Positions 1-64,000 of a DNA stretch of 64,000 bases are shown here, in pieces. How positions within the stretch are numbered: position 1 is the stretch's first letter; every line of letters begins with the position of its first letter. The notes below the pieces were generated by a model. It did no database searches. It was not told the DNA's origin and saw nothing but the letters and a program-made list of their open reading frames with translations. A program made the position numbers and the translations under genes. Source of the stretch: a virus; the IMG/VR virus record IMGVR_UViG_3300037337_000170, positions 62,001 through 126,000 of that record. The stretch is one strand, 5' to 3'.

Positions 1-1
1 T

Positions 2-31
2 GTTACTGAACTAGAAAAGTTCGTTGGTTAA
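2..31 (+). CDS. 3' end of a fibre-accessory gene (partial)
   Basis: The window opens inside a gene. The last nine codons read VTELEKFVG followed by TAA. This is nearly the same as the C-terminus of the gene at 2267-2770 (ITELEKFVG), so the truncated gene is probably a paralogue of that small fibre-associated protein. It sits directly before another fibre gene, as the second copy also does. Only the tail is visible, so the assignment rests on this short match and the matching context. Confidence 0.6.
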   Translation, partial: VTELEKFVG

Positions 32-36
32 CCGAT

Positions 37-44
37 TATAAATA
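37..44 (+). promoter_or_regulatory. T4-type late promoter TATAAATA
   Basis: Perfect match to the T4 late promoter -10 element recognised by host RNA polymerase carrying gp55. It lies 15 bases before the fibre start at 60 and is followed by an AAGGAAC ribosome-binding site. gp55 and the gp45 clamp are both encoded later in the window. Confidence 0.75.
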
Positions 45-59
45 ACCCAAAGGAACTTC

Positions 60-653
60 ATGGCATATATCGGTAATCAACCATCAAGTGGTGCATTCAG
101 AAAACTAGACACTCTGGTATTCAATGGAAGTACGGCTACATTCGGGCTTATAGCTGGTGGAGTTGCTGTATCACCAGGTACGGCAACCAATCTAATTATC
201 AGTCTTAATGGTGTGGTACAGGAGCCTGGTACTTCATATGATGTTTCTGGTTCTAATATCACATTCAGTTCGGCGCCAGGTGCGGGGTCTACATTTTTCG
301 GGGTTCAACTAGGTTCAGTAGGTACTGTTAACATTGTTACTGATGGTTCTATTACCGCAGATAAGCTAAGCGTAACCCCGATTCCAGTAATCAAAGGTGG
401 TACCGGTACGGCATCATTGACAGGGCTTGTAAAAGGTAACGGTACTGGTGCATTAACAGAGGCAGTATCTGGTACTGATATCAAGACTGTTAACGATGTG
501 CCTGTTCTTGGTTCTGGTAATATTACAGTGCAAGTACCATTGGTTTCTGGTACTAACATTAAGACAATCAATGGAGTCACATTACTTGGCTCAGGAAACT
601 ACGAGATAATTTCAGGCTCGGATATTGCCAATTATATGGCAGGAATAATTTAA
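60..653 (+). CDS. tail fibre protein, short
   Basis: Likely virion fibre or fibre-base protein of 197 residues. The N-terminus (MAYIGNQP) resembles the start of the fibre at 2809 (MSYIGNRP), suggesting a shared attachment domain. Residues about 108-183 form a Gly/Thr/Val-rich beta-repeat module containing GGTGTASLTGLVKGNGTG and SGTDIKTVN, which is duplicated at the DNA level in the fibre at 5062. It follows a perfect late promoter and a good Shine-Dalgarno and ends just before the next small structural gene. It lacks a long C-terminal tip, so it may act as a connector or as a fibre whose tip is supplied by neighbours. Family assignment is by composition and context. Confidence 0.65.
   Translation: MAYIGNQPSSGAFRKLDTLVFNGSTATFGLIAGGVAVSPGTATNLIISLNGVVQEPGTSYDVSGSNITFSSAPGAGSTFFGVQLGSVGTVNIVTDGSITADKLSVTPIPVIKGGTGTASLTGLVKGNGTGALTEAVSGTDIKTVNDVPVLGSGNITVQVPLVSGTNIKTINGVTLLGSGNYEIISGSDIANYMAGII
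381..600 (+). repeat. fibre module, copy 1
   Basis: This 220-base block is collinear without gaps with 5113-5332 in another fibre gene and highly similar, with many differences at third codon positions. It encodes the GGTGTASLTGLVKGNG / SGTDIKTVN beta-repeat. It looks like a recombining fibre cassette. Confidence 0.8.
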
Positions 654-662
654 GGGAACAAT

Positions 663-1061
663 ATGGCTTCAACGGGTAATTATGCATCAACACCTAGAAC
701 CGGTGTAGTTGTAATCGATACGGCAAATACAGCAAGGGATGGTACCGGTACTCTAGGCACTGTTCTATTAGCGCCAGCATCTGGTTCTAGAATTGATGGC
801 CTTGATATTCAGGCAGTTGGTACAACCACTGCCGGTATGGTTCGCTTGTTTGTTCACAATGGAACTACGGCATTTCTGCTGACAGAAATTCCTGTGATCG
901 CGGTCACACCAGGTGCTGCGATTCCAGCTTGGTCTGTGCATTTGAGTACAAATAGCAATCCTAATTTTCCGATTGTCCTAGGTTCTGGCTTTAGTCTTCG
1001 TGCATCAACAAATAATGCTGATGCCTTCAATATTATTACCACCCAGGCAGGAGACTTCTGA
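663..1061 (+). CDS. small virion/fibre-associated protein, unknown
   Basis: A 132-residue protein rich in Thr, Ala, Gly and hydrophobic beta-strand stretches, without transmembrane segments or recognisable catalytic motifs. It sits between a fibre gene and the glycine-rich protein at 1061, and its stop overlaps that gene's ATG by one base, so the two are translationally coupled. Composition and position suggest a structural protein of the fibre or baseplate periphery. I do not recognise the family with certainty. Confidence 0.6.
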   Translation: MASTGNYASTPRTGVVVIDTANTARDGTGTLGTVLLAPASGSRIDGLDIQAVGTTTAGMVRLFVHNGTTAFLLTEIPVIAVTPGAAIPAWSVHLSTNSNPNFPIVLGSGFSLRASTNNADAFNIITTQAGDF

Positions 1062-2266
1062 TGAACAAAGGTACATACGGTTATTCCCTTCCACCGAATC
1101 AATCCACGCGGGTTGCACCGCCTGAGTGGCGTAGTTCTGAATTTATAACAGCAACTGTCTCCGGCAAGATTGTGCCGCAGAACGTCTTTCAGATCAAAGT
1201 TGATGTTGTTAGCGGGGCAGGTGGTGGGGCTAGGTTCGGCGGTATCGCTACAGGCGGCGGCGGCGGCGGGTATGGGTCTGCAATTATTGATGTGATACCC
1301 GGGCAACTGCTGCCTACTATTACCGTTGGGATGGGTGGTACTGCGCAACTTTCAAGTAACATAGCAGGCAATGCCGGTGGTACATCCAGCTTTGGCACGC
1401 TTATCAGCGTAACCGGTGGGGCAGGTGGATTAGTACAGGCCAATGCTGCAGCTACGCTTGCTGGTGGTGCAGGGGGTATACCAACGGTTGCCGCCGGTTT
1501 GCGGGGGGCTGTTGCTTTTGCTGGCGGTGCTGGCGGCGCGAAAAGTGGGACGTCCCCAAGCTCGAGCCTTGGTACCGGTGGCGGTGCCATGGGGTCGGCT
1601 CTTGGAGTTGGCGGTGCTGGCGGCGCAGTGGCTTTAAACGCTAATAATGGACCTCAAGTAACAGGCGGCGGTGGTTTGGCAGGTGGGAACGGTGGGGCAA
1701 TAGTATCAACCTCTGCGGGTAACAACGGAACGGGCGGCGGTGGTGTGCGGTTTAGCGGTGGTGCTATTGCAAATGGCAGCACAGCAGGCGGCTCTGGCGG
1801 CGGGGGTACAGCAGGCAATGGGCAGACTTGCCTCGGCTCATCTAGCGCCAGTGGGTCTGGAATACTTGCTACCGCTGCATTAGGCAATAATACGGGAGCG
1901 AATGGGACCAATGGGCACACTAATGCAGTCTCGATTGCACAGGTACTCACCGGCAATCTTTATTCCGGTAGCGGCGGTGGTGGCGGCGGCATGGGCAGCG
2001 GCGGTGACGGTGGTTTTGGCGGTGGCGGCGGCGGTGGCGGTTCTGGCTTCGCCGGTGGCTCAGGTGGTTTTGGCGGCGGTGGTGGCGGCGGCGTCGCCGG
2101 TGGCACAGGTGGTTTTGGCGGCGGTGGTGGCGGCGGCATGGGCAGCGGCGGTGGTGGCGGCGGCATGGGCAGCGGCGGTGACGGTGGTTTTGGCGGTGGC
2201 GGCGGCGGTGGCGGCGGTTTTGGCGGCGACGGTTTTGTCCTTCTGTCGTACACCGAGGGCTACTAA
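1061..2266 (+). CDS. glycine-rich adhesin-like tail fibre tip
   Basis: A 401-residue protein. Residues about 45-300 are rich in GGAGG and GGGG motifs. The last 110 residues are almost pure polyglycine with short breaks (MGSGGDGGFGGGG, GSGGFGGGG) ending in DGFVLLSYTEGY. Polyglycine-sandwich tips are known in T4-like receptor-binding adhesins, so the distal tip that touches the receptor is a reasonable role. The GC content is far above the flanking genes, suggesting recent acquisition or repeat expansion. The gene overlaps its upstream neighbour by one base and abuts the next (TAA then ATG). The two other long fibres (2809, 5062) also end in glycine-rich tips with different sequences. Confidence 0.65.
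   Translation: MNKGTYGYSLPPNQSTRVAPPEWRSSEFITATVSGKIVPQNVFQIKVDVVSGAGGGARFGGIATGGGGGGYGSAIIDVIPGQLLPTITVGMGGTAQLSSNIAGNAGGTSSFGTLISVTGGAGGLVQANAAATLAGGAGGIPTVAAGLRGAVAFAGGAGGAKSGTSPSSSLGTGGGAMGSALGVGGAGGAVALNANNGPQVTGGGGLAGGNGGAIVSTSAGNNGTGGGGVRFSGGAIANGSTAGGSGGGGTAGNGQTCLGSSSASGSGILATAALGNNTGANGTNGHTNAVSIAQVLTGNLYSGSGGGGGGMGSGGDGGFGGGGGGGGSGFAGGSGGFGGGGGGGVAGGTGGFGGGGGGGMGSGGGGGGMGSGGDGGFGGGGGGGGGFGGDGFVLLSYTEGY
1970..2040 (+). repeat. 71-bp exact direct repeat in adhesin tip, copy 1
   Basis: Identical to 2144-2214, 174 bases downstream in the same frame (58 codons). It encodes the polyglycine block with MGSGGDGGFGG. Exact repeats of this kind can change tip length by recombination. Confidence 0.85.
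2144..2214 (+). repeat. 71-bp exact direct repeat in adhesin tip, copy 2
   Basis: Second copy of 1970-2040, in frame. The DNA between the copies is also glycine-codon repeat, so slippage or misassembly is possible here. Confidence 0.85.
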
Positions 2267-2770
2267 ATGAAAGCCTGGATTGAAAACGGCGCTGTCCGTG
2301 ATATCGCCCAAGGCAACCCACAGGAAAATTATCATCCTGACGTTGCTGCGCTCTACGACACCGAGGTGCCCAACGGCACAGTAGGTGGTGCAACGCTAGT
2401 AGCTGGTGTGTGGACAAACCCGCCACCGCCACCGCCTTATGTTGCTCCACCTTATGTCGAACCACCTGCACCACCTGAGATTCGGCGCATAACTAGACTA
2501 GCATTTCGTAACCGATTTACTAGGCTAGAAAAGATCGCATTAGAATTAGCCGGGCTAGATGATCCAGCTATGACTACCGATCAACGAACACAGGCAGCAG
2601 CTTTACGAGCTGATGCAGCTGATTTAGCTGCTGCCACGTTTGTTGATCTTGATCGAGCCGATACCAGAGCAGGAGTTGAACTTCTAGAAGCTGCCGGTCT
2701 ACTAGAAGTTGATAGAGCCCTAGAAATTCTAGATACACCTATTACTGAACTAGAAAAATTTGTTGGATAA
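2267..2770 (+). CDS. fibre-associated small protein (possible assembly chaperone)
   Basis: A 167-residue protein. The N-terminal part (MKAWIENGAVRDIA...) resembles short fibre-cluster accessory proteins. Residues about 45-70 form a Pro-rich linker (PPPPPPYVAPPYVEPPAPPE). The remainder is an Ala/Leu/Asp-rich helical domain ending in ITELEKFVG. It starts directly after the adhesin stop codon, as tail-fibre assembly genes often do. The same C-terminus is present in the truncated gene at 2-31, so the accessory gene has been duplicated together with its fibre. Chaperone function is inferred from position only. Confidence 0.55.
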   Translation: MKAWIENGAVRDIAQGNPQENYHPDVAALYDTEVPNGTVGGATLVAGVWTNPPPPPPYVAPPYVEPPAPPEIRRITRLAFRNRFTRLEKIALELAGLDDPAMTTDQRTQAAALRADAADLAAATFVDLDRADTRAGVELLEAAGLLEVDRALEILDTPITELEKFVG

Positions 2771-2784
2771 ACTCAAATGACTTT

Positions 2785-2792
2785 TATAAATA
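2785..2792 (+). promoter_or_regulatory. T4-type late promoter TATAAATA
   Basis: Perfect late -10 element 16 bases before the fibre start at 2809, followed by an AGGAGA ribosome-binding site. Confidence 0.75.
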
Positions 2793-2808
2793 AAATAGGA
2801 GACTACAC

Positions 2809-3912
2809 ATGAGTTATATAGGCAATCGACCAAACAACCCACAGATCGGACCGGCATCATCGACTACTATTACTGCGACCACATTGCAGACAGTATTCAG
2901 TATTGCCTATACACCTGGCTTTATTACAGTATTTCAGAACGGCGCGCTTTTAGTTCCTTTTTCTGATTATACTACAAATGCAGGGACCTCTGTTACATTA
3001 GTTACCGGTGCGACTGTAGGCGATGAACTTACATTTATTGTTGGTAATGCGGTTGCTAATGGTGAGGTGGTTACTGCGACTACTGCCACATTTGCTACTA
3101 ATGCGGCAACAGCGACCAATGCGGTAACAGCGAACAATGCTACTCTTGCTGCAACAGCTACAAATGCGCTTTCACTAGGCGGTACACTAGCGGCCAATTA
3201 TTCGCTGGTAGCTAATAGTGTGTCCAGCGTCAACGGTACCACCGGGCCGGTCCAAGGCGTTGTCTTTGACGCACCAACTGACGGCGAAAACTACCTCCGC
3301 GCTGGCTCTGCCTGGGTGGTGTCCGTTGCGCCTATTGACCGCGTGCCGCAAATGCTTGTCATCACATCTACCCAGACATGGGCGCCGCCCGTTGGTGTGA
3401 CACGGGCGAAATTGACTGTGATCGGTGGTGGCGGTGCGAGTGGAACCGCGACATCTCAAGTCGGCGGCGGGGGCGGGGGCGGTGGTAGCGCTGTTTCCGT
3501 GTTGACCGTTTCCAGCGCAACAACCTACACTGCAACAGTTGGTGCTGGCGGCGCAGCCGCCGCCCAAAGCGGCAACCTAAACGGGAATGCTGGCGGAGCA
3601 AGCTCATTTTCAGGCAGTGGCATCACAACAATGACAGCAAATGGAGGTGGTGGTGGGCAAAGCTATCAGGGCAACGTGGGCGGCACAGCCACAGGGGGGC
3701 AAATCAACATCCCTGGCGGCAGCGGCAACGGATCAGCAACAAATAACAACACGCCGCCGCCGCACGGCGGCGAAACGCTTCTGTCGCCAAGAACTGTGCA
3801 GCCCGGTAGCGGGGGCCTGGCCGGGCAGGGGTTCGGAGCGGGAGGCGTTGCGCCATTCAACGCCACCACGACATTTGCTGGTGCCGCCGGCGTCATCGTT
3901 ATCGAATTCTGA
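2809..3912 (+). CDS. tail fibre with glycine-rich tip
   Basis: A 367-residue fibre. The N-terminal domain (MSYIGNRP..., about residues 1-85) is related to that of the gene at 60. Residues about 85-130 are Ala/Thr/Asn repeats (ATNAVTANNATLAATATN), typical of a trimeric shaft. The C-terminal half is glycine-rich (GGGGGGGG, GNVGGTATGG) and ends in AGVIVIEF. GC content rises sharply from about position 3200, marking a recombined distal domain on an older proximal domain. It has its own late promoter and Shine-Dalgarno. Likely an alternative receptor-binding fibre. Confidence 0.7.
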   Translation: MSYIGNRPNNPQIGPASSTTITATTLQTVFSIAYTPGFITVFQNGALLVPFSDYTTNAGTSVTLVTGATVGDELTFIVGNAVANGEVVTATTATFATNAATATNAVTANNATLAATATNALSLGGTLAANYSLVANSVSSVNGTTGPVQGVVFDAPTDGENYLRAGSAWVVSVAPIDRVPQMLVITSTQTWAPPVGVTRAKLTVIGGGGASGTATSQVGGGGGGGGSAVSVLTVSSATTYTATVGAGGAAAAQSGNLNGNAGGASSFSGSGITTMTANGGGGGQSYQGNVGGTATGGQINIPGGSGNGSATNNNTPPPHGGETLLSPRTVQPGSGGLAGQGFGAGGVAPFNATTTFAGAAGVIVIEF

Positions 3913-3922
3913 AAGACTCAAC

Positions 3923-4456
3923 ATGATCGCAGCACAAATTAACTCTACCGGCCTTGTCACAAACACCATCATTGTTGATTCGCTCAACGTCATACCCGGC
4001 CTGATTGACGGCACAGGCGCAGCCATTGGCGATACATGGGACGGCTCGGCATTTATCCATCCGACCCCACCCACCATCCCACTCGCCACCCGCCAAGCCG
4101 CAGCATGGGAGCGCATTAAAACCGAGCGCGTCCGGCGCAAGGTATTGGGTGTCAAAGTCGGCGCGCATTGGTTTCACAGCGACGCAGACAGCCGCATTCA
4201 GCAATTGGGCTTGGTTATCATGGGCACATCAGTCCCAGCGGTGCAGTGGAAAACGCTCACACCGAACGGATCATCTGTATTTGTAACAATGACACAAGCG
4301 ATTGCCGCAGGCATTTTTCAGAATACGGCAGCAAGTGATACGGCTATATTTGAAGCAGCAGAGACACATAGACTGGCAATGGAAGCAAGCTCTACTCCAG
4401 AAAGTTATGAGTTCACTTCTGGATGGCCTATCTCAATTGAAGATCAAGCAGATTAA
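3923..4456 (+). CDS. fibre-cluster accessory protein, DUF4376-like
   Basis: Translation from ATG 3923 gives 177 residues; the open frame extends upstream only as a shadow of the preceding gene. The first ~45 residues (ITGLVTNTIIVDSLNVIPGLID-type) match the start of the gene at 6246 (ITGGIVANTIEVESLDFLPGL-type), so both have the same N-terminal domain. The C-terminal part (ERIKTERVRRKVLGVKV, SRIQQL, VQWKT, FVTMTQA) matches the pattern of DUF4376, found in phage tail-fibre regions. It follows the fibre at 2809 by ten bases. Probably a small tail or fibre-assembly protein. Confidence 0.6.
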   Translation: MIAAQINSTGLVTNTIIVDSLNVIPGLIDGTGAAIGDTWDGSAFIHPTPPTIPLATRQAAAWERIKTERVRRKVLGVKVGAHWFHSDADSRIQQLGLVIMGTSVPAVQWKTLTPNGSSVFVTMTQAIAAGIFQNTAASDTAIFEAAETHRLAMEASSTPESYEFTSGWPISIEDQAD

Positions 4457-4459
4457 TCT

Positions 4460-4978
4460 ATGAAACTAGCCTCTTACCATGGCACCAAGTCCGGCGTAAT
4501 GGGACTCGGCAATGTTTTAATAAGATACCGTCTTAAAGGCGTGTATTCTCATTCGGAGATAGTATTTGAGCCCGGTGATAATGTTGACGGGTTCATGCCG
4601 GATGGTACCACAGAACCTAATGAGTCAGGCGAAGTATGGTGTGCCTCTAGTACCGGATTAGATTTTATCCCAGACTGGAGTAAAGTTCGTGCAGGTAAAC
4701 TAGGTGGAGTTAGGTTTAAGAGAATTAAACTTGACCCAGCCAAATGGCGTATTGATGAGACAACGGCCGATCCTGTAAAGGCTGCATTATGGGCTGTTGA
4801 CAATCAGGGAATGCGTTATGATTGGCAATTGATCTTTGGTTTCATTGCCTGGGTAATACCAGAAAAGACAGGTCGGGTAATGTGTAGTGAGGCATGTGCT
4901 GAAATGCTAGGTTATAATGATTCTTGGAGATTGGATCCTTGCATTTTACGATCAGTCAATAATTATTCTATAACTTAA
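4460..4978 (+). CDS. permuted papain-like cysteine peptidase (NlpC/P60/YiiX type)
   Basis: 172 residues. A conserved His lies in YSHSEIVF near residue 32, and a Cys follows much later in MCSEACAEMLG near residue 141. This His-before-Cys order is characteristic of circularly permuted NlpC/P60-like enzymes. It follows the accessory gene at 3923 with a three-base gap, in a fibre operon. A paralogue with the same layout lies at 37933 in the second fibre cluster (GHVTHCEAIH, WFCNEWV, and a shared KRIKLDPAKW / KKIKLDLAKW segment). Substrate unknown: cell-wall peptide, amide or ester bonds are all possible. Confidence 0.65.
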   Translation: MKLASYHGTKSGVMGLGNVLIRYRLKGVYSHSEIVFEPGDNVDGFMPDGTTEPNESGEVWCASSTGLDFIPDWSKVRAGKLGGVRFKRIKLDPAKWRIDETTADPVKAALWAVDNQGMRYDWQLIFGFIAWVIPEKTGRVMCSEACAEMLGYNDSWRLDPCILRSVNNYSIT

Positions 4979-5049
4979 GATAGAAATACTATTGTAACAG
5001 GTTTGCATACTGACCTTGTTAACTAACATGATAAATAAGTACAATCCAC

Positions 5050-5057
5050 TATAAATA
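5050..5057 (+). promoter_or_regulatory. T4-type late promoter TATAAATA
   Basis: Perfect late -10 element only five bases before the ATG at 5062. If the transcript starts at the usual distance, the leader is almost absent and there is no Shine-Dalgarno, so translation of the fibre would be nearly leaderless or driven from upstream transcripts. Confidence 0.65.
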
Positions 5058-5061
5058 ACAT

Positions 5062-6246
5062 ATGAGCAATTCACAAAAATTATCACAATTGGTGCCTGGT
5101 GGTAACACTCCTATTCCGGTCAATAAGGGCGGCACCGGTACGGCATCATTGACTGGGCTTGTAAAAGGTAATGGTACTGGTGCATTAACTGCAGCAGTAT
5201 CTGGTACTGATATTAAGACCGTTAATGGTGTAACTTTTCTTGGCTCTGGTGATATTGCAGTACAAGTTCCATTGGTTTCTGGTACTAATATTCGCACAGT
5301 TAATGGTGCATCATTATTGACTGCTGGCAATTTGCAACTTGGTGCATCCCTAGTAGGATCTGCTCGTACTGCTAATACAGCATTAGGTATAGCCGATAAT
5401 TCTGCCTTAATTGATATCACCAGTGGCACGTTTACGCAAACATTCTCTGCCGCAGCAACGCTGGGCAGCGGTTGGTTCTGCTACATCCGCAACTCAGGCA
5501 CAGGTGACATCACGCTTGATCCGAACGCTTCGGAGTTAATTGACGGCTTGACCAGTTATGTGATGTATCCCGGCGAAGTGCGGCTGGTGCAGTGCGATGG
5601 GGTGGCGCTGAGGAGTGTGGTGTTGACGGCGTTTGCCAGAACGTTTATTACCTCGGGGACGTTTATTAAGCCACCGGGTTATTCCGTCATTTTCACCGAA
5701 CTATGGGCTGGTGGTGGCGGCGGCGGCAAAGGTACGAGTTATACGACGGCTGGGAACGGCGGCGCGTATATGACCCGACCTGTGATGGCCAGCACTATCC
5801 CCCCGACGGTGCTTGTAACTGTAGGAGCCGGCGGCACACCCGCTTCTGTAAATACTGCATCGGGCACCGCTGGCGGCGTATCCACACTAGGAACCTTGGT
5901 GAGCACAGACTCTGTGTCTGATTCGCGCGGGGGCAATCCGGGGCAAGCATATCCAGACATTCAAGGTACGTTTACTGGGGGGCGTTCAGCCACGTTCAGC
6001 ACCGGGTCTACGACTTTGGCCGGGTCCAGTATTTTCGGCGGTGGGGCTGGAGGTTCATTTAACTTAAATGCAACCACAATTGTGCCACCCGGAGTTAGTA
6101 ATTTTGGCGGTTCTGGGGGCTCAGCAGGTAATGCGGTAAGTGGGTCCGATGGAATTATTCCCGGCGGCGGAGGTGGAGTTACGCGCACAGGGCCTTTATC
6201 TGGCGCGGGCGCCCGCGGTGAAGTTCGTATCTGGGGAGTCGCATAA
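5062..6246 (+). CDS. tail fibre with glycine-rich tip
   Basis: A 394-residue fibre. Residues about 17-100 are the same GGTGTASLTGLVKGNGTG / SGTDIKTVNGV module found in the fibre at 60. Residues about 105-200 (SALIDITSGTFTQTF, GWFCYIRNSGTGDITLDPNASELIDG) form a beta-rich domain common in phage fibres. The tip from about residue 210 is glycine-rich and ends in GEVRIWGVA. GC content jumps at about 5430, so the distal part is probably a recent swap. Its stop overlaps the next ATG by one base. Confidence 0.7.
   Translation: MSNSQKLSQLVPGGNTPIPVNKGGTGTASLTGLVKGNGTGALTAAVSGTDIKTVNGVTFLGSGDIAVQVPLVSGTNIRTVNGASLLTAGNLQLGASLVGSARTANTALGIADNSALIDITSGTFTQTFSAAATLGSGWFCYIRNSGTGDITLDPNASELIDGLTSYVMYPGEVRLVQCDGVALRSVVLTAFARTFITSGTFIKPPGYSVIFTELWAGGGGGGKGTSYTTAGNGGAYMTRPVMASTIPPTVLVTVGAGGTPASVNTASGTAGGVSTLGTLVSTDSVSDSRGGNPGQAYPDIQGTFTGGRSATFSTGSTTLAGSSIFGGGAGGSFNLNATTIVPPGVSNFGGSGGSAGNAVSGSDGIIPGGGGGVTRTGPLSGAGARGEVRIWGVA
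5113..5332 (+). repeat. fibre module, copy 2
   Basis: Collinear with 381-600 without gaps. It marks the place where fibre genes share sequence and could recombine. Confidence 0.8.
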
Positions 6247-6644
6247 TGCGCGCACACATCATTACGGGCGGCATTGTCGCCAACACCATCGAAGTCGAAT
6301 CACTCGACTTTCTTCCCGGCCTGATCGCTGCGACTGAGGGCACCATTGGCGACCTCTACGCTAATGGCGTGTTCAGCAAGCCGCCTACACAGCCGACTGC
6401 TGTCCCATACTCAGTCACTCGTAGACAAGCCAAGCATGCACTACTACTAGCAGGTCTATTAGGTAATGTCCAACCGGCACTTGATGCTATTGCAGATCCG
6501 GTTCAAAAAACAATAATGCAAATTGAATGGGACGATAGTCAGGAATTTGAGCGTAACCGCCCTAGCCTAATCGCTATTGGTACGGCATTAGGTCTAGATT
6601 CTACTGAACTAGATGATCTATTCATTACTGCCAGCGGCTTATGA
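6246..6644 (+). CDS. fibre-cluster accessory protein
   Basis: 132 residues. The N-terminal ~40 residues are related to the gene at 3923 (HIITGGIVANTIEVESL). The C-terminal part (RRQAKHALLLAGLLGNVQPALDAIADPVQKTIMQIEWDDSQEFERN) is helical and differs from the DUF4376 part of the other copy; this pattern is common in small proteins at the end of phage fibre operons. One-base overlap with the fibre at 5062. Its 3' end is followed by an orphan minus-strand promoter whose transcript would be antisense to it. Confidence 0.6.
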   Translation: MRAHIITGGIVANTIEVESLDFLPGLIAATEGTIGDLYANGVFSKPPTQPTAVPYSVTRRQAKHALLLAGLLGNVQPALDAIADPVQKTIMQIEWDDSQEFERNRPSLIAIGTALGLDSTELDDLFITASGL

Positions 6645-6646
6645 CC

Positions 6647-6686
6647 CACTTACCGAACAACTGGAAGACATAGTCTATTATATCCA
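6647..6686 (-). repeat. 40-bp promoter-leader repeat, copy A
   Basis: 40 bases shared with 24879-24918 (three substitutions) and, over the rightmost 33 bases, with 44091-44123. On the minus strand it contains the TATAAT of an orphan promoter at its upstream end and then the conserved first transcribed bases. See the finding on antisense promoters. Confidence 0.85.
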
Positions 6687-6709
6687 AGAAACTTAGAACC
6701 TAAAATAAA
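6677..6709 (-). promoter_or_regulatory. orphan minus-strand promoter TTTATT-N21-TATAAT, copy A
   Basis: On the minus strand AAGTTTATT (6712-6704) is followed after exactly 21 bases by TATAAT (6682-6677). The same spacing is seen before gp55, gp45, gp43 and gp41 on the plus strand. No minus-strand gene lies downstream, so the transcript would be antisense to the fibre-accessory gene at 6246. Confidence 0.7.
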
Positions 6710-6724
6710 CTTGGGTTCTAAGTT
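6690..6724. promoter_or_regulatory. 11-bp perfect inverted repeat
   Basis: AACTTAGAACC (6690-6700) pairs with GGTTCTAAGTT (6714-6724) around a 13-base loop that carries the AATAAACTT box of the minus-strand promoter. There is no clear U-run, so an operator or mRNA-end hairpin is as likely as a terminator. Confidence 0.55.
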
Positions 6725-6742
6725 GTAATAATTTGTACACAA

Positions 6743-7495
6743 ATGGCCATTATCGCATCACGACAAAACTTAAAAGAATACTGCCTAAGGCGCCTAGGCG
6801 CACCATTAGTGCAGATTGACATTACCGATGAGTCAATGGATGATGCTATTGATGACTGCCTGTCCTTTATGCAGGAATATTATTTCGATGGGTCAGATAG
6901 ATTCTTCTATGGTCATCAAGTAACACAACTCGACATTGATAATAAGTATATTACGTTACCGCTCTACATCTGGGGTGTTAATGAGGTATTCAATGTTACC
7001 AACACAAGTGCTTCTCAAATGAGCATTTTCGATGTTGAATATCAAATGAGAGCGTCCGATCAATTTAGGGCTATTAGTACTGGCTCTGGTGGGTTAGTCT
7101 ATTATACCCAGATGATGACTACTCTATCCATGATGAACGAAATTCTTAATGTCAAGAAACAATTCAGATTCAACCGTAATAGTGATAAAATCTATATCGA
7201 CATGAACTGGAATAGTAGGGTAAATATTGGCACATGGATAATGCTTGATTGCTATGCGGTTATTGATCCTAACGAGAACAGTAAGTTCTGGAATAATCAC
7301 GCATTTAAAGAAATTGTTACGGCTAGGTTTAAAATGCAATGGGCTATGGCTTATTCCAAGTTCATGAACATTCAATTACCTGGTGGTGTACAAATTGATG
7401 GACGAGATAGTTATGCTACTGCCAAATCAGAATATGATGAACTAGCTGATGATATTATGAATAATAGTAGCCCAACAGGAATTTATTATGGTTGA
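6743..7495 (+). CDS. 13: neck protein gp13 (head completion)
   Basis: 250 residues; T4 gp13 is 309. It belongs to the neck that closes the DNA-filled head and joins the tail. The N-terminus (LKEYCLRRLGAPLVQIDITDESMDDAIDDCLSF, split here by one motif) follows the gp13 pattern of LRRLGAP then an acidic helix. The C-terminus (LPGGVQIDGRDSY ... PTGIYYG) matches the T4 gp13 ending (PGGVTIDGQ ... PFGILVG). It opens the head-tail joining cluster gp13-gp14-gp15, in T4 order. Its stop overlaps the next gene by eight bases. Confidence 0.85.
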   Translation: MAIIASRQNLKEYCLRRLGAPLVQIDITDESMDDAIDDCLSFMQEYYFDGSDRFFYGHQVTQLDIDNKYITLPLYIWGVNEVFNVTNTSASQMSIFDVEYQMRASDQFRAISTGSGGLVYYTQMMTTLSMMNEILNVKKQFRFNRNSDKIYIDMNWNSRVNIGTWIMLDCYAVIDPNENSKFWNNHAFKEIVTARFKMQWAMAYSKFMNIQLPGGVQIDGRDSYATAKSEYDELADDIMNNSSPTGIYYG

Positions 7496-7838
7496 CTATT
7501 TTATACATTTTGGTTATCTTCTACTGGCATCATACATTTTTTGGTGTCTTTATATAGCAACTATGGGATGCTATAGGGCGCATCTGGCTGGTCGGTTGGT
7601 TGGGATTACAAAAATTCTAGCCTATCCCTTGGTAATATTTGCGGTCATCGTTGATATTATTTTTCAATATACAGTTGCAACTGTATTATTTTTTGATCTA
7701 CCAAAAGCAAAAGAATATCTTGTTACCGACCGTCTACAAAGATATGTTGCTGGAAAAAACGACTGGCGTCGAAAGATTGCAGTATATATTTGTGATAATT
7801 TATTAGATGTATTTGATCCAACTGGAGATCACTGTTAA
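7488..7838 (+). CDS. small membrane protein inserted between gp13 and gp14
   Basis: 116 residues with hydrophobic segments at about 5-25 and 42-68, then a soluble tail with WRRKIAVYICDNLLDVFDPTGDHC. The C-terminal W-R-x(n)-LD-x-DP-G-HC pattern recurs in phage proteins of unknown role. It overlaps gp13 by eight bases and gp14 by one base (taatg), so it is expressed with the neck genes although membrane proteins are unexpected there. Function not known. Confidence 0.7.
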   Translation: MVDYFIHFGYLLLASYIFWCLYIATMGCYRAHLAGRLVGITKILAYPLVIFAVIVDIIFQYTVATVLFFDLPKAKEYLVTDRLQRYVAGKNDWRRKIAVYICDNLLDVFDPTGDHC

Positions 7839-8494
7839 TGGTAACATCACTAAGAATTAATCCCCGTACTTACTCGAATGATAATATGATTCTTTCTCTA
7901 TTGCATGAGGAAGCAATATCCATTCAGTCAATTGATGCATTCTATATCCCACGTACATTAGTTTTTGAGGATAAAATTCTTGGTGAGGATCGGCTAAGCC
8001 AATTCAGAGAAGCGTATCCAATTTTAGCCTATCTTGAAGATGTAGACGGCTATCAGGGGCAGAATTCATTTGCATCAAAGTTTGGTTTACAGATCGACTC
8101 TAATACCACATTAACCATATCGGCTGCTGCGTGGGAACGGTCTGTTGGTCAATTTGGTTCGACTATTTTACCGAATCGCCCGTGCGAGGGAGATTTAGTT
8201 TATCTACCAATGACCAAAGGGTTGTTTAGTATTACATTTGTTAACGACAAGTCGCCTTTCTATCAGTTAGGTCAAAAGTATACATACAAACTCAGTATTG
8301 AATTATTCAACTATTCTAGTGAGAAAATTGAAACTGGTATACCAGAACTTGATGCGATTGAAGCCGAACATACACAAGATACCACTATTAGACCAGATAT
8401 TGATACATTACCACGAGGTGCAGATAATCAAAAGTTTCGTGATCGTGGTGCTACACTAAACTGGAATTCTGGTAATCCATTTGGTGATCTATAA
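7838..8494 (+). CDS. 14: neck protein gp14
   Basis: 218 residues; T4 gp14 is 256. Neck protein acting with gp13 in head completion. The N-terminal IDAFYIPRTLVFEDKILGEDRLSQF and the central LYxPMTKGLFSITFVNDKSPFYQLGQKYTYKLSIELFNYS are typical of the gp14 family (a FEV/FV-x-H/D-x-x-PFYQLG pattern). It overlaps gp15 by one base. No anomalies. Confidence 0.85.
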   Translation: MVTSLRINPRTYSNDNMILSLLHEEAISIQSIDAFYIPRTLVFEDKILGEDRLSQFREAYPILAYLEDVDGYQGQNSFASKFGLQIDSNTTLTISAAAWERSVGQFGSTILPNRPCEGDLVYLPMTKGLFSITFVNDKSPFYQLGQKYTYKLSIELFNYSSEKIETGIPELDAIEAEHTQDTTIRPDIDTLPRGADNQKFRDRGATLNWNSGNPFGDL

Positions 8495-9216
8495 TGCTAG
8501 AACAACCCTTTTATCATGCCACTATTCGGAATACGATTATCTCGTTTGGTAATCTATTCTCGAAGTTAAAATTACAACGCGCTAATGCTGCCGGTGCGAT
8601 TACACAAACTATTGCAGTGCCTATTACATATGGTAACAAGGAAAAGATCTTTGTTCGATTGCGTCAGGAAACCAACTTTGAGAATCAAGTTGCAGTAACC
8701 CTACCGCGTATGGCCTTTGAAATTACTTCTTATTCACACGATCCGTCTAGGTTTCAAAGTAAACTAAATAAGATTACATCCAAGAATCCGGATGGTTCAA
8801 TAAATGGAATGTTTGTTTCCGTTCCTTATAATCTAGGAGTATCTCTATATATTCTAACAAAGGGCTCTGAGGATGGGCTTAATATCATCGAACAGATCCT
8901 GCCAATCTTTATTCCCGAATATATGCTTCCTGTTGTAGGTCTATCAACAATGGGATTGGTTCAGGATGTTCCAGTAATATTGAATTCTGTTTCCTCACAG
9001 TCAGAGTTCGAGGGCGACTTTATGGCCCGCTCATTAACAACACACCAATTAGATTTTACTGTAAAGATTAATCTCTATGGTGGTATCGGTAATGCCAAAG
9101 AGATTACTAGAACCGATGTTGGAGTTAGAGCAAGAATCGATGCTGGGTTAGCCGATATTACACATACTGCGATTGGTGATCCAGATGACAAAACAGTTAC
9201 AGACTTCTGGAACTAA
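8494..9216 (+). CDS. 15: tail sheath stabiliser / tail completion gp15
   Basis: 240 residues; T4 gp15 is 272. Forms the hexameric terminator at the head-proximal end of the tail. Typical features are QPFYHATIRNTIISFGNLF at the start, VAVTLPRMAFEITSY in the middle and a C-terminal VKINLYGGIG strand. In T4 the next gene is the small terminase gp16; here the large terminase fragment starts two bases after the gp15 stop, so gp16 is absent from its usual place. Confidence 0.85.
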   Translation: MLEQPFYHATIRNTIISFGNLFSKLKLQRANAAGAITQTIAVPITYGNKEKIFVRLRQETNFENQVAVTLPRMAFEITSYSHDPSRFQSKLNKITSKNPDGSINGMFVSVPYNLGVSLYILTKGSEDGLNIIEQILPIFIPEYMLPVVGLSTMGLVQDVPVILNSVSSQSEFEGDFMARSLTTHQLDFTVKINLYGGIGNAKEITRTDVGVRARIDAGLADITHTAIGDPDDKTVTDFWN

Positions 9217-9218
9217 TA

Positions 9219-9584
9219 ATGGATAATAAAGGTTATAACGGCAATTTATTAATCAAGACCGTTGGTGCACAACAAGACTGGACATTGGATCAAGTTCAAG
9301 AATGGACAAAGTGTAAAGAAGACCCAATATATTTTATCGAAAAATATATTAAGATTGTAACACTAGATTACGGTCTTCAACCAATGAAACTATATCCATT
9401 CCAACGTGATATTATTCTAGGCATCGTTAATAATAATAAGGTCATCGCATGTTGCGCCCGGCAGCTAGGTAAGTGCGTCGATAAAAACACTAAATATACT
9501 GTAAGGAATAAAAAGACTGGTGAAATCAGATCTTTAACCGCACAGGAATTTCATGAGCAAACAAAAAAGACCAACCCAATATAA
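9219..9584 (+). CDS. 17: large terminase gp17, N-extein plus N-intein fragment
   Basis: First piece of a fractured terminase gene. Residues 1-85 are the terminase N-terminus, ending within the Walker A loop (CARQLGK). Residue 86 is Cys, the expected first intein residue, and residues 86-121 (CVDKNTKYTVRNKKTGEIR...) form a 36-residue N-intein. The matching C-intein and C-extein are encoded at 11033-12709. Very short N-intein pieces split before block B are known for phage TerL inteins (AceL-TerL, GOS-TerL), and this fits that atypical class. Trans-splicing would restore RQLGK-TT and the ATPase site. The end overlaps the endonuclease gene by 32 bases. Confidence 0.85.
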   Translation: MDNKGYNGNLLIKTVGAQQDWTLDQVQEWTKCKEDPIYFIEKYIKIVTLDYGLQPMKLYPFQRDIILGIVNNNKVIACCARQLGKCVDKNTKYTVRNKKTGEIRSLTAQEFHEQTKKTNPI

Positions 9585-11046
9585 AGCAATATTAACATGT
9601 ATTCAATGTAAAGTGGATTTTACTGGGCGTGCTGGGTCTAAATTTTGCACCCCAGCATGCAACAATGCTGCAAATGTAGCACGTAATATTGGTGCAGAAA
9701 AAAATTGTATGGTATGTGCCAAAATTTTTACTGGTAGAAAGGGCTCTACATTCTGTTCTGATGTCTGCCGTGATATTTCAAATGATAAAGATAAAACTGA
9801 TAAACGAGCAGCTAAACTTTTCTCTAGATTGTTAGTGGCTCACCCAACGAATATTAAGTCTTGTGATGAATGTAACACAGATTTTTCTCCAACCATTAAA
9901 TTAAAAAAGTGGTGTTCCATTGGGTGTAGAACCATCTCATCTGGAAAAACTCAAAAAAATAAAGCTGATAAAAATCTAAAAATTAAAACCTGTAAAGAAT
10001 GTAACATAGTCTTTAAGGGAAGAAAAGGAAGTAGTTTTTGTTGTAAAATATGTAAAAATAAACATGATCTGAAACAACAACATATTGATGCAGTCGAAAA
10101 GTATCAGAGCGTAGAGGAATATGTAATCTGCCCGGTTTGTTCCTTAAGAATGGGTCAAATTTCCTCAGTGCATATGAAGATTCATGGTATGACAATACCA
10201 GAAATCAAGATATTATATCCAGACCAAAAGCTCTTATCAGTGAATCTTTCAATGGAACTATCTAAGAGAGTTGAGGGAGATAAAAATCCAGGATTTAAGC
10301 ATGGTGGTAGACTATCTCCATTTTCGAGCAAATTTTTAAAATATAATGAATTCAGTAATGTTGAAACAAAGGAAATTGTCGAAAAGCTTTTTGTAAAATC
10401 AATCAATACTAGAAATATTAATGATAATAACAGTACTAGATTGTCTTACTATACAAGTCGTGGGATGTCGGAATTAGATTCTGAGATAGCTTTACATAAC
10501 AGGCAAACAACATTTAGTCTAGAAAAATGTATAAATGACTATGGTGATGAATTAGGTACTTTAATATGGGCTGATAGACAAGCCAATTGGCAAAATACTT
10601 TAAATAGTAAATCCGATGAAGAAAAAGACTTAATAAACTCCAAAAAATCATCGAAGGTTAATTATAGATCGCTGTGGTCTCAAACCCTTGACAGTCAGGG
10701 CTACTTTTATATTATAGAGATATACCCCAATGTTGTTAAAATTGGAGTCACATCAAAGTCGGATATAAGAAAAAGATATAATATTATAGATTTGAAAAAC
10801 ACCAATATATTATTGTTTGAAAAATGTCATAGTATCAATCATGCTTTTCAAATTGAGCAGTTACTTAAACGAAAGAATAAGTTGCTTATAAATAACTCTG
10901 ATTATGGCGCATTTGGTTGGACAGAGGTTTTCAATAACATAGATACAAGCGTCATATTAAATGAGGCTTTAATAATGCTTAATAATCCCGATTCAATAGC
11001 TATTGAGTTTAATAATGTGTTTAAATTAAAAAATGGTTCTATCTGA
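9553..11046 (+). CDS. free-standing GIY-YIG-like homing endonuclease between the intein halves
   Basis: 497 residues. Four CxxC...CxxxC zinc-finger-like units fill the first ~180 residues (CIQCKVDF, CMVCAKIF, CDECNTDF, CKECNIVF). Then comes a CPVC...HMKIHGM finger, then GDKNPGFKHGGRLSPFS, a segment seen in phage homing endonucleases. The C-terminal ~95 residues (GYFYIIEIYPNVVKIGVTS...RKRY) look like a diverged GIY-YIG nuclease. It is more AT-rich than the terminase. Start ATG 9553 has AGGAAT upstream. Its place between the two halves of a split intein matches the known fractured-gene arrangement, where a free-standing endonuclease spreads the split element. Confidence 0.75.
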   Translation: MSKQKRPTQYKAILTCIQCKVDFTGRAGSKFCTPACNNAANVARNIGAEKNCMVCAKIFTGRKGSTFCSDVCRDISNDKDKTDKRAAKLFSRLLVAHPTNIKSCDECNTDFSPTIKLKKWCSIGCRTISSGKTQKNKADKNLKIKTCKECNIVFKGRKGSSFCCKICKNKHDLKQQHIDAVEKYQSVEEYVICPVCSLRMGQISSVHMKIHGMTIPEIKILYPDQKLLSVNLSMELSKRVEGDKNPGFKHGGRLSPFSSKFLKYNEFSNVETKEIVEKLFVKSINTRNINDNNSTRLSYYTSRGMSELDSEIALHNRQTTFSLEKCINDYGDELGTLIWADRQANWQNTLNSKSDEEKDLINSKKSSKVNYRSLWSQTLDSQGYFYIIEIYPNVVKIGVTSKSDIRKRYNIIDLKNTNILLFEKCHSINHAFQIEQLLKRKNKLLINNSDYGAFGWTEVFNNIDTSVILNEALIMLNNPDSIAIEFNNVFKLKNGSI

Positions 11047-12709
11047 TATAACCAACCGTAAATTTATAGAGAGCTTCGATGTTTCTGAGTGGGAAGTCGA
11101 AACAGATACCGGTTGGGAAGATATATCCTCTAGCAATAAGACAGTTGAATATGAACTTTATGAACTGACTACAGAGTCCGGCAGAATTTTAAAGTGTGCT
11201 GATACCCATATTCTATTTGATAGAACTATGGATGAGATATACGCCAAGGATACATTTGGTATATTGGTTCAAACCAAAACTGGTCTCGATAAGGTAGTTT
11301 CAGTTGTCGCGACAGGCATATATGAAAATATGTATGATCTCTCAGTTAACTCATCTAATCATAGATATTATACTGATGAATTCTTGAGCCATAATACGAC
11401 TGTTATGGCTGCATTCTTCTGTTACTATATACTATTCAATTCAAGTAAGACTTGTGCCATTCTAGCCAACAAAGCATCTTTAGCCAGAGAGATTCTATCT
11501 AGAGTAAAACTAGCATATGAACATATACCGAGATTTTTGCAGCAGGGTATTTCAGAGTGGAATAAATCAAGCATAGAATTAGAAAATGGTAGTAGGATTA
11601 TTGCTTCTGCTACTTCTGGTAGTGCTATTCGTGGGCAGAGTATAAACCTACTTTTCTTGGATGAATTCTCCCATATACCAAGTGGAATAGCAGATGATTT
11701 TTTTGCTTCTGTATATCCGACTATTTCATCGGGTAAAACTTCTAAAATAGCAATAATTAGTACGCCGAATGGTTTAAATAGTTTCTATCGTATGTGGACA
11801 GAAGCCCAGGATAATAGCAACGGGTTTATACCGATCTTTGCTCCATGGAATTCTATTCCGTCCAGAACACAAGAATGGGCAGATGAACAGAAACGTGTAT
11901 TGGGTGATGTTAAGTTCTCACAGGAAATGTCGTGTGACTTTATTGGTTCCTCTAACACACTCATCTCTGGTTCTAAACTTAAGTCTATACCGATTACGCG
12001 CCCAATTCTTTCTAATAGCACCACATCAGTCTACTCTAAACCAGTACCTGGAAATAGTTATGTAGCCGTGGTTGATACCTCTAGAGGAACCGGGGGAGAT
12101 TATTCTGCATTTATCGTCATTGATATAACAACGATTCCCTATAAGGTGGTTCTTAAATATGGAAATAATACTATATCAAGTATGTTATACCCTGGTGTGA
12201 TTCATAGAATTGCAATGGAGTATAATATGGCAACTTTATTCATTGAAACCAATGATATAGGTGAGGCAGTAGCAAACGCCGTCTATTATGATCTGGAATA
12301 TGAGAATGTGATTTTTTCTAATAATGGAATTATTGTTGTCTGGGGTGGTAAAAACTCTCTACCTGGAGTTAGAACCACTACAAAGACCAAACGTATTGGT
12401 TGTGATAATATTAAGCAGTTGATTGAAAAAGATATGCTTATTATTAATGATGCTGAAATACTTATGGAATTAAGTAACTTTGTTGTAAAGGGGAGTTCTT
12501 ATGCCGCAGATACCGGACACGATGATTTGGCAATGTGTTTGGTTATGTTTGGATACATGACATCTTCAGTTAAATTTGAGGAACTTACTGATATATCGGT
12601 GAGGGCTAGAATTATTGAAGAGCGACAGGCCGAAGAAGATGCATCTGCTTTACCTATAGGTTTTTTCTCCAATGGGTTAGAAGAAGATGTTGATGTGTTT
12701 AATTTTTAA
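11033..12709 (+). CDS. 17: large terminase gp17, C-intein fragment plus C-extein
   Basis: 558 residues. Residues 1-121 are the C-intein: block B (SGRILKCADTHILF), block F (YENMYDLSVNSSNHRYYTDEF) and block G ending LSHN, followed by Thr122 as the +1 residue. Residues 122-558 are the terminase C-extein: TTVMAAFF completes Walker A, LLFLDEFSHI is Walker B, and the nuclease has acidic clusters in VAVVDTSRGTGGDYSAF, LFIETND and GHDDLAM. The spliced enzyme would be 522 residues, normal for this family. No good Shine-Dalgarno precedes ATG 11033, which overlaps the endonuclease end, so translation is probably coupled. Confidence 0.85.
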   Translation: MVLSDITNRKFIESFDVSEWEVETDTGWEDISSSNKTVEYELYELTTESGRILKCADTHILFDRTMDEIYAKDTFGILVQTKTGLDKVVSVVATGIYENMYDLSVNSSNHRYYTDEFLSHNTTVMAAFFCYYILFNSSKTCAILANKASLAREILSRVKLAYEHIPRFLQQGISEWNKSSIELENGSRIIASATSGSAIRGQSINLLFLDEFSHIPSGIADDFFASVYPTISSGKTSKIAIISTPNGLNSFYRMWTEAQDNSNGFIPIFAPWNSIPSRTQEWADEQKRVLGDVKFSQEMSCDFIGSSNTLISGSKLKSIPITRPILSNSTTSVYSKPVPGNSYVAVVDTSRGTGGDYSAFIVIDITTIPYKVVLKYGNNTISSMLYPGVIHRIAMEYNMATLFIETNDIGEAVANAVYYDLEYENVIFSNNGIIVVWGGKNSLPGVRTTTKTKRIGCDNIKQLIEKDMLIINDAEILMELSNFVVKGSSYAADTGHDDLAMCLVMFGYMTSSVKFEELTDISVRARIIEERQAEEDASALPIGFFSNGLEEDVDVFNF

Positions 12710-12724
12710 TCAAAAAATAATTTG

Positions 12725-12732
12725 TATAAATA
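12725..12732 (+). promoter_or_regulatory. T4-type late promoter TATAAATA
   Basis: Perfect late -10 element in the gap between terminase and tail sheath, giving the sheath gene its own strong late transcript with a leader of about 65 bases. Confidence 0.8.
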
Positions 12733-12755
12733 ATATGCAAACCCAAATATAAATC

Positions 12756-12774
12756 CTTAGAAACAGTTTCTAAG
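12756..12774 (+). promoter_or_regulatory. leader hairpin before the sheath gene
   Basis: CTTAGAAAC and GTTTCTAAG are perfect complements separated by one base (effective stem about seven pairs). It lies in the leader downstream of the late promoter, so it may stabilise the sheath mRNA or end terminase transcripts weakly. No U-run follows. Confidence 0.5.
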
Positions 12775-12802
12775 TATTATTTTATATGAATAAAGGAATA
12801 AA

Positions 12803-15001
12803 ATGTTTTCATTATCACCCTCTGTAACTGTACGTGAAGTAGACCTAACTTCAGTTGTGCCAGCTGCCTCAACTTCTGTAGGTGGTGTAGTAATCGATGC
12901 GGCCTGGGGCCCTGTAATGGATACCACCACTATTGATTCTGAATCAACTCTAGTTCAACGACACGGCAAACCCAATGACTTCAATGCTAGTTCATGGATG
13001 GTTGCTGCCAACTTTTTAGCATATAGTAATAATTGTTTAGTAGTTCGTACAGATACTACCAACCAGCGTAATGCAGTATCAGCTCTATCATTTAGTTTGT
13101 TTTCCGTAGCCCCGGGAACTGCCGGGTTAGGTTATACTTCTACTGGCGCCAATGCGGTGTCAGTTACTGTGGCAGCCCCAGTGCAAGGTATTACTGCGGT
13201 AGTTGAAGCTGTGGTAACAGATGGTGGAATAACCAGCTTTAATATCGTTAACCCTGGTTCTGGATATGATGTAGTTCCAACTATTACTATTAATGACGGT
13301 TCTGGTTCAGGTGCGACCCTTGGCGCAATTGAAGTAATTCAGGGCGGCGTAAAAATTAATAATGAAAGTGATTACGAAAATCTTTACTCAAATGGCGAAG
13401 CTGTAGTTGGAGAGTTTGCAGCCAAGTACCCTGGTGCTCTAGGCAATAGTTTAGCTGTATCTGTCTGTGATGGCGCTAAGGCAGGTCGCGTTACAGGTAT
13501 CGTAGTTCTTACTGCAGGTGATTCATACACCTCAGTTCCAACAGTTACAATTTCTGCTCCAGCAGGATCAGGAACTCAGGCTACAGCTATTGCTGTATTA
13601 TCTGGCAGCACAACTGGGACCGTCACAGGTATCGTTATCACTTCAGCAGGCAGCGGTTATACCAGCGCCCCAGTGGTAAGTTTGGTTGGTGGAACTCCTA
13701 CAACTGTGGCCACCCTTGGGGTTGTTTCAGTTCAAATGGTTAGCCCATTTTCCATCTGGGAATATAACAATTTCTTTGATGGTGCACCAAATACCTCAAC
13801 GTTTGCTTCCTCTAATCAATCTACAAATGACGAATTACACGCGGTAGTAATCGATACAAATGGCCGTTGGTCTGGTGTCGCTGGAACTGTGCTAGAAACC
13901 TTTGCATTTCTTTCAAAAGCTTCTGATGGTAAAAAGGAAGACGGCTCAAACGCATACTATAAAAATGTATTGAATACCCAATCCAAGTATGTCTACTGGA
14001 TGGATCATCCAGTTAATGGTACCAATTGGGGTCAATTAGCCAATTCCGTGAATTTCGGGATCCTCGGTGTTTTTACAAGAACCCTAGCCGGCGGTGTGGA
14101 TCACTTCACCTCTACGGATGGCCAGAAGATTCGTGCATTTGATCTATTCAGTAATGCAGAAACATTAGATGTTAGTCTTCTAATGTGCGGTAAGGCTTCA
14201 GCCACAGTAGCCAATTATGTAGTACAAAATATTGCTGAAACCCGTAAAGATTGTGTGGCATTTATTTCTCCACTCGATCTGTCTGGTAATATTCTTATTG
14301 GTAATACCTCAGACATTGCAGAAAAATTAATTGCTTTCCGTAATGTACTACCATCAAGTTCATATATGGTTATTGATACTGGCTACAAATACCAATACGA
14401 CAAGTACAATGACAAATATCGTTGGGTGCCATTAAACGGGGATATTGCAGGTCTATGTGCTCGTACTGACGAGACCAATGACCCATGGTTCTCTCCAGCA
14501 GGTCTGAATCGTGGCTCTATTAAGAATGTGGTCAAACTTGCATATTCTCCAGTTAAGACTGATCGTGATAATCTATATAAAGCCGGTATTAATCCAGTTG
14601 TTTCATTCCCAGGTCAGGGCGTGGTTCTATATGGTGATAAAACTGGACTAGCTAAGCCAAGTGCATTTGATCGTATCAATGTACGCCGTCTGTTTATTAC
14701 TCTTGAAAAATCAATTGCCACCGCAGCAAAATTTCAACTATTTGAATTCAATGATGCGATTACTCGTGCCAACTTTGTATCAACAGTCACACCATTTCTT
14801 CGTGATGTACAAGGTCGACGGGGCATCTATGAGTTTAGGGTTGTGTGCGATGAGACCAATAATACACCCAACATTATTGACACAAATCAATTCATCGCAA
14901 GTATTTTCATCAAACCAGCTCGCAGTATCAATACAATTGAACTAAACTTCGTGGCGGTTCGTACCGGTGTGAGTTTTGAAGAAATTGCTGGTTCAGTTTA
15001 A
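12803..15001 (+). CDS. 18: contractile tail sheath gp18
   Basis: 732 residues; T4 gp18 is 659. The N-terminus (LSPSVTVREVDLTSVVPAAS) and C-terminus (RDVQGRRGIYEFRVVCDETNNTP, IEFRV/IELNFVAVRTG) carry the sheath signature and the handshake strands that link subunits. About residues 105-310 hold extra material, including three repeats of the VNPGSGYDVVPTITI / TSAGSGYTSAPVVSL type that are not part of the conserved sheath core. They probably project as surface beta domains. The same GAGYTSAPTVT repeat appears in the protein at 41461. Own late promoter and AAAGGA ribosome-binding site. Confidence 0.9.
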   Translation: MFSLSPSVTVREVDLTSVVPAASTSVGGVVIDAAWGPVMDTTTIDSESTLVQRHGKPNDFNASSWMVAANFLAYSNNCLVVRTDTTNQRNAVSALSFSLFSVAPGTAGLGYTSTGANAVSVTVAAPVQGITAVVEAVVTDGGITSFNIVNPGSGYDVVPTITINDGSGSGATLGAIEVIQGGVKINNESDYENLYSNGEAVVGEFAAKYPGALGNSLAVSVCDGAKAGRVTGIVVLTAGDSYTSVPTVTISAPAGSGTQATAIAVLSGSTTGTVTGIVITSAGSGYTSAPVVSLVGGTPTTVATLGVVSVQMVSPFSIWEYNNFFDGAPNTSTFASSNQSTNDELHAVVIDTNGRWSGVAGTVLETFAFLSKASDGKKEDGSNAYYKNVLNTQSKYVYWMDHPVNGTNWGQLANSVNFGILGVFTRTLAGGVDHFTSTDGQKIRAFDLFSNAETLDVSLLMCGKASATVANYVVQNIAETRKDCVAFISPLDLSGNILIGNTSDIAEKLIAFRNVLPSSSYMVIDTGYKYQYDKYNDKYRWVPLNGDIAGLCARTDETNDPWFSPAGLNRGSIKNVVKLAYSPVKTDRDNLYKAGINPVVSFPGQGVVLYGDKTGLAKPSAFDRINVRRLFITLEKSIATAAKFQLFEFNDAITRANFVSTVTPFLRDVQGRRGIYEFRVVCDETNNTPNIIDTNQFIASIFIKPARSINTIELNFVAVRTGVSFEEIAGSV

Positions 15002-15027
15002 AAAGTAGGAAGTATACTTCCTACTTT
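15002..15027. terminator. 26-bp perfect palindrome after sheath gene
   Basis: A perfect palindrome (AAAGTAGGAAGTA and its complement) begins one base after the sheath stop. It can form a 10-11 bp hairpin in the mRNA and is followed by a T-rich stretch, so it may act as a terminator in both directions or as an mRNA-stabilising end between sheath and tube genes. Confidence 0.65.
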
Positions 15028-15051
15028 ACATTTAATAAAAGGTAGAATAAA

Positions 15052-15573
15052 ATGGCAAGAATTTCTGATTTTAAAGCTAATATGTTGGCTGGTGGCGCTC
15101 GATCAAACCAGTTTCAGTGTATTATTACATTCCCAGCAGCTGTTATTGGTGGCTCTCTGGCTTCTAATAAGGTAACATTTATGGCAAAATCTGCATCCAT
15201 TCCAGATAGCACTGTAGCTGATATTGAGGTGATGTATCGAGGACGAGCAGTACACTTTGCTGGTGAAAGGACCTTTCAGCCATGGAATATTACCGTATAT
15301 AATGATAATGATTTTGCATTACGCAATGCATTTGAAACATGGGTAAATATTATTTCTAATGCAGATTCTACCAATGGCCTAATGGCACCATTGGATTATC
15401 AGGTTGATATGGAAGTTCATCAGTTAGATCGATCAGACCTAATTGTTAAAAAGTATAAGTTTGTTGATGCATATCCAACGAATGTCGGCGAAATTCAATT
15501 AAGCTGGGACGCCAACAGTCAACTTCAAGAGTACCCCGTATCCTTCAGCTACAACTATCATCAGCCCGCCTGA
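15052..15573 (+). CDS. 19: tail tube gp19
   Basis: 173 residues; T4 gp19 is 163. Forms the inner tube of stacked hexameric rings. Typical tube features are SNQFQCIITFP at the start, FMAKSASIPDSTVADIEVMYRGRAVHFAGERTF in the middle and a C-terminal EIQLSWDANSQLQEYPVSFSYNY strand set. Directly follows the sheath, as in T4. Confidence 0.9.
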   Translation: MARISDFKANMLAGGARSNQFQCIITFPAAVIGGSLASNKVTFMAKSASIPDSTVADIEVMYRGRAVHFAGERTFQPWNITVYNDNDFALRNAFETWVNIISNADSTNGLMAPLDYQVDMEVHQLDRSDLIVKKYKFVDAYPTNVGEIQLSWDANSQLQEYPVSFSYNYHQPA

Positions 15574-15581
15574 TATAAATA
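15574..15581 (+). promoter_or_regulatory. T4-type late promoter TATAAATA
   Basis: Perfect late -10 element overlapping the end of the gp19 gene's stop region and lying 21 bases before the portal ATG. The leader would be about 15 bases, rich in T and A, with no evident Shine-Dalgarno. Confidence 0.75.
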
Positions 15582-15602
15582 ATTTTTTATTGATTTATTA
15601 TT

Positions 15603-17222
15603 ATGGCGTCTTTTTCAGATCTTTTTGGTTTTAGCTTTAAAACCAACAATGAAAAACAAATTCCATCTGTTGTAGCACCAGCTAAAAACGATGGCGCGCT
15701 TGTTCTTGATAATAGTGCAGTAACTGGTGGGTGGACCGGTACGGCATACGATATTGATGGTGTAGTTAAGACTGAAAACGAGCAGATTAGACGATATAGG
15801 GATATTGCAGGTCAACCAGAAGTTGATTCTGCAATATCTGATATTGTTAACGAATGTGTAGTAACTGATCAGGATGATCATCCTGTTAAACTATTTTTAG
15901 ATAATTTAAAAGTAAGTGATGCACTAAAAAAGAAATTCAATGATTGTTTTATTGAAATCTTAAACAAACTTGACTTCAATTTGGAAGGTCATGATATTAT
16001 TAGACAGTGGTATGTAGATGGGCGTATCTACTACCATATTCTCTTTGTCAATAATGATATTTCTAAGGGAATCGCAGAGCTTAGATTAATCGATCCTTTA
16101 AAGATTAAAAAGATCAAAAATATTAAGCGTACAAAAAATAATCGTGGTATAGATATTGTTGATTCTATTGAGGAATACTATATCTATAATGACAAGGGTG
16201 TTACAGAAAATAATATTCAGGGAGTTAAGTTAACTGCCGATTCTGTTGTGATGATTCATTCTGGTTCTATTGATTCTATAAGTGGTAGTGTAATTGGATT
16301 TCTACAGAAGGTTATTAAACCAGCTAACCAACTTCGAATGATCGAAGATGCAGTGGTTATCTATACGATGACACGGGCGCCAGATCGCCGTGTATTTTAT
16401 ATTGATGTAGGTAATCTTCCTAAAGTTAAAGCAGAACAATATGTTACAGACATTATGAATAAGTTTAAAAACAAACTTATCTATAATGCTGCCACGGGCG
16501 AAATTGCAGATTCAAAACGTAATCTATCAATGACTGAGGATTTTTGGCTTGCGCGTAGGGACTCTAAGTCCACTGAAATTACTACGTTACAGGGAAGTCA
16601 ATCTTTAATCCAGTCAGACTTTATCGACTACTTTCAGAATAAATTATATCAATCGCTTAATGTTCCGATTGGTCGCATGAAGCCAGAAACCGGCTTTACA
16701 TTAGGTCGATCATCCGAAGTTACAAGAGATGAACTAAAGTTTAGTAAGTTTGTTGGAAGGCTAAGAATTCGATTCTCTGGTCTTTTCAGTGATCTAATGA
16801 AAATTCAACTCGTATCAAAAGGCCTAATTCGACTCGATGAGTGGGATGATATAAGAGCCAAGATACGATTTGACTTTATTAAGGATAATCACTTTACCGA
16901 GTTAAAGAATGCAGAAATCATTACCAATAGAATGACCACGCTTCAAATGGTTGATCCATTTTTAGGTAAATATGTATCAAAGAAGTGGGTACAGAAGAAT
17001 GTTCTAATGCTTGATGACGAAGAAATTGTCGAGATGGAAAACCAGATTAAAGAAGATGGGCCGATACCTGGCACAGAAGAAATGCCGGCTATTGAACCAC
17101 CCGCTGGCGGTGAAGAAGATCCTGCACAAGATCAAGAAATGGATCAAAGCCAAGAAGCCCACGATCAAAAGATTCGGCAATCCGAAGAATTACACCAACA
17201 GAAACTGAAGGATAAAAAATGA
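15603..17222 (+). CDS. 20: portal protein gp20
   Basis: 539 residues; T4 gp20 is 524. Forms the dodecameric portal through which DNA is packaged. Recognisable family segments include EVDSAISDIVNE, RVFYIDVGNLPKVKAEQY, FWLARRDSKSTEITTLQG and LNVPIGRMKPETGFTLGRSSEVTRDELKF (given here in parts). The C-terminal ~55 residues are acidic and Gln-rich (EEDPAQDQEMDQSQEAHDQK), probably a coiled extension. Stop and next start overlap (ATGA). Confidence 0.92.
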   Translation: MASFSDLFGFSFKTNNEKQIPSVVAPAKNDGALVLDNSAVTGGWTGTAYDIDGVVKTENEQIRRYRDIAGQPEVDSAISDIVNECVVTDQDDHPVKLFLDNLKVSDALKKKFNDCFIEILNKLDFNLEGHDIIRQWYVDGRIYYHILFVNNDISKGIAELRLIDPLKIKKIKNIKRTKNNRGIDIVDSIEEYYIYNDKGVTENNIQGVKLTADSVVMIHSGSIDSISGSVIGFLQKVIKPANQLRMIEDAVVIYTMTRAPDRRVFYIDVGNLPKVKAEQYVTDIMNKFKNKLIYNAATGEIADSKRNLSMTEDFWLARRDSKSTEITTLQGSQSLIQSDFIDYFQNKLYQSLNVPIGRMKPETGFTLGRSSEVTRDELKFSKFVGRLRIRFSGLFSDLMKIQLVSKGLIRLDEWDDIRAKIRFDFIKDNHFTELKNAEIITNRMTTLQMVDPFLGKYVSKKWVQKNVLMLDDEEIVEMENQIKEDGPIPGTEEMPAIEPPAGGEEDPAQDQEMDQSQEAHDQKIRQSEELHQQKLKDKK

Positions 17223-17380
17223 CCACCCAAGACCTAATTGATGCTATCGAAGCAGGTAAGACCCGTAATATGGAATCTACATTCGAAGCTATTATGCAAG
17301 AGAAAATGGAAACTGCTATTGACTTGCGCCGAATGGAGATTAGCCAATCAATGTTCACCTCTGATAACGCAGATAAATAA
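17219..17380 (+). CDS. 67: prohead core protein, gp67-like
   Basis: 53 residues (MTTQDLIDAIEAGKTRNMESTFEAIM...), overlapping the portal stop by four bases. In T4 the small core gene 67 sits in this place, between 20 and 21. The pattern DLI-x-A-I-x-x-GK-x-x-x-ME-x-x-F-x-x-IM-x-EK-x-x-x-A-I-D-x-x-R is typical of these short, helical core proteins. It should be part of the prohead scaffold and a substrate of the gp21 protease. Confidence 0.75.
   Translation: MTTQDLIDAIEAGKTRNMESTFEAIMQEKMETAIDLRRMEISQSMFTSDNADK
17372..17379 (+). promoter_or_regulatory. possible late promoter GATAAATA
   Basis: One-mismatch version of TATAAATA, overlapping the stop of the gp67-like gene and 38 bases before the next ATG. 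Weaker evidence than the perfect copies. Confidence 0.4.
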
Positions 17381-17416
17381 TAGTTGTAGACCTAGTATCT
17401 AAAGTCAGGAATAAAA

Positions 17417-17851
17417 ATGGATCACCGCACATCAATCAACGAAGTACACCAGTTTCTGGAAAACCAGAGGAAGGAACGGCTTGAGTCTGCGGTTTCGCTA
17501 ATGGATGCTTCTGACTCTCAGTTAAAAGCCCTTCTCTATGAAGCACGTCTAACACAACATAGTCTAGTTCGTGGCTCAATTGCGGAACTTGAAAACACAC
17601 GAAAAATCGAATCTGCTACATTAGTGCTAGAGTCTCGACTAGATGAACTATCTAAGTCAACTCTGGGATCATATATTGAAAAATCAAGTAGAGATGCTGC
17701 AGCCAAATATCACAAATCTGGTGAGCTTGGTTTTAATAATGTTGGTGATAAGCATTTTGACAAGGGCGAAAAACGCCGCATTGGGGTTGGTTCAGCCGTT
17801 AAGCGTCTGGTCAAGGAAGCCCTTGACAAGCTAGATGAGGCTAAAGATTAA
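17417..17851 (+). CDS. prohead-associated protein, unknown
   Basis: 144 residues, highly charged and helical, with possible coiled coil over residues 5-85. A basic motif near the end (GDKHFDKGEKRRIGVGSAVKRL) resembles the repeated KR-x-x-GI-x-x-A motif seen in the internal protein at 29769. Position between gp67 and gp21 suggests a head-core component like T4 gp68, but sequence alone does not establish homology. Confidence 0.6.
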   Translation: MDHRTSINEVHQFLENQRKERLESAVSLMDASDSQLKALLYEARLTQHSLVRGSIAELENTRKIESATLVLESRLDELSKSTLGSYIEKSSRDAAAKYHKSGELGFNNVGDKHFDKGEKRRIGVGSAVKRLVKEALDKLDEAKD

Positions 17852-17853
17852 AT

Positions 17854-18267
17854 ATGCCTATTTCAATCCTAAAACAAACTGAGACTATTGCTGTAGTAAA
17901 GGTATTCGGCGCCGGCGGCACCATTGACCTAAATACTGACCTACTGTCGCCGACGATGATAATTCAAGGTACTCCAACAGTTAATATTATCTTTGCTCAA
18001 TGGAATATTAGCCCTGGAGCTGCTGATGTCATTTCAGTTACCCGCAACGGTATCTCAGTACTTAATCTTCACCAGAATGCAGGTGAAATAGATCTCAGTG
18101 GTAATGGTGGTTATGCGGACACAACAGGAAATACATCCCCACTTGTTGTTACCATTACTGGATTAGGCGAGGCATATTTCACCCTTCGCAAAGCATCTGG
18201 TTATAAGTCAAAAATTGAACCAGAAACATTCAGTTCATATGATGACACATCTGTAGTCGGAAGCTAA
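17854..18267 (+). CDS. small structural protein, unknown
   Basis: 137 residues, beta-rich (IAVVKVFGAGGTIDLNTDL; VNIIFAQWNISPGAADVISVTRNG; TGLGEAYFTLRKASGYKSKIEPE). Found two bases after the previous gene, inside the head-assembly cluster, so a capsid-surface or head-associated role is likely. I do not recognise a characterised family. Confidence 0.6.
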   Translation: MPISILKQTETIAVVKVFGAGGTIDLNTDLLSPTMIIQGTPTVNIIFAQWNISPGAADVISVTRNGISVLNLHQNAGEIDLSGNGGYADTTGNTSPLVVTITGLGEAYFTLRKASGYKSKIEPETFSSYDDTSVVGS

Positions 18268-18277
18268 GAAGACAATT

Positions 18278-18928
18278 ATGATCTTACTAAAAGAATTCTC
18301 AGAGCCATCTAATGTGAATTATCTGACCGAAGCAGACACATCCGGCATTAAGCATATGTACATCGAAGGTTGTTTTGCTGAGGCAGTAACCAAAAACAGA
18401 AACGGTCGAATCTATCCAAAGAATATTTTGGAATCGGCCGTAGGGACTTATGTTGAAAACTATGTTTCTAAAAATAGAGCAATTTCAGAATTAAGTCACC
18501 CAGAAAATCGCCCAATGCCGAGTCCTGCATTGGCTAGTCATCTTGTTACCGAACTTAAAATGGTCGGTAACAAGGCGATGGGAAAGGCCAGAATTCTAAA
18601 AACTCCCCAAGGTCAAATCATTGAGGGTTTGATTAATGGCTCTGTTGCATTAGGTGTATCTACTCGCGGCCTAGGGTCTGTACAAGAATCTAACGGCACT
18701 ACATATGTTAAGGATGATCTGGTCCTTTATGCAATCGACTGCGTGCTGGATCCCAGCGGACTAAGTTGTTTCGTTGATGCGATTAATGAATCCCAAGAGT
18801 GGGTTGTTACAGATGATGGTCGGGTACTCGAGAAAACAAAGAGTATTATTAATACAACTCCATATATGAATGAATCACAGAAACTTAAATTATTCGGTGA
18901 TTTTATGCTAGAGATTGTATCACGATAA
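18278..18928 (+). CDS. 21: prohead protease gp21
   Basis: 216 residues; T4 gp21 is 212. Serine protease that matures the prohead by cutting scaffold, capsid and internal proteins after L/I-x-E. The catalytic His lies in AISELSHPENRPMPS and the catalytic Ser in LGVSTRGLGSV, both conserved in the family. The N-terminus has an LTEA site at about residues 16-19 that could be an autocleavage point. Flanked by core proteins and gp22 as in T4. Confidence 0.9.
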   Translation: MILLKEFSEPSNVNYLTEADTSGIKHMYIEGCFAEAVTKNRNGRIYPKNILESAVGTYVENYVSKNRAISELSHPENRPMPSPALASHLVTELKMVGNKAMGKARILKTPQGQIIEGLINGSVALGVSTRGLGSVQESNGTTYVKDDLVLYAIDCVLDPSGLSCFVDAINESQEWVVTDDGRVLEKTKSIINTTPYMNESQKLKLFGDFMLEIVSR

Positions 18929-18959
18929 GTATCTTAGTACAAACCCGAAATTTAATTGT

Positions 18960-18967
18960 TATAAATA
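18960..18967 (+). promoter_or_regulatory. T4-type late promoter TATAAATA
   Basis: Perfect late -10 element 27 bases before the scaffold gene gp22, with AGGAATAA as ribosome-binding site. Confidence 0.8.
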
Positions 18968-18993
18968 AACTTAACCAATTAGGAATAACCTAT

Positions 18994-20376
18994 ATGAAAA
19001 CCGTTGAAGACAAACTAAATGAACTCGCCCAATTGGCTGAAGAACTAAAACTTCAAACAGAGGCACATCCAGAAATTGAGGGCGATGAGGATGAAGACAT
19101 GGACACCAACGAAATGTCTGCAACTGAAAAAATGAAGCTTAAGGCACAAATGAAGAGCCTAAGTCCTGCTGAACATAAAAAGATGATGGAAGGCAAAAAA
19201 TCATCAATGTATGAAATGGCTATGTCAAAAATGAAATCTAAAAAAATGATGGATGAAGTTTGTGACGAAGACATGGATGATATGGGCAAAATGAAAATGA
19301 AGCCTATGAAAGAAATGGATAACATGTCCATGAAGAATAAAAAATCAATGAAGGAAATTCATTGTGATGATGACATGGATGACATGGATGATATGGGCAA
19401 AATGAAAATGAAGCCTATGAAAGAAATGGATAACATGTCCATGAAGAATAAAAAATCAATGAAGGAAATTCATTGTGATGATGACATGGATGAAATGCCC
19501 ATGAAGGAAATGAAAAAGAAGTCTATGCAAGAAATGAAGGCTAAGCCTGATTTTCTGGACCTAGATAAGGACGGCGATAAAGAAGAAGATATGACCAAAG
19601 CCGCTAAGGATAAAAAGATGAAGGGCATGAAAGAATCTGTGGATCTAGGTGGTCTATTTGAAGGCCAGGACCTATCAGAAGAATTTAAAACAACTGCAGC
19701 AGAATTATTTGAATCTGCTGTTACTGTACGTGTAAATCAAGAGCTGGATGAGGCTATTGATGACCTACAGGAAAAATTTGATCAGTATGTCAATGAACAG
19801 ACAACTGAATTGAAAGAAAGTCTAGTCGACAAAATTGATGGATATCTTGACTTTATGGTCGAGCAGTGGATGGATAAGAATGAACTAGCAATTAACCGCG
19901 GAATCAAGACAGAAATTCTCGAAAGTTTCGTCTCCGGCATGAAGAATGTATTCGAGAGCCATTATATTGATGTACCAGATGAAAAGTATGATCTCGTTGA
20001 AGCATCCCGCGCCGAAGTAACAGAACTCGAAGCCCGTCTAGATGAAGAGGTTGCAAAATCTGTTTCCCTAACCAAAACTCTTAAAGAGATTAGCCGCCAG
20101 GTTATGATCGATGAGGCTGTTGAAGGTATGGCCGAAACTGATGCTGAGAAGTTTCGCCAATTGGCAGAAGAAATGACCTATACCGATACTGGTTTTGAAA
20201 AGAAGCTTGCTGTTATCAAAGAGAGTTATTTCTCTGCCAGCAAGACCCGTCATTCAAAGCAGTTGACCGAAGAGTTCATGACCGACGAACCAATCGAAGA
20301 AACTTTAAATGAATCATCAACTATTGATCCAGTAATGGCTCTCTATTTGACCGCTCTCGAACGTAGTAACTATTAA
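18994..20376 (+). CDS. 22: prohead scaffold core gp22, with Met/Lys-rich insertion
   Basis: 460 residues; T4 gp22 is 269. Main scaffold protein around which the capsid forms and which is then digested. The C-terminal ~250 residues (FKTTAAELFESAVTVRVNQEL, LDFMVEQWMDKNELAINRGIKTEILESFVSGMKNVFESHYIDVP in parts) match marine T4-like scaffolds. The N-terminal ~200 residues carry an unusual Met/Lys/Asp-rich zone with a perfect 37-residue tandem duplication (DMDDMGKMKMKPMKEMDNMS...). The Met-rich zone has no T4 counterpart. Confidence 0.85.
   Translation: MKTVEDKLNELAQLAEELKLQTEAHPEIEGDEDEDMDTNEMSATEKMKLKAQMKSLSPAEHKKMMEGKKSSMYEMAMSKMKSKKMMDEVCDEDMDDMGKMKMKPMKEMDNMSMKNKKSMKEIHCDDDMDDMDDMGKMKMKPMKEMDNMSMKNKKSMKEIHCDDDMDEMPMKEMKKKSMQEMKAKPDFLDLDKDGDKEEDMTKAAKDKKMKGMKESVDLGGLFEGQDLSEEFKTTAAELFESAVTVRVNQELDEAIDDLQEKFDQYVNEQTTELKESLVDKIDGYLDFMVEQWMDKNELAINRGIKTEILESFVSGMKNVFESHYIDVPDEKYDLVEASRAEVTELEARLDEEVAKSVSLTKTLKEISRQVMIDEAVEGMAETDAEKFRQLAEEMTYTDTGFEKKLAVIKESYFSASKTRHSKQLTEEFMTDEPIEETLNESSTIDPVMALYLTALERSNY
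19270..19380 (+). repeat. 111-bp tandem repeat in gp22, copy 1
   Basis: Identical to 19381-19491; 37 codons, in frame, immediately adjacent. Encodes the acidic Met/Lys-rich stretch of the scaffold. Confidence 0.9.
19381..19491 (+). repeat. 111-bp tandem repeat in gp22, copy 2
   Basis: Second copy. The exact identity means the duplication is recent or kept uniform by recombination. Confidence 0.9.
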
Positions 20377-20392
20377 TCTAATTTCTAGATTT

Positions 20393-20400
20393 AATAAATA
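20393..20400 (+). promoter_or_regulatory. possible late promoter AATAAATA
   Basis: One-mismatch late -10 element 25 bases before the major capsid start; an AAGGAATT ribosome-binding site follows. A strong late promoter is expected before gp23. Confidence 0.5.
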
Positions 20401-20424
20401 ATATATCCAACTAAGGAATTAAAA

Positions 20425-21687
20425 ATGTCAACAAACCAACAACTGTTAAAGAAATGGGCTCCGATTCTGGAATCTACTTCAATGCCAGCAATCGCTGATA
20501 ACCAGCGTAAAATGGACATCGCTGTCCTATTAGAAAACCAAGAACGTGCGCAACGTGAAGAGCGTGCAGTACTATTCGAAGATGCTCCAGGCAACTCAGC
20601 CGGCGCCATGCCAGATACCGGCGGTGTTGCTAAGTTTGATCCAGTTCTAATTAGCCTGGTTCGCCGTGCTATGCCAGCAATGATCGCCTACGACATGTGT
20701 GGTGTTCAACCAATGACCCAGCCAACTGGTCTTATCTTCGCAATGAAGTCAAAGTACTCCAGCCAGGGCGGAACTGAAGCCCTATTCAACGAAGCCGATA
20801 CCGACTTCTCTGGTAAGGGTACTCATGCAGGCGACGGTTCTGCTGCAGGTTCAACCACCGGCACCGGTATGTCAACTGCTGAAGCAGAAACTCTAGGCTC
20901 ACTAAACGGCACCCCAGGTGGTACGTTCAACGAAATGGCCTTCTCTATCGAGAAGACTTCAGTGGTTGCTCAGTCTCGTGCCCTAAAAGCAGAATACAGT
21001 GTTGAGCTTGCTCAAGACTTGAAGGCTGTTCACGGTCTAGATGCTGAAGCCGAACTAAGCAACATTCTTTCACAAGAAATTATCAACGAAATTAACCGTG
21101 AAGTTATTCGTACGGTATATAGTTCTGCACGAATTGGTGCACAGGTTGGTACCGCAGTGGCTGGTGCATTCGACTTAGATGTTGATTCTAACGGTCGTTG
21201 GTCAGTTGAAAAATTCAAAGGCCTATTGTTCCAAATCGAACGTGAAGCCAATGCAATTTACCAACAAACTCGTCGTGGCAAGGGTAACTTCATTGTCTGT
21301 TCTTCAGACGTGGCTTCTGCCCTAGCGATGGCTGGTGTGCTTGATTACGCTCCTGCGCTATCAACCAACCTAAATGTAGATGAAGCATCTTCAACCTTTG
21401 CTGGCGTGCTTAACGGTCGCTACAAAGTGTATGTTGATCCATTCGCTGCAAACCAGACTGCTGAACAGTTTCTAATGGTAGGTTACAAGGGCACCAGCCG
21501 CTTTGATGCTGGCGCCTTCTATTGCCCATACGTACCTCTCCAACTCTACCGTGCTACGGACCCGCTTACGTTCCAACCAAAACTAGCATTCCGGACTCGA
21601 TATGGGTTCGTTGCAAACCCATTCACCTCGCTAGCTGCTAATACCAATATTTACTTCCGTAAAATTCGTATTCTCAACTTAATGTGA
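20425..21687 (+). CDS. 23: major capsid protein gp23
   Basis: 420 residues; T4 gp23 is 521. Conserved segments include KFDPVLISLVRRAMPAMIAYDMCGVQPM, TGLIFAMKSKY, EMAFSIEKTSVVAQSRALKAEYSVELAQDLKAVHGLDAE (in parts) and the C-terminal FQPKLAFRTRYGFVANPF. The N-terminal ~52 residues should be removed by gp21; LFE (residues 50-52) just before DAPGNSAG is a good L-x-E cleavage site. The codons are biased to C-ending and GC-richer forms than its neighbours, as is common in very highly expressed capsid genes. Confidence 0.95.
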   Translation: MSTNQQLLKKWAPILESTSMPAIADNQRKMDIAVLLENQERAQREERAVLFEDAPGNSAGAMPDTGGVAKFDPVLISLVRRAMPAMIAYDMCGVQPMTQPTGLIFAMKSKYSSQGGTEALFNEADTDFSGKGTHAGDGSAAGSTTGTGMSTAEAETLGSLNGTPGGTFNEMAFSIEKTSVVAQSRALKAEYSVELAQDLKAVHGLDAEAELSNILSQEIINEINREVIRTVYSSARIGAQVGTAVAGAFDLDVDSNGRWSVEKFKGLLFQIEREANAIYQQTRRGKGNFIVCSSDVASALAMAGVLDYAPALSTNLNVDEASSTFAGVLNGRYKVYVDPFAANQTAEQFLMVGYKGTSRFDAGAFYCPYVPLQLYRATDPLTFQPKLAFRTRYGFVANPFTSLAANTNIYFRKIRILNLM

Positions 21688-21733
21688 TTGTATGGTATAG
21701 AAATATACCGATCAGTATACAAAGATGATACTC

Positions 21734-21759
21734 AAAAGGGACCGCAAGGTCCCTTTTTT
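21734..21759. terminator. Rho-independent terminator between gp23 and the minus-strand endonuclease
   Basis: AAAAGGGACC, a GCAA tetraloop, then GGTCCCTTTTTT. The flanking A and T runs make it usable in both directions, which fits the convergent arrangement of gp23 and the endonuclease. Confidence 0.9.
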
Positions 21760-21770
21760 ATGCCTAGAAT

Positions 21771-23066
21771 TTATTTCAGTAGAAATACCTTGTGGCCACA
21801 ATCCCAAAACTTCCTATATTTTGCTGCGAACATAGATTCATCCTCGGTTCCATCTATAAATTTCGAACCTAACAGAGTTTTCAATTTAGACTTTTGTGTC
21901 TGATAACGGGTTAGGCATTTACCACCGTTTGTCCAGAAATAACCTGGTTCGGTTGTTCTAATGTGCTCGAAGCCGGCCAAAGAGTATACCTTACCGGTGC
22001 CATATCTTTTATCACAATAACTCAGAATAGACCCAACATAAGTTGATCGAAAGTGAGATAAAAGCTTCTGAAAGCCACCAATAACATTATAGCCTGTTTC
22101 GGATGCAAATCTAATAAGCTCCCAATCTGCTTCCACAGTAAATCGCGGCTTCTTAAATGATACAACCTGCATAAGTTGGCCTTCGAATAATAGCCCTAGA
22201 TTGACTTTTGCTACTGCATTGCCAGAAATATGATTTTTATCCATGAACTCTTTTGTTTGTTTGGCTGTAAGTTCTTGCACAATACATTTTCTAGCATAGA
22301 GTTTATTACCAAGACCAAGCCTGGAGTTAATCATAGACATAACAAGTTCTTGCTTTTCTGTAATTTCCTTATCAGTAAAATGCATTAACAGGATACCACT
22401 TTTTTCTACACTATCACTTTTATGTAGATGTTTGTGTTTAATTTCTCTACTAATCGCCTTGCTACTAGCCGAGTGCCAATAGAGCCCATTTATTTCTATG
22501 GCGAGATTGTTGTTTGGAAAATAAATATCGAGGTGTTTTGGTTTTATTACTGTTTTATCATTTAACAGCATAGCCCCGGAAAAAACCTTTTTGAGTTCAT
22601 TGACCAAAGTTATTTCTACAAAGCTTCTCTGAAAATCATCATTACGTTCGATATTATGCCCATCAACAAATGCTAGAATCGTCCCGTAGTGAACATCAAG
22701 TTCTTTACCTAGTTCTTGTGATGATCTACCCTTTGTTTTATATTCCTCAAATACCCAAGTCTTATCCGATAGTTTTTTGAGTACTTCTTCCGAAAGTTTA
22801 GATTTTTTCCAAAGATGTTTTAGATCGGGTCTTTGAGAATTGAATCTATAACCGGTTTTAGCCAATAAGGTCTCTTCCCGTTTTTTCTGTGATGATTTTT
22901 CATTTCTATTTGCTATGGAGTCCTTCATAATAAATGCTAGGTCCTTATTCTTACACTTGTTCGAGCAGTAGTTGGACATAGTAACAGTACCACCATTAAT
23001 ATTAACCAAACATGGATCTCCGCACATTTTACATTCGCTATGTGGTTGATCTGTAAGAATCATCAT
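21771..23066 (-). CDS. Vsr-like (EDxHD-type) homing endonuclease
   Basis: 431 residues. An N-terminal CKMCGDPC...CSNKCKNK zinc-finger-like unit comes first. Residues about 110-140 (YKTKGRSSQELGKELDVHYGTILAFVD in parts) look like a DNA-binding helix-turn-helix. The catalytic part is Vsr-like (KHLDIYFPNNNLAIEINGLYWHS), followed by a domain with MDKNHISGNAVAKVNLGL and YCDKRYGTGKVY common in phage homing endonucleases. It is convergent to the capsid gene and separated by a bidirectional terminator. A minus-strand promoter of the TTTATT/TATAAT type lies upstream. Free-standing endonuclease genes beside gp23 are typical for selfish elements that target a neighbouring conserved gene. Confidence 0.8.
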   Translation of the reverse strand: MMILTDQPHSECKMCGDPCLVNINGGTVTMSNYCSNKCKNKDLAFIMKDSIANRNEKSSQKKREETLLAKTGYRFNSQRPDLKHLWKKSKLSEEVLKKLSDKTWVFEEYKTKGRSSQELGKELDVHYGTILAFVDGHNIERNDDFQRSFVEITLVNELKKVFSGAMLLNDKTVIKPKHLDIYFPNNNLAIEINGLYWHSASSKAISREIKHKHLHKSDSVEKSGILLMHFTDKEITEKQELVMSMINSRLGLGNKLYARKCIVQELTAKQTKEFMDKNHISGNAVAKVNLGLLFEGQLMQVVSFKKPRFTVEADWELIRFASETGYNVIGGFQKLLSHFRSTYVGSILSYCDKRYGTGKVYSLAGFEHIRTTEPGYFWTNGGKCLTRYQTQKSKLKTLLGSKFIDGTEDESMFAAKYRKFWDCGHKVFLLK

Positions 23067-23077
23067 TACAGATTCTC

Positions 23078-23218
23078 TCAGAGAATAGGATTCCCATATA
23101 CGGCTTTTATTTGATTATAAAGATCTGGCTGGTTGTGCTTTTCAAAATATTCCTTCCGCGATCTCTTAGAAATAAATTTTTCATCAATAAACAGAAGATC
23201 TTTAATTTGTGTTTTCAT
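23078..23218 (-). CDS. small ORF upstream of the homing endonuclease
   Basis: A 46-codon open frame (MKTQIKDLLFIDEKFISKRS...) with its stop 12 bases before the endonuclease start and its own start just downstream of the minus-strand promoter. Highly charged, codon use like its neighbour. It may be a leader peptide coupled to the endonuclease or the detached N-terminus of an older, longer form. No family recognised. Confidence 0.45.
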   Translation of the reverse strand: MKTQIKDLLFIDEKFISKRSRKEYFEKHNQPDLYNQIKAVYGNPIL

Positions 23219-23246
23219 AGCTTGTTTTGGTATAAGTGCCTATTGC

Positions 23247-23280
23247 ATTATATATCGTGTAAGATATTCTCCAAAATAAA
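23247..23280 (-). promoter_or_regulatory. minus-strand promoter AAGTTTATT-N22-TATAAT for the endonuclease
   Basis: AAGTTTATT (23283-23275) is followed after 22 bases by TATAAT (23252-23247) on the minus strand, about 30 bases before the small ORF. It is the same class as the replication-gene promoters, with one extra spacer base. Confidence 0.65.
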
Positions 23281-23313
23281 CTTAAGATGCGTGAGTAGCA
23301 TGGTCTATGTACG

Positions 23314-23321
23314 TATAAATA
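23314..23321 (+). promoter_or_regulatory. T4-type late promoter TATAAATA
   Basis: Perfect late -10 element 26 bases before the ATG at 23347. It indicates late expression of the 2H phosphoesterase, which fits packaging into the head. Confidence 0.75.
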
Positions 23322-23346
23322 ATTGTACCAAATACCTAGGTTTATT

Positions 23347-23877
23347 ATGCTATCATTTAGAGAATATCTAATGGAATCAGTTAAAGGCAATTATGTATCT
23401 ATTGATGTCGATAGACCCTTAATTATCCCTAGTCTAGCAGAAAAATTTCCGACTGCAAAAATCTGTATCGATGAGCAACATGCTACCCTAATGTATTCGG
23501 AAACCACAGATATTGCGGATGAGACAATTAAAGCCTTTCTATCCAAATATAGCAAACCATTTAAGATTAACCTGGGTACTGTAGAGGCATTTGATTCTCC
23601 TATGGATGATGGCTCTAAGTCTGAATTGTGTGCTATAGTAGTTAAGATTGAATCTAACCTTTTATCTGAGATTCACTCTGGACTAAAAAAATTAGGTCTT
23701 AAGCATTCATATGCAGACTTTCAGCCGCATATCTCGGTTTTATATAAACTTCCCATGGCAGATAAAAATGCTGCATTATCTTGTGTTAGAGACAACATTG
23801 AAAAGGGTGCAGAACTTATGTTAAAAGGTTATAACATAGATGCAATCGACAAATCTTGGGCCTCTAAAATAAAGTAA
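23347..23877 (+). CDS. 2H phosphoesterase with capsid-targeting-like N-terminus
   Basis: 176 residues from ATG 23347, chosen because it follows the late promoter and gives the MLSFREYLME start. The two H-x-T/S motifs of the 2H superfamily are H45-A-T47 (EQHATLMY) and H128-I-S130 (FQPHISVLY). 2H enzymes act on cyclic or 2'-5' phosphodiesters; T4 Acb1 (anti-CBASS) is a phage member, others work in RNA repair. The first ten residues resemble the T4 internal-protein targeting peptide, with an L-x-E site after residue 10, so the enzyme may be packaged and injected. Substrate is inference; weak similarity means Acb1 identity is not claimed. Confidence 0.75.
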   Translation: MLSFREYLMESVKGNYVSIDVDRPLIIPSLAEKFPTAKICIDEQHATLMYSETTDIADETIKAFLSKYSKPFKINLGTVEAFDSPMDDGSKSELCAIVVKIESNLLSEIHSGLKKLGLKHSYADFQPHISVLYKLPMADKNAALSCVRDNIEKGAELMLKGYNIDAIDKSWASKIK

Positions 23878-23880
23878 CTT

Positions 23881-24423
23881 ATGTCATTTTTATCAGTACC
23901 CACTCCCGCCAAAGTAAATCCTCTATTCGGCCCAGGTAATTATTCATTCAACTTAGTCAAGTTTCCAGAAGTAAGTTTCATGCTTCAATCGGTTGAATTA
24001 CCTAGTATTCAGCTTGGTACCGCCATGATGTCGACAAGTGTACACGATGTTCCATTACCAGGTGAAACTCTTTCCTTTTCAGATTTATCATTTACATTTA
24101 TTGTTGACGAAGATATGTCTAACTACATGGCTATTCATGAATGGCTAATGGGCCTAGGCTACCCCGAATCTCATGAAATGTATAAGGAACTTTTACGTAA
24201 TTCTAAAAACACCGCTAGTCTTTCTGAGCTATCAAAAGGCTATACAGATGGTGTTATAACCATAATGGGTAATTATAATGTTCCAGTTGTACAAGCCGTT
24301 TTTGTCGATGCATTCCCTATTAGTATTGGTGGCATGAACTTTAATAGCAACAACTCTGACTCGGAGCCAATTATCGCCACAGCAACTTTTGCATATGCTC
24401 ATTATACCCTAAATAAAGTCTAA
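23881..24423 (+). CDS. tail-tube-fold structural protein (gp54/gp3-like)
   Basis: 180 residues. The segment SFMLQSVELPSIQLGTAMMSTSVHDVPLPGETLSFSDLSFTFIVDEDMSNYMAIHEWLMGLG (given in the protein, residues about 24-86) has the tube-like pattern of gp19 relatives: a LPSI/LPGI turn, an H-x-PG-x-x-L-x-F strand and a W-L-x-GLG helix. The C-terminus (FVDAFPISIGGMNFNSNNSDSEPIIATATFAYAHY, in parts) fits too. Such proteins form the tube initiator or tail terminator. Position before uvsY is like that of tail-completion genes in marine T4-like phages. The exact T4 equivalent is uncertain. Confidence 0.65.
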   Translation: MSFLSVPTPAKVNPLFGPGNYSFNLVKFPEVSFMLQSVELPSIQLGTAMMSTSVHDVPLPGETLSFSDLSFTFIVDEDMSNYMAIHEWLMGLGYPESHEMYKELLRNSKNTASLSELSKGYTDGVITIMGNYNVPVVQAVFVDAFPISIGGMNFNSNNSDSEPIIATATFAYAHYTLNKV

Positions 24424-24441
24424 CAAGACTACCTTTATATT

Positions 24442-24876
24442 ATGACACTTAGTGAATTGAAATTGCAATGGGCCCGCGATTGTATTATTGATGAAAATGA
24501 TCTTGGTGGCGCCGCCATAAAGACAAGTAATTTACATTCATTTTACATCAATGAAAATATTAACATTAAATTACAATTAGTAAAACTTCAAATGGAAGTG
24601 GCCACACTTCAGGTTGCTCGTGGCAGATACTTTCGTGGCGAGATGCCAAGTGCTGAGTTAAAAGAACGTGAATGGGAACAATGGCACTACAAAACCCTTA
24701 GAGCGGATATTGGTGATTTAATCTTAGCATCGCCTGATGTACAAATTCTATTGGGGCGTCAGGAATATCTAAAAATCATTATCGGCTTTTTAGATTCAGT
24801 TCTAGGTGAGATCAAAGCCCGCTCATTTAATATTAGAAATGCTATAGACTGGGCCAAGTTCAGAGCAGGCAATTGA
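24442..24876 (+). CDS. uvsY: recombination mediator UvsY
   Basis: 144 residues; T4 UvsY is 137. Loads UvsX onto single-stranded DNA covered by gp32. The pattern matches: SNLHSFYINENINIKLQLVKLQMEV at the N-terminal helices (in parts), YFRGEMPSAELKEREW, then LLGRQEYLKIIIGFLDSVLGEIKARSF and a C-terminal AIDWAKFRAGN like T4 AFEAGK. Followed by UvsW, with which it acts in recombination-dependent replication. The stop is followed at once by an orphan minus-strand promoter. Confidence 0.85.
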   Translation: MTLSELKLQWARDCIIDENDLGGAAIKTSNLHSFYINENINIKLQLVKLQMEVATLQVARGRYFRGEMPSAELKEREWEQWHYKTLRADIGDLILASPDVQILLGRQEYLKIIIGFLDSVLGEIKARSFNIRNAIDWAKFRAGN

Positions 24877-24878
24877 AC

Positions 24879-24918
24879 CACTTACCGAACAACTAGAATA
24901 CATAGTTTATTATATCCA
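24879..24918 (-). repeat. 40-bp promoter-leader repeat, copy B
   Basis: Three substitutions from 6647-6686. It begins two bases after the uvsY stop codon and contains the minus-strand TATAAT. Confidence 0.85.
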
Positions 24919-24941
24919 GAAAAGTTCGAGCCCGAAATAAA
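24909..24941 (-). promoter_or_regulatory. orphan minus-strand promoter TTTATT-N21-TATAAT, copy B
   Basis: TTTATT (24941-24936) then 21 bases then TATAAT (24914-24909) on the minus strand, pointing antisense into uvsY. T4 has a transcription-primed origin (oriF) associated with uvsY, which makes the position notable. Confidence 0.7.
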
Positions 24942-25008
24942 CACGACCTATTCCATGTAACACTTTGTACAAGTCATTTGTCAGGAATTCTTGGAATACG
25001 AGAAACCG

Positions 25009-25016
25009 CATAAATA
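25009..25016 (+). promoter_or_regulatory. possible late promoter CATAAATA
   Basis: One-mismatch late -10 element 68 bases before UvsW. T4 uvsW is a late gene, which supports the assignment. Confidence 0.45.
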
Positions 25017-25059
25017 ATGTAATAGAATCAACAACTTAGCCGCGCGTTTTCCGAAAGCT

Positions 25060-25073
25060 GTGGGGATCCCCAC
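25060..25073 (+). promoter_or_regulatory. 14-bp perfect palindrome in the uvsW leader
   Basis: GTGGGGATCCCCAC occupies the place where a Shine-Dalgarno would be, 11 bases before the uvsW ATG, and no other ribosome-binding site is visible. It could be an operator hairpin; the surrounding leader (25039-25073) is also more GC-rich than average. Confidence 0.5.
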
Positions 25074-25084
25074 CAAATTATATT

Positions 25085-26617
25085 ATGTCAAAAATCACAG
25101 TTACTTCTTATAATGAAACACATGTCCGTGTAAACTGTGATGACTACGGGGTGGAAATGGAACTTCAGGAATATTTTACCTTTAGTGTCCCTGGTGCTAA
25201 ATTTACACCCAAGTTTAAATCTGGTCAATGGGATGGAAACATTAAGCTACTCAACACCCGTAACAAATTATTGTACACTGGGTTAATTTCACTAGTACAT
25301 AAATTTGCTAGATCCAATGGTTATGAGATTGATATTGCCAGAGAGTTAAATCCCACGATCAAGATTACCAGAGCCGAAGTATCGGATTACATGCACGGGC
25401 TTAATCTAACCGGTCGGGGTGTTCCAATTCAACTTAGAGATTACCAGATTGATGCTGTTTATAAGGCTCTTTCAAATAAGAGGTTAATTCTAGTAAGTGC
25501 TACTGGCTCTGGCAAGTCATTGATTTTATATTCGATCATTCGCTATTGCTTAGACAAAGAACAGTCTATTGTTCTTATTGTACCGACTGTAAGTTTGGTG
25601 AATCAGATGGTTAGCGACTTTAAGGATTACAGTACGGCTAATGGTTTTGATGTAGATAAACATATCCACGGCTTATATTCTGGCAAGGATCGTATTTTTA
25701 ATAAGCCTGTTACAATTTCAACTTGGCAGACATTGGCTAGTATGCACAAGAGTGATTCAAAGAACTATTTGGCACTAACTGCAAATACCGATGTATTGCT
25801 AGCCGACGAAGCGCACACATTAAAAGCGGCTGTTGTTTCTGCGACCATTGAAGGGTTCGTCAATACAAGCCATAGAATTGGAACCACCGGTACCCTACAC
25901 GATGCACTTTGTAATAAGCTAGTGTTAATAGGTCTTTTGGGTCCGGCTCACGAGATTATATCTGCTTCCGAATTGATTGCAGCTGGTCAGGCTGTTCCAA
26001 TCGACATTAAAGTTATTATTCTCAAACATCCTTCAGAGTTCTGTAAGATGTTAAAGTCAATGGATTACAAAGAAGAACTTCAACAGATTATCTCTAATCC
26101 TGCACGTAATGCCTTTATTGCCAACCTCGCAAAATCATTATCTGGTAATACATTAATTTTATACCGCTTTGTTGCTACCCATGGGCAAATTTTATATGAT
26201 CTCATAAAAGAAAATGTAGGTGACACAAGAGCAGTTTATTTTATTCACGGTGGTGTAGAAGTAGAGGAACGGGATAGAATTCGTCTCATTTTGGAAAATG
26301 ATAAGAGTGCCATTGTTGTAGCCACTGAGTCCCTAATGTCGACAGGAATTAATATCCCTAGTCTAGAAAATTTAATCTTTGCCTGCCCTGGTAAATCTGC
26401 AATTCGTATTCGTCAATCAATTGGAAGAACACTTCGATTAAAAGAAGGTAAGACTCATGCTACCATATATGACATTGCCGACGATTATCGAGCCTCACCA
26501 AAAGCTAGAAATAACATAACTCTTAATCATCTTAATGATAGACTAGCCATTTATGTAAAAGAGGATTTCAAATACTCAATTCGTAGACTAGAGTTAAAAT
26601 ATGATTATCTTGGCTGA
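25085..26617 (+). CDS. uvsW: SF2 DNA/RNA helicase UvsW
   Basis: 510 residues; T4 UvsW is 503. Unwinds R-loops and branch-migrates DNA, switching T4 from origin- to recombination-primed replication. N-terminal substrate-binding part with FKSGQWDGNIKLLN. Walker A is LVSATGSGKSL, the DEAH-like box LLADEAHTL, motif III GTTGTLHD and motif VI RQSIGRTLRL. It follows uvsY in the same orientation. Confidence 0.92.
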   Translation: MSKITVTSYNETHVRVNCDDYGVEMELQEYFTFSVPGAKFTPKFKSGQWDGNIKLLNTRNKLLYTGLISLVHKFARSNGYEIDIARELNPTIKITRAEVSDYMHGLNLTGRGVPIQLRDYQIDAVYKALSNKRLILVSATGSGKSLILYSIIRYCLDKEQSIVLIVPTVSLVNQMVSDFKDYSTANGFDVDKHIHGLYSGKDRIFNKPVTISTWQTLASMHKSDSKNYLALTANTDVLLADEAHTLKAAVVSATIEGFVNTSHRIGTTGTLHDALCNKLVLIGLLGPAHEIISASELIAAGQAVPIDIKVIILKHPSEFCKMLKSMDYKEELQQIISNPARNAFIANLAKSLSGNTLILYRFVATHGQILYDLIKENVGDTRAVYFIHGGVEVEERDRIRLILENDKSAIVVATESLMSTGINIPSLENLIFACPGKSAIRIRQSIGRTLRLKEGKTHATIYDIADDYRASPKARNNITLNHLNDRLAIYVKEDFKYSIRRLELKYDYLG

Positions 26618-26623
26618 TAAATA
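26616..26623 (+). promoter_or_regulatory. possible late promoter GATAAATA
   Basis: One-mismatch late -10 element overlapping the end of uvsW, 24 bases before the next ATG. Confidence 0.4.
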
Positions 26624-26647
26624 CTAAAATTATAAGTTAAGATTATC

Positions 26648-27874
26648 ATGCAAAGTTTTAAAAGTTGGCTAAATGAGGCGTCAGAGGTAAATTCTCACAT
26701 GACGCATCTCTCGGATTTGCTATTCATTGAAGGTATTGCCGGAACAAAAAAGGCAGTTGATTACCTTCGTGATATGCGAAAGATATTTTCCAAGTCATCA
26801 AGGAATGTGTATAGTGTAAAATGGGATGGCGCGCCGAGCGTAATTCTAGGGATTGATCCAGCAGACGGTGTCTTTTTTGTGGCCAAAAAAGGTATCTTCA
26901 ATAAGAATCCCAAAGTCTATAAGACACAGGCTGACATTGATTCTGAGTTATCGGGCGAACTTAGAGATAAATTTAGTACTCTACTAAAATATGGTGTCGA
27001 ATTAGGTATCACTTCTGGAATCTATCAGGGTGATTTAATGTATACATCTGATGATTTAAAAACTGAAACTATTGATGGCGAGGCAATGGTCAAGTTTCAT
27101 CCAAACACTATTGCATATGCGGTGCCTAAGACCTCGAATTTAGCTAAAAAGATTCTAAAATCTAAACTGGGTATAGTCTTTCACACCACATACACAGGTG
27201 ATAGTTTTGCCAACCTTAAAGCTAACTTTGGCAAAAATATTGTAACAAAGTTCAAAACTACTCCTAATGTATGGGCTATTGACGCCACATTAACTGATGA
27301 CACGGCTGAATTTACTCTGAGCGCTGGTGAATATCTTACGGTTGAGTTGCTATTAAAAGAGATTGGTCAACAGTTTCAGAAGTTAGATTCCAAACTCGTT
27401 AATAATATTTCTACCCACCCAGAATTGTCTAGTTTAGTTTTGATTTATATTAACTCTCTTGTTAGAAAAAATAATAAGTCAATTACCCCAATGCAAATGG
27501 CAACTGGATTCCATGATTTCATTCATGCTAGATATCAAAAAGAAATTGATTCAAAGAAGACGGAAAAAAGTAAATCTGCCCTTGAGACAAAGCGTATTGA
27601 GGCTTTAAAATATTTTGAGGAATATTCTACAGTTAAAATTGCTACTATGTTTGAATTAACCCAATCAATAGAGGCGCTAAAGGATCTGATGCTTGATAAG
27701 ATGAAAGTTATTAACGGTTTGAGTCATTATCTTAAAACCAAGGATGGATATAAGGTAACCAACCCAGAAGGTTTTGTTGCTATTAATGGGGATAAAGCTA
27801 TCAAACTTGTGGATAGATTTACTTTCTCGTTGGCCAACTTTTCACCAGAAATCCAGAAAGGGTGGCAAAAATGA
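26648..27874 (+). CDS. KxDG nucleotidyltransferase/ligase-like protein with capsid-targeting-like N-terminus
   Basis: 408 residues, similar in outline to phage DUF6267-type proteins. A ligase-like motif I is visible at K58-W-D-G61 (SVKWDGAPSV). AKKG (residues 79-82), YQGDLMY (about 126-132) and GEAMVKF (about 144-150) stand where motifs Ia-IV of covalent nucleotidyltransferases would be, so an RNA/DNA ligase or capping-type AMP/GMP transfer is a fair guess. The N-terminus MQSFKSWLNE-A has an L-x-E protease site after residue 10, as in T4 packaged internal proteins. Overlaps the next gene (ATGA). Catalytic activity is inference. Confidence 0.65.
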   Translation: MQSFKSWLNEASEVNSHMTHLSDLLFIEGIAGTKKAVDYLRDMRKIFSKSSRNVYSVKWDGAPSVILGIDPADGVFFVAKKGIFNKNPKVYKTQADIDSELSGELRDKFSTLLKYGVELGITSGIYQGDLMYTSDDLKTETIDGEAMVKFHPNTIAYAVPKTSNLAKKILKSKLGIVFHTTYTGDSFANLKANFGKNIVTKFKTTPNVWAIDATLTDDTAEFTLSAGEYLTVELLLKEIGQQFQKLDSKLVNNISTHPELSSLVLIYINSLVRKNNKSITPMQMATGFHDFIHARYQKEIDSKKTEKSKSALETKRIEALKYFEEYSTVKIATMFELTQSIEALKDLMLDKMKVINGLSHYLKTKDGYKVTNPEGFVAINGDKAIKLVDRFTFSLANFSPEIQKGWQK

Positions 27875-28461
27875 TCTCATTTAAGGAATATCTCAATGAA
27901 GCAACATCTAAATGTGTGGTTGCTGCCTTCGGGCGGTTTCAGCCTCCTACTACCGGGCATGGCTTATTAGTTAAAAAAGTAGTTGATACAGGTAAAGCTA
28001 ATAAATGTGACCACGTAATTTATCTTAGTAAAACTGAAGATCCTAAAAAGAATCCTCTTAATATTACGGATAAAGTTAAATGGGCCCGTGAGATGTTTCC
28101 TGGTGCCAATATTACTGGTGCAACTGCAGAGATTCGCACTTTTATTGAAATGATAAAACATTTAAATCAGAAATACAAAGTTCTTTATCTGGTCGCTGGC
28201 AGCGATAGGGTCCCTGAATACCAGGCCCTACTAGACAAATATAATGGTACTGAATTTAAGTATGATAAAATTGAAGTTGTATCCGCGGGCGCGCGCGACC
28301 CGGATGCTGATGGTGCTTCTGGAATGAGCGCCACTAAAATGCGAAATGCAGCTAAGGACAATGATTTAGTTTCATTCAAAAAAGGTCTACCGACACATAT
28401 GAATACACGAGCCCAGGCTATGATGGATAATATTCGTTCTGGTATGAAGATAAAGGATTAA
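27871..28461 (+). CDS. HxGH-type adenylyl/cytidylyltransferase with capsid-targeting-like N-terminus
   Basis: 196 residues. Start ATG 27871 is preferred to the in-frame GTG at 27862 because it gives MISFKEYLNE-A, matching the leaders at 23347 and 26648, and overlaps the upstream stop as ATGA. The nucleotidyltransferase fold is shown by VVAAFGRFQPPTTGHGLLV (residues about 18-36) and the C-terminal GMSATKMRNA, the usual ISxTxxR-like motif. NMN adenylyltransferases belong to this superfamily, but the substrate cannot be read from the motifs. Packaging is suggested by the leader. Confidence 0.7.
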   Translation: MISFKEYLNEATSKCVVAAFGRFQPPTTGHGLLVKKVVDTGKANKCDHVIYLSKTEDPKKNPLNITDKVKWAREMFPGANITGATAEIRTFIEMIKHLNQKYKVLYLVAGSDRVPEYQALLDKYNGTEFKYDKIEVVSAGARDPDADGASGMSATKMRNAAKDNDLVSFKKGLPTHMNTRAQAMMDNIRSGMKIKD

Positions 28462-28463
28462 TC

Positions 28464-29762
28464 ATGGCTGGACTATCCCTTTCAGAATTAAAGAAACGGC
28501 CGGGTAGGCTTCAAACCTTAGTTTCAAAGATGCAGAATAAATCTGCTTTTGGGACAGAAAGTGGGCCGCATGTCTGTAGTTCTATCTCTATTGATGAAAA
28601 GATATTCAAAGTAGATAGCGATAATTCAGCTAAAATTGTTATAGATATTCTTTCGAATAATGCAAAAAAGATTATTATGATACCAGATGATGGATCTATG
28701 GGTATACCAATTTCAAAATTACTTAAGACAACTGAATTTGGTGGATCAGCACCAGCGCCTGGTGGCGGCTCGTCTGGCGCTAAAGGTAATAGAGGAGACA
28801 TGGCAGAAGCTGTTTTTGCAGCAGCTATTACAGCCAGATTTATGACCAAGAATAAGAAAATATTATCTTCCGATGTACATTCTATTCTGAATACATTGAC
28901 CTCTGATAAGATGCAACAATCACATGAGTTCGAAGGCTTCAATGAAAACGGTAAATTCAAGGATGTAGTTATTTTCAAATTGGGACTAGCCCTTTCCAAC
29001 CTAATTGCCATACAAAATAAAAGTATTAGAGAATCTATGGAAGATGTTGTAGAATCTAGTATAAAATTTGCTAATTCCAAAACAGTAGAAAATTGGGCCC
29101 AATTACTGTATAAAAATAATCAAAAAAATATTATACAAGTTATTGCTGATGGTGTAGGCGATCAAACTGGCACAAAGGTAGATGTTCGTGTTTTTGTGGA
29201 TGATAAATCTACAGATGTTAATGTTTCATTAAAGGCTGGTGATGTAAAACAGTTTGGTCAGGTGGGTGGTTCTGGATTTGATAAGCAGGTTTATCTGTGG
29301 GATAAGTTGGCTAAAATAAATGTTAAGACCATCGAGAATGACTATGTTAGATTGCTCTCGGAGAAAAAACCATCTGAGGCAGTCCTATTGGCATACACCT
29401 TAGGCGCAAAAAACTTTAATTCTAAGCCTTCAAAAAAGGCATTAGAGGATTTGTCGATGGGTGTATTATTCTTTGGCACATCATTTGAAGAAAACGTAAC
29501 ACTAGTTCAACTAAATAGAAAAGAATCCAAGGTCTATGAGTTTGGTAAATTAAATTCTGCTCTTTTGGCTACAAATACTAAAATTACGGCAGAAGTAATT
29601 AACACCAAGGCTCAACCCGAAGTGCAATTCAGGGATAATTTCGGTGGGATTTTACTTACTGTTCGCTGTAAAACAGAGACTAAACCTAATGGTGAGGCAT
29701 ACATGAGAAATTATGTCGAAAAAGGTAATCTCATGGCCAAATTAGTGTCCTACTACTCATAA
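28464..29762 (+). CDS. possible PD-(D/E)xK-type nuclease, unknown
   Basis: 432 residues, two bases after the adenylyltransferase. Residues about 105-125 (GAKGNRGDMAEAVFAAAI) and 238-265 (DVRVFVDDKSTDVNVSLKAGDVKQFGQVGG, in parts) recall restriction-endonuclese-like folds: an acidic helix, then D...S-L-K followed by QFGQVGG. If right, Glu in the first helix, Asp in DVRVF and Lys in SLK would form the site. No capsid-targeting leader is present, so it may be a non-packaged partner. Confidence in the enzyme class is low; the gene itself is clear. Confidence 0.55.
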   Translation: MAGLSLSELKKRPGRLQTLVSKMQNKSAFGTESGPHVCSSISIDEKIFKVDSDNSAKIVIDILSNNAKKIIMIPDDGSMGIPISKLLKTTEFGGSAPAPGGGSSGAKGNRGDMAEAVFAAAITARFMTKNKKILSSDVHSILNTLTSDKMQQSHEFEGFNENGKFKDVVIFKLGLALSNLIAIQNKSIRESMEDVVESSIKFANSKTVENWAQLLYKNNQKNIIQVIADGVGDQTGTKVDVRVFVDDKSTDVNVSLKAGDVKQFGQVGGSGFDKQVYLWDKLAKINVKTIENDYVRLLSEKKPSEAVLLAYTLGAKNFNSKPSKKALEDLSMGVLFFGTSFEENVTLVQLNRKESKVYEFGKLNSALLATNTKITAEVINTKAQPEVQFRDNFGGILLTVRCKTETKPNGEAYMRNYVEKGNLMAKLVSYYS

Positions 29763-29768
29763 AATAAT

Positions 29769-31298
29769 ATGTTATCATTTAAAGATCTTACAGATAGAAA
29801 AACATTGCCGCTACGTGAGCAATTCATTCGTGGGGATGTATTGAATATTGGTCAACTAGTGGAGGATCATAATGGAAAATATCAAATTCTTGATCGGGGT
29901 ACAAACTATCTTATATGTGCTAATGATTCCGGCCGCATAGTAAAAAAGTTTCTACTAGAGGTAAAATCTATTTCTGAGATCGCACCGATAGATACACTTC
30001 AATGCTTTAAGGGTTATCAAAGTAATATTAAGGATCCGATTGCAGAAGAATGTTTTATATCCTTAATTGATAAATACAACAGTGGTGATATAGTCGACTC
30101 CATCGCAATTCTAAAAGCCCTCAAGGCTTATAACGAAGACAATGTAGAGTCACTTAAGACAAGTCTAACACGTCTTAATGAACTGGATAATTACCTTAAT
30201 CTAAAGGAAGCTATGTCTGATAATATTAAAAGTAATGATAAACTAAAGGTAGCTTCAGTTATCGCCGATACATTGGGAGTTGAGTCTAGTGGTTCTAGCC
30301 CTGAGATGATGGTCAACAATGCCCTCAGGAATGCCCGCAAGAACTCAATGATGCTTCGCGGTGAGAGTATTAAAATTATTATGCGGATGCTTGAACTGGC
30401 AAAGTCGGTTGGTATTAAGTATGACGAGAAAATTATCAAGGTTGTTGAGGAATCCGAGGAATCTTTGGATGAACTCTCAACCGAAAAACTCGCGGCCTAC
30501 AAAAGGAAGGCATCCTTGGCCGCCTCCGAAGCGGACAAAAAAGGTGACTTCAAAACCGGCAACAAACGCTTTTCTGGTATCATGAAGGCCACCCGCAAGC
30601 AGTTTGACAATGACCTAAAAGAAGGCAGTGACATGCGGATGCTTGAACTGGCAAAGTCGGTTGGTATTAAGTATGACGAGAAACTTATTAAGCTCCCGGA
30701 AGTTAATGAGGAAATCAAGGGTTGGAAAAATGCTGGTTCTGACATTGCAAGGATGCGTAAGGCCCGGGGCGATGAAGCTAAAACAGTACATTTACATAGA
30801 TTGAAAAAAGACGGTTCTGAGTCTGGTATGCATGACGCACGAAAATCATTTTCCTCCCAAGAAGATGCTCAGAGGCATCATGATAATAGTCGTAAGTTGA
30901 ATCCCAAAAGCGATATCCGGCACAATCTTTATATTGATGGTAAGCAGGTTAGTACGCTTAAAGAATCCAAAGTCATTGTTACCAACGAGACCGGTAAAAA
31001 AATGAATGGCAAGGTCCAAGCGGTTCATGGTCCGGTGCAGCAGATTAAATATAGAAATGGTAAAACAGGTTATTATCATCAACACAATGTCTCCAAATTA
31101 GAAGAGGAAGACTGTCAAGATGAACCAACCAAAAGAACATATTCCGAACTAATGTCGGCTATCAAACATTCGGCTGGAACTGGTGAAGCAACGGTTGATG
31201 ATAGTGAACTTCCTGCTCGACTAAAAAATGGTCACACTATGTCACCTACTAGTGAAACCAACCGTAAACAATTAATTAAACATCTTTTAGATCATTAA
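29769..31298 (+). CDS. modular internal virion protein candidate
   Basis: 509 residues starting MLSFKDLTDRK, similar to but not the same as the packaged-protein leaders; an LRE site occurs at residues 16-18. It is built from modules: a segment MRMLELAKSVGIKYDEK occurs twice (84 residues apart), between which lies DELSTEKLAAYKRKASLAAS...KRFSGIMKAT, a repeat type spread through internal head proteins of aquatic T4-like phages. Another module (HARKSFSSQEDAQRHHDNSRK) follows. Very rich in Lys and charged residues. Probably a head-interior protein cut by gp21; no enzyme motif seen. Confidence 0.55.
   Translation: MLSFKDLTDRKTLPLREQFIRGDVLNIGQLVEDHNGKYQILDRGTNYLICANDSGRIVKKFLLEVKSISEIAPIDTLQCFKGYQSNIKDPIAEECFISLIDKYNSGDIVDSIAILKALKAYNEDNVESLKTSLTRLNELDNYLNLKEAMSDNIKSNDKLKVASVIADTLGVESSGSSPEMMVNNALRNARKNSMMLRGESIKIIMRMLELAKSVGIKYDEKIIKVVEESEESLDELSTEKLAAYKRKASLAASEADKKGDFKTGNKRFSGIMKATRKQFDNDLKEGSDMRMLELAKSVGIKYDEKLIKLPEVNEEIKGWKNAGSDIARMRKARGDEAKTVHLHRLKKDGSESGMHDARKSFSSQEDAQRHHDNSRKLNPKSDIRHNLYIDGKQVSTLKESKVIVTNETGKKMNGKVQAVHGPVQQIKYRNGKTGYYHQHNVSKLEEEDCQDEPTKRTYSELMSAIKHSAGTGEATVDDSELPARLKNGHTMSPTSETNRKQLIKHLLDH
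30381..30431 (+). repeat. 51-bp direct repeat, copy 1
   Basis: Identical or nearly identical to 30633-30683; encodes MRMLELAKSVGIKYDEK. Offset 252 bases, exactly 84 codons. Confidence 0.85.
30633..30683 (+). repeat. 51-bp direct repeat, copy 2
   Basis: Second copy of the 17-residue module, in frame. A diverged relative (LQEMLKLAESVGVDVS) is in the protein at 39147. Confidence 0.85.
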
Positions 31299-31306
31299 GG
31301 AACAAC

Positions 31307-33313
31307 GTGAGTAAAGTAACAAATCTATTGGCCGACTTTCGCACCAATATTAAAAATATAGAGGGCTCCGCGGATTTAAAAGAAGCTAAAAAAACTATTG
31401 AAAAGCGATATAAGGATCTTGGTACTTGGGAAAAGCAGCTTAAGGAAATACATGGGCAAGATGTTAGTATTAAAGACCACCCAACTTATGCACTATCATA
31501 TATCGCTCGCAGCAATGGAAACTATGCAGGTTATTTTAAGATGATTAGCAAAATTGGTGAAATTGTTAAGCCAATGAAGGAATCCGATGAGTATCAATTC
31601 GAGTCAAAGAAACAATGGGCCGCGGCTATTATTAACGAGCATGGCCCACATGTTGAGTTCGTATATTCTGGTGGTTCTTATACTGCCAATAGCGGTTCAA
31701 AGTCAGTAGGCTCATTCAAGTATGATACTGGTGTAAATCAACTCAGTGGAACGGGTCATATTTCTGAATCAGTTCAACTAGACGAAGCTATTCGCTCCAA
31801 GGACTTCCCTCGCGCTACTGCATTAATCAAGAAGTACTTCACTGGTAAATTAGGTAAGGTATATTTCTTTCCAATGCCAGAGGTGTTTACTCCTAGCGGC
31901 GGTTCAAAAGGTGTGGGTATTAAATTCTTCGTAAATGGTAATCAGGCAGTTCGTATGAATTGGGCTGGCACCAATCTAGGTATCTCTAAAGGTTTGGTAT
32001 CAGTGGATTTTTGGGACGGTTCTAAGTCACCACAACCAACACCAAGCCATCATGTCAAATTTGAGTCGGGTAACGAATCCTTAATTAAGGTATTACCATT
32101 TGTCGTAGATTTTGTGCAGGGTAAAATTGATAAAACTGGTTCTAGCATCTTTGTCAATGAGGAAGTTAGTGCATACGATCTAACTATGGTAACTGATTTT
32201 ACTCAGCTTCATACTATCAATGAGGCTAATTATAGTTCTGGTGAACTACACAAGACTGTGTCAAATATTATAAATGCTTTGAGTCAGGGCATTTCGATTT
32301 CGGATATGACTAAAATGGGAGGGACAAAAAAATATGGCCCTCGGTTCCCAAAGGCTATTGAGGCTATCAAACGCAATCATGGCAATCTATTCACCAAACA
32401 GGGTCTTAAGCATATTATTGAGCCTAGTCAAGTAAAAAAGATTGACACCGCCGCAGTACTCGCCTATATTTCTGGTGGTGATGATGCCATTGCATTCACT
32501 GCCAGCGCTGGTTCAAAAGAAATGGTTGAAGTCGACGGTGCTTCTGAGCAAGATATTGAACGCATGACTTATGAGGAAAGTTTAGAAGCACTTCAATCCG
32601 GAGTTAAACTGTTGATGGCAAATGCGACCAATGGCTTATTCTTGGCTGGAAGAGGGGGAGTTGGAAAGACAGCAAATGTTGAAGATGTATTGGCTGCTGC
32701 TGGTAAATCAGATGGTCAGGGTTATTATAAGGTCGCGGGTTCTGCTTCACCCGCTGGTATGTATCGTATTTTGTTCGAACATAAGGATGAAATTATACTT
32801 TTTGATGACGCGGATAGTGCATTGGGTGACGTGGAAGGGCGTAATTTAATTAAAGCAGCAGCCGATACTTCTAAGAAACGTAAAATTTCTTGGTTAAAAG
32901 GTGGTGGCGCCTATGTTGACCCAGATGAATACGATCCAGACGCAGATGATGGTAAATTACCACGATCATTTATCTTTACTGGTAAAATTATCTTTATTAG
33001 TAACCTAGCCATTAACAAATTAGATCCCGATGGTAGTTTAAGGACCCGAGCATACTTGATTAATATAGATCCATCAAATATGGAGATGTATGAATTTATG
33101 ACAAAAATAGCAGGCAAGATCAAATTAGATGTTGATTATCCTCTATCATTATCTGATCGGCTTGAGGTAGTAGAACTTTTGAAAAGTAGAAAGGTTGCCG
33201 ATAAGACCGTTAACTTACGTCAATTAGTTCGTGGTCTAAATACCCGTGCTGGTATAGCCAGTCAAGGTGGCACCACGGCGGAGTGGACTCGTTTTGTTAA
33301 GATGTTCGCATAA
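31307..33313 (+). CDS. AAA-type ATPase fused to an internal-protein-like N-terminal part
   Basis: 668 residues from a GTG with AAGGA upstream. The N-terminal ~300 residues contain modules typical of internal head proteins (ESKKQWAAAIINEHGPHVEF, LDEAIRSKDFPRATALIKKYF) and many L-x-E sites. The C-terminal part is an ATPase: Walker A GRGGVGKT (about residues 449-456), Walker B IILFDDAD (about 496-503), then a sensor-like FISNLAINKLDPDGSLRTRAYLINI. The core is related to small AAA proteins of phages. Whether it is packaged, acts in head assembly or works in the cell cannot be decided here. Confidence 0.65.
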   Translation: MSKVTNLLADFRTNIKNIEGSADLKEAKKTIEKRYKDLGTWEKQLKEIHGQDVSIKDHPTYALSYIARSNGNYAGYFKMISKIGEIVKPMKESDEYQFESKKQWAAAIINEHGPHVEFVYSGGSYTANSGSKSVGSFKYDTGVNQLSGTGHISESVQLDEAIRSKDFPRATALIKKYFTGKLGKVYFFPMPEVFTPSGGSKGVGIKFFVNGNQAVRMNWAGTNLGISKGLVSVDFWDGSKSPQPTPSHHVKFESGNESLIKVLPFVVDFVQGKIDKTGSSIFVNEEVSAYDLTMVTDFTQLHTINEANYSSGELHKTVSNIINALSQGISISDMTKMGGTKKYGPRFPKAIEAIKRNHGNLFTKQGLKHIIEPSQVKKIDTAAVLAYISGGDDAIAFTASAGSKEMVEVDGASEQDIERMTYEESLEALQSGVKLLMANATNGLFLAGRGGVGKTANVEDVLAAAGKSDGQGYYKVAGSASPAGMYRILFEHKDEIILFDDADSALGDVEGRNLIKAAADTSKKRKISWLKGGGAYVDPDEYDPDADDGKLPRSFIFTGKIIFISNLAINKLDPDGSLRTRAYLINIDPSNMEMYEFMTKIAGKIKLDVDYPLSLSDRLEVVELLKSRKVADKTVNLRQLVRGLNTRAGIASQGGTTAEWTRFVKMFA

Positions 33314-33321
33314 TTAATAAC

Positions 33322-33363
33322 AACTAAAATACAGTCTACCCGAAAATAGACTGTATTTTAGTT
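33322..33363. terminator. 17-bp perfect inverted repeat (terminator-like)
   Basis: 33322-33338 pairs perfectly with 33347-33363 around an eight-base loop (CCCGAAAA). It ends the internal-protein gene group and touches the late promoter of the next group. No long U-run follows, but the AT-rich stem ends in TTTTAGTT. Confidence 0.75.
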
Positions 33364-33371
33364 TATAAATA
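33364..33371 (+). promoter_or_regulatory. T4-type late promoter TATAAATA
   Basis: Perfect late -10 element directly after the hairpin and five bases before the ATG at 33376, leaving almost no leader for that gene. Confidence 0.7.
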
Positions 33372-33375
33372 CCCT

Positions 33376-33726
33376 ATGGACTATCTCAAATATTTTATAG
33401 ATAATATAGATACTGTAATATTAATTACTGGTGTTCTACTAGTTCTTATTACATTAGTAGTATGGCACAAGGGAGAATCTCGTTTCGATCTTAAAGAAAT
33501 TATTATTGACACAGAAAAGCAGCATGTGTCACTTTATAAACTTGGTCAGGTATTGGCCTTGTTAATTTCCACCTGGGTTTTAGTAAATGAGACACGAGCT
33601 GGCAGACTGAATGAGTTTTTATTCACCACATATATGCTTTCGTGGGCTGGGGCAAATAGTCTCAATAGATTCATTGATAGTAGAAATAGGAATTCATCAG
33701 TCAATGTTAAGAATTCTGATAATTAA
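33376..33726 (+). CDS. small membrane protein, holin candidate
   Basis: 116 residues: membrane segment at about 10-30 (NIDTVILITGVLLVLITLVVW), a soluble stretch FDLKEIIIDTEKQHVSLYKLGQ, then a second hydrophobic region 58-72 and a third near 85-100. The pattern FDL-x-x-x-I-D-x-x-x-x-x-x-SL-x-K-x-GQ-x-x-A-L-x-x-STW is widespread in aquatic phages and usually annotated only as a membrane protein. Holin function is plausible from topology and from two further membrane genes nearby, but unproven. Confidence 0.6.
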   Translation: MDYLKYFIDNIDTVILITGVLLVLITLVVWHKGESRFDLKEIIIDTEKQHVSLYKLGQVLALLISTWVLVNETRAGRLNEFLFTTYMLSWAGANSLNRFIDSRNRNSSVNVKNSDN

Positions 33727-33756
33727 AATATAGAAAAATAACAAAGGTTACTAGAC

Positions 33757-34092
33757 ATGTTATTAAATTTTTATGCTAAAAGTTTAAATCTTTACATGGA
33801 GCAGGGTGGGTCCTACTTTAAAGAGTTTAACTTGTTAGATGATGGTACTTCTGTTGATCTTACAGGCTATGCCCTTTCTATGCAAATAAAAGAATATTCG
33901 GGAGTAAAGCCATTAGTCATAGTATCAGATGTATACATATTGGCTAATATACCAAGTACAGTTGTCATTTCTATAGAGTCAGCAGAAACAGATTTATTAG
34001 TAAAAAGCAGATATGTGTACAGACTCATGGCGATAAGTCCTACTGAAGCTACTATATTGATGTTTGGTCAGATACTGATTTCCAACTTTTAA
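33757..34092 (+). CDS. small structural protein, beta-sandwich type
   Basis: 111 residues. The segment YMEQGGSYFKEFNLLDDGTSVDLTGYALSMQIKEYSG follows a pattern common in phage tail or fibre-base proteins (QGxxF...L-x-D...VDLTGY-x-x-x-MQIR). It stands at the head of a cluster with fibre-like genes from 35087. Probably a small virion protein, exact role unknown. Confidence 0.6.
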   Translation: MLLNFYAKSLNLYMEQGGSYFKEFNLLDDGTSVDLTGYALSMQIKEYSGVKPLVIVSDVYILANIPSTVVISIESAETDLLVKSRYVYRLMAISPTEATILMFGQILISNF

Positions 34093-34098
34093 TAAATA
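34091..34098 (+). promoter_or_regulatory. possible late promoter AATAAATA
   Basis: One-mismatch late -10 element overlapping the end of the previous gene, 46 bases before the ATG at 34144. Confidence 0.35.
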
Positions 34099-34143
34099 TT
34101 ATTGTAGGCTATTCTTTATTAATTGTTTATAAAATTTTCCTTT

Positions 34144-34593
34144 ATGATGTCACTAAAGCAAAAAACAGTCAATGCATTTTGCAAAGCTCTTTTCGATACG
34201 GAATTAGTTATGTTGAGAATAATGTTGGGGGTTTCAGAATTTTTTTGGGCCACACTTCTTTTTTGGCCTGGTGATTCATTTTCACAGCCATATTATTCTA
34301 GTATCAGCAAATATGTCGATGAAACACAATTAGCCACAATATTCATGGTATTTGCCTTAACTCAATTTTATATAATTTTTACTGAAAAATTTCACTGTAA
34401 GTTTTCCCAGGGCTTTGCTTGCTTTAGTGCGTTTCTATGGTGTATTACAATAATGTCTGTTTTTATTTCCGTATATCCACCGCCATCTCAAATAGGTGGA
34501 GAAATAGTGCTAATGTTTGGCGCAATTTGGGTATGGTTACGGCCCATGATTCTCTACCACGGTATAAAAAATGCAAGAAAACAATCCCAATAA
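34144..34593 (+). CDS. membrane protein, about four transmembrane segments
   Basis: 149 residues from ATG 34144 (a second ATG follows at 34147; the open frame reaches further up only through a TTG). Hydrophobic stretches at about 28-42, 66-82, 93-112 and 118-138. No catalytic motif seen. It overlaps the next gene by 23 bases. Similar proteins occur near lysis or fibre genes of T4-like phages, so a role in lysis or superinfection exclusion is possible but not shown. Confidence 0.6.
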   Translation: MMSLKQKTVNAFCKALFDTELVMLRIMLGVSEFFWATLLFWPGDSFSQPYYSSISKYVDETQLATIFMVFALTQFYIIFTEKFHCKFSQGFACFSAFLWCITIMSVFISVYPPPSQIGGEIVLMFGAIWVWLRPMILYHGIKNARKQSQ

Positions 34594-34939
34594 TGATCTT
34601 GACAGACAGATATTGAACAGAGATATAGGATTATTGGATCAATCGACCAAGGAACTACTGGCATTGGTAACTCAGATTAATGAGAGAACTCGTGACATCG
34701 AAAAGAACATTAAAGCCCTTTCTACCGCATATGTAAAAAACGACTTGGGTGAACCCGACTATGATGGTCATAGAAAGTCACATATCCAAATGGATAAGGA
34801 AGCTGATTTAGTTGAAAATTATAAAAAAGGAATCACTGAAACAATAATAACATGGTTGGTCACGGGCCTAATGATTGTATTAGCTTCTGGTGCTATGGAA
34901 ACTATACGGCACTATCTTTCTGCGGGTGTTACCAGATAA
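34571..34939 (+). CDS. coiled-coil protein with C-terminal membrane anchor
   Basis: 122 residues. Residues about 10-55 are a heptad-like helix (LDRQILNRDIGLLDQSTKELLALVTQINERTRDIEKNIKAL, in parts). Then comes a KNDLGEPDYDGHRKSHIQMDKEADLVENYKKG motif known from many phage membrane proteins, and a transmembrane segment at about 93-110 (IITWLVTGLMIVLASGA). The layout resembles XhlA-type haemolysin/holin helpers. Overlaps the previous membrane gene. Confidence 0.6.
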   Translation: MQENNPNNDLDRQILNRDIGLLDQSTKELLALVTQINERTRDIEKNIKALSTAYVKNDLGEPDYDGHRKSHIQMDKEADLVENYKKGITETIITWLVTGLMIVLASGAMETIRHYLSAGVTR

Positions 34940-34973
34940 GTAATAGTATGATTACTAATTTAAAGAATATGAA

Positions 34974-35090
34974 ATGTTAGCAGTTCCTATAACCCGTGCA
35001 TCTGATCTGAAAATTCAGTTACAAAAGGCTAAGGTTTTAATACAGACTCAACGAATTATTGCACAACAACTTATTAAGGCCTGCACATGA
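34974..35090 (+). CDS. 38-residue small protein
   Basis: MLAVPITRASDLKIQLQKAK..., Gln/Lys/Leu-rich helix. Its stop overlaps the next ATG as ATGA, and the start follows the previous stop by 34 bases. Short size limits certainty, but the tight coupling suggests it is translated. Confidence 0.5.
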   Translation: MLAVPITRASDLKIQLQKAKVLIQTQRIIAQQLIKACT

Positions 35091-35296
35091 CCGTAGAAGC
35101 TGAATTAGCCGCATTGACCGACCAGACCACACAATTGCTTGATGTGGTTTTTCAATTAAAAAGTGGAGTTGCCGCACAAATAGCAGCGGCTGTATTACTT
35201 TCGGAAAATGCTACGCAAATCCCCTTAATAAATATTTCGACGACGTTCATAAAGTCGCAAACAGATTTTATTAATTATGTAGGACAAAGACCATGA
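35087..35296 (+). CDS. short fibre-like protein
   Basis: 69 residues. MTVEAELAALTDQTTQLLDVVFQLKSGV is related to the start of the next protein (MSIEAEVALLTSAVQAQTSAV), so the two are tandem relatives of a fibre N-terminal helical domain. Overlaps both neighbours by four bases. Likely a small fibre or fibre-base part. Confidence 0.6.
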   Translation: MTVEAELAALTDQTTQLLDVVFQLKSGVAAQIAAAVLLSENATQIPLINISTTFIKSQTDFINYVGQRP

Positions 35297-35889
35297 GCAT
35301 AGAAGCAGAAGTTGCACTATTAACTAGTGCCGTACAGGCGCAAACATCTGCTGTTGTTTCTCAACAATTGACAGTTACAAATGCAATTATTGCAATTGCA
35401 TCGACGACCAGTAGAGTTAATGCCCTTGCGGAAGTAGAAAATACTTCCGATGCTGATAAACCTGTTAGTACAGCAACAGCAGCATCTATTGCACTCAAAC
35501 AGGATATTTTAGACTCAACTAACATTAAAACAGTAAACGGTTTATCTCTACTAGGCACTGGTAATGTCATTATTCCCAGAGGTGCTACTTCACTTACTGC
35601 ATTAGATTACGATAGTAGAGGAACATTACGTGATATTCCCGTAACAGAATATTTGCTAGATGATAGCGTTGTAATTGAAGGTCTTGGATTATTCATGTTT
35701 GTATCTACTCAATTAGAACCGGATGATGACGAGACATGTATAACTGCTGCCGGAACAACGGGGCAGTGGATTTTAAAAACACCAGCCTATGACTTATTAG
35801 CAGCATATAGTTTAATTGATGATGAAATTCGAGACGAATTTCAAGAAACCGAATCGATTAGATTCTCTACCTACACAAATTCAATATAA
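35293..35889 (+). CDS. tail fibre protein
   Basis: 198 residues: N-terminal helical repeat (about 1-50), then ALAEVENTSDADKPVSTATAASIALKQD, a classic phage fibre linker, then TNIKTVNGLSLLGTGNVIIP, related to the module duplicated in the fibres at 60 and 5062. The C-terminal part (RDIPVTEYLLDDSVVIEGLGLFMFVSTQLEPDDDETCITAAGTTGQWIL) resembles a head-fold found in fibre tips. Starts in an ATGA overlap. Confidence 0.7.
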   Translation: MSIEAEVALLTSAVQAQTSAVVSQQLTVTNAIIAIASTTSRVNALAEVENTSDADKPVSTATAASIALKQDILDSTNIKTVNGLSLLGTGNVIIPRGATSLTALDYDSRGTLRDIPVTEYLLDDSVVIEGLGLFMFVSTQLEPDDDETCITAAGTTGQWILKTPAYDLLAAYSLIDDEIRDEFQETESIRFSTYTNSI

Positions 35890-35902
35890 TAGGAAATATA
35901 TA

Positions 35903-37543
35903 ATGTCAACACTACGCGGCTATAGATTACTAAACGCATTAGAGAATGGAACAGTCACTGGTTCTGAATTACAAACAATTCTTACAGATAGTGGTAGACT
36001 AGCCGAGCTAAAAGTACTATTTGCTCGTCCCGGTCAAGCTAGGCGGGCAGCAGCATCGGGGACGGTTGTCGATGCAGTTGTCGATAGTCAGATTGCTAGA
36101 AATACAGTGTTTAAAGACGCCTCAGCAAAAAATTCAATTATGTATCAAGCTATCGTCGCTGATGCGAATTCGGTGGCAACGGTATCGGTTAATTTACCTA
36201 GCATGACTGAAATAGAACTGAATGCAATTACTTGGAATCAGTGGGTGGTAGGTGAATTTTTTGAGGTCAATTCAAAAAATGTAATTCAGATTTTCGCCGG
36301 CACAGAAAGCTTTGCTTCTATTCAATTACTAATAGCCAATGAAACGGCTCAAAATTTAGTCGCTGGTAGTCGGCAGGCAATTCGTACAGCGGTAGCGAGT
36401 GCACCTACTATGACGGCAATTGCAGCCAGTGGTGGTATGATGGCCGATGTTGCCGGATCAGTACAAGCAATTGGTATTGTTGCGGCTAACGGCGGTGCCA
36501 TGACTATTATTGCAGCCAGCCCAACCGCTATGGGCGCAATTACCCCAGTAGCAACAGCTATGAGTTTAATTTCAAATAGTGCGCCCGGTATTCAAGCAGT
36601 TTATGCCAATGATAACGCTTGGATTGCATTCAAGGCGAGTGCCAGTTTCGCAGCCAATATTGTTGCAGTTATTTCTAAGCTCGCCGGTATTACATCTACA
36701 TTTACATCAGTTGATGCCATTATTGCTAATGCCGCGGCATTAACTTTGGTAAATGCAAATGCTGGCGCCTCTAATGCGTTAACCACAAACAGCGCTGCCT
36801 TGGCCGCATTGTCTGCTAGTTCTAACTTTCCTATTATCGCAAATAATGCGCCTGTGTTGGCAGCACTGGCCGGCAATAGCACGGCAATTTTAAACTTGGC
36901 TGGTAATAGCAACTTTACGTTTGTTGCTGGTAATACCGCCGTGATGACTGCCTTTGCGGCCAACTCAGCAGCAGTCACTGCACTAGGCAATAATAGTGGG
37001 AACTTTGCCATTGCCACAAACACACCAGTTGCAATCGGAGCATTGACTGGCAATCAAGCTGCAATGACCAACTACATTAGCAACAATGCCACATTAGCAG
37101 CATTGTTTGGGTCATCCAGCGCACGCGGCGCAATGTTTACATCTGCCATTGTTATCAATACCATTGCTTCAACCGCCAGCGCATTGACATATCTCAAAGT
37201 GACTTCGGGACTCAAGAAAGAAACATTTTCAACAACGGTACCTAATGGAGCCGGTCGGGGAGGATTATTTGAACCATTCGGCGGCGGTGTTCCTTCCAAG
37301 GTATTGGTGCTGGCAGTACGGCAGGCTGGCATTGCAGCCATTCCAACAGATTATCAATTGGCAACTGGTGCAGCCGGAGCAGTAGCCGGCGCGGCGTTTA
37401 CGACGGCGGGAGTAGCAGCACTAGCAGCAGATCAGTTTCCTCAAGCACACATTGCCACGTATTCTAACCTCACAGTAAAAACTGCAGCCGCGGTGATTGC
37501 GATTACCGGGGTTCTAGGTGTCCAATATATTGATATGACTTAA
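35903..37543 (+). CDS. long Ala/Asn-repeat fibre or adhesin
   Basis: 546 residues from ATG 35903 with AGGAAAT upstream; the open frame further up only shadows the previous gene. After an N-terminal helical part (about 1-130) come about 25 imperfect repeats of ~13 residues built on NS-x-A-x-x-A-L-A-x-x or NAPVLAALAGN, covering roughly residues 140-430, which should form a repetitive solenoid or shaft. The C-terminal ~100 residues (VPNGAGRGGLFEPFGGGVPSKVLVLAVRQAGIA) form a separate head. Base composition is more GC-rich than nearby genes. Probably a receptor-binding structure of the second fibre cluster. Confidence 0.6.
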   Translation: MSTLRGYRLLNALENGTVTGSELQTILTDSGRLAELKVLFARPGQARRAAASGTVVDAVVDSQIARNTVFKDASAKNSIMYQAIVADANSVATVSVNLPSMTEIELNAITWNQWVVGEFFEVNSKNVIQIFAGTESFASIQLLIANETAQNLVAGSRQAIRTAVASAPTMTAIAASGGMMADVAGSVQAIGIVAANGGAMTIIAASPTAMGAITPVATAMSLISNSAPGIQAVYANDNAWIAFKASASFAANIVAVISKLAGITSTFTSVDAIIANAAALTLVNANAGASNALTTNSAALAALSASSNFPIIANNAPVLAALAGNSTAILNLAGNSNFTFVAGNTAVMTAFAANSAAVTALGNNSGNFAIATNTPVAIGALTGNQAAMTNYISNNATLAALFGSSSARGAMFTSAIVINTIASTASALTYLKVTSGLKKETFSTTVPNGAGRGGLFEPFGGGVPSKVLVLAVRQAGIAAIPTDYQLATGAAGAVAGAAFTTAGVAALAADQFPQAHIATYSNLTVKTAAAVIAITGVLGVQYIDMT

Positions 37544-37559
37544 TCACTGGGTGTTTCCA

Positions 37560-37967
37560 ATGCCAATATACATAGTGACCAGTAACGGCATGCCTATTGA
37601 GGCCACAGAATCTTTTATGAGCGATAATTTTCCAGGAAATTATACTCTGTTTCCTGAACCACCTTGGGCACGTCTAATCGATATCGGGCCATTTTACGAC
37701 CGGTTTGCAAAGTCTAAAATGCCCATATTAACTAGTGAGGATCTTACTATAAAGGGTATTATTCGGGATTTAAATATCCGTCAGTGGGTGGATCTGACAC
37801 GATTAGAGGTTATTCAAGCAGTTAATTTTATAAGCACTATAGTACCCAGTCTAACACAAGATTTAAAAGTGTCAGTTTTAACCGATCCAGTAACACCTGA
37901 TGAGCAGTTCGCATTAAGAAAAGTCTTTTTTCATGAAAATAGCATTCTATACCGGCAACAATTCTAA
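37560..37967 (+). CDS. conserved small protein of the second fibre cluster
   Basis: 135 residues from ATG 37560 (GTG 37551 is an in-frame alternative; neither has a strong ribosome-binding site). It contains TEFMSDNFPGNYTLFPEPPW-like and IGPFYDRFAKSKMPILTSEDLTIKGIIRDLNIRQWVDL stretches. No family recognised. It overlaps the cysteine-peptidase gene by 35 bases. Confidence 0.55.
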   Translation: MPIYIVTSNGMPIEATESFMSDNFPGNYTLFPEPPWARLIDIGPFYDRFAKSKMPILTSEDLTIKGIIRDLNIRQWVDLTRLEVIQAVNFISTIVPSLTQDLKVSVLTDPVTPDEQFALRKVFFHENSILYRQQF

Positions 37968-38391
37968 TAGCACATTTGCAGTTCGTGCCGGATGCTGGTT
38001 AACTAAACTTGCTCAAAAGGGGCCATATGGTCATGTAACACACTGTGAGGCTATTCATGCTGAGTATGGTGACGGGTGTGTTCTAATAGCAGGGGCAAGC
38101 CATCGATATCGAGGTGTAAGATCCAAAAAAATAAAGCTAGATCTTGCAAAATGGATAATAGTTGATGTACCGCAGTGGGATGTTAATCGTTCACTTGAAC
38201 TACTAAATAATACCCGTGGGCAACCATATGATTGGTCCGGTGCTATTGCTACGGTATTACCCGGAAAAGAAGATGCAATTTCTTGGTTCTGTAATGAGTG
38301 GGTATCCAAGCCATTTCTTTTGTCATCTTCTAATTTCGGTCCCCATCAACTAGCAGCAATTTGCTTATCCATCGGAAGTATTGTAAAGTGA
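37933..38391 (+). CDS. permuted papain-like cysteine peptidase, paralogue of 4460
   Basis: 152 residues. His in YGHVTHCEAIH (about residue 35-38) and Cys in SWFCNEWVSKPF (about residue 121) keep the permuted order. The shared block KKIKLDLAKWIIVDVPQWD aligns with KRIKLDPAKWRIDE of the enzyme at 4460, and QPYDW with MRYDW. Both copies are in fibre operons, suggesting a virion-linked role. The GTG of the next gene overlaps its stop (GTGA). Confidence 0.65.
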   Translation: MKIAFYTGNNSNSTFAVRAGCWLTKLAQKGPYGHVTHCEAIHAEYGDGCVLIAGASHRYRGVRSKKIKLDLAKWIIVDVPQWDVNRSLELLNNTRGQPYDWSGAIATVLPGKEDAISWFCNEWVSKPFLLSSSNFGPHQLAAICLSIGSIVK

Positions 38392-38774
38392 ATGAACTTA
38401 ATGCCGTTGCTGATCGGAATAAAAACTATGTGGCAATTCTTGCCCGTAATGGGCTTTCTTTGCTAGGCGATATTAGTATGACCGAGACAAATGTTCCAGG
38501 TTACTATTCTGGTACAGTTCCTATTGGTACCCCAGAAGGTGTGTATGATGTTCTAATTTTGGATGTTACTACAAGAGATATAAATTCCTCAGGTACACTC
38601 AATTGGAATGGAACTATAGAGATAGATGTAACTAAGATGGTAAATGAATTACATATATTAAATGGATTACAGATTGGTGCACCTCTTTTGGTCACAGAAA
38701 ATTTCAGAACAGCAGGAAATATCTCTCAGACTATTGAGTCCACAGCAAGTAATACAGTAGTAATAAGAACTTAA
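38388..38774 (+). CDS. small virion protein, unknown
   Basis: 128 residues from GTG 38388, chosen because it overlaps the upstream stop as GTGA. Beta-rich: YVAILARNGLSLLGDISMTETNVPGYYSGTVPIGTPEGVYDVLILD, then a C-terminal helix-strand region. This resembles small head-to-tail or fibre-adapter proteins. The next gene starts one base before its end. Confidence 0.55.
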   Translation: MNELNAVADRNKNYVAILARNGLSLLGDISMTETNVPGYYSGTVPIGTPEGVYDVLILDVTTRDINSSGTLNWNGTIEIDVTKMVNELHILNGLQIGAPLLVTENFRTAGNISQTIESTASNTVVIRT

Positions 38775-39139
38775 TGTTCTATCATCAAAGTGCAGCCCTT
38801 CAGGGATTATACCCTGGAGTTGTTACAACTGCTTCTATAGCCAGTCAGGGGCTATTTGAGTTTGAGATAATTATTACCCCGGTGGTTAGCGCAGCTGGCG
38901 GGGGTGGATATGTACCATCATTCCAAGGTAAACCAGAGCGTTATAGAGTTAAAGTTCGGGTAAAAATAAATAATGTGTGGTCTGAGGACGAATTAATAGT
39001 AGATGATACTGAAGCTAGAGTGATTGCCAAGTTTCGTGGAATCACAGACTTCACGGAAAATGAAATAATGATTGCCGTTAATGGTATTCAAATACACGAG
39101 TCTGCGATTTCAGTAATGATAAATAATAAAAGAACTTAG
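38774..39139 (+). CDS. small virion protein, unknown
   Basis: 121 residues, with a GGGGYVPSFQGKPERYRVKVRVKINNVWSEDE central part and VIVDDTEARVIAKF-like strands after it. Coupled to the previous gene. No known family; position suggests a virion role. Confidence 0.55.
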   Translation: MFYHQSAALQGLYPGVVTTASIASQGLFEFEIIITPVVSAAGGGGYVPSFQGKPERYRVKVRVKINNVWSEDELIVDDTEARVIAKFRGITDFTENEIMIAVNGIQIHESAISVMINNKRT

Positions 39140-39146
39140 GCTTCCT

Positions 39147-40262
39147 ATGACAATTGCAACTCTTAAACTAGATTCCCCGTCAACTCTAACATTTGATGTG
39201 GCTATTACCGGAGCATCCGGTGTCCCAGAAGCTAGATTTATTATTGAAGATAAAGAATTTAGTATTTCATATCCCTGTTTTCAGACCAATGAGGGAGTTG
39301 AAGTGGAAATCAAGGGTCTAAAAAATATTCTTCGGGCCGGAGATTATCAGGCCAGACTAGAAATTGTATTAGAAAATAAATTGTATGTGCCACTTCGTGA
39401 TGTAATTACATTTGAACCTACAGTTGAGATTGCCGCATCAAAACCCACTAAGCAACTTAAGGAATCTATTGTAATGGGGAAGGTCACAGTAAAGGTAACT
39501 GAATCTATTCATACACCTATTAATGAGTCCTTTCTACGTAAGACTCAGGCTGCAATGATTATTGCACAATCACTAAAATATACACCAGAGCAAAATGAAT
39601 CGGCTCAAGAGACTATTGATAGCGCCATAAGAAATTCTGGATCAATGTCTGAGAATCAGCTTAAAACACTCCAGGAAATGCTTAAGTTAGCAGAGTCGGT
39701 AGGTGTGGATGTTTCTAATATAGCATTGCCTGTTTTAACCGAGTCAAAAGTCCCTGAAACCGAAGAGGACGAGTCTGAAGCAGAATTAGAAGATATGGTT
39801 AATGGTGTCACCGACTGGGAACACATTATCCATGCCTATGATAATGATGAATTGGTAATGATCGATTCCGAGACGGGTGAAATTCTTGATCACGATTTAA
39901 CTGATGATCTAAATGAGTCAGATGAATTAAACGAAGTATTATCACGAGCCGAACGAATTAAGGCCAAGATTAGATTTGCCAGGACTGCTAACAAGCGTCA
40001 ACGTGCTACTCGAATTGCACTAAAGCGCCATAGCTCTAATGCGACTATTAATACTAGAGCCCGCCGCTTGGCAATTAATTTAATGAAAACCAAACTTGCA
40101 CGTGGTAAACCATTGGCAGGCATGAGTGTTCCAGAAAAAATGCGTATTGAAAAAATTATTGAACAGCGTTCTAAATTAGTGGGTCGATTGGCCTTAAAGT
40201 TAACCAGTCGTATTCGTAATATTGAAAAATCCAGATTGGCCCACAAAGCCGTAACCAAATAA
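39147..40262 (+). CDS. internal/structural head protein with basic C-terminus
   Basis: 371 residues. Residues 1-90 form an Ig-like beta domain (STLTFDVAITGASGVPEARFIIEDKEF in parts). The middle has several L-x-E sites and a module EMLKLAESVGVDVS related to the repeats in the protein at 29769. The C-terminal ~105 residues are strongly basic (LSRAERIKAKIRFARTANKRQRATRIALKRHSS; RSKLVGRLALKLTSRIRNIEKSRLAHK, in parts), a domain widespread in aquatic T4-like phages and likely to bind DNA or sit on the portal/core. Probably a head-interior protein. Confidence 0.6.
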   Translation: MTIATLKLDSPSTLTFDVAITGASGVPEARFIIEDKEFSISYPCFQTNEGVEVEIKGLKNILRAGDYQARLEIVLENKLYVPLRDVITFEPTVEIAASKPTKQLKESIVMGKVTVKVTESIHTPINESFLRKTQAAMIIAQSLKYTPEQNESAQETIDSAIRNSGSMSENQLKTLQEMLKLAESVGVDVSNIALPVLTESKVPETEEDESEAELEDMVNGVTDWEHIIHAYDNDELVMIDSETGEILDHDLTDDLNESDELNEVLSRAERIKAKIRFARTANKRQRATRIALKRHSSNATINTRARRLAINLMKTKLARGKPLAGMSVPEKMRIEKIIEQRSKLVGRLALKLTSRIRNIEKSRLAHKAVTK

Positions 40263-40272
40263 AGGTATTAAC

Positions 40273-41451
40273 ATGACAGATATAAGCAAAACTTCCTTCA
40301 AGGATTACATCGTGGTACATGAATCGGTAATTGAAGATATTGATAGGCAACTAGAAGAAATGATGTCTCAGAAACAAGCTCGAGATGCTCATGTTGGTGG
40401 CATGAAACGGGCTGAGGACGAAACTAAAGATTCACAGGCTAAGCACCCAAAGGGGAGTAAAGTCGTCCTTTCTGGTAATCGTATTGCTACAGTCACCGGT
40501 CATAATGGTACCACAGTCAATACAGATCTTGGCGATCACCATATGACAAAGGTTAGAGCCCTTAAAGAGAATGAGGAAATTGTAGAATCATTTACTGTAA
40601 AAAACGCCGCCGGTAAAGTAGTTCATACCGCCTACTCAGAAAATGCGGCCCGTGCTAAAGCAATTGAACTATCTAAAACCGGTGAAAAACACACCTCCGG
40701 CTTTGATCGTCAAGCGATGGTTAAGGAATCCGACGATCTAGAAGAAGCTACTCTGACCCACCACAGTGCCGACTGGGACGACCGGTCCGCAAAATATAAC
40801 AGTGTTAAGCACCATGGTAAGGATGGCGCAGGAGCTGATGTCTACACTGCCGTACACGAGTACGGTCATCACACCGCCCTTGTTGTAAAGAATGGTAAGC
40901 TTGTTGCTTCTACCAAGGAAAAAACTAGCGAGGCGATTAAGGCGCGAGCCAAGAAGGCCGTGGATTCAAAGAAGACTCATTACTGGGATACACCGGGTGA
41001 TTCTTGGTACAATGCACACCACAGCGGCGGTGCACCAAAAGCCAATCATGTCGAGATTCATGAAGCCGCATTCGACTGGGGTAAAACCAAGCCAGATGTA
41101 TCAAGGTTTTTTGGTAAGGGTAAAAAGTCAGATACGAAAAAATCTGAAGGTGGCCTAATCCATAAGGGAACTTACGGTTCAGAAGATCACCGTGCACCTA
41201 ATTCTGTAAATACACCAAAGGAAAAGCAATCTGTAGGTCGCCCAGCTGGCGCATACGGTGGTGCTTATAAAATTGACAAGGGTGCTCGCGACAGTCAAGA
41301 ATATAAAGATGCTTTATCTGCAAAAGTTCGTGCTGCAAAGGCTCAAGGCTTTGAGGATCGAACCTACTTCAAGGATCTAATGAATGCGTCTCTACTAAAC
41401 CATGCTAAATATTTGGCCAAAAAAGCCGATGACGAAGCCAAAAATAAATAA
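40273..41451 (+). CDS. internal head protein candidate
   Basis: 392 residues, starting MTDISKTSFKDYIVVHES, which contains an SFKDYI core like the capsid-targeting leaders but without the L-x-E at residue 8-10. It is rich in His, Lys and Asp; modules include FTVKNAAGKVVHTAYSENAARAKAIELSKTG and GRPAGAYGGAYKIDKGARDSQEYKD; L-x-E sites are frequent (LKENEE, LEEA). No enzyme motif. It follows the basic internal protein and is likely packaged or scaffold-associated. Confidence 0.55.
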   Translation: MTDISKTSFKDYIVVHESVIEDIDRQLEEMMSQKQARDAHVGGMKRAEDETKDSQAKHPKGSKVVLSGNRIATVTGHNGTTVNTDLGDHHMTKVRALKENEEIVESFTVKNAAGKVVHTAYSENAARAKAIELSKTGEKHTSGFDRQAMVKESDDLEEATLTHHSADWDDRSAKYNSVKHHGKDGAGADVYTAVHEYGHHTALVVKNGKLVASTKEKTSEAIKARAKKAVDSKKTHYWDTPGDSWYNAHHSGGAPKANHVEIHEAAFDWGKTKPDVSRFFGKGKKSDTKKSEGGLIHKGTYGSEDHRAPNSVNTPKEKQSVGRPAGAYGGAYKIDKGARDSQEYKDALSAKVRAAKAQGFEDRTYFKDLMNASLLNHAKYLAKKADDEAKNK

Positions 41452-41460
41452 GGAAATAAT

Positions 41461-42255
41461 ATGTTATTCACAAATAAAGACTCACAAGCCGGTCAACCAA
41501 AAAACCTTGATGTTGGTCAAGTAAAGGGTATCGCCCTTTCTGGTACAATGAGTGGTTACGCAAACGGCGCGGTACTTACTATTTCAGCCCCGCCTACTGG
41601 CGGTGTCCAAGCAGCTGGCACTATTTTGGTAACAGCGGGTGTTATTACTGGAGTAATTATAGTCAATCCAGGTGCTGGTTACACTAGTGCGCCAACAGTT
41701 ACAGCACCTGTGGGATCCGGTGCGGTACTATCAGCTTCAGTAGCCGCTAATCTTTACGCTAACTCAGAAATCGTGTTTGTTTCCTTAGAAGAATCCCTTA
41801 TTGTATCTAATAAACTAAAAGGAATTAGTTCACCAGGTTGGTATCGTATTGTGGAAAAAATGACATCTGCCGGTAATATTACATACAAAAGCGAATGTCT
41901 TGTTGCAATGACTGTTGCGACTGCCGTGTCAACTGATGGCAAAGGTGATGATCTTGTAGTTGGCGATGTTAATATTGCTATTGCCACCCAACCTCAGGCT
42001 CAATCTGCTACAGCTCCTGGTGCGGCTTCATTTACAGTTGTAGGCACAGGTGTTACCACGTTCCAATGGCAGGTACAGGTCGGTGGTGTAGGCTCATATA
42101 TTAACGCGATAGGCGCCCCATATACCACACCAACTGCAGCCACACTTGGCATTACCAACTCTACTGGTTTAAATGGTAATCGTTATCGAGTAATTTGTGG
42201 TAATGGTGGTACAGCCCAAGTAACTTCACGCGGTGCAAGTCTAACCGTCGCTTAA
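41461..42255 (+). CDS. virion surface protein with Ig-like C-terminus
   Basis: 264 residues. The N-terminal half contains a GAGYTSAPTVTAP repeat of the type inserted in the tail sheath at 12803. The C-terminal ~85 residues (SATAPGAASFTVVGTGVTTFQWQVQVGGVGSY ... GNRYRVICGNGG) form an Ig-like domain with the W/C core. Suggests a decoration or surface-binding protein of the head or tail. Confidence 0.65.
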   Translation: MLFTNKDSQAGQPKNLDVGQVKGIALSGTMSGYANGAVLTISAPPTGGVQAAGTILVTAGVITGVIIVNPGAGYTSAPTVTAPVGSGAVLSASVAANLYANSEIVFVSLEESLIVSNKLKGISSPGWYRIVEKMTSAGNITYKSECLVAMTVATAVSTDGKGDDLVVGDVNIAIATQPQAQSATAPGAASFTVVGTGVTTFQWQVQVGGVGSYINAIGAPYTTPTAATLGITNSTGLNGNRYRVICGNGGTAQVTSRGASLTVA

Positions 42256-42257
42256 TT

Positions 42258-42611
42258 ATGATAATGTCCGAGTCAGAATTTTTCAGAGTCGCATTACACT
42301 CATACAGTAATGCGCAATGTATTTCCGTAGAGGAATTCGACTCGGATCTATCAAGAATAATGGGTGTAAAAAAACTTATTGACAAACTTGATGTCAATTG
42401 TTCTTATCGGTTGGTATTGAACAATCTAGTTATTCTTTATAATAACTTTGGTAATCATGCTACAGAGCTACTTATCTACAAATTACCGTCATATCAACTA
42501 TCAGTATTATTTCCATTTTTACTATATCTAAATCGATTGCCAATAGATGTGATAGAGTACCACAAGATTGAATTGGACGAAAAAACAATAACCGAACTAA
42601 GGAAGATATAA
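42258..42611 (+). CDS. conserved small T4-like protein (DUF7207-like)
   Basis: 117 residues. The pattern C-x-S-V-E-EF-x-x-DL-x-RI...KK-L-I...L-x-x-R-L-V-LN-x-L-V-I-LYN-x-FG is found in many aquatic T4-like phages next to the gene that follows here. Function unknown. It overlaps its neighbour by one base. Confidence 0.65.
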   Translation: MIMSESEFFRVALHSYSNAQCISVEEFDSDLSRIMGVKKLIDKLDVNCSYRLVLNNLVILYNNFGNHATELLIYKLPSYQLSVLFPFLLYLNRLPIDVIEYHKIELDEKTITELRKI

Positions 42612-43105
42612 TGGCAGCATCAATTTTAGACAGTATGGCAGCTCTTCGAGTAGCATACCTTCTTATTAATCCAATTGAAAATACTGCAGCATATAAGTTG
42701 GGTCTAATTGATATCGATGGTAAGACAGTTAGAAAAGCCGTTACCCGAGAGGAGAAGAAATCTACTTCAATGCTACACAGATTATCCTGGAATCTAAAAA
42801 GACTTATTGGTTTAATACCGGGTGGAAGTACCAGAATCGGTTCAGCTGCCGCGGCTTTTCTTTTAATGAAAGAGGCGGTTGAGAATAATTGGTCTGAAGC
42901 TGAGTTAAACGAGCAATGTCTATCTAGATTCAATGGGTTATGTGAAGCCGAATGCCCAGAATTAGAAACACTTTTTGAAGAACTTAGTATACTTGAGGAA
43001 GATGCACCGGCTAATGCCACTGGAACTGCAGTTAGCACAAACATTCCACTAGAACGTCTATTTACCATGAGGCGACGTAAGTGGAAAGCTATAGTACTCC
43101 CTTAA
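42611..43105 (+). CDS. conserved small T4-like protein, unknown
   Basis: 164 residues, with TAAYKLGLIDIDGKTVRKAVTREEKKSTSMLHRLSWNLKRLIGLIPGG (in parts) as the conserved core, followed by an acidic stretch (LEEDAPAN). Usually paired with the previous gene in related phages. Possibly virion-associated; no function known. Confidence 0.6.
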   Translation: MAASILDSMAALRVAYLLINPIENTAAYKLGLIDIDGKTVRKAVTREEKKSTSMLHRLSWNLKRLIGLIPGGSTRIGSAAAAFLLMKEAVENNWSEAELNEQCLSRFNGLCEAECPELETLFEELSILEEDAPANATGTAVSTNIPLERLFTMRRRKWKAIVLP

Positions 43106-43127
43106 ATAAGTTTTTAGGTAACTTTAT

Positions 43128-43388
43128 ATGAATAGCAGTATATTTTCAGTTAGCCAAACCGTGCAGGTTACGGCAATCATCGAACTTGATATCAATGGCA
43201 CTAAGTTAAAACTTAGTCTTGAAGATGCTAAAAAGTTATATTCCGCTCTCGGCCCCATTGTTGAACCAGTGAAATCTGGTAATCTTACATATCCACCAGG
43301 AGTTAGATCCAGTAATGCTTTTGAGAAAAATACTCCATATTTCCCATTTGATATATCGTTACAAGGTAAAAATACTATAGTATGCTAA
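43128..43388 (+). CDS. small unknown protein before the spanin
   Basis: 86 residues; a V-x-V-T-A-I-I-EL-DI-NGTKLKLSLEDAKKLYSAL helix-strand unit followed by a Pro/Ser-rich tail. Overlaps the spanin gene by seven bases, so it belongs to the same transcript. No family recognised. Confidence 0.55.
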   Translation: MNSSIFSVSQTVQVTAIIELDINGTKLKLSLEDAKKLYSALGPIVEPVKSGNLTYPPGVRSSNAFEKNTPYFPFDISLQGKNTIVC

Positions 43389-44029
43389 TATTTTTATCAA
43401 CAGTATTTTATCAGTTCATTTATGCACTGATCCTACCCGGGCTTCTATTGGGCATCGGTGCAATTATTTTAAGTTTGTTTCTGCCAAACTTTGCTTATAA
43501 GAAACATGTTTTTATTATCGGTGTAGTTGCCATAGTATTTTTTACATTTTTTTCTGGTAAATATACTTCAGAGACAAAGTGGAAAGCTAAATGGCAGCTT
43601 CATGAAACCCAGCAGGCACTTGAAATAGCCAAATTAGAAGCCGCCGCCGCTTATATAACTACTGAAACCGTAGTTATGTATGTAGATAAAGTCAAAGTAG
43701 TTGAAAAACTCAAAACCGAATATAGGACAGTTTATGTTGACAAGTATATCACGACCGAAATTGATAATCAGTATGGTTTTTTGCCTGATACTTTCATCAT
43801 GCTCCACGATTCAGCCGCAAAGGGCCTTGTTCCCGACACCACCCGAAGCGCTGATGAAATCACCACAGAAGCTTCAGGAATTAAGCTCTCTACCGCGACA
43901 AAAGTAATAGTAGATAATTACTTGACATGCACCGCGACAGAACTTCAACTTTTATCCCTACAAAAGTGGGTAAGAGACCAGCAACGTCTGCATGATGGTG
44001 GGCTAGATGCTGGTAAAAATCATCGGTGA
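43382..44029 (+). CDS. inner-membrane spanin (Rz-like)
   Basis: 215 residues. Two hydrophobic segments at about 10-33 and 42-58, followed by a periplasmic helix (KWKAKWQLHETQQALEIAKLEAAAAY) that should form the spanin coiled coil. An outer-membrane lipoprotein gene is embedded in another frame, as in the classical Rz/Rz1 arrangement. It would disrupt the outer membrane at lysis. Length is greater than many Rz proteins (usually ~150). Confidence 0.7.
   Translation: MLIFLSTVFYQFIYALILPGLLLGIGAIILSLFLPNFAYKKHVFIIGVVAIVFFTFFSGKYTSETKWKAKWQLHETQQALEIAKLEAAAAYITTETVVMYVDKVKVVEKLKTEYRTVYVDKYITTEIDNQYGFLPDTFIMLHDSAAKGLVPDTTRSADEITTEASGIKLSTATKVIVDNYLTCTATELQLLSLQKWVRDQQRLHDGGLDAGKNHR
43734..43907 (+). 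CDS. outer-membrane spanin lipoprotein (Rz1-like), embedded in Rz
   Basis: 57 residues in the +1 frame inside the Rz gene. ATG 43734 gives a clear lipoprotein signal (MLTSISRPKLIISMVFCLILSSC) with the modified Cys at residue 23, then a short Pro-rich periplasmic part (PQRALFPTPPEAL). The open frame extends upstream only from a TTG. A short, proline-rich lipoprotein nested in Rz is the expected o-spanin, and it implies a Gram-negative host. Confidence 0.8.
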   Translation: MLTSISRPKLIISMVFCLILSSCSTIQPQRALFPTPPEALMKSPQKLQELSSLPRQK

Positions 44030-44090
44030 ATGTGACTTTCCTAGGCTTAGACCTTAGGTATATCTCCACAAACCTAGCTAGATACTATGT

Positions 44091-44123
44091 CGAACAACTG
44101 GAAGACATAATCTATTATATCCA
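44091..44123 (-). repeat. 33-bp promoter-leader repeat, copy C
   Basis: Matches the right 33 bases of the 40-bp repeats at 6647 and 24879 with one to four substitutions; the left end has diverged. It holds the minus-strand TATAAT and the conserved transcribed start. Confidence 0.8.
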
Positions 44124-44146
44124 TAAAATTCGATTTAAAAAATAAA
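44114..44146 (-). promoter_or_regulatory. orphan minus-strand promoter TTTATT-N21-TATAAT, copy C
   Basis: AAGTTTATT (44149-44141) and TATAAT (44119-44114), spacer 21. It points antisense into Rz/Rz1 and is divergent from the gp55 promoter. Confidence 0.7.
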
Positions 44147-44191
44147 CTTGTGAGATAAGATGTAAAGGTCTGTCTCATAAGTTTATTTTTT
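44137..44191. promoter_or_regulatory. 19-bp inverted repeat joining two divergent promoters
   Basis: 44137-44155 and 44173-44191 are inverted copies with one mismatch, 17 bases apart. Each arm contains an AAGTTTATT box, one for the leftward orphan promoter and one for the rightward gp55 promoter. A dimeric regulator could bind here. Confidence 0.75.
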
Positions 44192-44214
44192 GTACTCCAG
44201 ATATGTGTTATAAT
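44182..44214 (+). promoter_or_regulatory. TTTATT-N21-TATAAT promoter for gp55
   Basis: AAGTTTATT box, 21-base spacer, TATAAT at 44209-44214, about 20 bases before the gp55 ribosome-binding site. Confidence 0.75.
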
Positions 44215-44234
44215 TACTCAACACTAGGAGAAAT

Positions 44235-44822
44235 ATGGAACTTAAACTCAAACCTACCGTCGATGCTGCGAATCCCCGCTACTACCTAGACAAGGTAAAA
44301 ATGCGTGAAGCTCTTTTTGAGTACAAAGAGCAGTGTGATGCTGCCCTAGCAAAAGGCGAGGAACAGCCTGGGGTGTCAAACTACCTAGGCGAGTGTTTCT
44401 TGCTTATAGCCAGAGGCATTGGTCATAAATTTAACTTTCGCAACTACTCATTCTTAAACGATATGATTTCGGATGGGGTACACGTTTGCCTAAAGTACGT
44501 TCGGTCTTATGACCCTGCAAGGGTAAATGCAACTACAGGGCTGCCAACATCCCCCTTGAGTTATTTCAGTCAAGCAATTCATTTTAGCTTCATTAACCGT
44601 ATTAATATAGAGGCAAAGCAAAGCCGAATTAAGCGTGCAATGATATATTCTGCCGATATTGATTCATTCAGTCTTCAAGATGATGAAGATGCCGGCGATT
44701 TTAGAATGAATCTAAATGAATTTATTTCTGGTCTAGGTACCAATGAGGTTGAAGCGATGGTTAGCAAAAAACCAAAAAAATCAGATAATGATGCTCCTAA
44801 TATGTTCGATGATTTTGTGTAA
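44235..44822 (+). CDS. 55: late-transcription sigma factor gp55
   Basis: 195 residues; T4 gp55 is 185. Directs host RNA polymerase to TATAAATA promoters. The core NRYxSLxxDMIxDG-like helix (RNYSFLNDMISDGVHVCLKYVRSYDP), the linker TTGLPTSPLSYFSQAIHFSFINRI and IEAKQSRIKRAMI are characteristic of the family. The C-terminus (NMFDDFV) is short, acidic and hydrophobic, as expected for a sliding-clamp contact. It opens a cluster with the recombination nuclease, just as in T4. Own promoter with the 21-base spacer. Confidence 0.9.
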   Translation: MELKLKPTVDAANPRYYLDKVKMREALFEYKEQCDAALAKGEEQPGVSNYLGECFLLIARGIGHKFNFRNYSFLNDMISDGVHVCLKYVRSYDPARVNATTGLPTSPLSYFSQAIHFSFINRINIEAKQSRIKRAMIYSADIDSFSLQDDEDAGDFRMNLNEFISGLGTNEVEAMVSKKPKKSDNDAPNMFDDFV

Positions 44823-44831
44823 GGCGATTAA

Positions 44832-45875
44832 ATGAAATTTGCAATTGTAGGCGATTGTCACTTGGGTGTTAAATCTGGTTCTTCCCATTTTGCCAAATAC
44901 CAGATTAGATTTTTCAATGAGCAACTTTTTCCTTATATGGAACAGCATGGGATTGATACTATCATACAAACAGGAGATCTCTGGGACCATAGAACACAAT
45001 TACAATTAAAATCATATCATCCTGTTAAAAAGCATATCTTTGATGAAATGCAAAAAAGAAATATCAAGTTTCACACCTTGGTAGGAAATCATGATATGCA
45101 ACTCAGGGAGTCTGTAAAACTTAATACCTCAGAAATATTACTTAGAGAATATTCTAATGTCAGGGTATATTCACATCCAACCGCGGTGGCTTTCGATGAT
45201 ATTACAGTGGACATAGTTCCATGGATATGCAATGAAAACGGAGAGGAAATACGCGAGTTTATGACACGTAAGATTGTTGGTGATATTTGTATTGGTCACT
45301 TTGAGATCGTCGGCGGCATGATGCAAAAAGGTATCCCAGGTCATGGCGGCATGCCGACTAAATTGTTTGAACGTTATTCTTCAGTTAAGGTCGGACATTA
45401 TCACTCTAGAAATTTTTTGAATGATGGTCAGATTGAGTATGTAGGTACACCATATCCCATGAACTGGGGCGATTGCAACGATCAACGGGGCTTCAACATA
45501 TTTGACACTAAAACCTTGACCACAGAATTTATTCCTAATCCAGAAGAAATGTTTATAAAGTTGCGATATGACAATGTATGCTATACGAATCCCAAGTCTA
45601 TTACTGGAAAATATGTCAAACTGATTGTTGATAATAAGAAAAATTTGGTAGACTTTGACAACTATCTCAATAGCCTTAAACTTGCTGATCCTCATGATCT
45701 GATTATCATTGATAATAAAATTGACCTAAGCGGCGGTGATATCGAAGAATCAGTAGAAGTACAAAATACTGAAACCATCATTAATCAATATATTGATGGT
45801 ATGACAGATAACATAGATAAAGACTCAGTGAAACATTATGTTCAATCATTGTTACAAGAAGCAAATAATCGATGA
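44832..45875 (+). CDS. 47: recombination endonuclease subunit gp47 (Mre11/SbcD-like)
   Basis: 347 residues; T4 gp47 is 339. Nuclease subunit of the gp46/47 end-processing complex. All phosphoesterase motifs are present: GDCHLGV, QTGDLWDHR, LVGNHDM, IGHFEIVGG and VGHYHSRN. The C-terminal ~100 residues bind gp46. Stop overlaps the gp46 start (ATGA). Confidence 0.93.
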   Translation: MKFAIVGDCHLGVKSGSSHFAKYQIRFFNEQLFPYMEQHGIDTIIQTGDLWDHRTQLQLKSYHPVKKHIFDEMQKRNIKFHTLVGNHDMQLRESVKLNTSEILLREYSNVRVYSHPTAVAFDDITVDIVPWICNENGEEIREFMTRKIVGDICIGHFEIVGGMMQKGIPGHGGMPTKLFERYSSVKVGHYHSRNFLNDGQIEYVGTPYPMNWGDCNDQRGFNIFDTKTLTTEFIPNPEEMFIKLRYDNVCYTNPKSITGKYVKLIVDNKKNLVDFDNYLNSLKLADPHDLIIIDNKIDLSGGDIEESVEVQNTETIINQYIDGMTDNIDKDSVKHYVQSLLQEANNR

Positions 45876-47569
45876 TTACACTACACCAAATAACCGTCAC
45901 CAATCTACTATCATATGGCAATGTACCTACGACATTGCGCTTGGATAAGCATAGAAATACCTTGATTGCATCTAGCTCAGGTTCAGGTAAGTCTGTTTGG
46001 GTTGATGCTGTCTGTTATGCATTGTACTCTAAGCCATATCGTAATATTAAATTACCTCAGCTGATTAACTCGATTAATCTAAAGGGAATGCTGACCACAA
46101 TTGAGTTTTCTATTGGCTCAATACAATATAAAGTTGTTCGTGGTATGAAACCCAACATCTTTGAAATATACCAAAATGGTATTCTACTCGATCAAGAAGC
46201 AGCAACACGTGATTACCAAGGCTATCTGACCAATACTATTTTAAAAATTAGTATGAAAACCTTTTGCCAGATTGTCTTAATTGGTACCGCTGGTTTCACT
46301 CCATTCATGCAATTGCCAGCAGGTCAGCGGCGTGATGTTGTCGAAGATGTATTAGATATTGCAGTATTTTCTGAAATGAATTTGATTTTACGACAGCGTA
46401 TTCAGGATAGCAAGGACAGTCTATTATCTGTAAACGGTATGTTGGATGGTGCAAAAAAAGATACGCAGAATCAGTTGAAAATCATCAAACTAATGGAAGG
46501 TCATCATGAGGAAAAAATCAATAGTCTGAAAGCTCAGATATTAGAGACAGAATGCGATATAGACGAGCTTGCCATTGAACTTGCTGTGAATAATGCTAAG
46601 GAAAGTAATCTAACAGAAAATAAAAAGAGTCTTACTGTTGACAATTCCAAGGATATATTTCTACTTCAAGATGAAATGGACCGGGCTAATAAAAAAATAT
46701 CATCGATTGATGTTATGGAATCTTGTCCAACATGTATGCAATGTGTTACCGCAGATCACAAAAAGATTACGGAACTAATTATTAAGGACCGTCTTTCTAT
46801 AATTAGTGCCAAGTTAGAACTCTTACAAGTAGAACAAGAGCACTTTAATTCTATTATTCAATTTAATATCGACATCGAAGCGGAACTTAAGATTATAAGT
46901 TCCGGCTCTAAATTTAAGAGCAATTCGATTGAACTAAAAAAGAAAGATATATTCTCTTACAAAACAAATATTGCCTTATTAGAACAAGACACAAATGGGC
47001 TAGAGACGGAAAAGTTAAAATTAAAGTCAGTTGCAGCCGATGCACTTTCCATGTTAGAGCAAAAGAAGTTATTACTAACAGAAAGAGCTGTTCAGGATAT
47101 CTCCTTGGGTCTATTAAAGGATGGTGGCATAAAGTCCAAAATTATTAATGAGTACATTCCTATTCTTAACAAACTCATTAACAAATATTTAGGCGAGTTT
47201 GGTTTCTTTGTAAATTTTACTCTTGACGAACATTTTAATGAAAAGATTCTTTCCCGAGGTAGGGATGAATTTGGTTACAATTCCTTCTCCGAAGGTGAAA
47301 AAGCTAGGATCGATTTGAGTATTTTGTTTGCATTTCGTCAGATAACTGAAATAAAAAACAGTGCCTCGGTTAACCTATTATTTCTTGATGAGGTAGCCTC
47401 ATCAGCCCTCGACTTGAACTCCAAGGAGGCATTTGTGGAAATTTTGACTCAACTTGAGAACGGAAATAATTTTGTTATCAGCCATAATGCTCCGGATAGT
47501 AGCATCTATGACCAGGTGATCAGTGTCTCTAAGAAAAACGACTTCAGCATGCTTGAGTACCTAGCCTGA
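45872..47569 (+). CDS. 46: recombination endonuclease subunit gp46 (Rad50/SbcC-like)
   Basis: 565 residues; T4 gp46 is 560. ABC-type ATPase. Walker A SSGSGKSVW (about residue 36), coiled-coil arms, a zinc-hook CPTCMQCV at the apex (about residue 287), signature SEGEKARIDLSILFAFR and Walker B LLFLDEVAS. Pairs with gp47 in making single-stranded ends for UvsX/UvsY. Confidence 0.93.
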   Translation: MITLHQITVTNLLSYGNVPTTLRLDKHRNTLIASSSGSGKSVWVDAVCYALYSKPYRNIKLPQLINSINLKGMLTTIEFSIGSIQYKVVRGMKPNIFEIYQNGILLDQEAATRDYQGYLTNTILKISMKTFCQIVLIGTAGFTPFMQLPAGQRRDVVEDVLDIAVFSEMNLILRQRIQDSKDSLLSVNGMLDGAKKDTQNQLKIIKLMEGHHEEKINSLKAQILETECDIDELAIELAVNNAKESNLTENKKSLTVDNSKDIFLLQDEMDRANKKISSIDVMESCPTCMQCVTADHKKITELIIKDRLSIISAKLELLQVEQEHFNSIIQFNIDIEAELKIISSGSKFKSNSIELKKKDIFSYKTNIALLEQDTNGLETEKLKLKSVAADALSMLEQKKLLLTERAVQDISLGLLKDGGIKSKIINEYIPILNKLINKYLGEFGFFVNFTLDEHFNEKILSRGRDEFGYNSFSEGEKARIDLSILFAFRQITEIKNSASVNLLFLDEVASSALDLNSKEAFVEILTQLENGNNFVISHNAPDSSIYDQVISVSKKNDFSMLEYLA

Positions 47570-47570
47570 C

Positions 47571-47615
47571 ATTTTACTTTTATTCTTGTCTGTGTTATAA
47601 TAAACACATACCAAC
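47571..47615 (+). repeat. 45-bp promoter repeat, copy 1
   Basis: Identical to 47822-47866 and nearly identical to 50043-50087. Includes TTTACT (47573), a 17-base spacer, TATAAT (47596) and the leader bases AAACACATACCAAC. Confidence 0.9.
47573..47601 (+). promoter_or_regulatory. TTTACT-N17-TATAAT promoter
   Basis: Sigma-70 spacing with a TGTGT extension before TATAAT. Drives the small gene at 47628. Confidence 0.75.
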
Positions 47616-47627
47616 CAGGGAAACACC

Positions 47628-47813
47628 ATGTCAGAACTTACTTACCCAACTTTGCCATGCCCTCTCGGCCTTGTTCAATTTGCTGCTGAGCAGTATGAAG
47701 ATGCATGGACCTCAAGCATGGAAGCATATGGTGAAGAGCAGATGCTAGCATATGCGGAGCCTCTGTTGCGGCGCATCAAGGAACTTGAGAAAATGTTGGC
47801 TGAAAATACTTAA
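47628..47813 (+). CDS. small acidic protein, unknown
   Basis: 61 residues (MSELTYPTLPCPLGLVQFAA...), helical and acidic, ending in a Leu/Glu-rich helix (RRIKELEKMLAENT). It has its own promoter and is followed by a second copy of the same promoter, so it is an independent transcription unit. No family recognised. Confidence 0.6.
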   Translation: MSELTYPTLPCPLGLVQFAAEQYEDAWTSSMEAYGEEQMLAYAEPLLRRIKELEKMLAENT

Positions 47814-47821
47814 GCTATAAA

Positions 47822-47866
47822 ATTTTACTTTTATTCTTGTCTGTGTTATAATAAACACATACCAAC
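47822..47866 (+). repeat. 45-bp promoter repeat, copy 2
   Basis: Identical over 45 bases to copy 1; contains TTTACT (47824), 17 bases, TATAAT (47847). Confidence 0.9.
47824..47852 (+). promoter_or_regulatory. TTTACT-N17-TATAAT promoter
   Basis: Drives the large VWA-domain gene at 47879; the ATG is 26 bases after the TATAAT, and no strong Shine-Dalgarno is seen. Confidence 0.75.
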
Positions 47867-47878
47867 ACGACATACATT

Positions 47879-50041
47879 ATGACAGACAAGACTTCACTAG
47901 ACCTTCTGGGGCGACTCCTGGCTTCAGAAAATATTCGTATCGTTCGAAAAAAAGCCGATACAGCATCTTTTAATGTTTTTACCCGAGAGCTCACGCTTCC
48001 ACTTTGGGAAGAAATCTCAAAGCAACTAGAAACTTTGTTGATCGCCCATGAAGTCGGACACGCGATCTGGACCACAGAGCAGTTTTTGAATCTGTGGAAT
48101 GATCCATTTCGCCCTCATTTTCATGGGTATGCTAATATCTGTGAAGACGCTCGTATTGAGCGCATGATTAAGGAAAAATTCCCTGGTCTGAAAAAAGACT
48201 TCTTTGTTGGCTACAATGAGATTCTGAAAAGTAATTTTTTCGGTACCGAGGGTAAGGATTTAAATACACTCAACTTTATTGATCGTATTAATCTACACTT
48301 CAAACTTGAGAATCGGGTAGAGATCGACTTTTCTACCGAAGAGCAGACACTTGTTACCCGTCTTACTACGGTTAAAACTGAGGACGAGGTTCTAAAAATT
48401 GCCCAACTTGTTTATGACATGGCTGAAAAGTCAAAGTCTAAGCAGACTCCAGACAAATCCAAAACCTCCGATCCTGAGCAAAATGATAATAATGCTTCTC
48501 CAAGTGAAGAGGGCTCAGAAAATGTTTCGGACTCAGACTTTGGAGATCTTTCCGCCGATGATTTGAAAAATGACCCGGAGTCTATGTCCGAGAAAACACC
48601 CTCGGGCGCGAATGATAAGCCACCCCAGAGTCTACCTGAGGAGACTGGTTCAGAAAAAAATGAGTCCATCGTTCCAACTACCCAGGATATGATGGATAAA
48701 GGTATGCGTTCAAAGGTAGATAGTTCTAAGTCGAAGGTCTATAATTTGAAGCCTGAATTAGCTCAGTTTGTCAAATTTGTGCCACTGAAAACTATTGTAG
48801 AAGAGTTTAAAAACATAGATGTCTTACCATCCTCGAAATATCTGGGATTTATGGCAAAAAATTCAAAACTTGTTACCCACATGGTACAGGAGTTCGAACG
48901 AAAAAAATCAGCCGAAAAACTTAAATCGTCCAAAATTGCAAATAGTGGCGCATTGGACATGAAAAAGATCTTCAAATACAAAATTGCAGATGAAATTTTC
49001 AAGCAATACAAAATTGAAGCTGCATCAACTGATCATGGTTTTGTCATGTTATTGGATTATTCTAAATCCATGACCATGGTATTTTCATCTGTCATGGAGC
49101 AAGTGATCACATTGGTACAATTTTGCTCGGCTGTCGATATTAAGTTTGAAGTCCTAGCATTTACTAATTCATTTGAGTACACCAGGGAAGATTTATTAAA
49201 CGGAGCATCGATCTTAGAAAAGCGTACACATAATCTAAAGCTTGATGAGCTTTATACCGTTAGTCATGCAAGGGTATCAATGCTTCAATTTTATAAAAGT
49301 GGAATGAAGAAATCTGAGATTAACTTAATTTCTGGTATATTACATAACTATATTAATGTGTTTCACAGAAAGGGGGTGGGCTCAACATATCAAAATTACA
49401 AAATGGGCGCAACACCCTTGGTCGAAGCTCTACTGTATATTAATGATTACCTGGATGTATTTAAAGCCAAGAATAATACTCAAAAAAATACACTTATTAT
49501 TTTAACAGACGGGTTTCCTACCGATACCAAATTCATGTCTGGTCCGCGAAGATTGGACTATGTGTGGCCTAGTAAATCACAAAAGATTTTTATTAGCAGT
49601 AAGAAAAATAACATTCAGTATTCCATTAATCTTAAACATGGGAACGTAAATGTATTGTTACTGGAACTACAGCAGACATTGATCGATCTAATAGCCGGCG
49701 ATCACCCAGATACAAAACTCGTTGGTATTTTTGTTACTGGCACCAAAACATTCAGCAATAATTTTGACTATTATACTCATACCTTAGGTCTTAGTGAAAG
49801 AATTGATGCTAAAAAACATGCTAGGTATGCTATGAAAAAAGAAGGCTTTTATGAGTTTGTTGTCCGTGGTTATAACAAATTTTTTATTGTACCGGTCGAT
49901 ATGACCGATGAAAATGTTGGCTTTGATAAGGTGGTCGCGACCATGACCGCGTCCCAGATCGCCCGTGTCACGTCCGGCCGCTTGCTTGCTCAGAAAATGG
50001 CTCGTGTCATGTCTAGCAAGCTGATCGCTGAGGTAGCCTGA
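47879..50041 (+). CDS. CobT-like VWA-domain protein with HExxH motif
   Basis: 720 residues. The N-terminal domain has a zinc-protease-like motif LLIAHEVGHAIWTT (about residues 57-70) and a downstream NICEDARIERMIKEKFPG helix typical of CobT/peptidase-like phage proteins. Residues about 185-280 are low-complexity, acidic and Ser-rich. The C-terminal VWA domain shows the MIDAS motif LDYSKSM (about residue 391), later TLIILTDGFPTD. It is followed by a CobS/MoxR-like AAA gene at 50274, making a VWA-AAA pair as in cobaltochelatase CobT/CobS and RavA-ViaA. Such pairs remodel proteins or metal centres; the phage target is not known. Confidence 0.8.
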   Translation: MTDKTSLDLLGRLLASENIRIVRKKADTASFNVFTRELTLPLWEEISKQLETLLIAHEVGHAIWTTEQFLNLWNDPFRPHFHGYANICEDARIERMIKEKFPGLKKDFFVGYNEILKSNFFGTEGKDLNTLNFIDRINLHFKLENRVEIDFSTEEQTLVTRLTTVKTEDEVLKIAQLVYDMAEKSKSKQTPDKSKTSDPEQNDNNASPSEEGSENVSDSDFGDLSADDLKNDPESMSEKTPSGANDKPPQSLPEETGSEKNESIVPTTQDMMDKGMRSKVDSSKSKVYNLKPELAQFVKFVPLKTIVEEFKNIDVLPSSKYLGFMAKNSKLVTHMVQEFERKKSAEKLKSSKIANSGALDMKKIFKYKIADEIFKQYKIEAASTDHGFVMLLDYSKSMTMVFSSVMEQVITLVQFCSAVDIKFEVLAFTNSFEYTREDLLNGASILEKRTHNLKLDELYTVSHARVSMLQFYKSGMKKSEINLISGILHNYINVFHRKGVGSTYQNYKMGATPLVEALLYINDYLDVFKAKNNTQKNTLIILTDGFPTDTKFMSGPRRLDYVWPSKSQKIFISSKKNNIQYSINLKHGNVNVLLLELQQTLIDLIAGDHPDTKLVGIFVTGTKTFSNNFDYYTHTLGLSERIDAKKHARYAMKKEGFYEFVVRGYNKFFIVPVDMTDENVGFDKVVATMTASQIARVTSGRLLAQKMARVMSSKLIAEVA

Positions 50042-50042
50042 A

Positions 50043-50087
50043 ATTTTACTTTTATTCTGTGGCGTGTTATAATAAACACATACCAAC
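50043..50087 (+). repeat. 45-bp promoter repeat, copy 3
   Basis: Differs from copies 1 and 2 at a few spacer bases but keeps both hexamers and the leader AAACACATACCAAC. Confidence 0.85.
50045..50073 (+). promoter_or_regulatory. TTTACT-N17-TATAAT promoter
   Basis: Drives the 51-residue gene and the CobS-like ATPase. Confidence 0.75.
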
Positions 50088-50111
50088 CCAGACTCACTAG
50101 GAAATATTATT

Positions 50112-50267
50112 ATGAACTCACACGAAAATCTCAAGACTTCTGATGGTTACTACAACTTTCTTTGCGATATGACCGACTATCTCAATGCCCGTGGTTTTAA
50201 AACTGTTGAGTCTGCCGTGACTGAAGAACTCTTGTTCGACGAATTTCTCGCCGAAACTTTCGCTTAA
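50112..50267 (+). CDS. 51-residue protein, unknown
   Basis: MNSHENLKTSDGYYNFLCDM..., acidic, ending LFDEFLAETFA. It starts 38 bases after a TATAAT and is followed after six bases by the CobS-like gene, so it is co-transcribed with it. Possibly a small regulator of the VWA-AAA pair; no family recognised. Confidence 0.55.
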   Translation: MNSHENLKTSDGYYNFLCDMTDYLNARGFKTVESAVTEELLFDEFLAETFA

Positions 50268-50273
50268 AAGATT

Positions 50274-51446
50274 ATGACTATCATCGTCGATACTTCCCAA
50301 GTTCTGGATGAGATGGAACTTGATGACGCTTTCCGCGCCACTAAAATCTACACGCGGCAATTGGTGCGTGATGTCTGCGCCCGTCTTTGTATCGCCAACG
50401 ACAATAGTGTTCAGAATGCCCTGATTGGTCAATCTGAAAAACTCCGTCATGGCGTTTATAAACTGGGGGTCGCATCAGTAAAATCAACACCCATCAAAAA
50501 GGAGGCTACTGTCAAGATCCAACCGCTGCAATTGGTTTCGATGCCAGCCCAAGCCCCGCGTGTCCTCGAATTGGCTATTTCTTTGACCACCGTATCTGTG
50601 CCAAAAGCAGAAGCTGGTTATGTTCCCTTCGGTAATTACCGTGATGTTGAGCGTGTTATTTCTAGTCGCCAGTTTTTTCCGGTGTATATTACTGGTCCTT
50701 CTGGTAACGGCAAGTCGAGTATGGTCATTAATATTTGCGCCAAGAATTCGATCCCAATGATTCGTATTAACTGCTCGGTCCAATCTGACGAGGAAAAGTT
50801 AATCGGCTCAAAAACTCTGGTGAACGGCGACATTAAAGTTATTGACGGGCCTATTGTTACTGGACTCCGTACCGGCGCTCTGATAATCCTAGAAGAGGCT
50901 GATGCTCTGGACACGCGTTTGGCACTTACCCTGCAAGGTATCCTCGAGGGTCGACCATTTTTCTTTGCTCTGACGGGAGAATATATCATTCCTGCTCCTG
51001 GCTTTAACATTGTTGCCATCGGCAACACCAAAGGCTCTGGCTCAGAGGATGGCAAATATCTTGGTACTAATCTGCAAAATTCTGCATTCCTCGAGCGATT
51101 CGGGTGCACCTTTGAACAAGATTTTCCTAATCAGATCGCCGAGCAAAAAATGGTAATGAACTGGATGCAGCAACATGACTGTGTCGATGAGACCTTGGCC
51201 GCGGCTTTGGTGAAATGGACTGATGCAGTCCGCAAAACCCATAAAAGTGGTGGTATCGAAGATGTTATCTCGACTCGGCGATTGAATCATATTGTGGTGG
51301 CATATTCTATTTACCGAAATATTACGAAAGCTGTTGAACTCTGTACCAATCGATTCGATTCGTTTACATCAGCTGCATTCCGGGATCTTTTCGACAAGAT
51401 TTATGTTGAACCTCTTCCATCTGTTCCTGCTCTAGAAAGCGCTTAA
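50274..51446 (+). CDS. CobS/MoxR-like AAA+ ATPase
   Basis: 390 residues. Walker A GPSGNGKSSM (about residue 141), Walker B ALIILEEADALD (about residue 199), sensor region FNIVAIGNTKGSGS and a C-terminal IEDVISTRRLNHIVVAYSIY lid, as in CobS-type MoxR ATPases. N-terminal ~115 residues are a helical adapter. Partner of the CobT-like protein at 47879, although separated by a small gene and a promoter. Overlaps the next gene by one base. Confidence 0.85.
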   Translation: MTIIVDTSQVLDEMELDDAFRATKIYTRQLVRDVCARLCIANDNSVQNALIGQSEKLRHGVYKLGVASVKSTPIKKEATVKIQPLQLVSMPAQAPRVLELAISLTTVSVPKAEAGYVPFGNYRDVERVISSRQFFPVYITGPSGNGKSSMVINICAKNSIPMIRINCSVQSDEEKLIGSKTLVNGDIKVIDGPIVTGLRTGALIILEEADALDTRLALTLQGILEGRPFFFALTGEYIIPAPGFNIVAIGNTKGSGSEDGKYLGTNLQNSAFLERFGCTFEQDFPNQIAEQKMVMNWMQQHDCVDETLAAALVKWTDAVRKTHKSGGIEDVISTRRLNHIVVAYSIYRNITKAVELCTNRFDSFTSAAFRDLFDKIYVEPLPSVPALESA

Positions 51447-51775
51447 TGTTACTGTATACTGATCTTTCTGGCTCCCAACGGCGATGGGTGGATTTGGTAG
51501 AATTTTGCTTCCCCGATATCAGCGAAACTATTACATATCAAAAAATCAAGGACATACATAACTTTTTTACCGAGAAGCGAAAAGATAATCCTAAGTATAA
51601 AATCTCTAAAGCACTCTGGCTTATTACAAATAATGCCATGACTCGGGGTGTATATAAATTTCCTAGCTCTAAACTAGCAGATGAAGATGCCCCAATGGTA
51701 GAGGATACGGAGATGGAAAAACTCTATAAGGCTGAACTCGCTAAGTATGGAATCCCAATCAAAAAATCCAAATGA
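51446..51775 (+). CDS. conserved small protein after CobS, unknown
   Basis: 109 residues. SGSQRRWVDLVEFCFPDISETITYQKIKDIH at the start, basic C-terminus (IPIKKSK). One-base overlap with the ATPase and ATGA overlap with the next gene. Position suggests it belongs to the VWA-AAA system. No motif to define function. Confidence 0.6.
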   Translation: MLLYTDLSGSQRRWVDLVEFCFPDISETITYQKIKDIHNFFTEKRKDNPKYKISKALWLITNNAMTRGVYKFPSSKLADEDAPMVEDTEMEKLYKAELAKYGIPIKKSK

Positions 51776-51948
51776 TTAATAAAAACTTCTGTTTCGGTTT
51801 CTTTGGTACATCGATCCTCTGTGCCATTATAGCGTGGCTTAGCGGCTATAACTTTGATACCCGCGGTCCGGAGATAGCCAATTGGTTCTCATTTGTTTTT
51901 TGGATTTCTGTTATAATCGGTACCGTGACTTCTGCTACATCATCTTAA
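51772..51948 (+). CDS. small membrane protein
   Basis: 58 residues (MINKNFCFGFFGTSILCAII...) with two hydrophobic segments at about 8-24 and 40-54. ATGA overlap with the upstream gene supports translation. A TATAAT within its 3' end may start the transcript of the gene at 51958. Confidence 0.55.
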   Translation: MINKNFCFGFFGTSILCAIIAWLSGYNFDTRGPEIANWFSFVFWISVIIGTVTSATSS

Positions 51949-51957
51949 GGAAAAAAC

Positions 51958-52209
51958 ATGAAAACTGGTTCAGAAGGTTACGGTGTTAAACCGGATAAGG
52001 TACTTCGTTATGAAGAATATGAGGCCGAGATTTCTAGACTAAATGCTAGAGTGATTGAGCTTGAAGCGGCTAATAAAATTCTAGAAACCGAAGAGGCTAA
52101 TATCATTCTAGCACTTCGAAAGTGTCTTGGCTCTCTATGCGATGAAAACGACATTCTCACACAAGAAGCCGATATGTTTTACCGAGCAAAAGTTTATTCT
52201 GGTCGCTGA
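51958..52209 (+). CDS. coiled-coil small protein
   Basis: 83 residues; residues about 18-75 form a strong heptad-like helix (EEYEAEISRLNARVIELEAANKILETEE, in parts). AAGGAAAA precedes the ATG. No family recognised; its 3' end carries the promoter box for the next gene. Confidence 0.6.
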   Translation: MKTGSEGYGVKPDKVLRYEEYEAEISRLNARVIELEAANKILETEEANIILALRKCLGSLCDENDILTQEADMFYRAKVYSGR

Positions 52210-52225
52210 AAGTTTATGGTATAAT
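52193..52225 (+). promoter_or_regulatory. TTTATT-N21-TATAAT promoter
   Basis: AAGTTTATT inside the 3' end of the previous gene, 21 bases, TATAAT at 52220-52225. The transcript would begin near 52232, after the upstream ATG at 52230, which makes ATG 52281 the correct start for the next gene. Confidence 0.7.
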
Positions 52226-52280
52226 AGGTATGACGACACCGATAGTCCTACTTAACCCAATGTTCGGTATAGGAAAAATT

Positions 52281-52481
52281 ATGAAAACCGTTCCAATGCA
52301 AACCAAGTTCGAAACCCGTGTGAGTGCAGGCCAGACCCTAACTATCCCCCAGCTAAAGCAAATGGGTTTTGCCAATCCTTATGACGCAGCATACAGTGCC
52401 CGACAAAATGGATTTAACGTACAGCGTTTTATGAAAAATACCCGCAAGGGCCCAGTATCAGTATACAGTCTAGATGTCTGA
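52281..52481 (+). CDS. small basic protein, possible DNA-binding
   Basis: 66 residues from ATG 52281, chosen over the in-frame ATG 52230 because AGGAAAA lies at the right distance and the promoter would start transcripts at about 52232. The segment LTIPQLKQMGFANPYDAAYSARQNGFNVQRF looks like a helix-turn-helix-like unit, with a basic C-terminus. Overlaps the next start by eight bases. A regulator is possible; not shown. Confidence 0.55.
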   Translation: MKTVPMQTKFETRVSAGQTLTIPQLKQMGFANPYDAAYSARQNGFNVQRFMKNTRKGPVSVYSLDV

Positions 52482-52860
52482 TAAGCACATACCACCCATG
52501 GTTGGTATGTACGTCGGCGGAATATTTTGTCCAGGTCCAGTTAATGCCACACTAACTACTCTCGATAAGGGTAGTAAATTTGATTCTGGCAAACCAATGA
52601 TGTCGCTACTCCCGCCACATGCTATGCTAGCAGTCGGTAGGGTACTAACATTCGGTGCCCAGAAATATAGCAAAGATAACTGGAAGCTCGTGCCATCTGC
52701 CAAACAGCGCTATATGGATGCTATGATGCGGCATGCCTTTCATTTTATGTCTGGCGAGGAACGAGATCTTGAGACTGGCGAAAATCACTTGGCCCATCTT
52801 ATCTGCTGTGCTAGCTTCATTCTTGATGCAGCAGAATCGGGGAACGATCTACCCGAGTAA
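52474..52860 (+). CDS. dATP/dGTP diphosphohydrolase-like protein (MazZ/DUF5664 type)
   Basis: 128 residues. The family pattern KFDSGKPMMSLLPPHAMLAVGRVLTFGAQKYSKDNW (about residues 34-69) and RYMDAMMRHAFHFMSGEERDLETGENHLAHLICC (about 78-111) is that of DUF5664 all-alpha NTP pyrophosphohydrolases, with the metal-binding acidic residues in the E/D and H-rich helices. MazZ members convert dATP and dGTP to monophosphates. Next to replication genes it could adjust the dNTP pool. No purZ-like gene is visible in the window. Confidence 0.75.
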   Translation: MSDKHIPPMVGMYVGGIFCPGPVNATLTTLDKGSKFDSGKPMMSLLPPHAMLAVGRVLTFGAQKYSKDNWKLVPSAKQRYMDAMMRHAFHFMSGEERDLETGENHLAHLICCASFILDAAESGNDLPE

Positions 52861-52861
52861 G

Positions 52862-52894
52862 TTTATTTTGTGTCTAGTGTTACCCTGATATAAT
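52862..52894 (+). promoter_or_regulatory. TTTATT-N21-TATAAT promoter for gp45
   Basis: AAGTTTATT directly after the previous stop codon, 21 bases, TATAAT at 52889-52894. Confidence 0.75.
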
Positions 52895-52936
52895 TGATCA
52901 AGCAGGCAATATTGCCTTTATTATGAAAGAAATTCT

Positions 52937-53596
52937 ATGAAAATCAGCCGCGAAACTATTGCTATTCTTAAGCACCTCTCCTCTATCAATCAAAACGTAA
53001 TCCTTAAGCCTGGTAAAGTGGTTTCGACTATTTCTCCTCAGAAAAATGTTCTGGCTGATATTGTTATTGCCGAAGATTTTGAAGCGGTTATGCCGATTTA
53101 TGACTTGTCAGAATTTCTAGGTGCATTAAGCCTATTCTCTGATCCTGAAGTTACTTTTAAAGGTAAATACGCACTAATCTCTGAAAACGGCAATGCAATT
53201 AAGTACTATGCTGCTGATGAAAGTATCCTGATTGTGCCTAATAAGGCAATCAAGTTTCCCACATCCGATATTGATTTTACCCTATCGCAGGAAACACTAG
53301 CATTGGTTCTTCGTACTGCAGGTGTACTTCGAAGCTCAGATGTGTCACTGGTTGCAGATGGTGAATTTCTATCATTTGAAGTTGCCGATTTGAAATCAGC
53401 AACCTCTAATTCTTTTACTGTACCGCTTGGCGATACCGATAAGACTTTTAAGGTAAATTTTAAGACTGAAAACTTAAAACTTATCCCAGGAGAATATGAC
53501 GTTAGTATCTCAGCAAAAAAGATCTCTCGTTTCAAAAATACATCACTTGATGCGGTATTCTACATTGCACTTGAGTCGACCAGCAGCTTCGACTAA
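52937..53596 (+). CDS. 45: sliding clamp gp45
   Basis: 219 residues; T4 gp45 is 228. Trimeric ring that tethers the polymerase and also activates late transcription with gp55. The fold-level pattern (KISRETIAILKHLSSINQNVILKPG at the start; VMPIYDLSEFLGALSLF; KVNFKTENLKLIPGEYDVSISAKKISRFKN near the end) matches the family. It is followed by the clamp-loader genes as in T4. Confidence 0.88.
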   Translation: MKISRETIAILKHLSSINQNVILKPGKVVSTISPQKNVLADIVIAEDFEAVMPIYDLSEFLGALSLFSDPEVTFKGKYALISENGNAIKYYAADESILIVPNKAIKFPTSDIDFTLSQETLALVLRTAGVLRSSDVSLVADGEFLSFEVADLKSATSNSFTVPLGDTDKTFKVNFKTENLKLIPGEYDVSISAKKISRFKNTSLDAVFYIALESTSSFD

Positions 53597-53601
53597 ATCA
53601 C

Positions 53602-53624
53602 AAACCAGCTTCGGCTGGTTTACT
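53602..53624 (+). terminator. TTCG hairpin terminator fused to a promoter
   Basis: AAACCAGC-TTCG-GCTGGTTT, followed by ACTTTTA. It lies six bases after the gp45 stop. Its 3' arm (53619-53621) is also the start of the TTTACT element of the gp44 promoter. Confidence 0.75.
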
Positions 53625-53647
53625 TTTATGTGCAGATGTGATATAAT
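53619..53647 (+). promoter_or_regulatory. TTTACT-N17-TATAAT promoter for gp44
   Basis: TTTACT at 53619-53624, 17 bases, TATAAT at 53642-53647; followed by AAGGAGA before the gp44 ATG. Confidence 0.75.
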
Positions 53648-53668
53648 GTTACCTTAACAAGGAGATAT

Positions 53669-54601
53669 ATGAGTGAAAAAGTGTGGGCAGAAGCCTGGCG
53701 CCCAAAAACAGTAGCCGACTGCATTTTGCCAGACTCGGTTGCCAGTATGATTACTTCTGCTATTAAAAATAACAGTCTTCAGCATTTAATTCTATCTGGT
53801 CCACCAGGAACCGGTAAGACTTCGATTTGCAATGCAATTGCCAATGACATGGATGCTGACCTACTTAGCATCAATTGTGGACTAACACCATCGATTGATG
53901 TTATCCGTAGCAGCGTGGTATCTTTCAGTAGTTCGGTTTCACTGAATGGTGGAATTAAGATTGTCTTATTCGATGAGGCAGACTCACTTTCTAACCAGGC
54001 ATTTTTATCACTTAAAGGTGTGATTGAAGAGTTTTCTAATACCAGATTCTTCTTTACTACAAATTCATTATCCAAGATCATTCCGGCTATTCAATCTCGG
54101 GCCTTGCTAATTGATTTTAATGCGCAGGCATCGGACAAGCCAAAACTAGCCTCGAAGATGTTTAAGCGCGTTCTGGGTATTCTAACTACCAATAATATCG
54201 AGTTCGATAAAGCAGTAGTTGCTCAGATCGTAAATAAATTCTTTCCCGATTTTCGTAAAACTTTAAACGAGCTTCAGCGGTACTCGGCTGCCGGCAAAAT
54301 TGATTCTGGGATTCTCCTTGGCTCATCCAAGGAGACCTTTGCAGAACTATTGAATGGAATCAAAACTAAAGACTTTAAAGTAGTCAGACGATGGGTCGGT
54401 GAAAATGCAGACATTGAAATGCAAACTCTGTTTCGTGACTTCTACGATAATTCCAATGACTATTTCAAGCCAGAAACCATTCCTCAGATTATTCTAATCA
54501 TGAGCGACTATGGTTACAAATCGACTGCTGCCGTAGATCAAACTATCACCTTAATGGCTGCTATGATTGAAATTATGTTACTTGACCCAATTAAGGATTA
54601 A
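53669..54601 (+). CDS. 44: clamp-loader large subunit gp44
   Basis: 310 residues; T4 gp44 is 319. AAA+ ATPase that opens and loads gp45. Walker A GPPGTGKTS (about residue 45), Walker B IVLFDEADSL (about residue 103), sensor and SRC-like motif AIQSRAL (about residue 146). C-terminal collar helices. Next to gp62, its partner. Confidence 0.93.
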   Translation: MSEKVWAEAWRPKTVADCILPDSVASMITSAIKNNSLQHLILSGPPGTGKTSICNAIANDMDADLLSINCGLTPSIDVIRSSVVSFSSSVSLNGGIKIVLFDEADSLSNQAFLSLKGVIEEFSNTRFFFTTNSLSKIIPAIQSRALLIDFNAQASDKPKLASKMFKRVLGILTTNNIEFDKAVVAQIVNKFFPDFRKTLNELQRYSAAGKIDSGILLGSSKETFAELLNGIKTKDFKVVRRWVGENADIEMQTLFRDFYDNSNDYFKPETIPQIILIMSDYGYKSTAAVDQTITLMAAMIEIMLLDPIKD

Positions 54602-54602
54602 A

Positions 54603-54899
54603 ATGGAATATGTTATTGTTGCTTTAGTAGTCGGTGTTTTTTCATACTGGCGCGGCCTTGTTGCAGGAGTTAATGAAAATATTGTCGATCAACTCAAAAG
54701 GTTAGTCGAGCATATCCCTGTTAATTTGGAGATAGAACTTCTGCAAGGTATCTATTACGGTAGAATCTTAAACTTAGGCCCCTTTGTTGGTCAGAGCACC
54801 GAAAAACAAGAAATTATTGATATGGCAATGGCAATGTTTTCAGATCGTACCATTATCGTAAGTTCTAAAGAAGAGGAAGAACATGAAGAATGTGTTTGA
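54603..54899 (+). CDS. small membrane-anchored protein between gp44 and gp62
   Basis: 98 residues from ATG 54603, directly after the gp44 stop. A single hydrophobic segment at residues 2-15 or so (YVIVALVVGVFSYWRGLVAG), then a soluble acidic domain (LVEHIPVNLEIELLQGIYYGRILNLGPFVGQ; C-terminal KEEEEHEE). Not present at this site in T4. Overlaps gp62 by 17 bases. Confidence 0.6.
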   Translation: MEYVIVALVVGVFSYWRGLVAGVNENIVDQLKRLVEHIPVNLEIELLQGIYYGRILNLGPFVGQSTEKQEIIDMAMAMFSDRTIIVSSKEEEEHEECV

Positions 54900-55263
54900 T
54901 GTTATCAACAGTCTAAGTTCTACCAAAACTTCTGATTGGTCTGAGTGTGAAACACTATATGAGCCATTCATGGTGAATAGGGGATTTTCTAATTTTTATG
55001 ATACGATTATGATTGCCAATGAGATGAACAGTCTGGCTGCATCAAAAATACCCAAAAAGTGGGCATTTGACTTCTATAATCATGCAATCAAAAATAAAAA
55101 GAAACGCTTTTCTACTTGGGCGAAACCGCGCAAGGATGAACGTGTTAAACTTATCTCAGAGTTTTATAAATGCAGTAAGCTTATAGCAGAGCAATATAAC
55201 CTAATTTTAACAGAAGATGATATTAAGGAACTTGAAAATAAAATGACCAAAGGTGGGCGATAA
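54883..55263 (+). CDS. 62: clamp-loader small subunit gp62
   Basis: 126 residues; T4 gp62 is 187, so this is a short version. The segment FMVNRGFSNFYDTIMIANEMNS, then IPKKWAFDFYNHAIKNKKKRFSTWAK, then KLISEFYKCSKLIAEQYNL follows the T4 pattern [21 protein letters not shown]...RGKRYGKWAK...IKLLAKRYQV. Position between gp44 and regA confirms it. Confidence 0.85.
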   Translation: MKNVFDVINSLSSTKTSDWSECETLYEPFMVNRGFSNFYDTIMIANEMNSLAASKIPKKWAFDFYNHAIKNKKKRFSTWAKPRKDERVKLISEFYKCSKLIAEQYNLILTEDDIKELENKMTKGGR

Positions 55264-55268
55264 AAAAT

Positions 55269-55276
55269 CATAAATA
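55269..55276 (+). promoter_or_regulatory. possible late promoter CATAAATA
   Basis: One-mismatch late -10 element 28 bases before regA. Late transcription of regA would be unexpected, so this may be chance. Confidence 0.3.
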
Positions 55277-55304
55277 AAGGGATTAACCAACACGCCCCTT
55301 TATT
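55273..55304 (+). promoter_or_regulatory. hairpin against the regA start codon
   Basis: AATAAAGGG (55273-55281) is complementary to CCCTTTATT (55296-55304), with a 14-base loop; the right arm ends at the base before the ATG. The GGG that could act as Shine-Dalgarno is in the stem. In T4, RegA represses its own and other early mRNAs by binding at the start region. Confidence 0.5.
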
Positions 55305-55718
55305 ATGACTTATCTATTAACCGACTCCTATCATTGGACTGAGTCATGTCTCTATGAAATTATCCTTCCTGATCCTGATGCCTTTTTAAAAATAAAAGAA
55401 ACCTTATCTAGAATAGGAATTGCTTCAAAAAAAGAAAAGATTCTCTGCCAGACCTGCCATATTTTACACCGCCGTGGCAAATATTATATTATGAATTTCA
55501 AAGAGCTTTTTGCATTAGACGGTAAACCAACCAATATTGAATACAATGATATTGCCAGACGGAATACTATCGCAAATCTCCTAGAGCAATGGGGCCTATG
55601 TAAGGTAGTACAAAAATCAGACTTGATTTTGACCACCAATTGTATTAAAATTATTCCTTTCGCACAGAAGTCTCAGTGGACTTTGACTGTAAAGTACACT
55701 ATGGGCAAGAAAATCTAA
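55305..55718 (+). CDS. regA: translational repressor RegA
   Basis: 137 residues; T4 RegA is 122. RNA-binding repressor of early phage messages. Strong similarity: LYEIILPDPDAFLKIKETLSRIGIASKKEKILCQTCHILHRRGKYYIMNFKELFALDG (in parts) against T4 EDFLKVKETLTRMGIANNKDKVLYQSCHIL; later AWLLEDWGL-like NLLEQWGLC and a C-terminal WTLTVKYTMG like WKLVPKYTIG. Lies between gp62 and the polymerase, as in T4. Confidence 0.92.
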   Translation: MTYLLTDSYHWTESCLYEIILPDPDAFLKIKETLSRIGIASKKEKILCQTCHILHRRGKYYIMNFKELFALDGKPTNIEYNDIARRNTIANLLEQWGLCKVVQKSDLILTTNCIKIIPFAQKSQWTLTVKYTMGKKI

Positions 55719-55904
55719 ATGCAAATTACCAAACTAGCAAAATTTCCTATCTTCAGACGAGGAAATTGGAACTATAGTATTTCTATTACAAATGAAAAAA
55801 ACGTTCTTGTAATAGCTAGTAAACAAAAAGCTGATTACGATTTTTTCGTTAGGTTTTTTGTAAACGAAGCCAAGGCGTATGACTGGGCTAAGACCCTAAC
55901 TTAA
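55719..55904 (+). CDS. small protein after regA, unknown
   Basis: 61 residues, ATG directly after the regA stop. Basic N-terminus (KLAKFPIFRRGNW), then beta-strands (YSISITNEKNVLVIASKQ) and a helix. No family recognised. Confidence 0.55.
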   Translation: MQITKLAKFPIFRRGNWNYSISITNEKNVLVIASKQKADYDFFVRFFVNEAKAYDWAKTLT

Positions 55905-55916
55905 TTATGGATTATA

Positions 55917-56513
55917 ATGAATTACTCACTATTTGCACTTGATATTGAAACACTTGCCACAGAAGCAAATGCTGTAATTCTTTCAATCGGCTTGGTACCA
56001 TTTGAAGCCAAGCCATTTTTCACCGTAGAGGGTTTAAGAAAAAATTCCTTTTTTGTAAAATTTAATGCTCGCGAGCAACAGACCATCTATAATAGGTCTG
56101 TCAGTAAGGACACATTGAAGTGGTGGTCTGAGCAATCCAAAGCATCTCAAGCAATGAGTCTGATTCCATCCTCCTCTGATATGTCTGTGGTTGATGGTTT
56201 ATCTGCTCTTACTGAGTTTTATCATAGCCGTGGTGGTTCGAAAAACTCTAAAATTTATACCCGCGGTTCCTTTGACCAAATGATTACAGATTCTCTATTC
56301 AAAGCCGCAGATATGAAGCCTCTGGCTCCATACTACGGTTTTAGAGATATTCGCACATTTATCGAGGTATTGTATCCAAAATCCGAACGAGGGTATATCA
56401 AGGTAGATACCACAGTTTGTACTGACTATAATCAAGATAAACTTGTAGCCCATGATCCGGTCGAGGATTGTCTTCGTGATATCGCTATGATGCTAGCCGG
56501 CGAAGTAGACTAA
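55917..56513 (+). CDS. dexA: DEDD 3'-5' exonuclease, DexA-like
   Basis: 198 residues; T4 DexA is 227. DEDDh motifs: FALDIETLATEANAVILSIGLV (ExoI), KIYTRGSFDQMIT (ExoII) and HDPVEDCLRDI with the upstream His (ExoIII). DexA degrades single-stranded DNA from the 3' end. Its stop codon is followed within four bases by the polymerase promoter box. Confidence 0.82.
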   Translation: MNYSLFALDIETLATEANAVILSIGLVPFEAKPFFTVEGLRKNSFFVKFNAREQQTIYNRSVSKDTLKWWSEQSKASQAMSLIPSSSDMSVVDGLSALTEFYHSRGGSKNSKIYTRGSFDQMITDSLFKAADMKPLAPYYGFRDIRTFIEVLYPKSERGYIKVDTTVCTDYNQDKLVAHDPVEDCLRDIAMMLAGEVD

Positions 56514-56516
56514 AAG

Positions 56517-56549
56517 TTTATTTTCATACACTAAAGTACGGTGTATAAT
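56517..56549 (+). promoter_or_regulatory. TTTATT-N21-TATAAT promoter for the polymerase
   Basis: AAAGTTTATT, 21 bases, TATAAT at 56544-56549; transcripts would begin near 56556, giving a leader of about 80 bases that contains two long inverted repeats. Confidence 0.75.
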
Positions 56550-56571
56550 AAAGCTTCTGACACTCACTTTT

Positions 56572-56617
56572 CATTACTGCGCCAATGTATCGTAAAGAAT
56601 ACATTGGCGCAGTAATG
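56572..56617 (+). promoter_or_regulatory. polymerase leader hairpin 1 (19-bp perfect)
   Basis: 56572-56590 pairs with 56599-56617, loop of eight bases (CGTAAAGA). It shares 56584-56605 with hairpin 2, so both cannot form at once. Confidence 0.8.
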
Positions 56618-56635
56618 TATTCTTTACGATACATT
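56584..56635 (+). promoter_or_regulatory. 43: polymerase leader hairpin 2 (22-bp perfect) abutting the start codon
   Basis: 56584-56605 pairs with 56614-56635, loop GGCGCAGT. The stem ends on the base before ATG 56636 and there is no Shine-Dalgarno. T4 gp43 represses its own translation by binding a hairpin at its start region, so a comparable operator is possible. Confidence 0.8.
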
Positions 56636-59164
56636 ATGAACACTGCGAAAAATAACCGATTCTATACTTCTATTGCCAAAAGTGGACAAAATATTCTAGT
56701 TCGCGAGGTTGTTGATGGAATTCACTCTCTACGAAAAGATATTTGGTCACCTACCTACTATCTTAAAGATGCAAGCAATAATTCTGGCCTGAAGACGCTT
56801 TATGGTGATTCAGTTAAGGCTGTTAAGCCAGGAAATATGTATGAAGCCAGGGAATGGTGCAAACAGTACACCGGTATTTCTGGCGTAGAAGTATTTGGTC
56901 AACAGAATGAAATACTGCAATATGCGAATGAATACCAATTTACTGGATGGGATTTCAAACATATTAAAGCATACTCAATTGATATTGAAACCGGGTCGGC
57001 CGACGGAAATTTTCCTGACCCAAAATATGCCCTCGGTGAGGTTCAACTAATTACTCTTCAGGATATGCACACCAAGCGTTGCTATACCTGGGGGACTAAG
57101 AAATATACACCGACTGGAAAGCATAAGGTCGAAACGGCTTATACTCAATGCTCAGATGAAAAAACACTACTGAAAATGTTCCTAATATTCTGGGAACAAA
57201 AACAACCTGATGTTATTACTGGCTGGAATTGTGATGGCTTCGATATGCCGTACCTGGTTAATCGACTTAATATCATACTTGGTCCCGACTTTACCAAGAA
57301 GTTATCTCCTTGGGGTCAGGTTGATTTCAAATTGAGAATGTTTCAGGGCCGAGAAGAATGTGAATATTCTATCGTTGGTGTGTCTGTCCTAGATATGATG
57401 CTGTTAATGAAAAAATTCACCACCAATGCTCGTGAGAGTTGGAGTCTTGGCTCGGTTGCCCAGGAAGAATTAGGTACTACAAAACTCGAAAATCCCGAGG
57501 AATCATTTGATGCATTCTATCGTAATGCGTTTGATGAATTCGTAGAGTACAACATTGTTGATACTGAATTGGTTAGCAAGATTAATGATAAACTAAAATT
57601 AATCCAGCTGGCATGTACTATGGCTTATGAAGCTAGGATTAACTATACTGATGTATACAGCCCCGTTAAAACTTGGGATGCTATCATGCATAATCAACTT
57701 TTAAGTATGGGGATTGTAACACCACCAAGGAAGAGTAGCGGTATAACTTCACAGATTGAGGGGGCCTATGTTAAAACTCCGGTCCCTGGTATGTATAGGC
57801 AGATTATTTCCTTTGATTTTTCATCGCTCTATCCTAGCATTATGCGCGCATTAAATCTTTCGCCAGAAACATATCTGGGGCAAACAGAAAGCACGGTTGA
57901 GTCGTGTCTAGCTGGAACTTATCCTAAGACAGATTCGGAAGTCTGTATTGCTCCTAATGGTTCTATGTATTCAAAAAAGTCCCTAGGTATTATTCCTCTA
58001 GTCATTAAACTGTATATGACAAAGCGGCGAGACGCTAAAAACTTAATGCTTGACATTGAGCGGCAGATTGAACAATTAAAGACAACTACCAATGACAAAA
58101 AAGAAATTTTCATCTTATCACAGCGTTATTCAGAGCTGAATAACATTCAAACTGCATATAAGCTAAATTTAAATTCACTTTATGGCTCGTTAGCCAACGC
58201 CGGGTTTCGTTACTTTAATCCAGATATTGCAGAATCAATTACCTTAACTGGTCAGCTATTACTTCGAACTTTAGAGGCTAGGTTTGACAAAGAGTTTTCT
58301 GATGTAATGAAGATAGATTGTACTGGTACTATGTTCTATGCCGATACCGATAGTGCGATAATGACACTTGATAAGGTAGTCAAAAAATATGCACCCAACA
58401 ATACTGTTGAGCAGAATATCAAGCTAATTGAGAAGTTGGCTAATGATAAAATGTCGCCGGTTATCACAAAAATTACTCAGGATATTGCGACCAAACTAAA
58501 TGTGTATGAAAATACATTTAATATGAAGCTTGAGATGGCAGCATCACATCTGGTCCAACTTGGCAAGAAAAAATACTTCGCGCGGGTCTATTCCTCTGAA
58601 GGTGTATCCTATGCAAAGCCAAAATTGAAAATTATGGGAATGGAGATTATTAAGTCATCTACCCCTAAGGTAATCCAAAAAGCTTTAAAAGACTCAATTG
58701 AAATTATTCTTGACAGTACCGAATCAGAAATGCAAGAATACATCGCAAAGGTAAAAGCAGATTTTGTTAACTTGACAGTTGAACAAATTGCTTTCCCGCG
58801 TGGGCTGTCTAACCTAGCCGAATATTCTGACCCTAATACTATTTTCGGAAAGAAGACACCTATTCATGTTAGAGCAGCCCTACTCTACAACCATCTGCTA
58901 GAAAAAAATGGCCTAACCAAAAAATATGAAATTTTAAAAGAAGGGAACAAACTTAAGTTTATCTACCTAGCAGAACCAAATCCATTACACCAAAACATCA
59001 TCGGGTGGCCTGTGGACAACAAGCTACCAACTGAGTTCGGTCTACACAAATATATCGATGTTGATCTTCAGTTTGAAAAGGTATTTCTGAATGCTGTTCA
59101 ACTTATGATCGAGCCCATGAACTGGAAGGCCGAGCACAGGAATGATCTTTCTGAATTCTTTTAA
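56636..59164 (+). CDS. 43: DNA polymerase gp43 (family B)
   Basis: 842 residues from ATG 56636; in-frame ATGs at 56585 and 56615 lie inside the leader hairpins, and the homologous start is just before RFYTSIAKSGQN. T4 gp43 is 898. Exonuclease motifs: YSIDIETGSADGNFPDP (ExoI), ITGWNCDGFDMPYLVNR (ExoII), YNIVDTELV (ExoIII). Polymerase motifs: FDFSSLYPSIMRALNLSPET (A), KLNLNSLYGSLANAGFRY (B), FYADTDSA (C). The C-terminus NDLSEFF fits a clamp-binding L-x-x-F-F peptide. It overlaps the methylase ATG by one base. Confidence 0.95.
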   Translation: MNTAKNNRFYTSIAKSGQNILVREVVDGIHSLRKDIWSPTYYLKDASNNSGLKTLYGDSVKAVKPGNMYEAREWCKQYTGISGVEVFGQQNEILQYANEYQFTGWDFKHIKAYSIDIETGSADGNFPDPKYALGEVQLITLQDMHTKRCYTWGTKKYTPTGKHKVETAYTQCSDEKTLLKMFLIFWEQKQPDVITGWNCDGFDMPYLVNRLNIILGPDFTKKLSPWGQVDFKLRMFQGREECEYSIVGVSVLDMMLLMKKFTTNARESWSLGSVAQEELGTTKLENPEESFDAFYRNAFDEFVEYNIVDTELVSKINDKLKLIQLACTMAYEARINYTDVYSPVKTWDAIMHNQLLSMGIVTPPRKSSGITSQIEGAYVKTPVPGMYRQIISFDFSSLYPSIMRALNLSPETYLGQTESTVESCLAGTYPKTDSEVCIAPNGSMYSKKSLGIIPLVIKLYMTKRRDAKNLMLDIERQIEQLKTTTNDKKEIFILSQRYSELNNIQTAYKLNLNSLYGSLANAGFRYFNPDIAESITLTGQLLLRTLEARFDKEFSDVMKIDCTGTMFYADTDSAIMTLDKVVKKYAPNNTVEQNIKLIEKLANDKMSPVITKITQDIATKLNVYENTFNMKLEMAASHLVQLGKKKYFARVYSSEGVSYAKPKLKIMGMEIIKSSTPKVIQKALKDSIEIILDSTESEMQEYIAKVKADFVNLTVEQIAFPRGLSNLAEYSDPNTIFGKKTPIHVRAALLYNHLLEKNGLTKKYEILKEGNKLKFIYLAEPNPLHQNIIGWPVDNKLPTEFGLHKYIDVDLQFEKVFLNAVQLMIEPMNWKAEHRNDLSEFF

Positions 59165-60003
59165 TGAGTCACTTAAAGCTGTTTAGATATGCCGGTAGTA
59201 AGAACAAATATTTGGATATTATACTACCTCTAATAGATACAAAAAAACATCTGATAGAGCCATTTCTGGGTTCTGCCGCAGTATCCCTAAATGTTAACAA
59301 TAAAACTTTAGCATTTGACTATAATGAAAGATTAATAGACTTGTTTAATGGCTTTAAGATTATAAACATCGAACAGTATATTAAACTCTATAATTGTAAA
59401 GACCCAGAACTTATCCCTAATGATCATCAATCATACTATAGCTATAGGAATTATTATAACCTAAACTATGATTCTTTGAATCTACCACAAAAGGCAGTTC
59501 ATCAACAAAAACTATTCCAGTGTTGTTTGAATTCTCTTGCTAGATGGGGCCCTAATGGATTTAATCAAAGCTTTGGTTGTCGAAGCCATTCAATGCTCGA
59601 CCTTTGTATGCTTAAGAAAATCATAGAGAGATGTCAGAATATAGACTTTAAGCAGGCCGACTTCTTCAACTTGGGTGCTCTTGATAATAAGGATACCACT
59701 TGGTTTTTAGACCCACCCTATTACAAAAACCCGATAAATTACAAATCTAATTTTAACAATTTAAAGACAAAAATCTTTATTGGTATGATAGAAGAGTTTC
59801 ATGGCAATGTAATTTACACAGATACTATTCATGAATATAATGCCCATTTATTAACTTCATGGAACTGTGTAAAGCTAGATAATCTTTGGACTACAAGTAC
59901 TAAACCAAGAAAGGATAATACATCAGTGGACAATCCCGAATACATATTCTGTAATTTTGAATTCCAAAAGCAAACTACTAGTGATCTCTCTGAATTCTTT
60001 TAA
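59164..60003 (+). CDS. DNA adenine methylase (D12/Dam-like) with a polymerase-like C-terminal tail
   Basis: 279 residues. SAM-binding motif FRYAGSKNKYLD (residues about 6-17) and catalytic DPPYY (about residue 184), with LIEPFLGSAAVSLN between them. This is the D12 class of N6-adenine methyltransferases, like T4 Dam. It is more AT-rich than gp43. The last residues TSDLSEFF repeat the polymerase ending NDLSEFF, encoded by almost the same 20 bases at both gene ends. That tail could tether the methylase to the gp45 clamp, or be a footprint of insertion at the gp43 end. Confidence 0.88.
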   Translation: MSHLKLFRYAGSKNKYLDIILPLIDTKKHLIEPFLGSAAVSLNVNNKTLAFDYNERLIDLFNGFKIINIEQYIKLYNCKDPELIPNDHQSYYSYRNYYNLNYDSLNLPQKAVHQQKLFQCCLNSLARWGPNGFNQSFGCRSHSMLDLCMLKKIIERCQNIDFKQADFFNLGALDNKDTTWFLDPPYYKNPINYKSNFNNLKTKIFIGMIEEFHGNVIYTDTIHEYNAHLLTSWNCVKLDNLWTTSTKPRKDNTSVDNPEYIFCNFEFQKQTTSDLSEFF

Positions 60004-60016
60004 AAATTGGAACTTT

Positions 60017-60397
60017 ATGAATCTAGAACAAATTACCAAACTTTTTCAACCACAACTTGATAAAACCAAACCTGAATGTGGTGATTTTCTTAGGGGCCTT
60101 TCCCTGGAAGAAGCCAAAAGCAACTTCCTTAATAACCAGAAAATGACCCAGGGGGTTTTTGATATTGATACTTATTTTGCCAGACATGTGGAAAATAGTC
60201 AAAAACATATCGGGCAGACTCAGCTTTTTTATATGTTTGAAACGTTCGATCCTATTGAAACACATGCCGGCAAGAATATCAAGAATATTTTGTTGAGTGT
60301 AGTAAAAATCTGGTCGGGAGATCTTGATACCTTATTGGATCTCAGACATATCCCAAGATCACATGGGTCCTTGCCACGATTTGGCCCAAAGAAATAA
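60017..60397 (+). CDS. conserved unknown protein between gp43 and uvsX
   Basis: 126 residues from ATG 60017; upstream in-frame sequence shadows the methylase. MNLEQITKLFQPQL, LRGLSLEEAKSNFLNNQKM, FDIDTYFARHV are recognisable blocks without a known fold. A uvsX promoter follows its stop codon. Confidence 0.6.
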   Translation: MNLEQITKLFQPQLDKTKPECGDFLRGLSLEEAKSNFLNNQKMTQGVFDIDTYFARHVENSQKHIGQTQLFYMFETFDPIETHAGKNIKNILLSVVKIWSGDLDTLLDLRHIPRSHGSLPRFGPKK

Positions 60398-60398
60398 G

Positions 60399-60431
60399 AT
60401 TATTTCGCTTCTCATATTACCGTTATATAAT
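60399..60431 (+). promoter_or_regulatory. ATTATT-N21-TATAAT promoter for uvsX
   Basis: One-mismatch box (ATTATT) with the same 21-base spacer to TATAAT at 60426-60431; AAGGAAAA follows before the uvsX start. Confidence 0.6.
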
Positions 60432-60454
60432 TAATCTTTACACCAAGGAAAAAC

Positions 60455-61513
60455 ATGATGTCTCTAATGGATAAGCTACGGAAAAATTCAACTATCAAGA
60501 TCGCATCGGTCTTGGACAAGTCCACCTTCTTCAACGATGTCGACGAAACTATTACGGATATCCCAGCGATTAATATTGCATTATCCGGCAGCATCGATGG
60601 CGGGATGAAGTCGGGCATTCTTACTATTGCTGGACCAAGTCGACATTTTAAAACTATGTATGGTCTAATCATTGCGGCTGCATATCTTAAAAAGCATAAG
60701 GACGCAGTTTTATTTTTTATGGACTCGGAATTTGGATCTCCCAAAGAGTACTTCTCAGCGGTTGGAATTGATACCTCTAGAGTCCTGCATGTTCCGGTGA
60801 AAAATCTGGAAGAATTAAAGTTTGAAATGATGCAGCAATTGACTACCATTACTAGGGGTGAAAAGGTATTCTTCATGATTGATTCGATAGGAAATCTTGC
60901 GAGTTTAAAAGAACAAGATGATGCTATCGATGGTAAATCTGTGGGCGATATGTCGAGGGCAAAATACCTTAAAAGCTTCTACCGAATCATTACCCCGTAC
61001 CTACGTATTTTGGATATTCCTTTAGTACAAATTGGTCACATTTATATGACCCAAGAAATTTATAGTAAGGCCGTATTAAGTGGCGGCACTGGTGTAATGT
61101 TGGCTAGCGATAATGTATGGCTAATCGGACGTTCACAGGACAAGGACGGTACGGAACTATCTGGATATAATTTTACTATCCGCATCGAAAAATCTAGATA
61201 TGTAAGAGAAAAATCTGCTATTCCTATTACTGTAAAGTTTGAGGGTGGTTTATCAAAATACACCGGTCTACTTGAAATTGCATTAGATAGTAAAGCTGTT
61301 CAAAAACCCTCTAATGGATGGTATTCTAGAGTTGATGATGATGGTGTTATGGAAGATAAAAAGTTTCGAGCCAAGGATATTGATAATAAAGACTTCTGGG
61401 CACCGGTCCTTAAAACAAATCTATTCAAGGATTATCTAACCTTAACGTATAAGGTAAGCAATGGAGCTTTACTAACAGATGATGCAATCGATACCGAACT
61501 AGCCAACATTTAA
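60455..61513 (+). CDS. uvsX: strand-exchange recombinase UvsX
   Basis: 352 residues; T4 UvsX is 391. RecA-type filament protein. Walker A is the phage variant IAGPSRHFKTMYG (about residue 61-73; T4 has GPSKSFKSNFG). Walker B VFFMIDSIGNL (about residues 137-147). The L1/L2 area has IGHIYMTQEIYSK and GGTGVMLASDNVWLIGR. C-terminal acidic part (LTDDAIDTELANI). Two ATGs at 60455 and 60458 are equally possible; AAGGA favours either. Confidence 0.92.
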   Translation: MMSLMDKLRKNSTIKIASVLDKSTFFNDVDETITDIPAINIALSGSIDGGMKSGILTIAGPSRHFKTMYGLIIAAAYLKKHKDAVLFFMDSEFGSPKEYFSAVGIDTSRVLHVPVKNLEELKFEMMQQLTTITRGEKVFFMIDSIGNLASLKEQDDAIDGKSVGDMSRAKYLKSFYRIITPYLRILDIPLVQIGHIYMTQEIYSKAVLSGGTGVMLASDNVWLIGRSQDKDGTELSGYNFTIRIEKSRYVREKSAIPITVKFEGGLSKYTGLLEIALDSKAVQKPSNGWYSRVDDDGVMEDKKFRAKDIDNKDFWAPVLKTNLFKDYLTLTYKVSNGALLTDDAIDTELANI

Positions 61514-61528
61514 GAATAAGGATATATC

Positions 61529-61972
61529 ATGAAATTAACTAATCAAAACACCCGCGTTGACTATACCGAATCCTATCTTGCCAATATTACTATTCTTGAA
61601 GGCGATGATTCTGGAATTGTATATCAATACGGCCGCGTATGGGTGAATACGGATGATGTAGATAATCCTTCTTTACAATTTGATTACAATGTAATTCAAG
61701 GGACCCCGGTAGATAAAAAGTCGTTTGAGCATGATGTTGCTACTCTACTTCATACAATGATTGTAGAACAATTGGAGGCTGGAGAGGTTCAATACACTGG
61801 TGGCACAGACCCAGATAAAGGTCAGATCAACAGCCTAATTCAAGAAGCCTCTACTGGCTTAGAATTTCCGACATTGAATACACAGGTGGGTGCATTTGTA
61901 GCAAAACCCAAGGAAAATGCTATGGATTTTCTAAACCGGCTTGCGGCAGAAGGTAGTAAGGCAATGAAGTAA
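61529..61972 (+). CDS. conserved unknown protein between uvsX and gp41
   Basis: 147 residues. GIVYQYGRVWVNTDDVDNPSLQFDYNVI and a helical stretch FEHDVATLLHTMIVEQLEAGE; C-terminal helix AMDFLNRLAAEGSKAMK. AAGGATAT precedes the ATG. In T4 gene 40 lies here, but I see no resemblance to it. Co-transcribed with uvsX. Confidence 0.6.
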   Translation: MKLTNQNTRVDYTESYLANITILEGDDSGIVYQYGRVWVNTDDVDNPSLQFDYNVIQGTPVDKKSFEHDVATLLHTMIVEQLEAGEVQYTGGTDPDKGQINSLIQEASTGLEFPTLNTQVGAFVAKPKENAMDFLNRLAAEGSKAMK

Positions 61973-62005
61973 TTTATTTCGGGGACTTCGGTCCCCATAT
62001 ATAAT
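61973..62005 (+). promoter_or_regulatory. TTTATT-N21-TATAAT promoter for gp41, hairpin in the spacer
   Basis: TTTATT overlaps the end of the previous stop region; the 21-base spacer holds GGGGAC-TTCG-GTCCCC (61981-61996), a six-pair TTCG hairpin in RNA; TATAAT at 62000-62005. Confidence 0.7.
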
Positions 62006-62029
62006 GGGACATAAACCTACGGAGTATTA

Positions 62030-63409
62030 ATGTCAGAAGTGAAAATTGAAACCAGCATCCTAGCCAATCTACTAATTAATGAAAAATACAGCCGTGTGGT
62101 TATTCCTTTTCTTAAGGATACCTACTTTAGCGATAAAGCTGAAAGCCAAATTCTAAAACTTTCACTAGAATTTTTCAATAAACACAATAGAGCTACTACT
62201 CCAGAGATTCTTTCACTGGAGTTAAAAAATGTCAAGGGACTTTCAGATGCCGAATTAGAAACTGCCCAGCTTCTTGTTAATTCATTTTCTACTACCCCAA
62301 CTGATATTGATTGGCTGCTAACTGCCACCGAAACTTTTTGTAAAAAACGGGCTATCTATCTTGCCATCATGGAATCTATTGGCATCATGGATGGCTCATC
62401 GAAACTAACTGATGATGCCATACCCAAGCTTCTTGCTGATGCCATCAATATTAACTTTGATTCATCAGTAGGCCATGCTTATTTGGCCGATGCTTCAGAC
62501 CGCTTTGATCAATATAATCTAGTCGAGGATAAGATTTCGTTTGGTATTACTGCTCTCGATAAATTGACCAAGGGTGGAATGAGTAGAAAAACTCTAAACT
62601 CAGTAGGCGGTTCATCTGGCGCCGGCAAATCAATTTTTATGACTAACAATGCCGCAGTCGCATTGGCCGCCGGTAAGAATGTATTGTATATTACCATGGA
62701 GATGTCTGAAATTAGGATCTCCGAACGTATCGATGCGAACCTAATGAACATCACGGTTGATAGTATTAAGGGTCTTCCAAAAGATGTCTTCATGTCGAAA
62801 ATCGATAAGATTTCATCCAAGACTCATGGCAAACTATATGTTAAGGAATATCCTACAGGCGCAGCACATTCTGGACATTTTCGTGGCCTACTAGAAGAAC
62901 TAAAAACCAAACAGAATTTTATTCCCAATCTAATTATTATTGACTATCTAGGTATCTGTGCTTCTGCTAGGATCAAGATGGGTGGGTCGACTAACACCAA
63001 TACATATGTTAAGACTATCGCAGAAGAACTACGATCACTGGCAATTGAATTTAACGTACCGATTCTTACAGGCCATCAACTAAATCGTGGTGCTTATGAT
63101 AATTCCGATGTGTCAATGGCTGACACCGCAGATAGTATCGGCTTGATAATGAGCCTGGATAGCGCCTTTACTCTTATTGCCACAGATGAATTATCAGAGA
63201 TGGATCAAATTATCATCAAGATGTTAAAAAATCGGTATGGTGAACTTGATAAATTTGTTGTGGGTCTTGAAAAAGCAAAAATGAAATTCTATGAACTAGA
63301 GGCAAGTGCCCAGACTTTGGCCAAACCTGCATTGGCCCCTCAACCCAGTAATGCACCACAACGATTAGGTAAAGCAGCCGCAGAAAAATTCTCTGGCTTT
63401 AAGATGTAA
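62030..63409 (+). CDS. 41: replicative helicase gp41 (DnaB-like)
   Basis: 459 residues; T4 gp41 is 475. Hexameric 5'-3' helicase working with primase. N-terminal helical domain; Walker A GGSSGAGKSIFM (about residue 194), H2 motif LIIIDYLGICAS (about residue 304), Gln/Arg motif in LTGHQLNRGAYD and the arginine region MLKNRYGELDKF. C-terminal linker ends in AAAEKFSGFKM. Inteins are known in gp41 of related phages; this copy is uninterrupted. Confidence 0.93.
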   Translation: MSEVKIETSILANLLINEKYSRVVIPFLKDTYFSDKAESQILKLSLEFFNKHNRATTPEILSLELKNVKGLSDAELETAQLLVNSFSTTPTDIDWLLTATETFCKKRAIYLAIMESIGIMDGSSKLTDDAIPKLLADAININFDSSVGHAYLADASDRFDQYNLVEDKISFGITALDKLTKGGMSRKTLNSVGGSSGAGKSIFMTNNAAVALAAGKNVLYITMEMSEIRISERIDANLMNITVDSIKGLPKDVFMSKIDKISSKTHGKLYVKEYPTGAAHSGHFRGLLEELKTKQNFIPNLIIIDYLGICASARIKMGGSTNTNTYVKTIAEELRSLAIEFNVPILTGHQLNRGAYDNSDVSMADTADSIGLIMSLDSAFTLIATDELSEMDQIIIKMLKNRYGELDKFVVGLEKAKMKFYELEASAQTLAKPALAPQPSNAPQRLGKAAAEKFSGFKM

Positions 63410-63436
63410 ATAACATTTCAACAACAAAGGTATACT

Positions 63437-63643
63437 ATGAAAAAAGAATTTAAGCAAGGCCAACGATTAACAATGCAAGATATTTTTGGTAGGTTTCTAG
63501 AAGATGAATTTCCTCCAAAATATGTTTTTTGCATGTTTGATGGGCAGCCCCGAAGTCTAAGCCTTTCCGAACTATCCGATTATGACTATGTTTTTACAGG
63601 TATCGATCAATTTTCTAATCTACCCGAATTAGAAAAGGCTTAA
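63437..63643 (+). CDS. small unknown protein
   Basis: 68 residues; MKKEFKQGQRLTMQDIFGRFLEDEFPPKYVFC, then an acidic C-terminal region (DYDYVFTGIDQF). AAAGG lies 12 bases before the start. No family recognised. Confidence 0.55.
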   Translation: MKKEFKQGQRLTMQDIFGRFLEDEFPPKYVFCMFDGQPRSLSLSELSDYDYVFTGIDQFSNLPELEKA

Positions 63644-63646
63644 ATA

Positions 63647-64000
63647 ATGAAGAGAGTTTTGCTTGTATTGGCATTTTTCTCTTCGGTTTCATATGCTTCA
63701 TGCCCAGAGCTATACGCTGCTGGGCTTAAAAAGCATAAGCAGTCGACTGAATTGTGCAATATTTTTTTTGTAATTTCATATGATGAGGTCAATTCTAGGC
63801 CAAAATTTGTTTCAGAAAGACTAAAACAAGGCACCGATGTTGGTAAAATTGAAAGAGTAAATTCTTTTAGACAAGATTCACGCATTAAAAATAGCCCTGA
63901 AAATGCTGATTATGCTGCATCTGGTTATGACCGTGGACATCTGGCACCATCAGCGAATGCTTCAACAAAAGATGAACAACGCGCTACATTTGTTCTGACA
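63647..64000 (+). CDS. secreted DNA/RNA non-specific endonuclease (partial at window end)
   Basis: First 118 residues. A signal peptide is clear: MKRVLLVLAFFSSVSYA, cleavage before SCPEL. The NUC/EndA-type active-site motif YDRGHLAPSA is complete near residues 94-103, with His of DRGH as the catalytic base. The C-terminus lies beyond the window. The mature enzyme should act in the periplasm or outside, not on phage DNA in the cytoplasm. It begins three bases after the previous stop. Confidence 0.8.
   Translation, partial: MKRVLLVLAFFSSVSYASCPELYAAGLKKHKQSTELCNIFFVISYDEVNSRPKFVSERLKQGTDVGKIERVNSFRQDSRIKNSPENADYAASGYDRGHLAPSANASTKDEQRATFVLT

Follow-up and report, generated by a model that had tools for sequence, protein, structure and literature searches.

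Capsid-targeting-like peptides of T4 type on three predicted enzymes of a T4-like virus, one of them Acb1-like

Why should three genes with unrelated products begin with such similar ten-residue peptides? The question is raised by a window of 64,000 nucleotides (positions 62,001 to 126,000 of IMG/VR record IMGVR_UViG_3300037337_000170), for which the original prediction described a shared T4-like N-terminal peptide on a 2H phosphoesterase, a KxDG ligase-like nucleotidyltransferase and an HxGH adenylyltransferase. Both starts and peptides are as described: ATG codons at 23347, 26648 and 27871 are followed by MLSFREYLMES, MQSFKSWLNEA and MISFKEYLNEA, respectively. The tags and their genes are the following.

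23347..23376, + strand: capsid-targeting-like tag MLSFREYLME of the 2H gene; predicted gp21-type cleavage before Ser11; kept in 3 relatives
23347..23877, + strand: 2H phosphoesterase, Acb1 (anti-CBASS) family, 176 aa; Pfam, PDB, Foldseek and hhalign
26648..26677, + strand: capsid-targeting-like tag MQSFKSWLNE of the DUF6267 gene; predicted cleavage before Ala11
26648..27874, + strand: DUF6267 protein, 408 aa, possible covalent nucleotidyltransferase/ligase fold; Pfam DUF6267 330.9 bits, invariant KxDG
27871..27900, + strand: capsid-targeting-like tag MISFKEYLNE of the TxGH gene; predicted cleavage before Ala11
27871..28461, + strand: TxGH nucleotidyltransferase, 196 aa; CTP_transf_like just above cut-off

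The three start codons are supported, because homologue similarity begins at the tag methionine and the sequence upstream of it diverges; for DUF6267 the automatic gene caller picked 26699, and homologues support 26648. Residues conserved in all three proteins are F4, Y/W7, L8 and E10, with LxE ending at residue 10 and A or S next. These positions coincide with those from mutagenesis of T4 IPIII, in which 4 and 7 serve targeting and 8 and 10 serve gp21 processing (PMC9026906).

The window also contains T4-type head genes, an ATPase-like gene and two sites resembling late promoters (a slash marks the junction in cleavage motifs).

17219..17380, + strand: gp67-like prohead core protein; phrog_1064 'prohead' E 3.2e-6, T4 gene order
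18278..18928, + strand: gp21-type prohead protease (Peptidase_S77), candidate tag-cleaving enzyme; 109.6 bits, phrog_207
18994..20376, + strand: gp22-type scaffold; T4_CASP 210.8 bits, 14 [LI]xE/[ASGDE] sites
20425..21687, + strand: gp23-type major capsid protein; possible processing site VLFE/D after residue 52
23314..23321, + strand: TATAAATA, T4-type late-promoter-like site, 33 nt upstream of the 2H start
26616..26623, + strand: GATAAATA, late-promoter-like site, 32 nt upstream of the DUF6267 start
31307..33313, + strand: AAA-ATPase-like protein, candidate for a longer propeptide (possible)

The density of [LI]xE/[ASGDE] sites is 3.0 per 100 aa in the scaffold versus 0.33 in other proteins. 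As for the AAA-ATPase-like protein, its internal QLDE/AIRS (residue 160) falls, when aligned, on LLQE/AIAN, where tag and body meet in a tagged homologue in L001. Sites of the form [TG]ATAAATA number 14 on the + strand and 0 on the − strand, with a model expectation of 13.6 over both strands.

The tag with its statistics, the protease, the core proteins, the promoter-like sites and the Acb1 homology were computed directly, and they are consistent with the following scheme. The three enzymes would be made late in infection from T4-type late promoters, and their tags would dock them onto the gp22/gp67 prohead core, where the gp21-type protease of the phage would cut after Glu10. Cleaved enzymes would remain in the head during DNA packaging and be injected along with the DNA at the next infection. 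As an Acb1 loaded in advance, the 2H protein would break down CBASS cyclic di- and trinucleotides from the very start of that infection, and the DUF6267 protein and the TxGH nucleotidyltransferase might work together on nucleotides or on the ends of nucleic acids, either within the head or upon entry. We consider this chain, from docking, cleavage and packaging to injection and anti-CBASS activity, to be likely.

The tag may, however, address the enzymes to the prohead and be cleaved there for work in the head or in DNA packaging (e.g., on DNA ends) instead of against host defences after injection. For T4 IPIII, a link with head morphogenesis is reported (PMC9026906). The late-promoter-like sites would suit a head role, as would the position of cyanophage DUF6267 and nucleotidyltransferase genes among replication and head genes. 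This alternative is nevertheless judged unlikely, with an Acb1-like 2H protein that has no obvious head role, and with T4 IPI, IPII and IPIII all being proteins that are injected and inhibit GmrSD restriction enzymes (PMC12373910).

Regarding the 2H protein, its assignment as a 2H phosphoesterase is borne out and sharpened to Acb1-like. Acb1 is the sole Pfam family above cut-off (36.5 bits, cut-off 27), the sole match in the PDB sequence search (7t26, E 7.9e-6) and the top Foldseek match (7t27/7t26) of the predicted model, which is only fair (pLDDT 74); hhalign against T4 57B gives E 9e-6, with the C-terminal lid segment aligned to the end. According to the Acb1 functional residues taken from PMC9117128, the tetrad H45-A-T47 and H128-I-S130 is the counterpart of HxT/HxT (Thr115 becoming Ser130), and the stacking aromatics Y12/W74/F107/W147 correspond to Y16/F82/Y122/W171, all aromatic, with Y16 set by hand on the G-x-Y motif. 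Glu141, an adenine contact, is Asp165 here and Asn in one relative; this change and that of Thr115 count against the proposed Acb1 role. The Pfam, PDB and fold matches, the aromatic counterparts and the aligned lid segment argue against a LigT-like RNA 2',3'-cyclic phosphodiesterase that aids cleaved-RNA repair, and the LigT model TIGR02258 falls far under its cut-off. This identity is therefore held to be improbable, even with 2_5_RNA_ligase2 just below its cut-off (25.4 versus 27 bits), the KxDG protein as a neighbour, and PNK-like kinases and HAD phosphatases among the tagged cargo of relatives. The 2H protein is probably an Acb1-type anti-CBASS enzyme; its proposed role against cyclic nucleotides is well supported by the Acb1 homology, and its tag would apparently make it a pre-loaded anti-CBASS nuclease. 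Tagged Acb1 amounts to 4 sequences in all, 3 of them from one metagenome, and single-protein and alignment scans for further 2H relatives returned three contigs only.

The ligase-like call for the second protein stands in part. Its K58, D60 and G61 (KxDG) are invariant in 58 DUF6267 sequences, and the best PDB match of the predicted fold is a DNA ligase (3rr5, prob 0.80, E 0.067), which is weak. However, no ligase homology was found by sequence, as hhalign against T4 Rnl2 and gp30 ligase printed probabilities of 0.10 and 0.15, which amount to no match. Motif and weak fold evidence thus make the protein weakly ligase-like, and RNA or DNA end repair by it, and by the PNK-like kinases and HAD phosphatases of relatives, is possible. 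Its tag is kept in 51 of 51 sequences of its clade and lies outside the predicted fold (residues 1-17 have pLDDT <50). Cultured relatives with a tagged DUF6267 include Stenotrophomonas phage DLP6 and Methylophilales phage Melnitz. Cyanophage orthologues are without exactly this segment and begin right after the tag position.

The third gene adjoins DUF6267 in most relatives. Its family match (CTP_transf_like) upholds a nucleotidyltransferase, but the motif is PTTGH, i.e., TxGH and not the HxGH originally named. TxGH is found in PPAT-type enzymes. NadD/NadR models score far under cut-off (TIGR00482 22 versus 112 bits, TIGR01526 16.5 versus 341), and with this motif the suggested action against NAD-depleting defences (an NMNAT role) was dropped. 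Among close relatives, about one third of the neighbouring nucleotidyltransferases have a recognisable tag; the counterpart in L091 reads MISFREYLNEA, and on contig IMGVR_UViG_3300039159_000494 E10 is changed to A. Because of this fraction, and because some phages (cyanophages) have both proteins untagged, packaging is not essential to DUF6267 or nucleotidyltransferase function. PADLOC gave no match for the 2H, DUF6267 or TxGH protein.

The genome-wide search for tag-type starts suggested in the original prediction, run on the 128.6 kb record, returns exactly the three named genes. With the T4-derived pattern M..[hydrophobic]..[aromatic/hydrophobic][LIVMF].E, 3 of 715 candidate starts match (2H, DUF6267 and TxGH), compared with 2 of 1885 internal start-like codons, and a tighter aromatic version matches none of these 1885. 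In related loci the tag is found at 184 of 3228 ATG starts versus 9 of 7504 internal ATGs. It is spread over about 35 clusters of sequence-unrelated cargo, a count drawn from redundant loci in which some clusters rest on the shared tag or on low complexity. Among non-DUF6267 cargo starting M..F.....E, 87% have an aromatic residue or His at position 7 and 85% an aliphatic one at 8. At the DNA level, the tag gives 52 matches in 23 records versus 1 for the reversed pattern, and a looser pattern recovers T4 IPII and IPIII.

Could the peptide be an amphipathic helix with another use (e.g., docking to replication or transcription machinery), neither a head address nor cleaved? Part of its conservation could serve expression or docking, and pelagiphage-like DUF6267 keeps just the LxE end of the leader. 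Such a use is nevertheless very improbable given the agreement with T4 mutagenesis, which includes the two processing positions, the A or S after LxE, and the encoded protease and [LI]xE-rich scaffold. Chance resemblance, conceivable for so short a pattern, has next to no probability, with about 0.2 loose matches expected among some 200 genes versus 3 seen, all in tight form, and is already refuted by the recurrence in relatives. The reading of the N-termini as T4-type capsid-targeting sequences is strongly supported at the sequence level by the functional positions, unrelated cargo, S77 protease, late-promoter-like sites and location of the tag outside the DUF6267 fold.

The T4 internal-protein system apparently extends broadly among aquatic T4-like phages and includes enzymes. 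It is as likely as not that environmental T4-like phages use the peptide as a general cargo code, in which swapping a ten-residue label loads heads with dozens of enzymes that are otherwise unrelated (Acb1-type nuclease, PNK-like kinases, HAD phosphatases, restriction-enzyme-like and AAA proteins) and delivers anti-CBASS activity at time zero. The injected proteins described for T4 are chiefly small ones that inhibit type IV restriction, and the present genes suggest that such viruses may inject ready-made counter-defence enzymes with their DNA. Should the tag serve generally as an address, sequence alone would reveal which counter-defence proteins uncultured T4-like phages inject, and the long-open role of internal proteins in non-T-even phages could be tested one protein at a time. 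An Acb1 loaded in advance would also shift the expected timing of anti-CBASS defence. The open-access papers searched, with most subscription journals outside them, yielded no paper on packaged or injected Acb1 or on the tag outside T-evens.

In comparison with T4 (AF158101), the peptides resemble those of IPII and IPIII (MKTYQEFIAE-A), Alt (MELITELFDE-D) and IPI (MKTFKEFTSTTTPVSTITE-A): ten residues (19 in IPI), aromatic at 4 and 7, I/L at 8, E10 and A/S at 11, on otherwise unrelated cargo, with gp21, gp22 and gp67 in both phages. In contrast to T4, this phage lies outside the T-evens, position 4 is F instead of Y, and the predicted cargo is mostly enzyme-like, whereas T4 internal proteins are small restriction inhibitors (Alt excepted). 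T4/FBB1 Acb1 (gp57B, anti-CBASS nuclease, PDB 7t26/7t27) shares the 2H fold, HxT/HxS tetrad, base-stacking aromatics and C-terminal lid segment; the 2H protein here is tagged, whereas T4-type Acb1s are without the LxE site. The T4 57B gene adjoins ipI (also PMC9117128). A tag on T4-type Acb1 was considered for the 57B start MMEFKDF and rejected, its N-terminus being unconserved and without LxE in about 30 relatives. Cyanophage T4-GC 71 (DUF6267) and GC 190 (cytidyltransferase) are the same two families, usually adjacent, but that DUF6267 is untagged and starts MSKNTHLEH. Finally, jumbo phages of the phiKZ/SPN3US type also have N-terminal propeptides removed by a prohead protease, there on ejected proteins (PMC5694885); these propeptides differ in being long, mostly >100 residues, with an A-x-E or S-x-E motif.

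The three enzymes bear a T4-type packaging label, and one of them is Acb1-like; both points are well supported, and the packaging, injection and function of the proteins are predictions. All three N-termini named in the original prediction are present, each with an ATG, and a record-wide search with a pattern built from T4 internal proteins and Alt found these genes as the sole matches among 715 candidate starts:

23347..23877, + strand, 2H phosphoesterase, MLSFREYLME-S
26648..27874, + strand, DUF6267 protein, MQSFKSWLNE-A
27871..28461, + strand, nucleotidyltransferase, MISFKEYLNE-A

Among internal start-like codons, the loose pattern matched 2 of 1885 and the tight pattern 0 of 1885; with about 200 genes called in the record, this control rate gives a chance expectation of roughly 0.2 loose matches. 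Homologues back the choice of start, since they begin at the same Met and the sequence upstream diverges.

The full IMG/VR virus record (128,647 bases, of which the window is bases 62001-126000) belongs to a T4-like phage with head and tail genes in the order of the T4 map. The following head genes were located, all four with the help of Pfam, PHROGs and tblastn:

start 17219, gp67-like prohead core protein
start 18278, gp21 prohead protease (Peptidase_S77, 109.6 bits)
start 18994, gp22 scaffold
start 20425, gp23 major capsid protein

According to the major capsid protein, the closest annotated phages are cyanophages, Methylophilales phage Melnitz and pelagiphage HTVC008M. Directly after gp23, a homing/HNH endonuclease gene lies on the opposite strand (21771-23066), where T4 has segD.

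In T4 IPIII, residues 1-10 suffice for packaging, with targeting dependent on positions 4 and 7 and processing on 8 and 10 (PMC9026906); the window tags retain all four. A set of 85 distinct M..F.....E starts was drawn from related loci (DUF6267 excluded). Position 7 carries an aromatic side chain or His in 87% of them and position 8 an aliphatic one in 85%; the corresponding figures for internal matches are 27% and 64% (n=11). The gp22 scaffold has 14 [LI]xE-[ASGDE] sites in its 460 residues, nine times the density in other proteins, although it is Glu-rich and the excess of [LI] at P3 is smaller (before 18 of 65 Glu versus 74 of 355 elsewhere); this density is consistent with an LxE-cutting protease.

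The tag also behaves as a detachable segment. Residues 1-17 fall below pLDDT 50 in a DUF6267 model that AlphaFold2 built from 58 sequences (mean pLDDT 87), and cyanophage orthologues begin MSKNTHLEH, immediately past the tag, which is absent in all 80 P-HM2-like loci examined. Pelagiphage-like proteins retain a shortened leader still ending LxE-D. On a 73-row DUF6267 tree, tag states require three changes versus a shuffled mean of 19.7, and the window's clade has the full tag in 51/51 rows.

In about 87 partly redundant IMG/VR loci around relatives, the tag occurs at 184 of 3228 ATG starts versus 9 of 7504 internal ATGs. BLAST links give 35 clusters, some joined via the tag or low complexity, the number of truly unrelated families being approximate. 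Tagged cargo in these loci includes:

locus L013, Zeta-toxin/PNK-like kinase
locus L017, HAD phosphatase-like protein
locus L005, restriction-enzyme-like protein
locus L001, AAA protein

As a DNA pattern, the tag has 52 occurrences in 23 phage records (1 for the reversed pattern), with zero in S-PM2 and HTVC008M; relaxing the pattern brings in T4 IPII and IPIII, and every one of 13 Tevenvirinae-type records then shows 3-7 sites. T4 gene 61.1, a 54-residue hypothetical protein (L137, the T4 locus, 967-1131; T4 18966-19130, minus strand), looks like an unrecognised internal protein because of its N-terminus, MKTFKEFIKE-D; three related phages have tagged starts at similar genome positions.

Elsewhere in the window, a protein without PHROG family (40273-41451) starts MTDISKTSFKDYIVVHE-S, a possible offset variant, and another (29769-31298) starts MLSFKDL, lacks E10 and has several LxE sites and a nearly exact internal repeat, MRMLELAKSVGIKYDEK. 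In an AAA-like protein (31307-33313), internal QLDE-AIRS and INE-ANYS align to LLQE-AIAN and IIE-ARAS of the tagged L001 homologue; perhaps the window protein's propeptide is longer and processing yields two parts.

Regarding expression, the T4 late-promoter core, TATAAATA or GATAAATA, has 14 occurrences in the window, all on the + strand and none on the - strand, against a model expectation of 13.6 for the two strands together; several head and tail genes have one upstream. Such sites stand 33 nt upstream of the 2H start and 32 nt upstream of DUF6267, comparable to gp20 (29 nt) and gp22 (34 nt). Late synthesis fits proteins destined for a subsequent infection; in the current one, an anti-CBASS enzyme with solely late expression would presumably arrive too late to be of much help.

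As for DUF6267, KxDG is invariant in its alignment, as are EG and a Lys near the C-terminus, resembling ligase motifs IV and V. Fold searches gave weak DNA-ligase matches, and sequence-profile comparisons with ligases gave none. The third protein had been credited with an HxGH motif; its motifs read PTTGH and SATKMR, and NAD-synthesis models score far under cut-off. Its gene is found close to that for DUF6267 in three groups of loci (62 window-like, 60 pelagiphage-like, 78 cyanophage-like), and therefore the pair probably works together. A close relative of the nucleotidyltransferase in another locus (L090 6001-6588), with tag E10 changed to A and GRFQPP to ARMQPS, is perhaps a decaying copy. 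A separate HxGH nucleotidyltransferase of 326 residues (G000 21127-22107; L083 2127-3107), starting MYKLGLVVGKFCPLHLGHKYV, is possibly NadM/NadR-like.

The 2H protein scores 36.5 bits for Pfam Acb1 and 25.4 for 2_5_RNA_ligase2 (cut-off 27 for both). FBB1 Acb1 is its sole PDB sequence match (7.9e-6) and the best fold match of its model (pLDDT 74), and hhalign against T4 57B gives an E of 9e-6 from the first catalytic His through the final residue. With Acb1 residues taken from PMC9117128, H44/T46/H113/T115 map to H45/T47/H128/S130, Y12/W74/F107/W147 to Y16/F82/Y122/W171, and E141 to D165; the predicted cut after E10 would spare all of them.

In T4, the Acb1 gene adjoins ipI, and T4-type Acb1s, unlike the tagged 2H protein, are without a conserved tag. 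Because T-even internal proteins are already known as injected anti-restriction proteins (PMC12373910), the tagged enzymes vary a known injected internal-protein theme rather than found a new kind.
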